Virus record (IMG/VR): IMGVR_UViG_3300042995_000006
Coordinates: 1-37,590 of that record
Direction: 5' to 3' (one strand)
DNA length: 37,590 nt
From: a virus
Part shown: in pieces, positions 1 through 37,590 of the stretch
Position numbering within the stretch: the first letter of the stretch is position 1
Layout: the number at the start of each line of letters is the position of its first letter
Notes under the pieces: generated by a model
What the model saw: the letters and a program-made list of their open reading frames with translations, nothing else
Told to the model about the DNA's origin: nothing
Database searches by the model: none
Made by a program: the position numbers and the translations under genes

Positions 1-2
1 AC

Positions 3-38
3 AACCTCACCAAGCTGGCCAGGGCAGCAGCAGCCTGA
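3..38 (+). CDS. 3' end of an unidentified CDS (partial)
   Basis: The third plus-strand frame is open from the window edge and ends NLTKLARAAAA followed by TGA at 36-38. Eleven codons are too few to identify a family. The Asn-Leu-x-Lys-Leu ending is reminiscent of some transposase C-termini, but that is a guess. A strong hairpin (22-54) spans the stop codon, as expected at a gene end. Confidence 0.25.
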   Translation, partial: NLTKLARAAAA

Positions 39-54
39 CCCGCAGCTGCTGCCC
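22..54. terminator. Hairpin over the stop codon of the partial CDS, terminator candidate
   Basis: A 10-bp perfect inverted repeat (gggcagcagc at 22-31, gctgctgccc at 45-54) has a 13-nt loop that contains the TGA stop at 36-38. There is no T-tract, so this is at best an intrinsic-like or bidirectional terminator. The stretch from 55 to 297 shows no gene I can support. Confidence 0.35.
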
Positions 55-297
55 AGCCGCGATGACTGCCGCTCGCTCCACAGCAGCGTCAGCCCAATGT
101 GCTTACCGGGACGAGCTCCTAGGCGCGCATATGTCCCCTTTAACAAGGTTCGAATTTATTACAAAGCCTGGTACAAGCGGAGTCGCCCCGCCTGCGATCG
201 TCCCTGTACAGCGCCGCTGGGCCGCGTCCGGTGATAGTCAGCTAGCCGGTTCAAGAACGGCAACCGCCTGGACTTGCTGCACGTGGCGTTGCCTTTC

Positions 298-507
298 TCA
301 CTCTTCGGCCGACAGCCTCCCTCGTTTGAAGTCTTCGAAAAGCAGCCAGACGATCCGCTGCGCCGTCGCCTCACCCCGCTCGATCACCGTACCTCGATCG
401 AGGAGCTCGTATGCGAAGCCGCTACCGCCGCCAATCATGTGGACACGGAACCGCGCCGGGTCGTGGGGGTCGATGAACGGGGGCCTTTCCTGTCGGTCAG
501 TCGGCAT
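298..507 (-). CDS. Hypothetical 69-aa protein
   Basis: I do not recognise this protein. It begins MPTDRQERPPFIDPHDPARF and includes an alternating hydrophobic stretch (RVHMIGGGSGFAYELLD) followed by a helix-like segment (AQRIVWLLFEDFKRG). The start at 507 is preferred over a longer in-frame ATG at 627, because a GGAG lies 7 nt upstream and the residues between 508 and 627 look like non-coding translation. It is soluble, with no signal peptide or membrane segment. It stands alone and diverges from the regulator at 764, with about 256 bp of intergenic DNA between them. Confidence 0.5.
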   Translation of the reverse strand: MPTDRQERPPFIDPHDPARFRVHMIGGGSGFAYELLDRGTVIERGEATAQRIVWLLFEDFKRGRLSAEE

Positions 508-735
508 GAGACGGCTCCGGGCTAGTATCCAATGCGTTGTCGCGAACGAAGTTGGCAGGAGGGCGAGCGCCCCGCTGGCCAATGCCGGACCAGTCATGCC
601 GCCCGGCTGCAGATCACGAACGCGCATCGAGAAGTCCGCAGCGGGTGGTGCAACCTTGAGCGGTCCCCTTTCGTCGGGTCGTGGTCATGCCGGGCCACGG
701 TGCGTCCAAAGCCTTGCTCAGGTATCGCTAACGCA

Positions 736-754
736 ATGGCGTATTATCTGCCAT
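736..754 (+). promoter_or_regulatory. Inverted repeat over a -10-like box upstream of the regulator
   Basis: ATGGC (736-740) and GCCAT (750-754) form an inverted repeat with a 9-nt spacer. A -10-like TATTAT at 742-747 lies inside it. The repeat ends 9 nt before the ATG at 764, so a repressor bound there would block the promoter or the ribosome site. Autoregulation by the downstream HTH protein is an inference. No convincing -35 is seen at ideal spacing. Apart from this site I see nothing in 508-763. Confidence 0.35.
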
Positions 755-763
755 AGTAGAAGC

Positions 764-1030
764 ATGCCAGCAACCGATGACAGCAAACTATGCGCCATAA
801 CTCCTCCTCAGGTTCGTGCTGCTCGCGCCCTGCTCGGGTGGTCCCGCGAGCGGCTATCTGCTTCGTGCAGCGTGCCCATCCGGACGATCGATCGGTTGGA
901 AGCAGGCGAAGGCGCGCCCCAGCGCCGGACAGTCGCTGCTATCTGCTACGCGCTGGAGGCCGCCGGCGTCCAGTTCATCGCTGAGGATGGGGGCGGCGTT
1001 GGTGTGCGGATGCGGAAGGCAGAGGAGTGA
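764..1030 (+). CDS. Short XRE-type helix-turn-helix regulator
   Basis: This 88-aa DNA-binding protein consists almost entirely of one helix-turn-helix domain. The core reads VRAARALLGWSRERLSASC, then VPIRTIDRLEAGEGAPQRRT, then an AICYALEAAGVQFI helix and a Gly-rich tail ending GVGVRMRK. That layout matches a common small XRE-like family of alphaproteobacteria. The ATG at 764 is chosen because the HTH starts about 10 residues later; the same frame is open upstream to 62 but reads as noise. The stop overlaps the GTG of the sensor kinase, so the two are probably translationally coupled. The ligand and target are unknown. An inverted repeat lies just upstream of the gene. Confidence 0.75.
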   Translation: MPATDDSKLCAITPPQVRAARALLGWSRERLSASCSVPIRTIDRLEAGEGAPQRRTVAAICYALEAAGVQFIAEDGGGVGVRMRKAEE

Positions 1031-2538
1031 CCGGTTTCCCGCGTCGCGACGCCCTCAGCTTCTTGACGGGCGGCGGCGAGATGGGCGCGCTAATTCGCGC
1101 CTATGACTGGGGTTCCACCCTGCTCGGTCAGCCCGAAACCTGGCCGCAGGCGCTCCGCACGACGGTTCGGCTGCTGCTGACCAGTCACCACCCCATGTTG
1201 ATCTGGTGGGGGCCTGAGTTCGTTCAGCTTTACAACGACGCATTCCGCCAGACGCTGGGCCCTGAACGGCATCCCTCGGCGCTAGGTGGGCACGGGCGCC
1301 AATGCTGGGATGAGGCCTGGGACATCATTGGCCCGCAGATTGAGTTCGTCATGGATGGCCGAGGCGCAACTTGGCAGGTGGACCATTTGGTGCCCCTTAC
1401 CCGCCATGGTCAGCGCGAGAATGTCTGGTGGAACTACGGCTACAGCCCCATCGACGATGACACTAAGCCTGGCGGTGTCGGCGGCGTGCTCGTAATTTGC
1501 CGCGACGTCACGGAGGAGCACCTTGCGCGCGAGGCCCTGCGTGCCGGAGAGGCGCGCTGGCGCGCCATCTTCGAGAATATGCAAGAGGGCTTCGCACTGT
1601 GCGAGATCGTCTATGGCCCAGACAGCAGGGCGAGCGACTTCCGCTACATCGAAGTCAACGCTGCCTGGGAGCGCCTGACCGGCCTCCCGCCGGAGGCCAT
1701 CGTCGGCCGGCTGGCCAGCGAGGCAATCCCGGGCATCGAGCGGTTCTGGACCGACACCTACGCACGTGTCGTCGAAACCGGCGAACCGGCACATTTCGAG
1801 TACCGGGTCGAGGCGCTTGGCCGGTGGTTCGAGGTCCTCGCATACCGCACGGAGCCTGGGCGCTTCGCTGCGCTGTTTCTCAACGTCACGGAGCGCAGGG
1901 CGGCGGAAGAGCGTCAGGCGCTGCTGTCGCTCGAGGTAGACCATCGTGCCAAGAATGCGCTGGCGGTTGTGCAGGCGGCGCTGCGCCTGACGAGGGCTCC
2001 GGATCTGCCGACATTCATCCGGGTGCTGGAAGGTCGTGTTGGTACGCTAGCGCGGGCGCAGACGCTGCTGGCCGAACAAGCCTGGGCCGGAGCTGATCTG
2101 GAGGCGATGCTGCACGGCGAGGTCGCAGCATTTCTGGTCACGGACTCAGAGCGGTCGCAGGTGGAACTGCATGGGCCGCCGGTGGCGCTACCTGCCGCGG
2201 CGACGCAACCTTTAGCCATGGCGGTGCACGAGCTGGCGACGAACGCGCTGAAGTACGGTGCGCTATCAGTGCCAAGCGGCCGCGTCACGGTCACATGGGA
2301 ATTCGACCAGCAAGGCAGGTTGCGGCTACGCTGGACAGAGCATGATGGTCCGCCTCTAACCGGACCGCCGCAGCGCCAAGGCTTCGGGTCGCGGGTGCTG
2401 AAGGGCACAGTGGAGGGCCAGCTGGGCGGCAGGGTTGGTCTGAACTGGAGGACGTCCGGACTGGATTGTACCATTGAGGTGCTGCTAACGCATTTGGCTC
2501 AGGCACCAAAAAGGCCTGCTACTCCGCAGCCTGCCTGA
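1027..2538 (+). CDS. PAS-containing HWE-family sensor histidine kinase
   Basis: This 503-aa cytoplasmic kinase has no membrane segment. Residues about 15-165 form an N-terminal PAS-like sensor (FLTGGGEMGALIRAYDWG, then WWGPEFVQLYNDAF). A second PAS runs from about 172 to 292. The HWE core follows: phospho-accepting His306 in LEVDHRAKNAL, the HELATNALKYGA nucleotide-binding N box (about 401-412), W436-T-E-H-D-G-P, and a Gly-rich G box near 452. HWE kinases autophosphorylate on the His and pass phosphate to a receiver. No receiver is fused here; an orphan receiver lies at 4874-5263. The GTG at 1027 is used because the N-terminal residues before Met19 look like the family. It overlaps the regulator's stop. 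Confidence 0.88.
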   Translation: MTGFPRRDALSFLTGGGEMGALIRAYDWGSTLLGQPETWPQALRTTVRLLLTSHHPMLIWWGPEFVQLYNDAFRQTLGPERHPSALGGHGRQCWDEAWDIIGPQIEFVMDGRGATWQVDHLVPLTRHGQRENVWWNYGYSPIDDDTKPGGVGGVLVICRDVTEEHLAREALRAGEARWRAIFENMQEGFALCEIVYGPDSRASDFRYIEVNAAWERLTGLPPEAIVGRLASEAIPGIERFWTDTYARVVETGEPAHFEYRVEALGRWFEVLAYRTEPGRFAALFLNVTERRAAEERQALLSLEVDHRAKNALAVVQAALRLTRAPDLPTFIRVLEGRVGTLARAQTLLAEQAWAGADLEAMLHGEVAAFLVTDSERSQVELHGPPVALPAAATQPLAMAVHELATNALKYGALSVPSGRVTVTWEFDQQGRLRLRWTEHDGPPLTGPPQRQGFGSRVLKGTVEGQLGGRVGLNWRTSGLDCTIEVLLTHLAQAPKRPATPQPA

Positions 2539-2610
2539 GCCGCGCCGCCTTCGCTGGCAGGATCGTCTCTTGACCGTCAGATATTGCCCGGCCTCCTGCA
2601 CGCTGAACGC

Positions 2611-2635
2611 GGCTCGCCCCTGACCGGCGCGAGCC
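2611..2635. terminator. Hairpin between convergent genes, terminator candidate
   Basis: GGCTCGC (2611-2617) and GCGAGCC (2629-2635) form a perfect 7-bp stem with an 11-nt loop. It sits in the 107-bp gap between the kinase stop (2538) and the stop of the minus-strand gene at 2646. It could end transcription from both sides. There is no T-run. Confidence 0.35.
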
Positions 2636-2645
2636 ACTTCGCTGT

Positions 2646-2873
2646 TCAGCGCCCTTGCGGGCCTGGATCGGCGGGGCGCTCCTGGTCCAGCGCCTCTAAT
2701 GCAGCGATTTCTTCGGCGGTGAAGTGGTCGACGTCGCACGCGAGGTGCGGGATGAAGGTTGCACCTTCCTCGCGGCCCACATGCCAAACGTAGCGATGCA
2801 ACAGGCTGCGCCAGTCGATCGGCGCCCCCGTGCGCAACTTCCTGGCAGCAGACGCCGCCAGGCCGCATGCCAT
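2646..2873 (-). CDS. Hypothetical 75-aa protein
   Basis: I do not recognise this protein. It carries an amphipathic stretch (RSLLHRYVWHVGREEGATFI), then CDVDHFTAEEIAALEALDQE, an acidic helix-like C-terminus. Codon third positions are mostly G/C, which supports real coding. The ATG at 2873 is used; the preceding in-frame GTG at 2876 is an alternative, and neither has an obvious Shine-Dalgarno. It is the last gene of a minus-strand unit behind the recombinase and the DUF2283-like gene, with a gap of about 45 bp. Confidence 0.5.
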   Translation of the reverse strand: MACGLAASAARKLRTGAPIDWRSLLHRYVWHVGREEGATFIPHLACDVDHFTAEEIAALEALDQERPADPGPQGR

Positions 2874-2918
2874 CACAGGCGCAGGCGCGGGCGCTCTCCG
2901 CGCGGGTCGTTTGGTGGG

Positions 2919-3134
2919 TCACTTGCCTGCCTCCCGAAGCTTTGCGCCGAAGTCAGGAATGGTGCAGCTCAGGAGCGCGCCGATTGGCCCATGTCCCCAA
3001 ATCCGACCCTCCCCGTCATCGTTCGCCTGGGCCGTCCTGACGCCGGGGTGCCACGTCACATAGAGCACGTCCGCAGCCTGGTCGTAGGAGACCTGGGCCG
3101 GCGTGATGGTCGTTTGGTCACTCGGCATCGTCAT
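2919..3134 (-). CDS. DUF2283-like small protein
   Basis: This 71-aa protein contains VSYDQAADVLYVTWHPG near its start, which resembles the DUF2283 signature (a tyrosine/aspartate turn, then ADxLYI). After it come a poorly conserved middle and a GALLSCTIPDFGAKL end. The family's function is unknown. The ATG at 3134 lies inside the recombinase gene (17-nt overlap), and a second in-frame ATG lies at 3128. The overlap suggests co-translation with the recombinase. The family match is by eye and moderate. Confidence 0.6.
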   Translation of the reverse strand: MTMPSDQTTITPAQVSYDQAADVLYVTWHPGVRTAQANDDGEGRIWGHGPIGALLSCTIPDFGAKLREAGK

Positions 3135-3735
3135 CCTCCATCTTCGCGATCCTGGGTGCCCACTCGCCGCGGGCGCGCTGGTAGATCAGCGACTTCGACA
3201 CGCCGATGGCCTTCGCGACGTGGGGTATGTCGTGCCCCGCACGCAGCAGCGCGATGGCCTGTTCCTCCATCTCCGCGGTGACGGTGCGACGCCGGCCGCC
3301 GACCTTGCCGCGCGCCTTTGCCGCAGCCAAACCGGCCTTGGTCCGCTCCACAATCAGGCCGCGCTCCATCTCGGCTAGTGCCGCCAGGATGTGCAGGACA
3401 AAGCGGCCCATGGCCGTGGTCGTGTCGATCTTGTCGGTGATGACCCGGAGGCCGGCGCCCTTCTTTTCGAGGCGCTGGCAGACCTCTAGCACCTCCAGCA
3501 GCGATCGGCCGAGGCGGTCCAGCTTCCAGACAACCAGCGTGTCGCCGGCCCGGCAGGCTTTCATGGCCGCCGCGAAGCCGGGGCGCACGACGCCCGGCCC
3601 GCCGCTCGCCTTGTCGCTGTAAATGCGGCTCGCCGCGACGCCCTCGCGGGCCAGCGCGTCGGTCTGGAGGTCGAGCTTTTGGTCCTCAGTGCTGACCCGC
3701 GCGTAGCCGATCAGGAAGCCGCCGTCGTCTGCCAT
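3118..3735 (-). CDS. Serine recombinase (resolvase/invertase family)
   Basis: This 205-aa site-specific recombinase starts with the resolvase signature GYARVSTEDQ, in which Ser15 is the expected nucleophile. It also has the family's WKLDRLGRSL and AALAEMERGLIVERTKAGLA segments. A C-terminal helix-turn-helix (IPHVAKAIGVSKSLIYQRARG) would bind DNA. The size fits small resolvases/invertases rather than large serine integrases. The ATG at 3735 is chosen because it lies 9 codons before GYARVST; the open frame extends to 3819 with no family similarity. It could act as a resolvase or invertase of a mobile element, or be a remnant of one. No inverted repeats or transposase were recognised beside it. 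Confidence 0.92.
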   Translation of the reverse strand: MADDGGFLIGYARVSTEDQKLDLQTDALAREGVAASRIYSDKASGGPGVVRPGFAAAMKACRAGDTLVVWKLDRLGRSLLEVLEVCQRLEKKGAGLRVITDKIDTTTAMGRFVLHILAALAEMERGLIVERTKAGLAAAKARGKVGGRRRTVTAEMEEQAIALLRAGHDIPHVAKAIGVSKSLIYQRARGEWAPRIAKMEDDDAE

Positions 3736-3813
3736 GGCTATCTTGTAGCGGACGCGCAGACGGAACGACAAGCTATTTCCACGGAGATTTTGCATGGTTA
3801 ATACGGATAGTTC

Positions 3814-3842
3814 TTGCACAGTCGGGCGGCATAGCTCATAAC
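3814..3842 (+). promoter_or_regulatory. Possible promoter for the three small genes
   Basis: TTGCAC (3814-3819) and CATAAC (3837-3842) are separated by 17 nt, about 25 nt before the ATG at 3868. The match to sigma-70 boxes is weak. The 132-bp gap (3736-3867) lies between divergent units and must hold both promoters. I could not pick one for the recombinase. Confidence 0.2.
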
Positions 3843-3867
3843 GGGCTTACCGAGACGGAGAGCCCCG

Positions 3868-4065
3868 ATGACCATCCTGGACCGAGCCCGCCTTTCCCTC
3901 GCCGCCCAGGAAGCGGCCCTCTCCATGCACCGCGACAACGGCGACAAGATCGCCGCCCGCTCCGCTCAGGCCCGCGTCAACGGCCTCCGCACCAAGGTCG
4001 CCAAGCTGGCGGTCGAGGCCCGCGCGCTGGCCGAGAAGCGCGCATGGTATGGGGCCGCCGCCTAA
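3868..4065 (+). CDS. Hypothetical 65-aa helical protein
   Basis: I do not recognise this protein. It is Ala/Arg/Lys-rich and probably almost fully helical (RLSLAAQEAALSMHRDNGDK, then RVNGLRTKVAKLAVEARALA), so it could be a short coiled coil. A GGAG lies about 7 nt before the ATG. It is the first of three small overlapping genes: its TAA overlaps the next ATG as TAATG. This fits a small accessory operon, but no function can be inferred. Confidence 0.6.
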   Translation: MTILDRARLSLAAQEAALSMHRDNGDKIAARSAQARVNGLRTKVAKLAVEARALAEKRAWYGAAA

Positions 4066-4259
4066 TGCGGTCGCTTGAGCAGATGACCGGGACAGAGGCG
4101 CTGCGCCTCGCCGGGCTTGGCCACAGGAAGAATGCGAGCGCCGCGAAGACCTACGCGCACGACGTGTTCCGGCTGGATACAGGCGAGGTAGTCGCCACAG
4201 TCACAGCACACGAGGCCCACGCATTCGCGCGTGAAGCCCTCGCCGCTTCGTGCAAATAA
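4065..4259 (+). CDS. Hypothetical 64-aa protein
   Basis: I do not recognise this protein. It reads MRSLEQMTGTEALRLAGLGH, then AKTYAHDVFRLDTGEVVATV and a helical end (AHAFAREALAASCK). The ATG at 4065 overlaps the stop of the previous gene, a TAATG junction typical of coupled translation, so it is preferred over an in-frame ATG at 4044. The next gene begins on a GTG inside its last codons. It is soluble, with no motif. Confidence 0.55.
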   Translation: MRSLEQMTGTEALRLAGLGHRKNASAAKTYAHDVFRLDTGEVVATVTAHEAHAFAREALAASCK

Positions 4260-4456
4260 CCCCGGAGGCCGGCACGCCGCGCGCCACACCCACAGCCCGC
4301 TGGATCAAGAGCCTGGAGCGCGCCGTGGCCCGGCTTGAGGCTCTACAGAATGATGCGCAGGGCGGCGCAGCACGGGAGCCGGTCTCCTATGCCAAGGACG
4401 CCGCGCTGAGGGCGCTGCGCAACGCCGAGCGCGCCCGCGCTCAATCCGTTCGCTAA
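4250..4456 (+). CDS. Hypothetical 68-aa protein, GTG start
   Basis: I do not recognise this protein. It is basic and rich in Ala and Arg, with two helix-like segments (WIKSLERAVARLEALQND and DAALRALRNAERARAQSVR). It starts at a GTG overlapping the previous gene by 10 nt and closes the three-gene unit that starts at 3868. Third positions are mostly G/C, which supports coding. Confidence 0.5.
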   Translation: MQITPEAGTPRATPTARWIKSLERAVARLEALQNDAQGGAAREPVSYAKDAALRALRNAERARAQSVR

Positions 4457-4471
4457 ACCCCCCGGCTTCGA

Positions 4472-4537
4472 TCACCGGCCTCGGTACGGCCCCGTGACCA
4501 CGCCGAACAGCCGCTGCAGGAACTCGTGCCAGGTCAT
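4472..4537 (-). CDS. Possible 21-residue microprotein coupled to the upstream gene
   Basis: An ATG at 4537 overlaps the TGA of the upstream gene (ATGA) and opens 21 codons reading MTWHEFLQRLFGVVTGPYRG plus Arg. All codons except CGA end in G or C, unusual for random sequence of this length but not proof in GC-rich DNA. It could be a coupled small protein or chance. No family is recognised. Confidence 0.4.
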   Translation of the reverse strand: MTWHEFLQRLFGVVTGPYRGR

Positions 4538-4767
4538 TGCGTGGCAGCCAGCGCGGCATCCCACCGTGGCAGCCAGGACTTCGCGTGCGGCTTGCCCAGG
4601 CGCCAGCAGCGCAGGTAGTACCGCCATGCGTCCTCGCCGGCCTCAGGCAGCCGTGCCGGGTCGATGATGACCAGCAGGCGTGAGAAGCCCCAGGCAAGCC
4701 CGTCGTGGCCCTCCAGGGCGCGCCACACGGCGGCAGGCTCCGGCCGATAGTGCAACCGTGGGGTCAC
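4534..4767 (-). CDS. Hypothetical 77-aa protein
   Basis: I do not recognise this protein. It is Trp- and Arg-rich: PAAVWRALEGHDGLAWGFSR, a hydrophobic LLVIIDPARL strand, then DAWRYYLRCWRLGKPHAKSW. Third positions are overwhelmingly G/C, so coding is well supported. The start is a GTG at 4767; an overlapping upstream ATG is in another frame. A 21-codon ORF overlaps its stop. It diverges from the receiver at 4874 across about 106 bp with no clear promoter. Confidence 0.55.
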   Translation of the reverse strand: MTPRLHYRPEPAAVWRALEGHDGLAWGFSRLLVIIDPARLPEAGEDAWRYYLRCWRLGKPHAKSWLPRWDAALAATQ

Positions 4768-4873
4768 CAGTGCGTCGGGCGGACATCCCAGATGTCACAC
4801 CACCGCAAGTATTTTGCTGTTGTTGTGCAGTTTCGACGATGTCAACGTCTACGGAGTATGCAGGAGCCAACCA

Positions 4874-5263
4874 ATGTCCTGTCGCGTCCTTGTCGTTGAA
4901 GATGAAACCGTGATCGCAATGCTGGTCGAAGATCTGCTTGTGCAGAGCGACTGCTTTCCCGTCATAGCGGCCACGAAGGCCGAAGCTCTCTCCTCCATTG
5001 AGCAAGGGCAGCCTTTTGAGCTGGCTGTCGTCGATTTACAGCTCCCGGATGGGAGCGGTTCTGCGGTCGTCGCCGAACTGTGGAAGCGCTGGCCTGTGCC
5101 GGTAATCGTCAATACCGGATACGGGGACGTTCCGGAGGATCTAAAGGATTCCCTTGCGCCTTTTCCTGCTCCACTCGAAACCATTGCGAAGCCTTGGGAT
5201 GTTAACCAATTTCTCAACCTTGTTCAGCAATTACTTCCGCGGGCAGATGCTCGGGGATGCTGA
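4874..5263 (+). CDS. CheY-like response regulator, receiver domain only
   Basis: This 129-aa single-domain receiver shows CRVLVVEDETVIAMLVEDLL with the acidic pair for Mg2+. Next come the phospho-acceptor Asp in AVVDLQLPDGSG, the VPVIVNTGYG strand with its Thr, and Lys in IAKPWD. There is no output domain, so it should act by protein-protein contact. Short receivers of this type often partner HWE kinases; the kinase at 1027-2538 is a candidate, though about 2.3 kb away. CAGGAG at 4861-4866 is well placed for the ATG at 4874, and the earlier in-frame ATG at 4814 adds unrelated residues. Confidence 0.9.
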   Translation: MSCRVLVVEDETVIAMLVEDLLVQSDCFPVIAATKAEALSSIEQGQPFELAVVDLQLPDGSGSAVVAELWKRWPVPVIVNTGYGDVPEDLKDSLAPFPAPLETIAKPWDVNQFLNLVQQLLPRADARGC

Positions 5264-5280
5264 CGGCGTCTCATCAGCAT
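5257..5280. terminator. Hairpin at the end of the receiver gene
   Basis: ATGCTGA (5257-5263) and TCAGCAT (5274-5280) form a perfect 7-bp stem with a 10-nt loop, and the TGA stop lies in the left arm. There is no T-run. The remaining 300 bp to the next ATG at 5581 show no gene I can support. Confidence 0.3.
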
Positions 5281-5580
5281 GGCTTGATCCAGATCATTGA
5301 CGTTCAGCTCGCCCCCCAAATGCTGGGCCCTGTTGGTCGCTACTGAATGGGTCGATCGATGGAGTCCATTACGCCCTGCGCCCGAGAGCTTGGGAACAGC
5401 GTGACTGAGGTCAGGCCTCCAAGAAGGGACTGACGGTCGGTAGAGCGCCGCCCGCACTTTAGATGCTTCCACAGGGCGGGGCACTGACCGCAGCGAATGA
5501 AGCCGCGCGAGCTTCCACGCTTTACGGGCCTCAAACAAACCTCACGGGCTCCCGCCTGTTCTTCAGGCTGGAGGTGGACC

Positions 5581-5946
5581 ATGTGGGAATATCGCGCCAC
5601 GGTCCAACGTTGGTTGGACGGCGACACGCTCGACGTCGAGATCGATCTTGGGTTCTACGTGCTCACCAACCAGCGGCTGCGCCTGGTGGGCTCAGGCCTC
5701 GGGATCGACACGCCCGAGAAGAACGCCGCGGATCCGGCCGTTCGAGAAAGGGCCGCCAGGGCCACAGCCCGTTGCTGGCAGCTGGCGCCGGCCACCACAC
5801 CGGTGATCCTACGCACACAGAAGCCGGCGGTGCCGAAGGACGGCTTCGGCCGGTTCCTGGCAGAGGTAGTAATTCAGGACGGCCGAAGCCTCGGAGATGT
5901 GCTGCTGGAGGAGGGGCTCGCTGTGCCGTACCAGCGGGCCCGCTGA
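5581..5946 (+). CDS. Thermonuclease-like (SNase family) protein
   Basis: This 121-aa protein has the OB-fold start of staphylococcal-nuclease-like enzymes: VQRWLDGDTLDVEIDLGF with the metal-binding Asp, then RLRLVGSGLGIDTPEKN, where the family has an Arg and an acidic residue. It ends in FGRFLAEVVIQDGRSLGDVL and LLEEGLAVPY, the usual close of the fold. It is shorter than secreted nucleases and has no signal peptide. GGAGG lies 6 nt before the ATG at 5581. Activity is uncertain because the RLxGIDTPE motif is altered to RLVGSGLGIDTPE. Its stop is 3 nt from the stop of the convergent PEP-CTERM gene. Confidence 0.8.
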   Translation: MWEYRATVQRWLDGDTLDVEIDLGFYVLTNQRLRLVGSGLGIDTPEKNAADPAVRERAARATARCWQLAPATTPVILRTQKPAVPKDGFGRFLAEVVIQDGRSLGDVLLEEGLAVPYQRAR

Positions 5947-5949
5947 AGG

Positions 5950-6615
5950 CTAGGCCGCTGCTGCTTGGCGCCGGCGCCGAGCCACACCCAGCGCCGCCAG
6001 GCCGAGGCCGAACAAGGCAAGCGAGGCTGGCTCCGGCACCGGCACGGCGCCGGTGAACGTCGTCTGCACGATCCCGCCGAAGGAACACAGGGCAGCAGCG
6101 CAGCCCTGGATCCCGAACCTGTTGTCGCTGCCGACAATCGAGGTGAACGTCCCGTCGCCCAAGAGTTCGAAGGACCAGAGTTCGCCCGATCCAAGGAAGG
6201 AGAAGGTGCCGACAGGCTCACCCTCCGGCTCGCTGGAGACGTTCATCTCGGCATAACCGCCGAAGCCGATCTGCGGCTTGCCGAAGAAGAAGTCCTTCGT
6301 GATGGTGCCCCGGCCGGGTTGGCTGATCCTGGGAAACTGGAAGGAGAGGTCGACCAGCCCGTTGATCTGGGAGACCGGAGGCAGCCCCGAAGCGGTGAAG
6401 GAGAAGCCGTTCTCATAGGCCGCATCCGTCACGACCATCCGCCAGTTGAAGACCGCGGCTACCGGCGTCCCAACGGGGAAGCTGCAGCAGGAGGCGATCA
6501 CTGCCGGGCCCTGCTGAACGAAGTCGAAGATCACATCGGCCTTGGCCGGTGCTGCCGCGGTTGACGCGGCGACCATCATTGCACCGGCTGCCAGGCCGAG
6601 CTTCAGTACCTGCAT
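5950..6615 (-). CDS. PEP-CTERM sorting-domain secreted protein
   Basis: This 221-aa exported protein has a signal peptide at residues 1-27 (MQVLKLGLAAGAMMVAAST, cleavage near AKA). A beta-rich body follows, then a C-terminal PEP-CTERM tag: VPEPASLALFGLGLAALGVA and an RRRR cluster. In known systems an exosortase cuts this tag and the product goes to the surface or exopolysaccharide. No exosortase is in the window. The body (FDFVQQGPAVIASCCSFPVG; FGIQGCAAALCSFGG) has several cysteines, and its role is unknown. The ATG at 6615 has a run of G for a ribosome site. It diverges from the DUF488 gene. Confidence 0.9.
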   Translation of the reverse strand: MQVLKLGLAAGAMMVAASTAAAPAKADVIFDFVQQGPAVIASCCSFPVGTPVAAVFNWRMVVTDAAYENGFSFTASGLPPVSQINGLVDLSFQFPRISQPGRGTITKDFFFGKPQIGFGGYAEMNVSSEPEGEPVGTFSFLGSGELWSFELLGDGTFTSIVGSDNRFGIQGCAAALCSFGGIVQTTFTGAVPVPEPASLALFGLGLAALGVARRRRQAAAA

Positions 6616-6793
6616 CGTTTTTCCCCCCTGGCTTTCTGCCAGTACCGGGCGGCGAGCAAGGAGCATGCCGGATAGAGTATTCAATGCGCTGCGGGTCGCG
6701 ATCAGTCACAGGCAAAGTTTCAATGTAAGGTCCGGCGACGCAGTGCCGGTAACTCTCGTTGACAGGCTTGAGCCTGCCCTCCATGACCTCGAC

Positions 6794-7303
6794 ATGAGCA
6801 AACGGCAGTCAGTTCTGTTGGCGACGGTCGGCTACGAGGGGGTCGCCCTCGACGAGTTCATCGTCGCCCTCCAGGAGGCCGGCATTAAGCGTCTGCTCGA
6901 CATCCGCGAACTACCGCTCTCACGCCGAAAAGGCTTCTCAAAAAACGCGATCGCGACCGCCCTTTCCGCTGGCGGGATTGAATACGTTCATCTTCGCGGA
7001 CTCGGTGATCCCAAGCCAGGGCGACAAGCCGCAAGGAGCGGTGACTTCGCCCTCTTCCGGAGGATCTTCGTGAGCCACATGCACACACCGAAGGCCCAGG
7101 TTGATTTAGCTGTGGCCAATCATTTGGTGGCCGGAGGCGGCACGTGCTTGATGTGCTACGAGCGGGAGCACGCAAACTGCCATCGCAGTATTGTGGCGGA
7201 AGCGATCGCTACTACCGTGCCGGTCAAGATTCGGCACTTGCGAGTTTCCAGTGCATCCAGCCAGCCCACCGCCCGGCGAGCCACCTCCGTTGAGTTCGTT
7301 TAA
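6794..7303 (+). CDS. DUF488 family protein
   Basis: This 169-aa protein has the hallmarks of DUF488: LLATVGYEGVALDEFIVALQ, LLDIRELPLSRRKGFSK, EYVHLRGLGDP, and the Cys/His/Arg signature CLMCYEREHANCHRSIVAEA near the end. The conserved Cys and Arg cluster suggests a catalytic or nucleotide-binding pocket, but no activity is established that I can cite. The start at 6794 places the motif a few residues in; the frame upstream reads as noise. It overlaps the next gene by 14 nt, so the two are likely one unit. The 178 bp to the divergent PEP-CTERM gene must hold its promoter. Confidence 0.88.
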   Translation: MSKRQSVLLATVGYEGVALDEFIVALQEAGIKRLLDIRELPLSRRKGFSKNAIATALSAGGIEYVHLRGLGDPKPGRQAARSGDFALFRRIFVSHMHTPKAQVDLAVANHLVAGGGTCLMCYEREHANCHRSIVAEAIATTVPVKIRHLRVSSASSQPTARRATSVEFV

Positions 7304-8057
7304 AAGAAGCGGCCGCGAGAAGGTCCTCGTCCTCGTTAAGGCCTTACCCCATGTGGGCCAGCGCCACGGTGAGACTGTCTGCTGCGCCGGCGTTACCTTA
7401 GACAGGCAGTGGCGGCGACAGTACCCGATCCATTTCCGCCGCCTCCAGCAGCAATTCAAGCGCTGGCAATGGATAGAATACGATTGGATTGCACCTGGTG
7501 CTGAGGACAGGCGGATTGAAAGCCGGCGAGTCCAGGAGGAAAGCATCAGGGCAGAAGAGGTGATCCCAGAGACCGAACGCGCCGCCTTTCTCGACCCTCT
7601 TATCACCCGTTCGACTAATGAGGCCGCAGCAAAGGGCATGAGCCTGACGCTAATACGGCCTATTAAGGTTCGGTTTCGTTGGAAGGCGAAGACGAACGAG
7701 CAGATCGCCGAGGAGCGACAGGCTTACGAGGACTCCGCCCGCCAGAAGTCTTTTTTGGATCCAGATCTCGTCGCCCTTACCCCCTGCCCGTATGCATTCC
7801 ACTTCGACTGGACGGATGCAGACGGAATGAAGCACAAGGCGACTTGCGACGATTGGGAGACGGCAGCGACCTTCTATCGGCGCGAAAAGACCATGGGCGT
7901 TCAGGACGCGTTGCGAAGCATGGAGCGGACCTTTGGCGAAGACTATCCGAACCGCGGTATGGCGTTCGCGCTAGGCACGCACTCGCGGCGCCCTGAGCAG
8001 TGGTTGTTGGTCGGCGTACTACGGTTGGATCCTGTCAGCCAGCTCTCCCTGCTCTGA
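7290..8057 (+). CDS. Conserved hypothetical protein paired with DUF488
   Basis: This 255-aa protein begins at a TTG at 7290 (reads MSSFKRSGREKVLVLVKALP). It shows GETVCCAGVTLDRQWRRQYP, the kind of start I recall in conserved hypothetical proteins that lie beside DUF488 genes. A basic RRLQQQFKRWQWIEYDW segment and an acidic middle follow. The C-terminus is HFDWTDADG, then MAFALGTHSRRPEQWLLVGV. There is no membrane segment or signal peptide. The overlap with DUF488 implies coupled expression. An ATG start at 7191 is possible but would add 33 residues overlapping DUF488. Function is unknown. Confidence 0.7.
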   Translation: MSSFKRSGREKVLVLVKALPHVGQRHGETVCCAGVTLDRQWRRQYPIHFRRLQQQFKRWQWIEYDWIAPGAEDRRIESRRVQEESIRAEEVIPETERAAFLDPLITRSTNEAAAKGMSLTLIRPIKVRFRWKAKTNEQIAEERQAYEDSARQKSFLDPDLVALTPCPYAFHFDWTDADGMKHKATCDDWETAATFYRREKTMGVQDALRSMERTFGEDYPNRGMAFALGTHSRRPEQWLLVGVLRLDPVSQLSLL

Positions 8058-8084
8058 CTAATCTGGGTCCAATTCGTTGTAGGC

Positions 8085-8345
8085 CGCGCTCCTTGAGCCA
8101 CCTGTGCCAGCGCCGCCTTCCGGATCCGCTCCTCCCGCGTCGTCCAGGCGCGCCCGAACACTGACCAGGTGCTCAATTCCCGCAGATAGGCCAGCCGCGC
8201 GGCGGAGGGCGCTTCCACCAGATTGCCGGCGGCCACGCCTGGATGGCCGCCAGCGTCTGCAGCCCGACAGCAGCGTCCAGCGTCACGCCCAGAACGTCCT
8301 GCACCACCAGGATGGCCCGGCCGCTGTTCGCGACAAGCGGGCGTG
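8085..8345 (-). pseudogene. Degenerate endolysin 3' fragment
   Basis: The minus strand encodes, in two frames, pieces that match the C-terminus of the intact endolysin at 9302-9973. One frame gives ILVVQDVLGVTLDAAVG and LQTLAAIQAW, the other SAARLAYLRELSTW and EERIRKAALAQV. A frameshift near 8220-8235 separates them, the normal stop is lost, and the catalytic N-terminal half is missing. A 29-bp exact DNA match (8281-8309 with 9491-9519) anchors the homology. This is a truncated, frameshifted paralogue rather than a working gene. It lies between the DUF488 pair and the EAL gene. Confidence 0.75.
8281..8309 (+). repeat. 29-bp direct repeat, copy 1 (endolysin remnant)
   Basis: This stretch is identical to 9491-9519 in the same orientation. 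It lies inside the peptidoglycan-binding coding region of both the remnant and the intact endolysin. The two copies bracket the EAL gene at a spacing of about 1.2 kb and could recombine. Confidence 0.8.
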
Positions 8346-8366
8346 CGGCAGAGACGCGGGTGGGTG

Positions 8367-9152
8367 TTAGGTCGCTCCAGGTGCCGGGCTGAGAACATGC
8401 AAGCCAGCCAGCGCATCCTGCTGCGAGGCCAGGCCTTCGAAGACCGGCTTGGCGAAGAAGAAGCCTTGCATGAAGCGGAGGCCGGTCTCGCGCAGCGCCT
8501 CCACCTCCTCGCGCCGCTCGACGCCTTCGGCCACTACCTTGATGCCGACCTGTTCCCCCAGCGCCACCAGGCTGGAGACGATCGCCAACCGCACCCGGTC
8601 CCGATCGCAATCCTGGATCAGGGCGCGGTCCAACTTGATGATGTCCGGCCGCAGGTCAGCAAGGCGGGCAAGGCCGGAATAGCCGGTGGAGAAGTCATCG
8701 AGCGCGATCCGGAACCCGCGGCGACGGTATTCCTCGATGATGTTTTGGGTGTGCCGCAGGTCGCTGACCTGCTCGCCCTCGGTCAGTTCGAAGGTCAGCC
8801 GGTCCTGCGGGAAGCCATGCTGCCGCGCCGCATCCAGGGTGAGGCGGATGCAGGCACGCGGCTCATAGACTGCATTGGGCAGGAAATTGATGTTCAGCTG
8901 ACAATCTACGCCAAGGCGCGCGGCCATCTCGATGGCCTTGACCCGGCAGGCCTGGTCGAAGGCGTAGAGGTTTTCAGGCGTCAATCGCGCCAGAACGCTT
9001 CCCGCGCCTTCACCATTGGGGCCGCGGACCAGGGCCTCATGCGCGTCGATACGGTGTTCCGCCAGATCCACCACCGGCTGGAACGCCATGGTGAAGGGAA
9101 ACAGATCCGGCATCGTCCGGCAGGCAACGCAGCCAGTTACACCTTCAAGCAT
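8367..9152 (-). CDS. EAL-domain cyclic-di-GMP phosphodiesterase
   Basis: This protein of about 261 aa would hydrolyse c-di-GMP. An N-terminal GCVACRTMPDLF (a CxxC-type start) is followed by the EAL domain: AFQPVVDLAEHRIDAHEALV with the EAL triad, NINFLP, FELTEGEQ, ALDDFSTGYSGLARLADLRP with the DD metal site, IIKLDRAL, VVAEGVE and FMQGFFFAKP. All core motifs look intact, so activity is expected. It has no GGDEF domain and no membrane segment. The start at 9152 is chosen from the conserved GCxxC N-terminus; the frame extends to an ATG at 9221. It sits between the endolysin remnant and the intact endolysin on the same strand, so it may be cargo or a chromosomal gene at the prophage edge. Confidence 0.9.
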   Translation of the reverse strand: MLEGVTGCVACRTMPDLFPFTMAFQPVVDLAEHRIDAHEALVRGPNGEGAGSVLARLTPENLYAFDQACRVKAIEMAARLGVDCQLNINFLPNAVYEPRACIRLTLDAARQHGFPQDRLTFELTEGEQVSDLRHTQNIIEEYRRRGFRIALDDFSTGYSGLARLADLRPDIIKLDRALIQDCDRDRVRLAIVSSLVALGEQVGIKVVAEGVERREEVEALRETGLRFMQGFFFAKPVFEGLASQQDALAGLHVLSPAPGAT

Positions 9153-9301
9153 CGGGACGTATCCGGTTGGATAGTGGTTGCCTCGCGATGTAAACCGAAG
9201 GCTGTGTCTCATAAAAGACATTTTTTCGGGTTGTGACGGCTCTTCTGACCGAGGCAGATGTCACGTCACTTGCCTGGTCGGAGGAGCAGATCAGTCACAT
9301 C

Positions 9302-9973
9302 TCAGCCCACCTGAGCCAGTGCCGCCCTTCTGATGATCTCGACCCGGTTGGTCCAGCCATCGCCGAACATGTGCCACGTCGAGAGTTCGCGCATATAGGC
9401 CAACCGCGCTGCGCTGATCGCCTCGATCAACTCACCCGGCTGCCGCGCATGAATGGCAGCCAGGGTCTGCGGCCCGACCGCGCCGTCTACCGTCACGCCC
9501 AGAACGTCCTGCACCACCACGATGGCGCCGCCGGACGGCACGGTGAAGTCAAAGACGCACAGATCCACGCCGGCCGGCATCTGGTCGCAGCGGTTCTTCA
9601 GCCAGTAGTCGCGCTCATAGACCAGATCGGCTTCCCGTTCGGTCAGGTTGCGGATGTCGTCGACCGTCACCTGTGCCAGCGGTACGCCGCGATAGCGCGC
9701 CAGAGCGGGACGGGTAATGCCGTACTTCGTCGCGCCGCCCTTGTCGCCCCGGGTCTGGGTGAACCTGTCGCCTCCCTCCCGCTCCTTGATGATGGCCAGG
9801 CAGGCCGGGAAGCGGGTGCGGTGCTGCGCCAGGTCGTTGGGTTTGGGCGCGACGCCGGCAGCCTCCAGCACGGCCACCTGCGCCGCCATCGCTCGAAGCG
9901 CCGACGAGATGGTACTGGCCATGACCTCGAGCTGGCGAGACAGGGCTGCGGCATCAGCCGGGGAGCCGTTCAT
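9302..9973 (-). CDS. Phage endolysin, GH108-type muramidase with peptidoglycan-binding domain
   Basis: This 223-aa lysis protein should cut the glycan backbone of peptidoglycan. Residues 1-45 form a helical region. The GH108-type catalytic domain starts near 51, with the likely catalytic Glu66 in KEREGGDRF, then GGATKYGITRPAL and the YWLKNRCDQMPAGVDLCVFD core. The peptidoglycan-binding part (about 150-195) reads VVVQDVLGVTVDGAVGPQTL. No signal peptide is seen, so release through the holin-like protein upstream is expected. Its start overlaps that gene's stop (ATGA). It is the last gene of the prophage operon in this window. Confidence 0.9.
   Translation of the reverse strand: MNGSPADAAALSRQLEVMASTISSALRAMAAQVAVLEAAGVAPKPNDLAQHRTRFPACLAIIKEREGGDRFTQTRGDKGGATKYGITRPALARYRGVPLAQVTVDDIRNLTEREADLVYERDYWLKNRCDQMPAGVDLCVFDFTVPSGGAIVVVQDVLGVTVDGAVGPQTLAAIHARQPGELIEAISAARLAYMRELSTWHMFGDGWTNRVEIIRRAALAQVG
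9491..9519 (+). repeat. 29-bp direct repeat, copy 2 (intact endolysin)
   Basis: Identical to 8281-8309; see the endolysin remnant. Confidence 0.8.
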
Positions 9974-10689
9974 GGGGTCATCCTCTGCGGGTTGCGATAC
10001 CGCGCCATCAGCTCGTCGGCGGTGGGCTCCCGGAACCGGTCATCTTCCTCGACCATCGGCGCCTGGCTGTTGACCGTGACGGTGCCGGTGGTCGCCACCG
10101 CGGTGGGCTGCTGCTGGGGTGCTGCCACCGGCCGCGCCTCCAGCTCGCGCGCCAGCGTGACGGACTTGTCGGCGCTGCCGCGGCTGCTGCCGAACTCGAA
10201 CTGGAAGGCATCGAAGAAGCACTTCGCCATGCCGCCGATCAGGCCGAGAATGGCTCCCTCAATGGCGCTGCCGGGCCGGATGTCGGCGTAGTAGAGGAAG
10301 GCCATGCCAGCGGTGATGGCGACGATGACCAGCACCACCATGACGTCCGCCCGCACGTTGCGGCTGCCACCCGCCTGGATTGCCACGTCGCGGGCCCTGG
10401 CATCGGCCACGCCGGCCATCTCCACCCGCAGCGTCTCGAGGGCAGCCCGCCGCTGCTCCGCCTCTCGCTCGGCCTCGATCCTGGCCAGCGCCTGGATCAG
10501 CTCGGCGCGCTTGCCCGGCTCGGCCGCCAGGACAGTCGCGGCCTGGGCCGGATCGCGTGTGCCCGTGATGGCCTGCAGCGCCCCGCCGACGGCGCCGGTG
10601 GCGATCGCTGCGGCCGGGCTGTCGGGCAGCAGGTACTTCACCAGCGACGGGAGCAGGCCCGCCACCAGGGGTATCAGCAGCGGGGTCAT
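9970..10689 (-). CDS. Holin-like membrane protein (three hydrophobic segments)
   Basis: This 239-aa protein has a hydrophobic N-terminus (about 2-42, LLIPLVAGLLPSLVKYLL) and a long charged helix (about 55-100). Two strong membrane segments follow at about 115-135 (VMVVLVIVAITAGMAFLYY) and 143-158 (IEGAILGLIGGMAK), then a polar tail. The layout resembles three-TM holins of phages and gene transfer agents. Position directly before the endolysin, with an ATGA overlap, supports a lysis role. GAGGAA lies 8 nt before the ATG. Another kind of phage membrane protein is possible. Confidence 0.65.
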   Translation of the reverse strand: MTPLLIPLVAGLLPSLVKYLLPDSPAAAIATGAVGGALQAITGTRDPAQAATVLAAEPGKRAELIQALARIEAEREAEQRRAALETLRVEMAGVADARARDVAIQAGGSRNVRADVMVVLVIVAITAGMAFLYYADIRPGSAIEGAILGLIGGMAKCFFDAFQFEFGSSRGSADKSVTLARELEARPVAAPQQQPTAVATTGTVTVNSQAPMVEEDDRFREPTADELMARYRNPQRMTP

Positions 10690-10713
10690 GCAAAATGTTC
10701 CTCTAACGGATCA

Positions 10714-10732
10714 CGTATTGCGTAATACGCAA
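10714..10732. promoter_or_regulatory. Overlapping inverted repeats upstream of the holin-like gene
   Basis: CGTATT-GCGT-AATACG (10714-10729) and TTGCGT-AAT-ACGCAA (10718-10732) are two overlapping perfect 6-bp inverted repeats. They lie about 25 nt upstream of the start at 10689. The site is AT-richer than its surroundings. It could be an operator or part of a promoter for the lysis genes. The rest of the 250-bp gap (10690-10939) holds only the hairpin at 10893-10918. Confidence 0.4.
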
Positions 10733-10892
10733 ATTCCGGGGCAAGGCTTCACCGCTGCGCAGATCCGGGGAAGGGATTCGCAGTGGGTGTGCGATGGACT
10801 TGCCTCTGGCGGCCGATGCCGCGCCCCCGTGGCCCGAGGGTAGCAGGGAGCCATCCGCCAGGTGTCGGAACCTGGTCCGCAACCCAGCTTCG

Positions 10893-10918
10893 CCGCCCGG
10901 TCAGCAATGGCCGGGCGG
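10893..10918 (-). terminator. Hairpin after the coiled-coil membrane gene, terminator candidate
   Basis: CCGCCCGG (10893-10900) and CCGGGCGG (10911-10918) form a perfect 8-bp GC stem with a 10-nt loop, 22 nt past the stop at 10940 on the minus strand. No T-run follows on either strand. It may separate the tail/membrane genes from the holin-endolysin pair. Confidence 0.45.
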
Positions 10919-10939
10919 TCTGCTATCCTGAGGCAGCCA

Positions 10940-11362
10940 TCAGCCCTCGGACTTCTTCTTCGATGCGGGCCAGGGATGATCGATTGGCGGCAGGTCGATC
11001 GGCGCCTGCCTCAGCGGCTCAGGGAGCTCGCCCTCGTAGCCATGCGACTTCAGGATCAGCCTCGCCACCCAGCGGGTCGAGGAGACTGCTTGCGCCATGT
11101 CATGCGCCTTGTGGTGCCACCAGTGCGCGGTGTCACGCCAGATCTTCGCTTCCTCGTGCGACTCCCGCAGCTCCTCACGAAGCTCCGTGATCTCGGCGTC
11201 CTGCGTTGCGATCCACCGCTCCTGCCTCGTGTCGAGTGCCATGCCCGCGGCACCGCGTTGCTCTGTGCGCCGGCTCCAGGCCGTCACCATGGTGGGCAGC
11301 GCAATGGCGAGGATCGGCGCCCAGACCCATCGCCACCATTCCTGCGAAAGCCACTCCCACAT
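10940..11362 (-). CDS. Membrane-anchored coiled-coil protein, spanin-like in layout
   Basis: This 140-aa protein begins with a Trp-rich membrane anchor (MWEWLSQEWWRWVWAPILAI, about 1-28). A charged coiled coil follows (IATQDAEITELREELRESHE, about 50-80), then a Pro-rich basic C-terminus. The layout of one N-terminal TM plus a periplasmic-type coil fits inner-membrane spanins, and the position near holin and endolysin agrees. No lipoprotein partner nested or adjacent was found, so the assignment is weak. Its start overlaps the upstream stop (TGATG). Confidence 0.55.
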   Translation of the reverse strand: MWEWLSQEWWRWVWAPILAIALPTMVTAWSRRTEQRGAAGMALDTRQERWIATQDAEITELREELRESHEEAKIWRDTAHWWHHKAHDMAQAVSSTRWVARLILKSHGYEGELPEPLRQAPIDLPPIDHPWPASKKKSEG

Positions 11363-11940
11363 CAGCCTGCTTTCATGCTCAGGCGACGGACCGAGAGCAG
11401 GTTGGCAAGTGCCCACCCGCCGTAGGTCACGACCGCAATGGGCCAGGGCCAGCCGACATTGGCCAGGACGGTGGCGGTGAGCGCGATCCAGAAGAAGGCG
11501 CCGAGAAATGCGACACCCCAGCGGAGGTCGCGAAGGTCGCGCGCAATGGCGTAGCCCTGCATCGCACCGAGGAGCAGCGCGAACAGAGTCCAGAAAATCC
11601 AGTTGTCCAGGCCTGCGAAACCGCTCGCCATGCTCAGGACCCAGAAGGTCCCCATGACCGCGATCGCGCACGCACCGCCCTCCTGGCTGTTGCGGAAGTT
11701 CAGGATGGCTTGGATCGTCCCCGGCAGCGCCGCCAGGCACACCCACACCTCCGGCACAGGCATGTCGCGGAAGCCGTTCATGCTCTGCCGGCTGGCGAGG
11801 TCGAGCTGCGTCATCGAGGCGAGCACGCCAGCGGCGAAGGTCACCAGCGAGGAGACTACCTCCAGCATGTATCGATCACGATGGAGCAGCACGTCCTTCA
11901 GGAAGGCGACCAGCGCCTGGATCGGCCGTGGAGCTGTCAT
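11362..11940 (-). CDS. Multi-pass membrane protein of unknown function
   Basis: This 192-aa protein has about five hydrophobic segments: MLEVVSSLVTFAAGVLASM, VWVCLAALPGTIQAIL, AIAVMGTFWVLSMASGF, IFWTLFALLLGAMQGYAI and VAFLGAFFWIALTATVL, plus a sixth short one near the end. I do not recognise a family. It lies between the giant fibre gene and the spanin-like gene, so it could be a lysis or lysogenic-conversion membrane protein. A TGATG overlap couples it to the next gene. Confidence 0.65.
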   Translation of the reverse strand: MTAPRPIQALVAFLKDVLLHRDRYMLEVVSSLVTFAAGVLASMTQLDLASRQSMNGFRDMPVPEVWVCLAALPGTIQAILNFRNSQEGGACAIAVMGTFWVLSMASGFAGLDNWIFWTLFALLLGAMQGYAIARDLRDLRWGVAFLGAFFWIALTATVLANVGWPWPIAVVTYGGWALANLLSVRRLSMKAG

Positions 11941-11997
11941 CTGTGCCCCTTCCTTGGCTGTGCGGAGAGCGGCGGGATCCGCTCTTCGCCGGACGCG

Positions 11998-14900
11998 TCA
12001 GAAGCCGTAGGTGTCCTTCATCCATTGCGCTGCCGCATTGCGGTCGGTCACGTTGGAAATGGAGAAGAACAGCATGGTGGAGGCAAACCACCGGCCAGAC
12101 AGGCTGGAGTTGTTCATGAGCCGGATGCCGAGGCGGAGGATAGAGGTGCCCGGCACGGCGGCGGTGAAGGTGCCGTAGGTCGTTTCAACCAAATCCTTGC
12201 GGATTTTGCGGGTGCCGGCCTCATAAATGGCGCCGGCCGCCGTGGCTTGCCCCACCGTGTACCCGACGCCCGGCGAGGTCACATCGAACCCCCGCATATT
12301 CCGAAGCGTCGTGTCGGTTTCCGTGATGAAGGCCTGCCCGTTGGAGAGGTTGAAGTCCTCCTGGGAATTGAACGTGGCGAGGGACCAGATGCGGCCGTCG
12401 TCGATGGTTTGCGAGACGGTCATGGCGGCCAGGCCGCCGAAGCTGGTGAGGCCGCCGGTTTCGAAGCCGAACCGCTGCATGCCATGGCCATCGCCGGGAA
12501 ACCGCACGGCATGGCGCGGGATGGTGGAGCCCGGCAGGAGCATCACCTTGCCAGCGTCATCAGTCAGCCGCGCGCGCTGCGGATCGTTGAAGCGAATCAT
12601 GTTCTGGCCGAGCGGGCCCTGGTCGTACCAGATTCCCATATTGACGCGGCCGCCGGCGGCGAAGGCCTCGACCGCCTGCCAATCGAGGTTACCGTCCGCG
12701 GTGGTCCCGAAATCCATGGTGGCCGCGTTGCTGGCCTTCTCACCCTGGACCACCGGCCCGGTGTAGTTGCCGATGCGCTGCAACGAATAGGCCGCCCGGA
12801 TGTCGGTGGAAGGCATCGCGTTAAGGATGAGTGCCGGCGCTCCGACCTGCGGCATGGTGACACTCACCGCGGCAGCCACAGTGGAGGTGCCGCCACCGTT
12901 CTGCGCTGCGAAAGTCAGGGAGTAGTTGGGGGTCGTGTTCCCATTCGGGACCACAGCCACCGTGATCTGCCCCGCATTGCTCACCGCGAAGGTGCCGCCG
13001 GTGTTGCCGGCGGTGATGGTGACGGTGGCAGGCGTGCCGCCGGTGATGGCCAGCTGGCCGACCACCGTGCCCACCGTGGCGGCGTTCGGAACCGTGAAGC
13101 TCTGCCCTGGAGTGATGACGGGCGCGGCCACGAAGGGCACCACGTTGATGGTGATGTTCTGCGGCGTCCCGTTGTTGCTGAGGCCGAGCGGCCGCACCGA
13201 AAGGGTGTAGGCCGCGATGACGCCATCATCGAGCGGGCCAGTTGCCAGCGTCACCTTGCCCGGCGGCGTCATGAGGTTCCACGCGCCCCCGGTGTTGCCA
13301 GAGAGGATCTCGAATCCGACCACCGTGGCGCCGGTGGTCTGGATGTCGCCGATGCTCTGCCCGACCGCCAAGCTTTCGGAGGCCGTGAACACCTGGCCGG
13401 GGACGATCTCCGGCGAGACGGCCACCGCACCGAGCGTGACCATGGCGCCGCCCTTCACCGGGGAGAACCGGGACTCAACCTCGATATCGAGCGCGAAGGA
13501 TGTGGCGCCGGATCCGACGAGGGATTGGTTGATGACGATGCACCCGCTGCGCTGTTCGACGCGGAAGCGGTTCTCGCCGACGCTCGCGCCCCGGAACCGG
13601 AACGCCGTGGCGCCGCCGCCGGTGGTCTGGACCACGCCAACCACCGTGCCCACCGGCAATTCCTTGTTGAGCGGGTAGTTTTGCCCCGGTACCACCACCG
13701 GCGGCACGCTCGCGCGGGTCTGCCCGATGGGCATGACGTTGAGCGGGAGGCTTGTGCTGTTCCGGAGCCCGGTTGCTGTCGCGAAGGGAATGGTGGTCTG
13801 GTTGATAAGCCATCCCCACGCCCGGGCCATGCGCGCATCCTGCGGGAACAGGCTCCGCATGTGCGCCATGGCCGCCAGCGCCCATAGGCCGTAGTCACCA
13901 TCGATCGTGGAGAATGTGGACGGCTCGGCGCCATGCGAGCTCCCGCCCATGTCGTCCTGGATCTGGCGCCAGGTCGTGAACCGCACGCTGCCCGAATTGC
14001 GATAGGTCCAGATATTGCGGATGCCGTTGGACGGCCAGAAGTTCGCGCCGTCCTGGATGAAGCGGCCTGCATTGAAGTTGAGCGCCCACGCTTGATATTC
14101 CGCGGTCGCCGTGTCGCCGTTCGCCATGAGGCGATTCATGGTCGTATTGAAATAGTCCTGCTGCCACATGGATAGCGTGTCAGGGTAGCCATAAACCACG
14201 TCCTGCACGTATCCATGCGTCTCGCCGGCCTCGGCCTGCCACGGTGCGCGGCGGCCCAAGAGCCAGTTAAGATTTCCGCGCACCACGTCCGGCAAATAGG
14301 TTTCCGTCGCCGGCATGCGATTGCGCGGGAGCGAGATCCCGGCGAGGTAGATTTGCCGCATGAGCCATGCGCCGCCCCGCAGCTGGTTGCTGCGGATGAC
14401 GTTGACGCCCTCGCCATCGGTGTAACGCGTCACGGTGGTTTTGCCGCGCGCGCTGCGCTCGTTTAGCTGCTGCATGATTCCCCAGGTCGCCGAGGCGGCC
14501 AGGGAGTCGATGAGGCTCATACGCGCGGTGAGGATGCCCACGACACCCACGTAGTCCGGAATGTGCGAGCTCTTTTCCGAAAGCGTCCATCCGGATGCGT
14601 TGTCGTGGTTCGGACCATACTTCCCGCCCGTCCCCAAGCCGGGATCGCGGTAGTCAATCCACATATCCCCCTGTTCGGTCCGGTTGATCCAGTTGCCCGT
14701 TTGCTCACTCGGATTGGCGTTGGACATGATCCAGTTGTGCCAGGGGATCCCGTTGGCGGCCTCACCGGTGTCATGCACATGGCGGGTCATCCGATAGTCG
14801 CCGGTCATCAACCACGCGGCCACCGAGCGTGGCACCGGACCGATATCCGCGTTTCCACCTTGCGCGCCGAGGGTCTTGGAGATCCCCCGCTGATTCATCG

Positions 14901-17106
14901 GAGTATTCCATCCGGTGCTTGTCAGCTGCGCCACGGCGGCATTGATGATCGAGGCATCGACGCCATAGGTCACATCGAGCGGCGGGATGAGCCCCACGGT
15001 GGCCAGGAACTCCACCGGCGGCCGGATGGTCGGTCGCGCCGGAACGGCGCCGCCACCCACCACCGAGAACGCGCGCCGGACAAGGCGCTGGTAGCGCCAG
15101 AGCGCGAAGCTCCCGGAGCTATACTTTTGCGCGCCGTCGAGGGTGATGGTGACGCCGGCAACGGTGGTTGGCTGTGACGTACCTGCGTTCATGGCGAGGA
15201 TGTTGCCCACCGCCGCATCCGCCTCCATGGCCCCATCTTTGTATCCGATGAGGTCGGCGAACAGGAGGCCGCCGGTGCTCCCGCCCATTTCCACCGCGTT
15301 GATGGAGGCTTGCACGCGCGCATGCGTGACAAGTGGCCCGTTGCGGAGGCGCTCGGTGGGGATGCTGGTTTTCAGGTTGAAGGCTTGCGCGCCTACATTG
15401 ATGGCCGCGGTCCGCGAGGTCATGAAGGTGGCGAGCGAGAGGTTGGCGCCTGGTGCCGGGTGCGGCGCGTTCCTTACCATCTTGAACGGGATGCGCGTGC
15501 CGATCGGCACCGCAGGGGACTCGAACGCGAACAACGCCACCTTCACGCTGTTATCTTCCCCGGTGTCATCGTAGCGGGTCAGCACGTCCATTTGCGTGAT
15601 GAGCGGGGAGTCGTTGGACATGAGCCTCATCGTGGCCGTGTCGCCCGATGGCAGCATGCCCTTTTTGAACAGGAGCCCGAAGGTGCCCACCGTCCCGGCC
15701 GGGATGGCTGTCTCCTCGCCGACGATTTCGGACACGAAGAAAATATCCGTGGGCCCAGCCGGAGCCTCCACAATGATGTTGAGCGTAGCCGAAACCGGGT
15801 CGCCACTCGGCCCGATGGAGTTGGTCGCCACGACGCCAAATTGCAGCGCCGTGGCCGTCTCCATGTCCACCACGCCCTTGAGCGTCAGCTGGCCGGCGGA
15901 GGAGACGTTGAGATATGCCGCGCCGGGCCCGGACAGAGTCCAGGAGGTTGGCGCATTGCTGGCCATGAGCATGCCGATTGGCGCGCCAGGCGCGGCGGCC
16001 TCGTTGACGAAGAACGATTGCCCGACCTGCACCACCGGAAGCTCGAGCACATCCTGGACAGTGAAGGCGATCGCGGCGCTGTGCTTCCCCAGCGTGTTTT
16101 CGGCCTCGACCACCAGCGCATAGGTCGCGAGCGTCTCGAAGTCGAGCGACTTCGCCGTCCGCAAGGTGCCCGCGCTGTCGATCGAGACAGCATCACCCGT
16201 GTTGCCGGACAGGATGCGGAACGCGGACGGAAAGCCGCCGATGGTCTGGACCGTGCCGATGACGGTTCCAGCCGGTAGGTTCTCCGCCAGGCTGAACGAA
16301 GCCGGCACCACCTGTGGCGCGGTGAGGGTGGCGAGGTCGCCGGTCGCATAATACTGGCCATCCGCGGCGCGGCGCAGCTGGATGCTGGAGTAAAGGCCGG
16401 ACGTGGCCAGCAGCTTGCCGGGCGAGACGCGGATATTGAACGCGCCGATCGTCTCAGGCCGCACCCGCCCCTGTCCACCTTGGACGATCTCGATCTCGCC
16501 GGCCGGGAGGCCGTCCGGGACACCCACGACGATCTCCTCCGGGGCGGCGCCAACCAGGCCGCCATTGGCGACGTCGGCCGCGCTCAGCGTCGTGCTCGCG
16601 GTGACCACGCGCATCGGCTGGGCGACCGGTATTGATCCGCCACCTCCGCCGGTGCCGCCGTTGGCTAGCGCATCCTCCGCCTTGTCGAGCGCCAGCTCGG
16701 CCACCTCACGCGCAGAAGCGGCTACGGCTGCGGCGGCGTTGGCCGCGCCAGCCGCGGCGCCCGCCTGCGCGACGGCGGACTCCGCCTTGGTATTCGCGGC
16801 ATCCGCCTTGGTGTTGGCGGCCCCGGCCGCGGAGCTCGCGCCGGCAGCGGCGGCGGACGCGGTCGAGGCCAAGCCGGCGGCGGTGTCCGCGGCCCCCTGT
16901 GCAGCGGCGGCGGCAGCGGCAGCTGCGACCGCCTTGCTTTCTGCGGTCGAGGCGGCGGTGGTGGCCGTCCCCGCCTTGGCATCCGCAGCCTCGACGGCCG
17001 GATAGACCTCGTCGAAGTTCTCGTTGACCTTCTGGAACGCCACGCGGGTCTTGTCGCCGTTCTTCGCATTCGGCCCGGTGCCGAGGTTGATGGTCTTCTT
17101 GGCCAT
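11998..17106 (-). CDS. Giant 1702-aa tail fibre/adhesin with cadherin-like repeats
   Basis: Layout: residues 1-40 are a phage-fibre start (INLGTGPNAKNGDKTRVAFQ, then KVNENFDEVY); 40-150 are an Ala-rich helical shaft; 265-350 and 355-450 are cadherin-like Ig modules (FSLAENLPAGTVIGTVQ). Residues 455-700 are a beta domain; 700-1125 are an unidentified aromatic, mainly helical domain (WHNWIMSNANPSEQTGNWIN; QAEAGETHGYVQDVVYGYP). Three more Ig modules lie at about 1138-1235, 1235-1330 and 1330-1420 (VPGQ...VGTVVG). The C-terminus from 1425 resembles arabinofuranosidase/LamG-like domains of tail fibres (AAYSLQRIGNYTGPVV, IWYDQGPLGQNMI). The central domain could be a glycan lyase or hydrolase, but no catalytic residue is assigned. 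Likely a host-surface binding or depolymerising fibre. The ATG at 17106 matches the fibre N-terminus. Confidence 0.8.
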   Translation of the reverse strand: MAKKTINLGTGPNAKNGDKTRVAFQKVNENFDEVYPAVEAADAKAGTATTAASTAESKAVAAAAAAAAAQGAADTAAGLASTASAAAAGASSAAGAANTKADAANTKAESAVAQAGAAAGAANAAAAVAASAREVAELALDKAEDALANGGTGGGGGSIPVAQPMRVVTASTTLSAADVANGGLVGAAPEEIVVGVPDGLPAGEIEIVQGGQGRVRPETIGAFNIRVSPGKLLATSGLYSSIQLRRAADGQYYATGDLATLTAPQVVPASFSLAENLPAGTVIGTVQTIGGFPSAFRILSGNTGDAVSIDSAGTLRTAKSLDFETLATYALVVEAENTLGKHSAAIAFTVQDVLELPVVQVGQSFFVNEAAAPGAPIGMLMASNAPTSWTLSGPGAAYLNVSSAGQLTLKGVVDMETATALQFGVVATNSIGPSGDPVSATLNIIVEAPAGPTDIFFVSEIVGEETAIPAGTVGTFGLLFKKGMLPSGDTATMRLMSNDSPLITQMDVLTRYDDTGEDNSVKVALFAFESPAVPIGTRIPFKMVRNAPHPAPGANLSLATFMTSRTAAINVGAQAFNLKTSIPTERLRNGPLVTHARVQASINAVEMGGSTGGLLFADLIGYKDGAMEADAAVGNILAMNAGTSQPTTVAGVTITLDGAQKYSSGSFALWRYQRLVRRAFSVVGGGAVPARPTIRPPVEFLATVGLIPPLDVTYGVDASIINAAVAQLTSTGWNTPMNQRGISKTLGAQGGNADIGPVPRSVAAWLMTGDYRMTRHVHDTGEAANGIPWHNWIMSNANPSEQTGNWINRTEQGDMWIDYRDPGLGTGGKYGPNHDNASGWTLSEKSSHIPDYVGVVGILTARMSLIDSLAASATWGIMQQLNERSARGKTTVTRYTDGEGVNVIRSNQLRGGAWLMRQIYLAGISLPRNRMPATETYLPDVVRGNLNWLLGRRAPWQAEAGETHGYVQDVVYGYPDTLSMWQQDYFNTTMNRLMANGDTATAEYQAWALNFNAGRFIQDGANFWPSNGIRNIWTYRNSGSVRFTTWRQIQDDMGGSSHGAEPSTFSTIDGDYGLWALAAMAHMRSLFPQDARMARAWGWLINQTTIPFATATGLRNSTSLPLNVMPIGQTRASVPPVVVPGQNYPLNKELPVGTVVGVVQTTGGGATAFRFRGASVGENRFRVEQRSGCIVINQSLVGSGATSFALDIEVESRFSPVKGGAMVTLGAVAVSPEIVPGQVFTASESLAVGQSIGDIQTTGATVVGFEILSGNTGGAWNLMTPPGKVTLATGPLDDGVIAAYTLSVRPLGLSNNGTPQNITINVVPFVAAPVITPGQSFTVPNAATVGTVVGQLAITGGTPATVTITAGNTGGTFAVSNAGQITVAVVPNGNTTPNYSLTFAAQNGGGTSTVAAAVSVTMPQVGAPALILNAMPSTDIRAAYSLQRIGNYTGPVVQGEKASNAATMDFGTTADGNLDWQAVEAFAAGGRVNMGIWYDQGPLGQNMIRFNDPQRARLTDDAGKVMLLPGSTIPRHAVRFPGDGHGMQRFGFETGGLTSFGGLAAMTVSQTIDDGRIWSLATFNSQEDFNLSNGQAFITETDTTLRNMRGFDVTSPGVGYTVGQATAAGAIYEAGTRKIRKDLVETTYGTFTAAVPGTSILRLGIRLMNNSSLSGRWFASTMLFFSISNVTDRNAAAQWMKDTYGF

Positions 17107-17119
17107 GATCGGACTCCGG

Positions 17120-18655
17120 TTACGCCGCGGATGCGAAGGAGAGGGTTTCGGTGGTGACGTCGATGTCGAGGGAGGCGCCCTCGATGGCTGCAATGCGCGC
17201 TTCCAGCGCGGCGATGGCGGCCATCGCCGCCGACAGCTGCCCGCCTAGGGATGCCGCGGCCTGGGCCGCTGCTGTGGCGCTCGCGGCGGCCGCCGTCGCA
17301 GATGCTGCGGCTGCGGCCGCGGTCGTCGCTGCAGCTGCCGAGGCGCGCCCTACTGCCGCGGCCGCCTGCTGGGCGTCGGTAGCGGATCCAGCCGCGGTCG
17401 ATGCTGAGCTGGCAGCGGCGCCGGCGCTGCCGCTGGCGGAGGTGGCCGAGGTGCCGGCGGCGGTCGCCGCCTGACCGGCGGTCGTTGCATGGCCTGCTGC
17501 TGTGCTGGCGTGGCCCTGAGCGGTGGCGGCGGAGGCGCCGGCGGCACCTGCTGCCGAGGAGGCTGCGGAGGCGCTTCCTGTGGCGCTCGCAGCGGCCGCC
17601 TGCGCGTCCGCCACGCCGGTGCCAACTGCCGCGGCGGCGGCCTCAGCAGCGGTGCGTGCCACCTGAGCGCCGGTGGCGGCGGAGCTTGCGGTGGTGGCTG
17701 ACGCTGCAACAGCAGCCTGAGCGGCCTCCGCTGCCTGTCGCGCGGTGCCCGCTGCTGCAGAAGCCGTCTCGGCGGACTGTACGGACGCGGCGACCAGCAC
17801 GGCCGCATCGGCTACCGCCTGGACGTCTACAGAGACGGATTGCACTGAGGCAGCCGCGGCCGCGGCATGTCCCTGGGCCGCGTCGCGGGCGGCCTGCGCT
17901 GCGGCTACGGCACCGGTGGACGTAGTGGCCGCTCCGGTAGCTGCCGAGGCGCTGCCAGCCGCTGCGGTGGCACTCGCGGCCGCGGCGTCGCGGGACAACA
18001 TGGCCTCATCGGCAGCCTCGCCAGCGGCCAGCGCATTGCCCTCGGCCTGGCCGGCGGCAGTAACGGCCTGGGACCGGGCGGTCTCGACTGCGGTCTGAAC
18101 ATCAGCCGCCGCGCCGGCTGCGGTCTCCGCCTGGTCCGCCGCGGCGGCGGCCTCGGCCGCGCGCGCAGCCGCTGTGCTTGCGGATGCGGCCGCCGCGGTC
18201 GCCGCGCTGCCCGCCGTGGCGGCGGAGCCACTGGCTGCTGTGGCACTAGCGGCGGCAGCGGTGGCGCCAGCTGCAGCCGCCTCCCCGCTTCCGATACCGG
18301 CCGCGGCGGAGGAGGCCGCAGCGTTGGCGCTCAGTACAGCGGCGTCCGCACTGGAGTCCGCAAGGGCAGCGGCTTCCTCAGCAGCGGTGCGTGCCGCGAT
18401 GACAGTCGTGACGCCGGCTGCTGCGGTCGCCGCAGAGGTGGCGGCTGCTGCGGCTGATGCGGCCGCGGCCGTCGCGCTCTCGCCTACCTCAGCCACCCGG
18501 CTCATCGCCTCGTCGACGGCGGCCAGCACCAGGATCTCGGTGGAGACCTGCTGCGGCTGGTTGTCAGCGGTGTGGCCGACGATCCGCAGCGCCAGCGGGG
18601 CTGGAGCAACCGGCAGCTCGGTGACGATCTGGACGTCGACGTTCGTCTCAGACAT
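17120..18655 (-). CDS. Ala-rich 511-aa tail fibre shaft protein
   Basis: After a beta-type head (residues 1-45, VDVQIVTELPVAPAPLALRI), about 400 residues are almost only Ala, Ser, Thr, Gly with regular Glu/Gln/Arg. They form a helical, heptad-like low-complexity shaft. The end is a short coil and cap (AMAAIAALEARIAAIEGASL, then DIDVTTETLSFASAA). This is the design of trimeric side-tail-fibre shafts with no receptor domain of their own. It precedes the 1702-aa fibre by 13 nt and overlaps the previous gene by 8 nt. The long antisense frames over it are GC-bias artefacts. Confidence 0.75.
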   Translation of the reverse strand: MSETNVDVQIVTELPVAPAPLALRIVGHTADNQPQQVSTEILVLAAVDEAMSRVAEVGESATAAAASAAAAATSAATAAAGVTTVIAARTAAEEAAALADSSADAAVLSANAAASSAAAGIGSGEAAAAGATAAAASATAASGSAATAGSAATAAAASASTAAARAAEAAAAADQAETAAGAAADVQTAVETARSQAVTAAGQAEGNALAAGEAADEAMLSRDAAAASATAAAGSASAATGAATTSTGAVAAAQAARDAAQGHAAAAAASVQSVSVDVQAVADAAVLVAASVQSAETASAAAGTARQAAEAAQAAVAASATTASSAATGAQVARTAAEAAAAAVGTGVADAQAAAASATGSASAASSAAGAAGASAATAQGHASTAAGHATTAGQAATAAGTSATSASGSAGAAASSASTAAGSATDAQQAAAAVGRASAAAATTAAAAAASATAAAASATAAAQAAASLGGQLSAAMAAIAALEARIAAIEGASLDIDVTTETLSFASAA

Positions 18656-19073
18656 TGATCGGTCCTCCGGTCATGACACGCCCGTTGCCCAGCACCAGCA
18701 GGTCGCCGTTGGGCATCACCATCCGGCGCTGCGGCGGGCGCGGCCGGAGATCTCGCGGGACCAGGTCCAGCGTCCGGGTCGCGATCTCGACTTGGGGCGA
18801 GATGATCTCGGCGAAGGCCTGGGTCAGGCCGACATCGTCGAGTGCCAGCGATATCGAGGCGATGCCCCGCGCGTCTGTGCGGCGGTTGCGCACGGTGACG
18901 CGTCGCCCGCTGGTCAGCACGTAGCCGAGGTGCAGGATGGCACCCTGGATCGGCCGTTCCTGCTGATCCAGCACCGTCGCCTCCACGGCGACGGCGGACC
19001 CACGGAGGGCGCTTGGGCGCAGGTTACTGCTGCTGGCCACGCGCAGCGCGACCCTCACATCGGTGACGGGCAT
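18648..19073 (-). CDS. Hypothetical tail-region protein with an Ig-like fold
   Basis: This 141-aa protein looks like a single beta-sandwich (VAVEATVLDQQERPIQGAIL, then YVLTSGRRVTVRNRRTDARG), similar to Big/Ig-like accessory domains on phage tails. A Pro/Arg-rich linker and a C-terminal MPNGDLLVLGNGRVMTGG follow. No family is named with confidence. Its stop overlaps the start of the Ala-rich fibre by 8 nt. It is likely a structural tail decoration. Confidence 0.6.
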   Translation of the reverse strand: MPVTDVRVALRVASSSNLRPSALRGSAVAVEATVLDQQERPIQGAILHLGYVLTSGRRVTVRNRRTDARGIASISLALDDVGLTQAFAEIISPQVEIATRTLDLVPRDLRPRPPQRRMVMPNGDLLVLGNGRVMTGGPINV

Positions 19074-19117
19074 GGTGGCTCCAGGTTGTCAGGATGCGCG
19101 CTGGGCGCGCGGGTAGC

Positions 19118-19672
19118 TCAGACCGCTTCGGCGGGAGAGCCATCGGCCAGCATGGCGGCCTGCTGCTCGTCGGTGATCAGGCCAAGATCACGCAGAGCGG
19201 CCACTCCGGCGATTGTCTCGCCTAGATCTAGGTCCACGAAGCCGGCGCTCGAGAGGTCATCGAGAAACACCTGCACCGCCGCGCTGCCAGCCTCCATGTG
19301 GCGGGAGGCCGCGAGGGTGATGGCCTCGCGCGTGCCGGCGTCCAGCCTGCGGCGGAAGGCCAGCGGAGAGATGCGCCGGATGCGCGGCGGCGCCTCCACT
19401 TCGGCAGGCGGCGGGCGGCGGAAAACGCGGCGCTTCACCTTCGCCGCTTTGGCCGCTGCCTTGCCCTTGGCCTGCGGAGCCGCCCCGTCATCCACCTCCT
19501 CCTCGAGCACCAGCCACCCGGCCTGCACCTCCACCTCGGCCTGCACTTCCTCGAATGTGGCCGCGAGCTCCGGCGTGAGGAGCTCGGCTAGCGGCTTGCC
19601 GATGTGCATGGCCGGCGGATTGAAAATGCTCCGCACCACGCCGGCCTCAATCTGGATGAACTTGGTGGCCAT
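19118..19672 (-). CDS. Hypothetical tail-region protein
   Basis: This 184-aa protein begins MATKFIQIEAGVVRSIFNPP and has an acidic/Ala-Lys linker (EEEVDDGAAPQAKGKAAAKA). A C-terminal helical domain (ISPLAFRRRLDAGTREAITL, then GFVDLDLGETIAGVAALRDL) recalls proteins encoded beside phage tail fibres. A fibre-assembly or chaperone role is only an inference. It lies 11 nt after the Gly-rich tail protein. Confidence 0.6.
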   Translation of the reverse strand: MATKFIQIEAGVVRSIFNPPAMHIGKPLAELLTPELAATFEEVQAEVEVQAGWLVLEEEVDDGAAPQAKGKAAAKAAKVKRRVFRRPPPAEVEAPPRIRRISPLAFRRRLDAGTREAITLAASRHMEAGSAAVQVFLDDLSSAGFVDLDLGETIAGVAALRDLGLITDEQQAAMLADGSPAEAV

Positions 19673-19683
19673 CGTGGATTTCC

Positions 19684-20520
19684 TTACGTGAACAGCGCGA
19701 TAACAAGGCCGTCTCCGCCCTTGCCGCCCGGGAAGCCTGCCGAGCCGCCGCCGCCGCCCTGGCCGAGCCGATAGCCGGTCTGTCCTGCGCCGTTGATGCC
19801 GAAGGTCCCGTATCCGGCGCCGAAGCTAAGGCCGCCCACGCCGCCGGTGAATGTGCCGGAGCTCAAGGGGATCCCGTTCCCGCCGCTGGCCCCGCCGAGG
19901 ATGAGGGACCCGCCGGAGCCACCGGTGCCTCCGGAGCCGCGGCTTGTCACCTGGATCCCGTTGAGCGCCGCAAAGCCGCCGCCGCCGCCGGCCACCGACA
20001 AGAGGCCGCCGATGCCGGTCCAGCCCCCGTTTTCACCGTTGAATGGTGCGCCGCCGGCCTGTCCGCCAGCACCGCCCACGCCGACCACTACGGGGATCGT
20101 CTGCCCGGACAAGCCGGACAGCACGCCCATCCGGAATTCTCCGCCGCCGCCACCGGACGCGGCAGAGTTCGCGCCACCGGATCCGCCACCGCCGCCACCG
20201 GCGCCCCAAGCCAGGATGATCGCACGATCCTTGCCGACCGGGCACACGAGGTTGCCGGAGGCCTCGAAGGCCTGCATCTCCGACATGAACAGGTTGCCTA
20301 GGGCGAGGAACAGCTGGTTGAACGCCGACTTGCTAGGGGGGATGCCGCCAGCCACGACGACCGCCTCAAGCTCGGCCTGCAGCATGTTCAGGAACCAGGC
20401 CGGAACCGGCGTCGCCTTTTGTCCAGCTCCGGGACTGCCCTCGCTGAACCAGCCCGGCGTGCCTGGAGGAGGGATCGCAGGCAGGGCGGAGACAGCGTCC
20501 GGAACATCAATGCGGCGCAT
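19684..20520 (-). CDS. Glycine-rich tail tip/adhesin protein
   Basis: Of these 278 aa, residues 1-95 form a helical attachment part (VPAWFLNMLQAELEAVVVAG, then KSAFNQLFLALGNLFMSEM). From about 105 the protein is Gly-rich (AWGAGGGGGGSGGAN; GVGGAGGQAGG; GQGGGGGSAGFPGGKGGDG) and ends LVIALFT. Gly-rich motifs of this type pack as polyglycine helices in adhesins such as phage S16 gp38. A receptor-binding role is inference. It follows the gp48-like baseplate gene by 3 nt. Confidence 0.75.
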   Translation of the reverse strand: MRRIDVPDAVSALPAIPPPGTPGWFSEGSPGAGQKATPVPAWFLNMLQAELEAVVVAGGIPPSKSAFNQLFLALGNLFMSEMQAFEASGNLVCPVGKDRAIILAWGAGGGGGGSGGANSAASGGGGGEFRMGVLSGLSGQTIPVVVGVGGAGGQAGGAPFNGENGGWTGIGGLLSVAGGGGGFAALNGIQVTSRGSGGTGGSGGSLILGGASGGNGIPLSSGTFTGGVGGLSFGAGYGTFGINGAGQTGYRLGQGGGGGSAGFPGGKGGDGLVIALFT

Positions 20521-20523
20521 GCT

Positions 20524-21129
20524 TCAGTTGCTCCCGTAGGCGAATTGCAGAATCGTGTGCGCCGGCTTGATCGCGTTGAAGACGCATTCGAGGGACGTGT
20601 TGCCCCACACCGCCAGCGGCTCGCCGGCGAAGGACAGCCCGGCCCGAAAGTAGCGGACGGTCTCCGTCGGTGCCTCGACGCGCCAGGTCAGCGACCAGGC
20701 GTCGTCGTTCAGGAGGTCGCCGGCCCGGCTGCCCGCCACGAAGCGCTGGAACTCGCGGATAGTGACGTCGTATCCGAGTGCCGCGGCCACAGCCTGATAG
20801 TAGGCGCGAGACTGCCCACCGGTGGCGGCGATGCGCGCCAGCAGCGCGGCGCGGCGCTGCTGCACGGCGGCGGCCGGCGGCGTGCAGACGTCCGGCAGCC
20901 CGTAGGCCCGCTCCCAGTCCGAGAGCAGCGAGATGGCCCGGGCCGGATCGCTCTCCTCCAGGATGAGGTCCTGCGCCGCAGCGTGCGCGTCTGAGGCGTT
21001 GTCCGCCAGCGCCGCCGAGATCCGCATCAGGACCGACTCCGGATCACGCGGCCAGGCCGGGCCCACCGGCAGGAGATCTGCGAAGGCCTGCGCGAAGTCT
21101 TCCGGCTGGAGGTCCGGCGCCTGGCTCAT
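20524..21129 (-). CDS. Mu gp48-like (DUF2313) baseplate protein
   Basis: This 201-aa protein has the family start (FAQAFADLLPVGPAWPRDPE) and GYDVTIREFQRFVAG in the middle. The end, WRVEAPTETVRYFRAG...HTILQFAYGS, is typical of DUF2313 (Mu gp48/YmfQ). It joins the baseplate wedge or tail tip to the fibres. The 4-nt ATGA overlap with the baseplate J gene matches Mu gene order. Confidence 0.85.
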   Translation of the reverse strand: MSQAPDLQPEDFAQAFADLLPVGPAWPRDPESVLMRISAALADNASDAHAAAQDLILEESDPARAISLLSDWERAYGLPDVCTPPAAAVQQRRAALLARIAATGGQSRAYYQAVAAALGYDVTIREFQRFVAGSRAGDLLNDDAWSLTWRVEAPTETVRYFRAGLSFAGEPLAVWGNTSLECVFNAIKPAHTILQFAYGSN

Positions 21130-22181
21130 GGGAAGGTCACCGCGCCGGGGATGGCGATGGTGCCGGCGCCGAGCTGCACGTTGCTGGCGGGAATGCTCAT
21201 GGTGTGGAAGGCCTCGCCCGCCGCGCGAGAGGCGGCCTCCATCAGGCGCGATTTGCGGATGACGCCACCGGGCACTGCGTCAGCAATGATCTGGGCCTGG
21301 ACTTCGGCGGTGATCGCGGCCCGGACGGCCGCGGTGCTAGGCGAAAGCTCGGAGAAAGCGACGTTCAGTGCCTGCGGCGTCGGCGCGAAGACAACGCTGT
21401 TCGCGGTCACCGGCCTGCGCAGGTCGATCGCATCCTGCACCAGCGCCACGTCCAACGCCGTCGGGATGATGTTCTGCCGACCGTCCATGACGAAGGCCAC
21501 GTCTACGGTGCCGGCACCGCGGTTCAGCGGGTAGGCCCAGGCGCGGGAGACGCCCGGCACCTCGAGCGCCCAGGCGACGTAGTCATGCGCCGCGCCGCCC
21601 TGCGGCGGCTTGGACAGCCGGGCGGAGAGTCGGCCGCGGAGGGCGGTGTCAATTTCCTCCAGCCCGCCGCCGATCAAGCCGCCCGTGGCCACGGTCGCGA
21701 TGTTGAACAGGCCCGGGATCGCGGTGGTCATGTTCAGCTTGACCCCAGCCGGCAGGTTGCCGGCATCGCCGCCGGTGATGGCCTCTACGGGCACCAGCGC
21801 GGACCCGCCGGAAATCACCGCCCCCAGGATGGTCCGGTAGGTGACGCCGTTCGGCTGCGACATCTCCGTGCCGGCCTCGATGACGATGCCCGGCGATCCG
21901 GTGAAGGTGGCGTTGCCTCGCGCGACGGTGGCCGGCTTGCGCTGCAGCCCGTGCAGCCGCGCCCAGCGGTCCAGGAACTCGCCCTCGGCGGTGTCCGGGA
22001 TCACCTGCACCATGCCCCAGTCGATGTAGCCCAGCTGCTCGTGGGTGAGCCCGGCCATGCAGTCGGCGAGGATGCCCGCCAGGTTATGCTGCAGTGCCGG
22101 CTGAAGGCCCGGCAGGCGCGCTTCGATATGCGCGCGTGCGTTGCGCCGGAGCGTCTCGAGAGCGGGCCGCGCGAAGGGCAT
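21126..22181 (-). CDS. Baseplate J (Mu gp47-like) protein
   Basis: This 351-aa baseplate J family protein carries YIDWGMVQVIPDTAEGEFLD and FTGSPGIVIEAGTEMSQPNG, then GDAGNLPAGVKLNMTTAIPG and the EEIDTALRGRLSARLSKPPQ segment. The length is normal for the family. It builds the baseplate wedge of contractile tails. It overlaps gp46-like by 1 nt (TGATG) and gp48-like by 4 nt. Confidence 0.93.
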   Translation of the reverse strand: MPFARPALETLRRNARAHIEARLPGLQPALQHNLAGILADCMAGLTHEQLGYIDWGMVQVIPDTAEGEFLDRWARLHGLQRKPATVARGNATFTGSPGIVIEAGTEMSQPNGVTYRTILGAVISGGSALVPVEAITGGDAGNLPAGVKLNMTTAIPGLFNIATVATGGLIGGGLEEIDTALRGRLSARLSKPPQGGAAHDYVAWALEVPGVSRAWAYPLNRGAGTVDVAFVMDGRQNIIPTALDVALVQDAIDLRRPVTANSVVFAPTPQALNVAFSELSPSTAAVRAAITAEVQAQIIADAVPGGVIRKSRLMEAASRAAGEAFHTMSIPASNVQLGAGTIAIPGAVTFP

Positions 22182-22651
22182 CAGCCGGTCTCCCAGGCGA
22201 AGTCGAAGGTGGTCTGGGCCTCGCCGGTCGCGGCGTCGCGGCGAAACACCGCCACCGTCAGGCCGAGCTGGTCGTTGAGCTCGCCGTACCAGGCGGCCGA
22301 GATGTCGAGGCGCACCGCCACCCCATCCCGCAGCAGCCAGCGGAGTGCCTCCCGGCCGTAGCCCTCCGCCTGACGGAGCGTGGCCTGGGTCCGCGGCGCC
22401 CGGCGCAGCAGCCAGAGCCGCGAGCCCAGCGGCCCACGACGATCAGCGTCACCAATGGGCATGTCGCCCCACCAGCCGCGCCGGTCACCATCCCAAGGCT
22501 CGCCTGGCGAGTCCGTGGCCTCCGCCGTGCGGTCGGTCAGCAGGCTGATCGCCACCGCAGTACGAAGCCCGCCGTCGCCGGCGAGATCGGCACCGGACAG
22601 CATCAGGTCGCCGCGGCCCGCGGCCGCGTCCCAAGCTACCGCGAGATCCAT
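22181..22651 (-). CDS. Mu gp46-like baseplate protein
   Basis: This 156-aa GP46-family protein contains LLTDRTAEATDSPGEPWDGD and RRGWWGDMP, then LWLLRRAPRTQATLRQAEGY and the C-terminal strand GLTVAVFRRDAATGEAQTTF. In Mu the homologue is a baseplate wedge component (related to gp25/gpW of other phages). It sits between the gp45- and gp47-like genes. Confidence 0.85.
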   Translation of the reverse strand: MDLAVAWDAAAGRGDLMLSGADLAGDGGLRTAVAISLLTDRTAEATDSPGEPWDGDRRGWWGDMPIGDADRRGPLGSRLWLLRRAPRTQATLRQAEGYGREALRWLLRDGVAVRLDISAAWYGELNDQLGLTVAVFRRDAATGEAQTTFDFAWETG

Positions 22652-22662
22652 GGTGATCCTGC

Positions 22663-23163
22663 TCAGGCGATCGGGGTGGAGGTGACGCTGTCGGTCTCGT
22701 TGTGCCGGTGCGTCGCCAGCCCGACGCCGGCGCCGGTCACGTTGCCGGTTGCGACGATGGTCTCGGTGACGGTGAGTTTGCCCTCAATCGCCACGTTTCC
22801 CGTCACCTTCACGCCCGCGCCGGGTGCCATGATTCGCACCTCGAGCGCGGAGACGATCTCCACGCAATCGCTGCGCAGCACAACCTGCTGACCGCGCTTG
22901 TCGCGCAGCCCGACCTCGCCGGGCTGCAGGCCCGGGATGCGGAGGCCGGTCGCGTCGGCCATCAGGGCCACCAGGTGGTCTCGGTTGCCGCCCACCTCGA
23001 AGATCAGCACATCGGCGCCCTGCTCCGGCAGCGCGGAGGCGCCGTAGGGCATCAGCAGCTCCACCCGGGTGCGGGTATCGCCGTCCGCCAGCTCCACCTC
23101 GGCCAGCGCGCGGCCCCCGCGCGTGCGGGTCGACAGGATCCGACCCCGGGTCGGCTCGCTCAT
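22663..23163 (-). CDS. Mu gp45-like baseplate spike/assembly protein V
   Basis: This 166-aa protein starts MSEPTRGRILSTRTRGGRAL and carries an OB-fold (LMPYGASALPEQGADVLIFE, then GNRDHLVALM). A beta-helical tip (GVKVTGNVAIEGKLTVTETI, then VATHRHNETDSV) follows, as in spikes that pierce the outer membrane. A His-rich apex such as THRHNE often binds a metal in these spikes. The ATG at 23163 overlaps the gp44-like stop (ATGA). Confidence 0.88.
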   Translation of the reverse strand: MSEPTRGRILSTRTRGGRALAEVELADGDTRTRVELLMPYGASALPEQGADVLIFEVGGNRDHLVALMADATGLRIPGLQPGEVGLRDKRGQQVVLRSDCVEIVSALEVRIMAPGAGVKVTGNVAIEGKLTVTETIVATGNVTGAGVGLATHRHNETDSVTSTPIA

Positions 23164-24314
23164 CGGATTGCCGAGCCGACACCGGCCCATCTGTCGCCAC
23201 TTCCGCCGCGGCCGGCTCCGCCCCGGCCGCGCGCCGTGCGCGATACCTTCGGCGGCTCGGGCGTCCAGGCCTCCGGCGGTCCCAGCGTGAGCTCAGTTGT
23301 GCGGCCGGTGCGCACGTCCAGGCCGTAGGAGACGCCAGCGATCAGGAACTCTCCGGACATGAGCAGCGTCGGCGCCTGCACGCCCACCAGCTGGTTGAGC
23401 AGCCACGGCTGGCCGTCCGACTGCAGCCACCCCTGCACGACGATCTGTCCCCTGAGGCTTGCGGCGCGCGCCGTCGTGGCGGCCCAGACGGCCCGCTCCC
23501 GCGCCTGCGCTGCATTCATGGCCGCCTCTGCCTTGATGATCCGAGGCCGGTACCGCGGAACCTCGGGATCCTCGGCGAGGCCGAGCACGCTGACGGCCAC
23601 ACCCGCGTTTGGGCGCTCGGCAGGGTCCGCATCGGCGTCATCGCCATCGCCGGAGGCAGATGCGGCGGCCGCGGTCTGCCGCTGGGCCTGCACGATGTAG
23701 CGCGAAAATCGCTTGTCGCCCCGAAGTGAGACCTTCCCACTCAGGATGTTCCGCCCCTCTTCGATCGTGTCGACCGCCCGCGTGTCGCCCGCCCTGGTGA
23801 TGATCAGCTCGCCGGCCGGGCCGTCCGTGGCGAGGACCCCACGAAGGCGGCAGAGGCGCTCGATGGCGTCAAAGGCGGTCTCGCCCTTGTCCAGCATCGC
23901 CTCGCTCAGCAACGGGTCACCCGCATCCACCCGCGAGACCACCTCGATGCCGAAGGGTGCGGCCAAGGCCCGCGCCACTGCCTCCAGCGTGGCGCCGCGC
24001 AGCTCGGACCCTCGCAGCTCCGGCGTGCAGTCGATCAGATCCGCCGTCTTGCTGCGGCCTGCGATGCGGATGGCATGGGTGGTGGCGTCCAAGGAGGGCG
24101 CGACCTCATCCACATACCCGGTCAGCACGATCACGCCGCCGAGGCGAATAACGACCGGATCGAATGGCATGACAGGGGCATCGTCACCCGGCCAGATGCC
24201 GGCCGCCTCGATGTCGAAGTCGGAGGCCATGCGCTCCAGTTCGCGGGTGACGCGCAGTCCAGTCCAGCCGGAGAACACTCGCTGGCCGATGACGAGATCC
24301 AGGGTTTCGTTCAC
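23160..24314 (-). CDS. Mu gp44-like baseplate hub (late control D family)
   Basis: This 384-aa protein begins LDLVIGQRVFSGWTGLRVTR and has DDAPVMPFDPVVIRLGGVIV and LTGYVDEVAP, RIAGRSKTADLIDCTPELRG, and the hub end VGVQAPTLLMSGEFLIAGVS. This matches the gp44/gpD hub proteins that hold the spike. It overlaps its neighbours by 4 nt at both ends. The C-terminus is extended by an Arg/Gly-rich low-complexity stretch. Confidence 0.9.
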   Translation of the reverse strand: MNETLDLVIGQRVFSGWTGLRVTRELERMASDFDIEAAGIWPGDDAPVMPFDPVVIRLGGVIVLTGYVDEVAPSLDATTHAIRIAGRSKTADLIDCTPELRGSELRGATLEAVARALAAPFGIEVVSRVDAGDPLLSEAMLDKGETAFDAIERLCRLRGVLATDGPAGELIITRAGDTRAVDTIEEGRNILSGKVSLRGDKRFSRYIVQAQRQTAAAASASGDGDDADADPAERPNAGVAVSVLGLAEDPEVPRYRPRIIKAEAAMNAAQARERAVWAATTARAASLRGQIVVQGWLQSDGQPWLLNQLVGVQAPTLLMSGEFLIAGVSYGLDVRTGRTTELTLGPPEAWTPEPPKVSRTARGRGGAGRGGSGDRWAGVGSAIR

Positions 24315-25603
24315 GGCGAAATCCTCAAGCCGGCCGCTGGCAGGAATGCCGGGTGCGGCGCGTCAGTGATGGCTGCGAGCTCATCGGCGCGCGCCGCATC
24401 CTGGTAGATGCGGTGCGCCAACGCGAGGGCCGGCAGGCTCCGACCAACCGTGTAGGGCACCAGGCGCGGTGCCTGCTGGATCCGCTCCCGAAAATCCTGC
24501 ACCACCGCTACCGTCAGCGCGCGCCAGGCCCGGTGCAGCTCATCATGGCCGGCGTCGGCCGCCTGGTCGGCCGCCGCGTCCAGCCGCACCAGCAGGACGT
24601 CCCGCACCCGCACCGCCTCATCGGCGTAGGGCCAGGACGCCAGCGAGAAGGCCTGGACGGCGCCGGCAAGAGCCGCGCGGCGCAGCAGCTCGTCCGTGGC
24701 CAGGCGCACTGCCACCCCGCCCGAAGGCTCGTTGCCCTGCACCGGGACAATGGCGGGCTCAACCGCCAGCGCCAGAAGGGCATGCCCGGCATCAATCCGG
24801 ACGTCTCGCCCGCTGCCGCCCCGCGAGCCGAACGCCTCCCCCAGCTCCGAGGCGGGGCGTGGCGCCGGCAGTGCGACGGCCACCGCCTCGATCGGTGCGG
24901 TGATGCGCACGGCATAATCCGCGGCATCCCGCGGCGCACCGGGCGAGGCGGTGCCGCCCAATGCGCGTGCGGTACCAAGCAGGTCCAGACCGGGCAGGCC
25001 GAGGAAACGGCCGGCCAGGTACTCTGCTCCGCTGGTGAGCAGGCCGAGGCCGGCCCGCATCAGGAAGCCGCCCAGATCCCGCCTCGCCACCTGGTAGATC
25101 GAGAAAGCCACCCGTGCGGCCCGCAGCACCCGACCCACCGCGGCCAGCGTGCCCGACAGGGTATCGACGCCGACCAGCAGGCCGCCGACCGCCTCCTGCG
25201 GCTGCTCGATGAAGGACAGCGCGAAGACGGCCACGCCGCCGTTGTTCTTGCTCTCCTCCAGCGTGACCTGCAGGCAGCGGACCTGGAACTCCCCGAGCGT
25301 CGGATGGATGAGGGTTCCAGGCTTGTCGCCCTCCTCGCAAGCCGCCAGCAGCGCGTCCCGCCGGGCCATGTAGTCCTGGCCCAGCACGAAGGCCTCGATG
25401 TTGATCCGGCGCAGCGAACGGCCGAGATCCTCGGTCGTGCCGCGGTCACTCAGCGGGAACTCGTGCTCGGCGACCCGGCGGCCACCCTGGTACCGGTGGC
25501 CCTCCACTTCGAAGGGCACGCCGCGGAAGGAGGCCGGCCGCAGGCCATCCCGCCAGGTACCGGTCGGCAGGCCGGGGATTAGGTCGAGTGGCGAGCCGGA
25601 CAT
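24311..25603 (-). CDS. Mu gp43-like DNA circulation/tail protein
   Basis: This 430-aa protein shows the DNA_circ_N N-terminus: ASFRGVPFEVEGHRYQGGRR and VAEHEFPLSDRGTTEDLGRS, then FVLGQDYMARRDALLAACEE and GTLIHPTLGEFQVRCLQVTL. The long helical C-terminal part is typical of this family. In Mu-like phages the homologue is a tail/baseplate component, and the circulation name comes from early work. It starts within the stop of the tape measure gene (TGATG) and overlaps gp44-like by 4 nt. Confidence 0.88.
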   Translation of the reverse strand: MSGSPLDLIPGLPTGTWRDGLRPASFRGVPFEVEGHRYQGGRRVAEHEFPLSDRGTTEDLGRSLRRINIEAFVLGQDYMARRDALLAACEEGDKPGTLIHPTLGEFQVRCLQVTLEESKNNGGVAVFALSFIEQPQEAVGGLLVGVDTLSGTLAAVGRVLRAARVAFSIYQVARRDLGGFLMRAGLGLLTSGAEYLAGRFLGLPGLDLLGTARALGGTASPGAPRDAADYAVRITAPIEAVAVALPAPRPASELGEAFGSRGGSGRDVRIDAGHALLALAVEPAIVPVQGNEPSGGVAVRLATDELLRRAALAGAVQAFSLASWPYADEAVRVRDVLLVRLDAAADQAADAGHDELHRAWRALTVAVVQDFRERIQQAPRLVPYTVGRSLPALALAHRIYQDAARADELAAITDAPHPAFLPAAGLRISP

Positions 25604-27387
25604 CAGGCCACTCCGAGCCGGGCATACCCGACGGCGACGGTGGGGTTTCGCACCACCTCGCCGCGGGTGGTGGTCTCGACGCGCGTCCCAGGCGGGGCGT
25701 TCTCGAACCGGACGGTCAGGCCCACCTCACCTTCTCGCCGGCCGGCACCAGGACCGCCCCAGAGGGAGGCCCTGCGATCGTCCCGCGCCGCCGGCACGCC
25801 TGCTGAGGCGGATGGATCTGCCGGAGCGCGGAGGCTCTGCGGCTGAGCGCTGAGAGGTGCACCGGTGTCAGGATCCACCAGCGGCGCCTGCGGTGCGCGA
25901 AGACCCCCGCGCCGGGGACGCTCTACGCGCGGCGGGGGCGGCGGCAAGGTGCGAACGGCGTCCGGCCCATCCGGGTCCACCGCCGGCCCGGCATAGAAGC
26001 CGGACGCGCGGCCGCGAGCGGCCTCATTGCCGCGCTGGCGTTCCTGCACCTCCGGCGCCCTGGTCTCGATCGAGGGGATATTGGGAATGAGGGTGATAAG
26101 CCGTTGGATGGCGTCGCCGATCGCGCCGATAATGGCCGCGAACATATCCAGGGACGGTTTCATGCGCGCCCACGCGCCATCCCACGCCGCCGCCACGCCA
26201 TCCCACAAGCCGGAAAAAAATGCGCGGATGGGCTCCCAATTCCGGATGATGAGTGCCGCCGCCGCCGCAATACCGATGATGGCCAAGCCGATCGGGGAGG
26301 CCGCGCCCATGGCCAGCGCGATGCCGCCGAGGGTGGTGGTGATGGACAGCGCAGCCGCCACGAAAGGAGCCGCCAGCGCGACGCCGAAGCCGATGAGGAT
26401 GTTTTTCCAGCCGCCCACCGCGTCATATGCGGCGCGCGCCAGGTCGATAAAGCCGGAGATGCCCTCCCGGGTGGCCGTCCAATCGATGCCGCGGAGCGCC
26501 TCGGCCATTGCCTTAAAACCGGCCTCCACATGGAGCGCGATATACGCCCGGTTCTGGCCGATAAAGGTGGCGAAATCGGTGAGAAGCGGCGCCAGCGCCG
26601 GCGTTAGCTGCACCACAATGGCGTCACGCATCCCGGCCATGGCCGTCCGCATGTCGTTCATCGCGGCATCCGCGGCCGCCAGCTGCGGTACGGTGTCGCT
26701 GGTTATTGATCCGCCGAGCTGGCGGAATCGCGCAGCGAGTTCCTCCAGCCCTTCGCGTCCACCCATAAGAAGCGGGAGGAGCTCGCCGCCACCGCGGCCG
26801 AAAATCTCCATGGCAGCTGCAGTCCGCAAAGCAGGATTCGACGTGTTGCGGAAGGCTTGCGCCAAGTCCGGCAGAACATCCGCAGTGCTCCGAAGCTGGC
26901 CGCGAGCGTCGCGGAGCGGGATCCGCATGCGCCGGAACAGGCCGAGCAAATCCTTGTTGCCGCCGGTGGCGGCCTCGTGCATGCCACGGCCAAGGCGTTG
27001 CAAGGCGCCCGTCATCGCCTCCTGCGAGACATTGCTTTGCAGCGCTGCGTAGTTGAGCTCTTGGATGCGCTCCACGCTGATCCCGAGCTGGTCGGCTAGC
27101 GCGCTGAGGTTGTCGCCGGCCTCGATGGTCTGGTTGACCATAGCGACCATGCCGACACCCGCAGCCACGGCACCAGCGGCGCCAAGCCCGGCCAGCGGGA
27201 CCGACAGAGAGGCGCTAACGCGTCCGAGGCTGGTGAGGGAGGCGGTCAGCCGCGCCGTCATCGCGCCAAGCCGCTGCATCCCTGGTTGACGACCGAGGCC
27301 TGCCAAGCTCGCCTGGATTCGACGGATCGGCGCGGTGACCAGGTCAACGGCGCTGATTATCGCCCGGAAGCGTTCGTCAACCGCCAT
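25603..27387 (-). CDS. Tail tape measure protein
   Basis: This 594-aa protein has a coiled N-terminus (MAVDERFRAIISAVDLVTAP) and the conserved helical part (DNLSALADQLGISVERIQEL) typical of tape measures. Central hydrophobic helices follow (VALAAPFVAAALSITTTLGG; PIGLAIIGIAAAAALIIRN). The C-terminus is Pro/Arg-rich and likely disordered. It sets tail length and is ejected with DNA. It lies just downstream of the frameshifted chaperone, as expected. The length implies a fairly short tail. Confidence 0.93.
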   Translation of the reverse strand: MAVDERFRAIISAVDLVTAPIRRIQASLAGLGRQPGMQRLGAMTARLTASLTSLGRVSASLSVPLAGLGAAGAVAAGVGMVAMVNQTIEAGDNLSALADQLGISVERIQELNYAALQSNVSQEAMTGALQRLGRGMHEAATGGNKDLLGLFRRMRIPLRDARGQLRSTADVLPDLAQAFRNTSNPALRTAAAMEIFGRGGGELLPLLMGGREGLEELAARFRQLGGSITSDTVPQLAAADAAMNDMRTAMAGMRDAIVVQLTPALAPLLTDFATFIGQNRAYIALHVEAGFKAMAEALRGIDWTATREGISGFIDLARAAYDAVGGWKNILIGFGVALAAPFVAAALSITTTLGGIALAMGAASPIGLAIIGIAAAAALIIRNWEPIRAFFSGLWDGVAAAWDGAWARMKPSLDMFAAIIGAIGDAIQRLITLIPNIPSIETRAPEVQERQRGNEAARGRASGFYAGPAVDPDGPDAVRTLPPPPPRVERPRRGGLRAPQAPLVDPDTGAPLSAQPQSLRAPADPSASAGVPAARDDRRASLWGGPGAGRREGEVGLTVRFENAPPGTRVETTTRGEVVRNPTVAVGYARLGVA

Positions 27388-27402
27388 TCTGCCCGCCTCC
27401 TC

Positions 27403-27827
27403 TCAACGCCCAGCAGCGTCGTTTCGCGCCTTCTGGATCCTGTGCGCCTGCTCCAGGTAGAGCAGCATTTCGGGGATGGTCAGCCCCATCACGTGCGCCA
27501 CGTCGCCCCACCAGGCGCCGAGGTCGAAGTACAGGTTCAGGAGGTCTGCGGGGTCTCCGTCGCGAAAAAACCCAGCACCTCCATGGCCGCGGCCATCCAG
27601 TCGGGTGCCGAGAGCTGGCCGATGGATGAGGGCGGGATGTTGGCCAGCCGCGCCATCATGCGCGCCATGGGTGCCGTCGCGATGTTCAGACCACCGTCCT
27701 GCCCCACGGTGAATGGCATGCCGATGGCCGCAAGGTCGACGCCGGTCGGCTCGCGGAAGGTGAGCTCCTGGAGTTCCTGACCCTGCGCCTTGATTGGCGC
27801 CCGGAGCTTCACCGTCTTGTCGGCCAT
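27403..27827 (-). CDS. Tail assembly chaperone, long -1 frameshift product
   Basis: A -1 shift at the T TTT TTC heptamer joins the first 88 codons of the short chaperone to a second frame that stops at 27403. This gives about 141 aa. The new C-terminus reads RDGDPADLLNLYFDLGAWWG, then DVAHVMGLTIPEMLLYLEQA and HRIQKARNDAAGR. That resembles the GpE-type extensions found before tape measure genes in P2/Mu-like phages. The second frame has no good start of its own, which favours the shift. The long form should recruit the tape measure protein. Confidence 0.8.
27537..27827 (-). CDS. Tail assembly chaperone, short product (Mu gp41-like)
   Basis: This 96-aa protein reads MADKTVKLRAPIKAQGQELQ, then LTFREPTGVDLAAIGMPF, and ends in ANIPPSSIGQLSAPDWMAAA and MEVLGFFATETPQTS. 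This is the usual pattern of Mu gp41/E-type tail chaperones. The ATG at 27827 overlaps the tube stop as TGATG; an in-frame GTG at 27830 is the alternative. The short form should be made in excess over the frameshift product. Confidence 0.88.
   Translation of the reverse strand: MADKTVKLRAPIKAQGQELQELTFREPTGVDLAAIGMPFTVGQDGGLNIATAPMARMMARLANIPPSSIGQLSAPDWMAAAMEVLGFFATETPQTS
27564..27570 (-). promoter_or_regulatory. Slippery heptamer T TTT TTC for -1 frameshifting
   Basis: On the minus strand the codons are GGT TTT TTC with the zero frame exactly as X XXY YYZ needs. After the slip the next codon is CGC and the -1 frame stays open for 53 codons. I cannot compute a downstream stimulator structure. 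The position, 8 codons before the short stop and just before the tape measure gene, is the classical place. Confidence 0.82.
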
Positions 27828-28189
27828 CACGCGATCTCCATCAGCGAGCCGGACCAGCGCTCCGTGATGGTGCCGTCCGCCGCGGCGTATTCCAGGTCGC
27901 CGATCTGGCAGGCGTTGTAGAGGATGGCCGTGGTGCCATCCGCCAGCTCGGCAGTGATGGTCGCGTCCATGACCTTCTCGAGATCGGTCAGGCGCATGCC
28001 GGGCGTCTTGATGATCTCCGCCTCCAGATAGGGGCGCACCGCCATCTCCTTGACGCCGACGGGGCCGGAGAGGCCGACCACGTCCTCCCGGGTCACCGAG
28101 CTCACGCCGAGGGTCATGGTCGCGCCGAGCGACTGCTGCACGCCATTCACCAGCAGGTAGCAGGTGCCGGCGATCCGCTTGTTGGCCAT
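27827..28189 (-). CDS. Tail tube protein
   Basis: This 120-aa protein shows AGTCYLLVNGVQQSLGATMT, EDVVGLSGPVGVKEMAVRPY, and ATITAELADGTTAILYNACQ near the end, which fits the contractile-tail tube family (Mu gpM-like). It stacks as hexamers inside the sheath. It follows the sheath gene by 4 nt and overlaps the chaperone by 1 nt. Confidence 0.9.
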   Translation of the reverse strand: MANKRIAGTCYLLVNGVQQSLGATMTLGVSSVTREDVVGLSGPVGVKEMAVRPYLEAEIIKTPGMRLTDLEKVMDATITAELADGTTAILYNACQIGDLEYAAADGTITERWSGSLMEIA

Positions 28190-28193
28190 GTCG

Positions 28194-29672
28194 TCAGCTC
28201 CTGAACTGCGCGAGGACGGCGAGCACCCGCAGGCCGTTGATGAAGTCGGGCGCGTAGAGGATGTTCACCCGGGACACGTCCGTCAGGCTCCGCTCCACGA
28301 TGGTGGCCGCGGCGAAGGCCTGGGCGTTCTCCACCAGGCCCTCCTCCTCCATGATCGCGTACTGCGCGATCAGCTCCGCCTTGATGATCTTCGGCGTCAC
28401 CACCGGCTGCCCGGCCCCGAATCGGGTGCCATCGTTGGCCAGCTTAGAGCGGGCGAACTTCTGGGTGAGCACCGAGCGCAGCCGGCGGATCACCTCCATG
28501 CCGACGAACAGCACCTCGGTGTCGAGGTAGGAGAGATCGGCCTGGCCGAACTTGTTCCGCTGGTATGTGGTTACCGCCCGCAGGATCATCGCGCTGCCAT
28601 CGCGCGCGAAGTCGGCCAGCGCCACGCCGGAGGACAGCAGCGTCTGCTGCGTCGTCTTGGCGAACCGCTTGTCCATCGTCGGCGCCAGCACGCCGCGGAT
28701 CGGCACCGTCTGCAGCGGCCGCGCCGGGTCCGCCCGGAGCGACACCGCCGCTGCGCCGGCATAGGCCGCCGACCACTCCGAGGCCGGGGTGGGGCTGCCG
28801 TTTACGCCAATCACCGTGATGTGGGGATCGTTGCGCGCGGCGCCGAAGGTCTGCAGCGCATTGGCGTCGCCGGCGCGCATGGCGAAGACGTGGCCATAGG
28901 CCTGGCGCTGCCAGGACCATCGGCCAGTCTGGTCGCTCATCAGGTCGCGCATAGCATCCAGCTGGGCGCTGCCGCTGTAGGGGCAGACGATGAAGTCGAA
29001 CTCCTCGTCGCCCAGCGCCGACGCCAGCGGGGCCAGATCCGGGTCCGTGGCGCCGCCCGACATGGCGGTGACAGCGACACCGACACCCGGCGGAAGGCTC
29101 TCATTGCCGGCGCCGCCCCGGTAGTTCACCCGCAGGTCGATGCCGTTGCCGGAGGAGCCCTTGTGGCGCGCAGTGAAGGTCACCACCCCGGCGTTCACCG
29201 TCGCCGTCACCGGGAGCGTGCCATTGGCATTGATCGCGGCAGCGAGGGCGGCAGCGATGGCGGTGGCCGCCGCACCCATGGCCACCGGGACTGGCACTAC
29301 CATGCCGCCGGCATAGAAGGGCAGCGTCCCGGCCGCGGTCGCAGGCCCGGTAATGGTCGCGCTGCCGGTCGCGGCGGTGCCCGCAGGCACGTCGACGAAG
29401 GGATAAACCCAGAGTTCGCCGAAGGCGTCATTGGCGCGGTACGCCTTGACCATCCGGGCGAGCATGCTGCCCTGCCCAAACAGGCCGGCGGCCTCCTCAT
29501 AGGTGGTCACGAGGCGCGGCCACACCATGGCCGCCTGCAGCGGCGTGTTGGTCTGGCCGATGATCAGCGTGCGCTTCACGCCGCTGCCGTAGCCGGCCTG
29601 GCTGTTGTCGAACTCGGCCCAGAAGAACGGGACGCGGAGATCGCCGGGGATGGTCGAGAAGCCTACGGCCAT
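28194..29672 (-). CDS. Contractile tail sheath protein (Mu gpL-like)
   Basis: This 492-aa protein starts MAVGFSTIPGDLRVPFFWAE, then RTLIIGQTNTPLQAAMVWPR. It carries the NGIDLRVNYRGGAGNESLPP middle and the conserved C-terminal handshake region (DVSRVNILYAPDFINGLRVL). Length is as in Mu gpL. Sheath contraction drives the tube through the host envelope. A GAGGAGG lies 8 nt before the ATG at 29672; the frame upstream reads as noise. Confidence 0.93.
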   Translation of the reverse strand: MAVGFSTIPGDLRVPFFWAEFDNSQAGYGSGVKRTLIIGQTNTPLQAAMVWPRLVTTYEEAAGLFGQGSMLARMVKAYRANDAFGELWVYPFVDVPAGTAATGSATITGPATAAGTLPFYAGGMVVPVPVAMGAAATAIAAALAAAINANGTLPVTATVNAGVVTFTARHKGSSGNGIDLRVNYRGGAGNESLPPGVGVAVTAMSGGATDPDLAPLASALGDEEFDFIVCPYSGSAQLDAMRDLMSDQTGRWSWQRQAYGHVFAMRAGDANALQTFGAARNDPHITVIGVNGSPTPASEWSAAYAGAAAVSLRADPARPLQTVPIRGVLAPTMDKRFAKTTQQTLLSSGVALADFARDGSAMILRAVTTYQRNKFGQADLSYLDTEVLFVGMEVIRRLRSVLTQKFARSKLANDGTRFGAGQPVVTPKIIKAELIAQYAIMEEEGLVENAQAFAAATIVERSLTDVSRVNILYAPDFINGLRVLAVLAQFRS

Positions 29673-29685
29673 GGTGGGGGCCTCC

Positions 29686-30309
29686 TCACGTTGCGGTCGG
29701 GTTGAAGGGGCCTTCCCACTCGGCGCGGCCGTCTGGGCCGGTTGGGCGAGGCGCAGGCTGGGGGGCGGGCCAGGGCGGCGGTACCGCGTAGGTGCCCGCT
29801 CGGTCCGCTGGATCGATTGCGTCGATCCGCACGTCGGCGCCGCTGTAGAGGTGCTCCAGCCTAGGCTCATGCGGCTCGCGCCACTCGAGATCCAGGGAAA
29901 CGGTCACGTCGCCCAGCACCAGGTCACCATCGGCCTTGATGTCGACGGAGGTCTCCACGCTGCTGATGGAGCGGAACTCGCTGACGAAGTCGGCCTCCTG
30001 GAGCAGCGCCTCCTCGATAGCGCCCGCCAGGTCATCCAGCGCCGCTTCAACCAAGTCCTCGGTCTTGCCAGCGGCACGGGCGACCACAGCCAGTGTCAGC
30101 GTCACATCGAACAGCGGCGCGCCGATCGAGATGTTCGTCTTGCGCTCCCGGGTCGCATAAACCAGCAGGGCTGGCAGGCGCGCCGCTTCGTCCGTGACGG
30201 AGAGCGGCCGCGCCCGGGCCGAGAAGACGCGCTTCCCGACCTGCGGCATGCGGGCGGTCAGCAGCGCGATCGCCGCCTTCCGCACCTGAACCCGAACGGG
30301 GTGAGCCAT
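29686..30309 (-). CDS. Tail terminator-like / tail completion protein
   Basis: Position and fold suggest a tail terminator (gpU/Mu gp37 type). The 207-aa protein opens VRVQVRKAAIALLTARMPQV, then ALLVYATRERKTNISIGAPL and FDVTLTLAVVARAAGKTEDL. An alpha/beta core ends in GDVTVSLDLEWRE, and a Pro-rich tail follows. It caps the tube and binds the head. No specific family is certain. It overlaps the next upstream gene by 1 nt. Confidence 0.65.
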   Translation of the reverse strand: MAHPVRVQVRKAAIALLTARMPQVGKRVFSARARPLSVTDEAARLPALLVYATRERKTNISIGAPLFDVTLTLAVVARAAGKTEDLVEAALDDLAGAIEEALLQEADFVSEFRSISSVETSVDIKADGDLVLGDVTVSLDLEWREPHEPRLEHLYSGADVRIDAIDPADRAGTYAVPPPWPAPQPAPRPTGPDGRAEWEGPFNPTAT

Positions 30310-30644
30310 CAGGCGAGATCCGGTTCGACGCGCGCAGAGAGCACCAGCAGGGCAGCGCCGACCCCGATCCGCTGCACGTCCTGCACGGTCCAGGTCATGC
30401 CGCGCACTTGGACGCGGTCGGCCTGCTGCGGGGCAAGCCTTGCAGGAAAGTCCGACAGCCGGATCCGAAAGGTGACCTCCTGAGCGGACGTTGGCGCGCC
30501 CTGCCCAAAGTCGACCGCGAGGTGCTTTTGACGGAAGACCCCACGCACCTCGAACGGCGCCTCGAATGGCCGCTCGTACAGTGCCGGCTCGCCTAGAACG
30601 GCCATAATTGGGCCGTTCAGCAGCGTGTCGAAGTCAACCGCCAC
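30309..30644 (-). CDS. Head-tail attachment protein (lambda gpFII-like)
   Basis: This 111-aa protein (MAVDFDTLLNGPIMAVLGEP, then FEVRGVFRQKHLAVDFGQGA and TWTVQDVQRIGVGAALLVLS) has the size and beta pattern of the phage head-tail attachment family. It sits between the decoration and tail terminator-like genes, as in lambda-type heads. It should seal the head-tail interface. Confidence 0.75.
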   Translation of the reverse strand: MAVDFDTLLNGPIMAVLGEPALYERPFEAPFEVRGVFRQKHLAVDFGQGAPTSAQEVTFRIRLSDFPARLAPQQADRVQVRGMTWTVQDVQRIGVGAALLVLSARVEPDLA

Positions 30645-30650
30645 GGGTGC

Positions 30651-30980
30651 TTAGACCGCCAGACCGTTGAGCCGGACTTCGACGGTCGCATCGCCGGCGA
30701 GCTGCGCGCGCGTAGCGGCGCCGATCAGACGGTTGGCAGTGGCCGTGCCGGTCACATTCTTCGCGGTGTCGTCCCAGTAGACCTTCTGCCACTGGGTCAG
30801 TGCGCCGGCCGCCTTGGGCAGCCGGACGACACCCTGGATGCGAGCGACGCCCTCGCCGCCGGACGGGACGTTCTGGGTCGCGACGCCGAAGAGCGAGCCG
30901 AGCACGAAGCCCTGGCCAGAGACGAGATCGGCTGCCGCGGTGAACCGCAGCTGCTCGCCGACCTGTACGAAGTTCTGCAT
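30651..30980 (-). CDS. DUF2190 head decoration-like protein
   Basis: This 109-aa protein shows RFTAAADLVSGQGFVLGSLF, then GVATQNVPSGGEGVARIQGV, WQKVYWDDTAKNVTG and IGAATRAQL, which match DUF2190 proteins. These often follow major capsid genes and are thought to decorate the head. A gap of about 73 bp to the capsid gene shows no promoter I can support. Confidence 0.82.
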   Translation of the reverse strand: MQNFVQVGEQLRFTAAADLVSGQGFVLGSLFGVATQNVPSGGEGVARIQGVVRLPKAAGALTQWQKVYWDDTAKNVTGTATANRLIGAATRAQLAGDATVEVRLNGLAV

Positions 30981-31053
30981 GACATATCTCCGCGGCGCGG
31001 CCCGGTCAGGGTGCCGCCGCCGTTCCTAAAGGTTGCGGGGTTGGCGAGCCGAA

Positions 31054-32430
31054 TCAGGCCGGGCCGGGATTGTAATAGACGCCGTTCCAGTCGATTGGCG
31101 CCGCCTCGTAGTCCAGGCTCACCCGCACCTTGAGGCCGAAGGTATCGAAGCTGGACTCCGTGACCACCTCCGGCGTCTCGCGGCCGTTCAGCACCGAGAC
31201 GGCGATCATCGGGTGCGAGTCCGGGTCGGCCATCAGCGCCCACGCGTTGGTAGGGAAGCTTGGCTCGTAGACGATCTCGTAGGCGCCGTTGAAGACGTTG
31301 TCGGTGTTGTCGGCCAGCTTCAGGCTGGCCATCAGCTTCTGCGCTTCGAAGCGGCGGCCGGTGCCGACGATGAGGTAGCGGCCGGCCAGACCCAGAGGCT
31401 TGCCGGCCACCGCCGCCTGGTTCGCCAGCGCATTCGCCGCCGCGATCAGGCTCGCCTCGGTGATGGCGCTGCCGGACGCTGCGATGTTGTTGTGCGCCGC
31501 GCTGAGGAAGGGCTGCCCATCCGTCATGGTGTAGGCGGCGGTGGTGCCGAGCTGGAACACGCGCCACACCCGCGAGGACAGGCTGCGCGCGGCCATGGCA
31601 CCGTAGGTCGCGCCGTCCGCGGTGAACTGCGTCAGGTCGTTGTTGATGATGGACTGGCGCGAGAAGGCGAAGCCCTTGGCGAAGGTCTTCAGGCCGAGAC
31701 GGCCGAGAGCCCGCTGGATGGCGCCGTAGCGGATCTCCTCATGTTCGAGGACCTCCTCCAGGTCCGGCGCATCGAAGGCGCCGGCGACGTCACGCTGGCG
31801 GAAGTTGTCGAAGGAGTAGACCCGGCCGATCTTGCGCCATTCCTGGGAGACCCGCTGGGCATTGTCGATGACGATCGCCTCGATCGCCTGGCCCAGCAGC
31901 GTGCCGAAGTCGCTGGTGGTCAGCATACCGACCGTGGCCGAGGCGAAGACCTCGCGGTAGAGCTGCGCCGTCGGCATCCGGGCGCGGCGGCCCGTGCGCG
32001 CCTCGAGGAAGTCGGTGGCCATGTCATGCATCGAGAGGCCGTCCATCGGGGCGGCGGCCGCCAGGATGTCCGGACGCTTCACGCCCCCGCGCTTGGCGAT
32101 GGCGGCGACAATCGACTTGCTGGCGTCCAGCGCGTGCACGCTGGACCCGCTGACGACCGCCGGACGCGCCGGGGTATCGGTGGCCATGGCCGTAATCGCG
32201 GCGTCGCGAACCGCGTCGAGAGTGGCCTGGGCGCTCAGCTGGTCCAGCACGAACTGCGGCCCGAGCTTGGCGCGCGTGGCGACAGCCTGGATCTCCTGCA
32301 GCGTCGCGGGCTTGTTGGCCGGCGGGGCCGGTGCAGGGGCCGGCGCGGTGGGGGTCACCGGCGGGGTGGCGGCAGCGTCGACGACGGGGGCAGTGCCGCC
32401 CGGCGCGGTGTTGGGGGCGGTACCCGACAT
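31054..32430 (-). CDS. Nested in-frame major capsid protein (internal start)
   Basis: An internal ATG at 32430 (MSGTAPNTAPGGTAPVVDAA, residue 263 of the fusion) is preceded by AGGAGAG at ideal spacing. It would give a 458-aa product holding the linker and the whole capsid domain without the protease. This resembles lambda C/Nu3, where a nested start yields the scaffold. The extra Pro-rich N-terminus may act as scaffold. The internal start is an inference from the ribosome site. Confidence 0.55.
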   Translation of the reverse strand: MSGTAPNTAPGGTAPVVDAAATPPVTPTAPAPAPAPPANKPATLQEIQAVATRAKLGPQFVLDQLSAQATLDAVRDAAITAMATDTPARPAVVSGSSVHALDASKSIVAAIAKRGGVKRPDILAAAAPMDGLSMHDMATDFLEARTGRRARMPTAQLYREVFASATVGMLTTSDFGTLLGQAIEAIVIDNAQRVSQEWRKIGRVYSFDNFRQRDVAGAFDAPDLEEVLEHEEIRYGAIQRALGRLGLKTFAKGFAFSRQSIINNDLTQFTADGATYGAMAARSLSSRVWRVFQLGTTAAYTMTDGQPFLSAAHNNIAASGSAITEASLIAAANALANQAAVAGKPLGLAGRYLIVGTGRRFEAQKLMASLKLADNTDNVFNGAYEIVYEPSFPTNAWALMADPDSHPMIAVSVLNGRETPEVVTESSFDTFGLKVRVSLDYEAAPIDWNGVYYNPGPA

Positions 32431-33216
32431 GGTGTTGCTCTCCTGGGTGTTCGGGGCCGGTGACGCCGGCGCGGTGGAGGGGGGTGCAAGGCCCGCCATG
32501 ACCTGGACGGCCGCGGGCGCATGGGCGAAGGCGCGGATCAGCGCACTGGCTCGGGGGGTCACCCTCGACCGAGCTTCGGGCGCCGGAACGGCGGGCGTCT
32601 CGACGCGGTCGGCGAAGCCTTCGAGAACGGCCTCTTCGGCCGTCATCCAGGTCTCCGCGGACATCATCGCCAGCACATCCTCACGGGACTTGCTGGACCG
32701 GCTGGCGTAGAGGCCGGCCATCGTCGCATCGATCTTCTCGAGGATGGCAATGGTCGCGGCGTGGGCCTGCTTGTCACCCATGGTGAAGCCGGCCGCGTTG
32801 TGGATCATCAGGAAAGACGCCGGGGCCATCACCACCTCATCGCCGGCCATGGCGATGAAGGAGGCGCTGGAGGCGGCGACGCTCTCGACCACCACCTGCT
32901 TCCGGCCCGCGTGACGGGCCAGCAAGTTGTAGATGGCGAAGCCCTCGAAGGCGTTGCCGCCGGGGGAGGAGATGCGGATCACCAGGTCGCGGTCGCCGGC
33001 GTCCCGCAGCACATCCAGGACGCCGTGCGCGGTCACTTCCCAGCCGATCTCCCCCATGATGAGGATCTCGACTGGACCGGTGTCGGCCGCGCGGATCGGC
33101 GGCGCGACGCTGCGCGTGGAGAGCTGAGACGCAGCGACGAGATCCGCCTGCTCCGTCTCGGCACCATGCTCGCGCAGGTAGGCGGCAACGGAGGCTGCCG
33201 GGCTAAGCTTCGTCAT
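31054..33216 (-). CDS. ClpP-like prohead protease / major capsid protein fusion
   Basis: This 720-aa fusion begins with a ClpP-like serine protease (about 45-205): RISSPGGNAFEGFAIYNLLA, nucleophile Ser116 in VESVAASSAS, His139 in FLMIHNAAG. A Pro/Ala linker (205-300) follows. The major capsid part has REVFASATVGMLTTSDFGTL in its N-terminal half and ends WALMADPDSHPMIAVSVLNG...VSLDYEAAPIDWNGVYYNPG. The protease should trim the scaffold and capsid during maturation. An internal ATG at 32430 has its own strong ribosome site, so the capsid may also be made separately. The ATG at 33216 overlaps the portal stop by 14 nt. Confidence 0.92.
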   Translation of the reverse strand: MTKLSPAASVAAYLREHGAETEQADLVAASQLSTRSVAPPIRAADTGPVEILIMGEIGWEVTAHGVLDVLRDAGDRDLVIRISSPGGNAFEGFAIYNLLARHAGRKQVVVESVAASSASFIAMAGDEVVMAPASFLMIHNAAGFTMGDKQAHAATIAILEKIDATMAGLYASRSSKSREDVLAMMSAETWMTAEEAVLEGFADRVETPAVPAPEARSRVTPRASALIRAFAHAPAAVQVMAGLAPPSTAPASPAPNTQESNTMSGTAPNTAPGGTAPVVDAAATPPVTPTAPAPAPAPPANKPATLQEIQAVATRAKLGPQFVLDQLSAQATLDAVRDAAITAMATDTPARPAVVSGSSVHALDASKSIVAAIAKRGGVKRPDILAAAAPMDGLSMHDMATDFLEARTGRRARMPTAQLYREVFASATVGMLTTSDFGTLLGQAIEAIVIDNAQRVSQEWRKIGRVYSFDNFRQRDVAGAFDAPDLEEVLEHEEIRYGAIQRALGRLGLKTFAKGFAFSRQSIINNDLTQFTADGATYGAMAARSLSSRVWRVFQLGTTAAYTMTDGQPFLSAAHNNIAASGSAITEASLIAAANALANQAAVAGKPLGLAGRYLIVGTGRRFEAQKLMASLKLADNTDNVFNGAYEIVYEPSFPTNAWALMADPDSHPMIAVSVLNGRETPEVVTESSFDTFGLKVRVSLDYEAAPIDWNGVYYNPGPA
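32434..32446 (-). promoter_or_regulatory. Strong internal Shine-Dalgarno in the protease-capsid gene
   Basis: On the minus strand AGGAGAG lies about 8 nt before the ATG at 32430. The same bases encode part of the linker (NTQESN), so the ribosome site is embedded in the fused reading frame. It is among the best ribosome sites of the operon. Confidence 0.55.
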
Positions 33217-34798
33217 TGGGCGGTACCTCTCCGGGGCGACGCGGCCTGGCCGCGCCGGTGGCGCCGATCTCGATGGCGGCGTTCTGCTGCGGGCTCTGCG
33301 CGCCGCCGCTGTTGCTGATGCGGCGCGGATCGCTGTCCAGGATGATGCCGCGATCATCGTGCAGCTTGTTCGCCGCCGCGATCTCGTCGGCCTGGCGCTT
33401 CGGGTCGTAGCCCATCGAGGTCACGGCCTGCTGCCAAGTCTCCAGACCGGCGCGGACGGAGGCCACCAGCGCCGGAAGCTCCCGCGTTGGGTCGACCATT
33501 TCGAAGCGCGGCGGCGCCCATTCGACCGGGTAGCCACCCGGGCGCTCCGGCAGGGCGCCAGAAACGACGGCAGCCTGGATGAAGGCCTCCCAGATGGGCC
33601 CGCACAGCATCGGGATGTGCATGAGCTCCTGGTCTTGCTCGACATCCCGACGGAACTCGATCTTGCCCGCGCGCAGGCTGCTGTAGTTCGCCTGCCGGAG
33701 ATCGCCGGTCAGTTGGTCATAGGTCACGCGAAACCCGCTTGCGATCGCCATGAGCTCGTGCAGCGCGAAAGGCTCGAAGGGCCCAGGGCCAGACGGCTGG
33801 AGGAACTTGACGTCGCTGCCAATGGGCAGGTTCGAGACCATGCCTGGCCAGAGGTCAGTCGGCATGGCGCGGTCTGGCACCTCCGCGGGAACGCCCCCCT
33901 GCCCCATGTCCATCTCGAGCGGGTTCGGCGTCACCGTGAACACGCCCAGCAGCGCTTGCACCTTGGCTTGCTCGAGCGTGGCTTCCTCGAACTCTTCCAG
34001 CCGGCGCAGGCGCAGCAGGACGGTTGCCGCGTCGGGTACGCCACGAACTTGGCCGGGGCGCTGCGCATGCGCCCGGACCAGGTGGATCATGTCGGTGGCG
34101 GGAATCCTGTCATACCGGGGCCCGGCGGTGGTGTAGAACGCTGCAGCATTCTCACCGGGGTGCTGGCGCAACAGGCGGTAGGCGGTGCGCCGGCCGCGGC
34201 TGTCAAACTCCACGCCATCCACCGACCGCACTGGGTCCGCCTCGACCGGCCCGAACATCTGAACCGCGTCGTCCAGCAGGTCCGGCTCCAGCACCTCGAG
34301 CTGCAGAGGAACTGGGATGCCCTCGCGACGCGCCTCTGCTGGCGGGAGGCGCACTAGGCGGACCAACGCCTCACCCGATTCTGCACGGGTTCGCGCCGCC
34401 AGCGCCTGCAAGCCGTAGACGTTCAGCCGGCCATGCAGGTCGGCCTTCGCACTCCAGCGGTCCCACAGGTCCAGCACCCGCGTGTCGAGCTGGTCATCAC
34501 CGGTCTTGCTCCGCGGCGCGATGCCGTAGCCGATCTCGTGGGCAACACGGATCTGAATCGCACGGGCGCCATAGGATCCGTCCCGCACCACCTCCCGCGC
34601 TCGGCGGCGCAGGTACCGGAGCGCCGGCCCGACCTCAGCGTTCGGGCCTCGCGATGACGCCGGCCACTCCCGCCCGCGGGGCATCATCTTGCCTGCCTCG
34701 TAGGCCCGCACCACCCGGTCGGTCATCGCCCGCGCCTGGGCACGGGCAAGCCCCCGCGTCGGCGAGACCGCCGCAACAACCCAGTCGAGCCAGTTCAT
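33203..34798 (-). CDS. Portal protein (lambda gpB family)
   Basis: This 531-aa portal has REVVRDGSYGARAIQIRVAH, LDLWDRWSAKADLHGRLNVY and RAHAQRPGQVRGVPDAATVL, then GFRVTYDQLTGDLRQANYSS and LRAGKIEFRR, all as in lambda gpB-type portals. It forms the dodecameric DNA gate and docks the terminase. It starts 6 nt after the gpW-like gene and overlaps the capsid gene by 14 nt. Confidence 0.93.
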   Translation of the reverse strand: MNWLDWVVAAVSPTRGLARAQARAMTDRVVRAYEAGKMMPRGREWPASSRGPNAEVGPALRYLRRRAREVVRDGSYGARAIQIRVAHEIGYGIAPRSKTGDDQLDTRVLDLWDRWSAKADLHGRLNVYGLQALAARTRAESGEALVRLVRLPPAEARREGIPVPLQLEVLEPDLLDDAVQMFGPVEADPVRSVDGVEFDSRGRRTAYRLLRQHPGENAAAFYTTAGPRYDRIPATDMIHLVRAHAQRPGQVRGVPDAATVLLRLRRLEEFEEATLEQAKVQALLGVFTVTPNPLEMDMGQGGVPAEVPDRAMPTDLWPGMVSNLPIGSDVKFLQPSGPGPFEPFALHELMAIASGFRVTYDQLTGDLRQANYSSLRAGKIEFRRDVEQDQELMHIPMLCGPIWEAFIQAAVVSGALPERPGGYPVEWAPPRFEMVDPTRELPALVASVRAGLETWQQAVTSMGYDPKRQADEIAAANKLHDDRGIILDSDPRRISNSGGAQSPQQNAAIEIGATGAARPRRPGEVPPNDEA

Positions 34799-34804
34799 CG
34801 TCCG

Positions 34805-35026
34805 TCAGCCGCGCCGCATGCCGACGCGGAAGAAGGTCATCCTGGTGTTCACGATGGCGCCACGAAGCGCCGCCAGTTCCGCCTCCAGGATCGCCAACGC
34901 CCTCGGGTCGTTCGCGGTGTCGAAGCGCGTCGTCATATCGTCGGAGCTGACCGACTGGACGCCACTCACGATCCGCGCGCGAACGGCCGCGATGTCAGCC
35001 TCGACCTGCTCCACCGTGCGAGCCAT
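34805..35026 (-). CDS. gpW-like head-tail joining protein
   Basis: This 73-aa protein (MARTVEQVEADIAAVRARIV, then FDTANDPRALAILEAELAAL) is a helical hairpin of the size of gpW. Position between terminase and portal fits the lambda order terminase-W-portal. The start at 35026 is chosen from size and the VEADIAAVRA helix. The open frame upstream overlaps the terminase and reads as noise. gpW joins the head and tail connector. Confidence 0.75.
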   Translation of the reverse strand: MARTVEQVEADIAAVRARIVSGVQSVSSDDMTTRFDTANDPRALAILEAELAALRGAIVNTRMTFFRVGMRRG

Positions 35027-35030
35027 GCGG

Positions 35031-37148
35031 CTACCTCCCGAAATAGCTCCTGCCCCGCCCGCCGAAGTACCGTGGCGCCGCCGGCGCCGGGCGCGGCGGC
35101 GCGGGCGCGGGTGCGGCCGGAGCGGCGGCGACCGCCTCAGCCACCGCGCCCGCCTCACCAACGAGGGCGTTCATGTCCCACGCGGCAGCCCAGCTTGGGG
35201 GCCTGTCCCAGTCGATCCGCCCAATGCCATGCAGGCGCGCCATGACGTGCGTCATGACCATAAGGTCGCCTGCTTCATTCCTCTGACCCGACGGCGGCTT
35301 GTGCCATGACCCGTTCGGCGCCCGCCGCTCGGCCACCAGCTGCTCAAACCAGGGATGCGGCGGCCCCGCCCTGTCCTTCAGCTCGGCCGGGAAGTGCACG
35401 AACCACGGACCGGGATCCGCCCGCTCCAGCTGCGCCGCCAGGTCATCCTTGAACAGGTTCGGATTGAACCGCGCGACCGGGACCTGACCGCGGGCGATGC
35501 CGCTCGCCTTGCGCTCTCTCCGGACATCCTCCGGGTAGACCACCTGCAGCCGCGCGGCGTTCAGGCCCGGCGTGCCCTGCGTCGGCAGCACGTCCCAGGC
35601 ATCCCGCCCATCCAGCCTGCCCAGCAACCTGACCTTGCCGGCCAGGCGCCACCGCAACCACGCCTCGTAGGCCCTCGACGTCACGCCAGCGGAGCCGCCG
35701 AGGTCCATGCTGACGGCCCGCGGCCGCATTACCCGTCCCGATCCATCCGCCAGCGGCAGCGGCCGCCTCAGCGCCTCCAGCAGCGCGTCCCATGCAGCGG
35801 GATCGGTCGCCGTCTCGGCCGGCAGCCGCTCCACTCCCAGAACCCAGCTCTCGCCCCCGATGCCCCAGCCACGGCGAACCAGCTCGAACCGGTTGGCCTG
35901 AACGTCGGCGCTGGCGGTGATGAACCGAACGCCCTCCGGCACCTGGCCCAATCGCAGAGCCTCCTCGGCCCGATCGGCCACTGCCGTTGCATCAACGCTT
36001 CCAACCCGCCGGGCGGGCACATGCGGGATGCCCCACTGCTTCACCATCACCTGGCGGAGCGTGTCGTCCTCACCCAGCTGCTCAAGCTCCTGCTCGGCAG
36101 CTACCCTTGCTCTGGCCAATCCGCCGATACCGCCGAGGACGAAGGGGCTCATCACGCCCACAATCCAGAAGCCCGCCGTGCCGTGGCGCAGCAGCTGCCC
36201 GCTGACGGCCCCCTCGACATCGACTTCCTGGCCCGTGCCGATCCATCGGCCGGCCGCATTCATCGCCTTGCGCTCGTGATCCTCGATCAGGCCGCCGCAG
36301 GTGGGACACACCAGGCGAGCTGCGTCGCGGACCTCGTCCAGCGACGCACCGGCTGGATAGTCCAGCGCCATGAACCGAGAGGCACCAGGGTTCGGGCTGC
36401 TGTGGGCGCCGCAGCGCGGGCACGGCCACCACCAGGTCCCGCGCGTGCTGTCGGCGTAGACCGCCATGATGCCGCGCTTCCAGCCGCCCGGAGATGTGCC
36501 CACCGCCAGGTCCGGGTGCGACATCATCAGCAGGCAGCTCCCGGCGCCATACACCTGGCGACGCACATCCAACACCGGCTTCGCCTCGCCAATGCCCGCG
36601 TCGTCGTAGTTATCGACCTCATCCGCCACGATCCGTGGGGCGTTCTTCGAGATCAGGTTGGTCCGCGTGAAGCTGAGGAACTCCGTGCGCATGACGCCGA
36701 AGTTCTTGAAGTTCAGGCTGTCATCAACCGGATCCGAGCCGAGCCGCTCCCGCATCCTCGGATGTGCCGCGATCATGGGATCCACGCGATCTTTGACGAA
36801 CGCCTGCATGCCCGGGTGCGTCTGCATGAACCAGAGGAAGTCGGCCGGGTCGGCCTCCACCGACATCTGCAGCCAGTTCTCGGCGATAGTTGTCTTGGCG
36901 CACTGGCCGGGGCCGGCCACCGCGACGGTCGTGTAATCGCCGGAGGTCAGTGCATCCGACGGTCCCGACAGGTACGGGGCTGTCGCCGGGTCGAAAGGCC
37001 GGGTCTCCTCCCCGAAGCCCTTGGTCAGCCGCCGATGACGGCCCGCATACTCCGTGAGCGTCAGGCGCTCCGGCGTGATCAGGTCGCCGAAGACTTCCAG
37101 AACCAGATCATCAGCGTCAGCGAATGGACCGGGATCTTCAGTCAACAT
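35031..37148 (-). CDS. Terminase large subunit (phage GpA family)
   Basis: This 705-aa packaging motor/nuclease has TVAVAGPGQCAKTTIAENWL (atypical Walker A, residues 79-86) and PRIVADEVDNYDD (Walker B-like, D176-E177). A CPRCG...CPTCG pair (near 242 and 281) could bind zinc. The C-terminal half holds the nuclease: RFITASADVQANRFELVRRG and VSMDLGGSAGVTSRAYEAWL. An Ala/Pro-rich tail follows. The family is that of lambda gpA. It overlaps the small subunit gene by about 11 nt. The Walker A lysine is preceded by Ala instead of Gly. Confidence 0.93.
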   Translation of the reverse strand: MLTEDPGPFADADDLVLEVFGDLITPERLTLTEYAGRHRRLTKGFGEETRPFDPATAPYLSGPSDALTSGDYTTVAVAGPGQCAKTTIAENWLQMSVEADPADFLWFMQTHPGMQAFVKDRVDPMIAAHPRMRERLGSDPVDDSLNFKNFGVMRTEFLSFTRTNLISKNAPRIVADEVDNYDDAGIGEAKPVLDVRRQVYGAGSCLLMMSHPDLAVGTSPGGWKRGIMAVYADSTRGTWWWPCPRCGAHSSPNPGASRFMALDYPAGASLDEVRDAARLVCPTCGGLIEDHERKAMNAAGRWIGTGQEVDVEGAVSGQLLRHGTAGFWIVGVMSPFVLGGIGGLARARVAAEQELEQLGEDDTLRQVMVKQWGIPHVPARRVGSVDATAVADRAEEALRLGQVPEGVRFITASADVQANRFELVRRGWGIGGESWVLGVERLPAETATDPAAWDALLEALRRPLPLADGSGRVMRPRAVSMDLGGSAGVTSRAYEAWLRWRLAGKVRLLGRLDGRDAWDVLPTQGTPGLNAARLQVVYPEDVRRERKASGIARGQVPVARFNPNLFKDDLAAQLERADPGPWFVHFPAELKDRAGPPHPWFEQLVAERRAPNGSWHKPPSGQRNEAGDLMVMTHVMARLHGIGRIDWDRPPSWAAAWDMNALVGEAGAVAEAVAAAPAAPAPAPPRPAPAAPRYFGGRGRSYFGR

Positions 37149-37395
37149 CGGGCAGGCCCGACTCCCGAAGGCGCACGACGAAGGCCCGGAGCCTCTCCTC
37201 CACGCTGGCGCGGAGCCGGCGCTGCTGGTCCAGCGTCAGGCCTAACTCCTCGGCCAGTGCCGCCGGCATTGCGCTCAGCTCCCGCCGAAGCGCAACCACG
37301 GCCCTGCCTAGTGAACGTCGAACCTCATCGGTCCGCGCGAGAGCACCCGCCTCCTGTGCCAGCTGCCGCTCCATGCCGCGCACACGCAGCGCCAT
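37138..37395 (-). CDS. Terminase small subunit-like protein
   Basis: This 85-aa helical protein (VRRSLGRAVVALRRELSAMP, then EELGLTLDQQRRLRASVEER) fits the C-terminal part of small terminases by position directly before the large subunit. The ATG at 37395 has no Shine-Dalgarno. In-frame codons upstream (GHDPALARLAEIGPGRSEDD, then LSPNQKF) look coding, back to about 37470. No canonical start occurs before the stop at 37525-37527. Either the true start is non-canonical or the N-terminus is damaged. The DNA-binding head of Nu1-type proteins is missing. Confidence 0.55.
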   Translation of the reverse strand: MALRVRGMERQLAQEAGALARTDEVRRSLGRAVVALRRELSAMPAALAEELGLTLDQQRRLRASVEERLRAFVVRLRESGLPDVD

Positions 37396-37489
37396 GAACT
37401 TCTGGTTGGGTGAGAGGTCATCCTCAGATCTGCCAGGCCCGATCTCCGCCAGGCGCGCCAGGGCAGGGTCGTGTCCCTGGTGATGGTGT

Positions 37490-37505
37490 AGGAGCGTTGG
37501 CTCCT
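37490..37505 (-). promoter_or_regulatory. Hairpin containing an AGGAG motif upstream of the small terminase
   Basis: AGGAGC-GTTG-GCTCCT is a perfect 6-bp stem with a 4-nt loop. On the minus strand it holds an AGGAG that could be a ribosome site masked in a hairpin. No canonical start follows at proper spacing, so it could instead be a terminator of the upstream gene, which stops at 37525. Confidence 0.35.
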
Positions 37506-37524
37506 GGCGGGCTGGGCCGCTGCG

Positions 37525-37590
37525 TCAGGCTGGCACGGCGGACAGCCTGGCGGGGCCAGTATCGCTGACGCTGCTGATGCCTTCCAGCGT
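37525..37590 (-). CDS. 3' end of the upstream prophage gene (partial)
   Basis: The last 21 codons (TLEGISSVSDTGPARLSAVP, then Ala and TGA at 37525-37527) are open to the window edge in the same frame as the small terminase. G/C-rich third positions support coding. Too short to identify. Confidence 0.35.
   Translation of the reverse strand, partial: TLEGISSVSDTGPARLSAVPA

Follow-up and report, generated by a model that had tools for sequence, protein, structure and literature searches.

Conserved nested starts in phage protease-capsid fusion genes suggest a second, scaffold-capsid product

A phage head gene that fuses a ClpP-like protease to a scaffold-like region and a major capsid protein carries a conserved nested start, and with a probability that we put at roughly 85%, this one gene yields two co-assembling proteins with a common C-terminus: a minor 720 amino acid protease-scaffold-capsid protein and a bulk 458 amino acid scaffold-capsid protein. 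The gene lies on the minus strand of what we call the window, i.e., the whole 37,590-nucleotide stretch of viral DNA that was analysed (IMG/VR record IMGVR_UViG_3300042995_000006, positions 1 to 37,590), and its features are collected in Table 1. A phage shell needs hundreds of capsid proteins and far fewer proteases, which is a problem when the two are fused; the HK97 head, for instance, requires 415 copies of the capsid protein, about 60 of the protease and 12 of the portal (PMC12749128). Given a conserved nested start, a single gene would meet these unequal demands.

Table 1. Features of the protease-capsid fusion gene and its neighbours in window coordinates.
Feature	Position	Strand	Basis or remark
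Full-length protease-scaffold-capsid fusion	31054..33216	-	720 aa; frame open throughout
Shine-Dalgarno-like GGAGAGG before first start	33226..33232	-	sequence
ClpP-like head maturation protease domain	32599..33069	-	residues 50-206; Pfam PF00574, NCBIfam NF045542
Variable linker, protease to nested start	32431..32598	-	residues 207-262; poorly conserved
Internal Shine-Dalgarno AGGAGAG	32438..32444	-	kind and spacing kept in relatives
Putative nested ORF from Met263, scaffold-capsid product	31054..32430	-	458 aa; Shine-Dalgarno and ATG, conserved in relatives
Pro/Ala-rich arm of nested product	32311..32430	-	residues 263-302; AlphaFold2, predicted disordered
Helical delta/scaffold-like region	31945..32301	-	residues 306-424; model; homologous in both fusion families
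HK97-fold major capsid domain	31072..31926	-	residues 431-715; PF25209, Foldseek
Portal protein	33203..34798	-	PF05136; upstream, 14-nt overlap with fusion gene
Head decoration (cement) protein	30651..30980	-	PF09956, PHROG 122; downstream

The initial annotation had placed a ClpP-like protease and a capsid protein in one frame, and this was borne out: residues 51-206 of the open frame match the Pfam family CLP_protease (E 2.4e-24) and residues 431-715 Phage_capsid_4 (E 2.3e-31). The nearest curated families are NF045540, NF045541, NF045542 and PHROG 133; the fusion scores 165.9 bits against NF045542, above the cut-off of 120, and 343.9 bits against NF045540, aligning to model positions 2-651 of 652 and falling below the cut-off of 475. 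The gene sits between the portal and decoration genes of a phage that, having a sheath, is contractile-tailed. Homologues share the same first Met (MTKLSPAAS or MPKISPAAS) at the position of 33216, and an upstream ATG at 33357 is therefore unlikely to be the start of the fusion. Long plus-strand frames in the window run opposite conserved genes for head and tail (35355-37397, 28164-29705 and 31033-32463); these probably reflect high G+C instead of coding sequence. The tail region contains a minus-strand ORF of 1731 amino acids (11998-17193) whose sole match, a weak one, is to a family of baseplate-tail fibre connectors. The left end (62-2538, plus strand) encodes a PAS/HWE histidine kinase as well as a helix-turn-helix protein; these resemble bacterial signalling genes and are perhaps the host flank of a prophage.

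Read on the minus strand, the internal site is CCC-AGGAGAG-CAACACC-ATG, with the ATG at 32430-32428. The predicted AGGAGAG is thus present before Met263, separated from the ATG by 7 nt (9 nt from the AGGAG core) rather than the earlier figure of about 8, and the length of the separate product predicted from Met263 is also correct, 720 less 262 being 458. This ATG is the sole in-frame ATG in the linker of the window ORF with a Shine-Dalgarno match of at least 5 nt; of course, one such combination in a single gene is not significant by itself. The linkers of the two closest relatives, L025 (74% identity) and L026 (65% identity), carry cAGGAGaccacc-ATG and cAGGAGGacccccgc-ATG, respectively, and the Shine-Dalgarno sequence and ATG are thus retained in a linker with little conservation at the protein level. 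Conservation of the internal site in homologous fusions, the check put forward in the initial annotation, was then assessed using loci gathered from phages, plasmids, IMG/VR and genomes, including a family-level search over 60 relatives. Clustering at 88% identity reduced 160 ClpP-capsid fusions to 83 usable non-redundant ones, 32 gamma-type and 51 other. The site is kept across the family: most of the 83 have a Shine-Dalgarno sequence and in-frame ATG at a clade-specific position, either 20 or about 57 residues past the protease, and that the nested start is a real signal is well supported by this comparison of sequences.

The gamma-type fusions indicate that the signal acts at the nucleotide level. 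All 32 have the in-frame ATG at +20, within the motif xEEFxxMP, and the codon five before the nested Met is xAG in 31 of them; where a Glu codon forms the Shine-Dalgarno sequence it is GAG in 26 of 26 cases, compared with 39% GAG in the same genes. This GAG is the sole invariant column among 159 two-fold-degenerate columns, and relatedness fails to explain it because all 159 share one tree. Shine-Dalgarno energy was -6.3, versus -3.9 in synonymous shuffles, none of 200 of which was as strong. Among the 51 other fusions, 39 have an ATG with a Shine-Dalgarno match of at least 5 nt between +30 and +110, whereas codon-order permutation predicts 12.3 +/- 3.1 (maximum 21 genes in 300 permutations); for matches of at least 6 nt, the corresponding values are 25 genes and 3.0. 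Positions concentrate at +50-60, and elsewhere in the same ORFs only 0-8% of in-frame ATGs carry a Shine-Dalgarno sequence. Synonymous shuffling did not set the site apart in this group (1 of 51 genes below 0.05), and it is uninformative there because the encoded residues themselves spell AGGAG; the case for these fusions rests on position, codon-order permutation, variety of reading frame and accessibility. A few fusions (L187, L250, L051 and L252) lack a clear nested site. One of these, L051, is on a 10.5-kb Klebsiella aerogenes plasmid; it and L050, on a 10.8-kb E. coli plasmid, combine a fusion with replication-type genes and have no adjoining portal, and the plasmids are possibly capsid-bearing satellites or remnants. 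A Microbulbifer plasmid fusion (L048:1237-3215) is annotated as two overlapping frames, one for the protease and one for the capsid part, which may reflect a frameshift, a sequencing error or a real split.

In both positional classes, mRNA folding energy shows a structure minimum at the nested ATG, which is more accessible than other Shine-Dalgarno-bearing in-frame ATGs (p 1.9e-11 and 2.5e-13 for the two classes, values that are optimistic because the sequences are related despite clustering at 88% identity). Residue 2 of the nested product is Pro, Ala, Ser, Thr or Gly in 37 of 48 cases, and Pro in all 32 of the gamma type, a pattern that looks like that of real protein N-termini. A different reading is that translation yields the full-length fusion alone, that the protease releases itself by cutting within the linker, and that the AGGAG-ATG arises incidentally from the sequence of a conserved cleavage site. 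The protease is indeed present in cis, cleavage of the delta domain is known in HK97-like systems (PMC12749128), and KE or GG frequently adjoins the site in the linker. However, the nested Met is preceded by 46 different tetrapeptides among 48, the nucleotide motif persists while frame and residues vary, a Glu codon is invariant despite its synonymous alternative, the ATG sits at a dip in mRNA structure, and the site shifts between +20 and +57; moreover, protease and capsid would have to be equimolar. We consider self-cleavage of a sole product to be unlikely. It is also quite unlikely that the shorter product comes from a separate, shorter transcript in the manner of herpesvirus UL26.5, with the ATG as its first start. 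Such a transcript would fit every sequence feature of the nested start, but phage late genes usually share a single transcript, and only the route to the 458 amino acid protein would be altered, not the product.

Fusions of the NF045541 type (loci L261-L340, L030, L056, L057, L063 and L069-L072) have an HK97-gp4-type protease, as typed from its motifs rather than its structure, ahead of the same scaffold-capsid module. A strong nested site lies within 60 residues past the protease in 25 of 39 of them, versus 2.6 expected (maximum 7), and 38 of the 39 have a site with a Shine-Dalgarno match of at least 4 nt. The nested Shine-Dalgarno sequence occurs in all three reading frames in this second family, and the nested ATG is again accessible (p 1.9e-12). 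The segment from nested start to capsid is homologous across the fusion groups (hhalign probability 98.6-99.6); loci L341-L344, considered as unfused homologues of the window capsid, turned out to be fusions too. A tree of the capsid domain, quickly made and with some long branches, requires three or more switches of protease type, two of which are forced by well-supported branches; the scaffold-capsid ORF, together with its start, therefore behaves as a unit. We think it probable that fusions with either protease are two nested genes, that the scaffold-capsid ORF is the evolutionary unit, and that proteases have been swapped at least two to three times with the start retained. If so, capsid proteins recorded as fusions in numerous phage and prophage genomes would be annotated with an N-terminus other than that of their main product, and annotations would be corrected in a large group of phages, including those of Escherichia, Salmonella, Pseudomonas, Rhodobacter and Paracoccus.

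A nested start is also found in unfused ClpP-type proteases. Most of those with long tails, of 150-260 amino acids (L217-L247, e.g., L217:2480-3532), have one at +52-63; no nested start was found in the short-tail proteases among loci of this type. Gene order in L217 is lambda-like, with the portal, the protease-tail gene and the decoration gene followed by more head genes. The likeness to lambda C/Nu3 suggested in the initial annotation stands in part: it is apt because in unfused ClpP proteases with scaffold tails the nested start occupies the same position, but the predicted product of the fusion is scaffold plus capsid. Homology between the delta region of the window gene and lambda-like Nu3 tails was not found (hhalign probability 0.1); the values against those tails were 75 for the alpha group and 83 for the U35 group. 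Most simply, the fusion would have kept an older C/Nu3-like nested start that now yields scaffold and shell. That the start is only an unused remnant of an ancestral separate gene, whether C/Nu3-like or HK97 gp5-like, is the least probable alternative: such ancestry explains the origin of the start, because unfused relatives have it at the same place and fusions with two different proteases share the scaffold-capsid module, but an unused site would decay, whereas selection looks current (the invariant GAG and the structure minimum) and the Shine-Dalgarno sequence is retained in L026, within the subfamily of the window gene, even as its position shifts.

The AlphaFold2 model of the 458 amino acid product has a mean pLDDT of 83.6. 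Its first 40 residues, the Pro/Ala stretch, are low-confidence coil (pLDDT about 43-62), residues 44-162 are helical, and an HK97-fold core follows; Foldseek matched the model to HK97 and other HK97-fold capsids, with E down to 2e-9. The Pro/Ala stretch had been suggested as the scaffold, but this is probably not so: it is predicted to be disordered, and conserved delta/scaffold-like helices come after it. Given the coil and the helical block, the helices are the likelier scaffold, and the Pro/Ala stretch probably forms a flexible arm.

We infer the use of the nested start, the ratio of products, co-assembly and the order of cleavage from sequence, as follows. Ribosomes starting at 33216 would make the minor 720 amino acid fusion, probably by translation coupled to termination of the portal gene, as suggested by 17 of the 20 loci examined, in which the two genes overlap at the first start. 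Ribosomes binding independently at the internal Shine-Dalgarno sequence and ATG 32430 would make the bulk 458 amino acid protein, the putative equivalent of HK97 gp5 with its delta domain. The two proteins would co-assemble via their common capsid part, through which the fusion would bring the protease into the prohead sub-stoichiometrically, and the protease would then cut the scaffold off the capsid protein. A systematically weaker first start was considered and dropped: in the 20 loci, good Shine-Dalgarno sequences are frequent at the first start too, and the product ratio therefore cannot be read from the sequence.

The fusion gene itself is of a known kind, the classic case being that of Gifsy-2, in which a ClpP-like protease, a scaffold-like middle and an HK97-fold capsid protein are encoded between the portal and decoration genes. 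The window gene has the same three parts in one ORF, as does that of MD8, and the same gene position. NCBIfam already names a "ClpP-like prohead protease/major capsid protein fusion". The title of Effantin et al. 2010 (Virology 402:355; cited in PMC8538268) refers to the tripartite capsid gene of Gifsy-2, fused capsid and protease have been described in Rhodobacter phages (PMC8601537), and section 2.5 of the MD8 paper (PMC8508860) has protease, scaffold and capsid seemingly derived from one gene, gp5; an internal start is not mentioned in the capsid section of that paper. Nor was one reported for such fusions in the literature available, the scope of which excluded the 2010 Gifsy-2 paper. Relative to NF045540-type fusions such as MD8 gp5, the window gene shares the architecture but is a non-member under the curated 475-bit cut-off. 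The NF045541 fusions, e.g., that of Rhodobacter phage RcFrancesLouise, have the same scaffold-capsid module and nested start signature, but their N-terminal protease, judged from motifs, has a fold unrelated to ClpP. As in lambda C/Nu3 and Mu I/Z, an in-frame internal start would give the C-terminal part alone, and its position at +57 is within the +52-63 of the lambda-like unfused loci; unlike C/Nu3, the frame runs on to the capsid stop at 31054 and so includes shell as well as scaffold. The nested product is thus closer to HK97 gp5, likewise a helical N-terminal delta or delta-like region followed by the HK97 fold, than to Nu3, although HK97 has a separate protease, gp4, whereas the ClpP-like protease is fused in frame here. 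Herpesvirus UL26/UL26.5 similarly pairs a protease-scaffold fusion with a shorter co-terminal scaffold product; the latter, however, has a transcript of its own, and the capsid protein is encoded by another gene. Among the phages, a nested start would unify the assembly strategies of lambda, HK97 and Gifsy-2.
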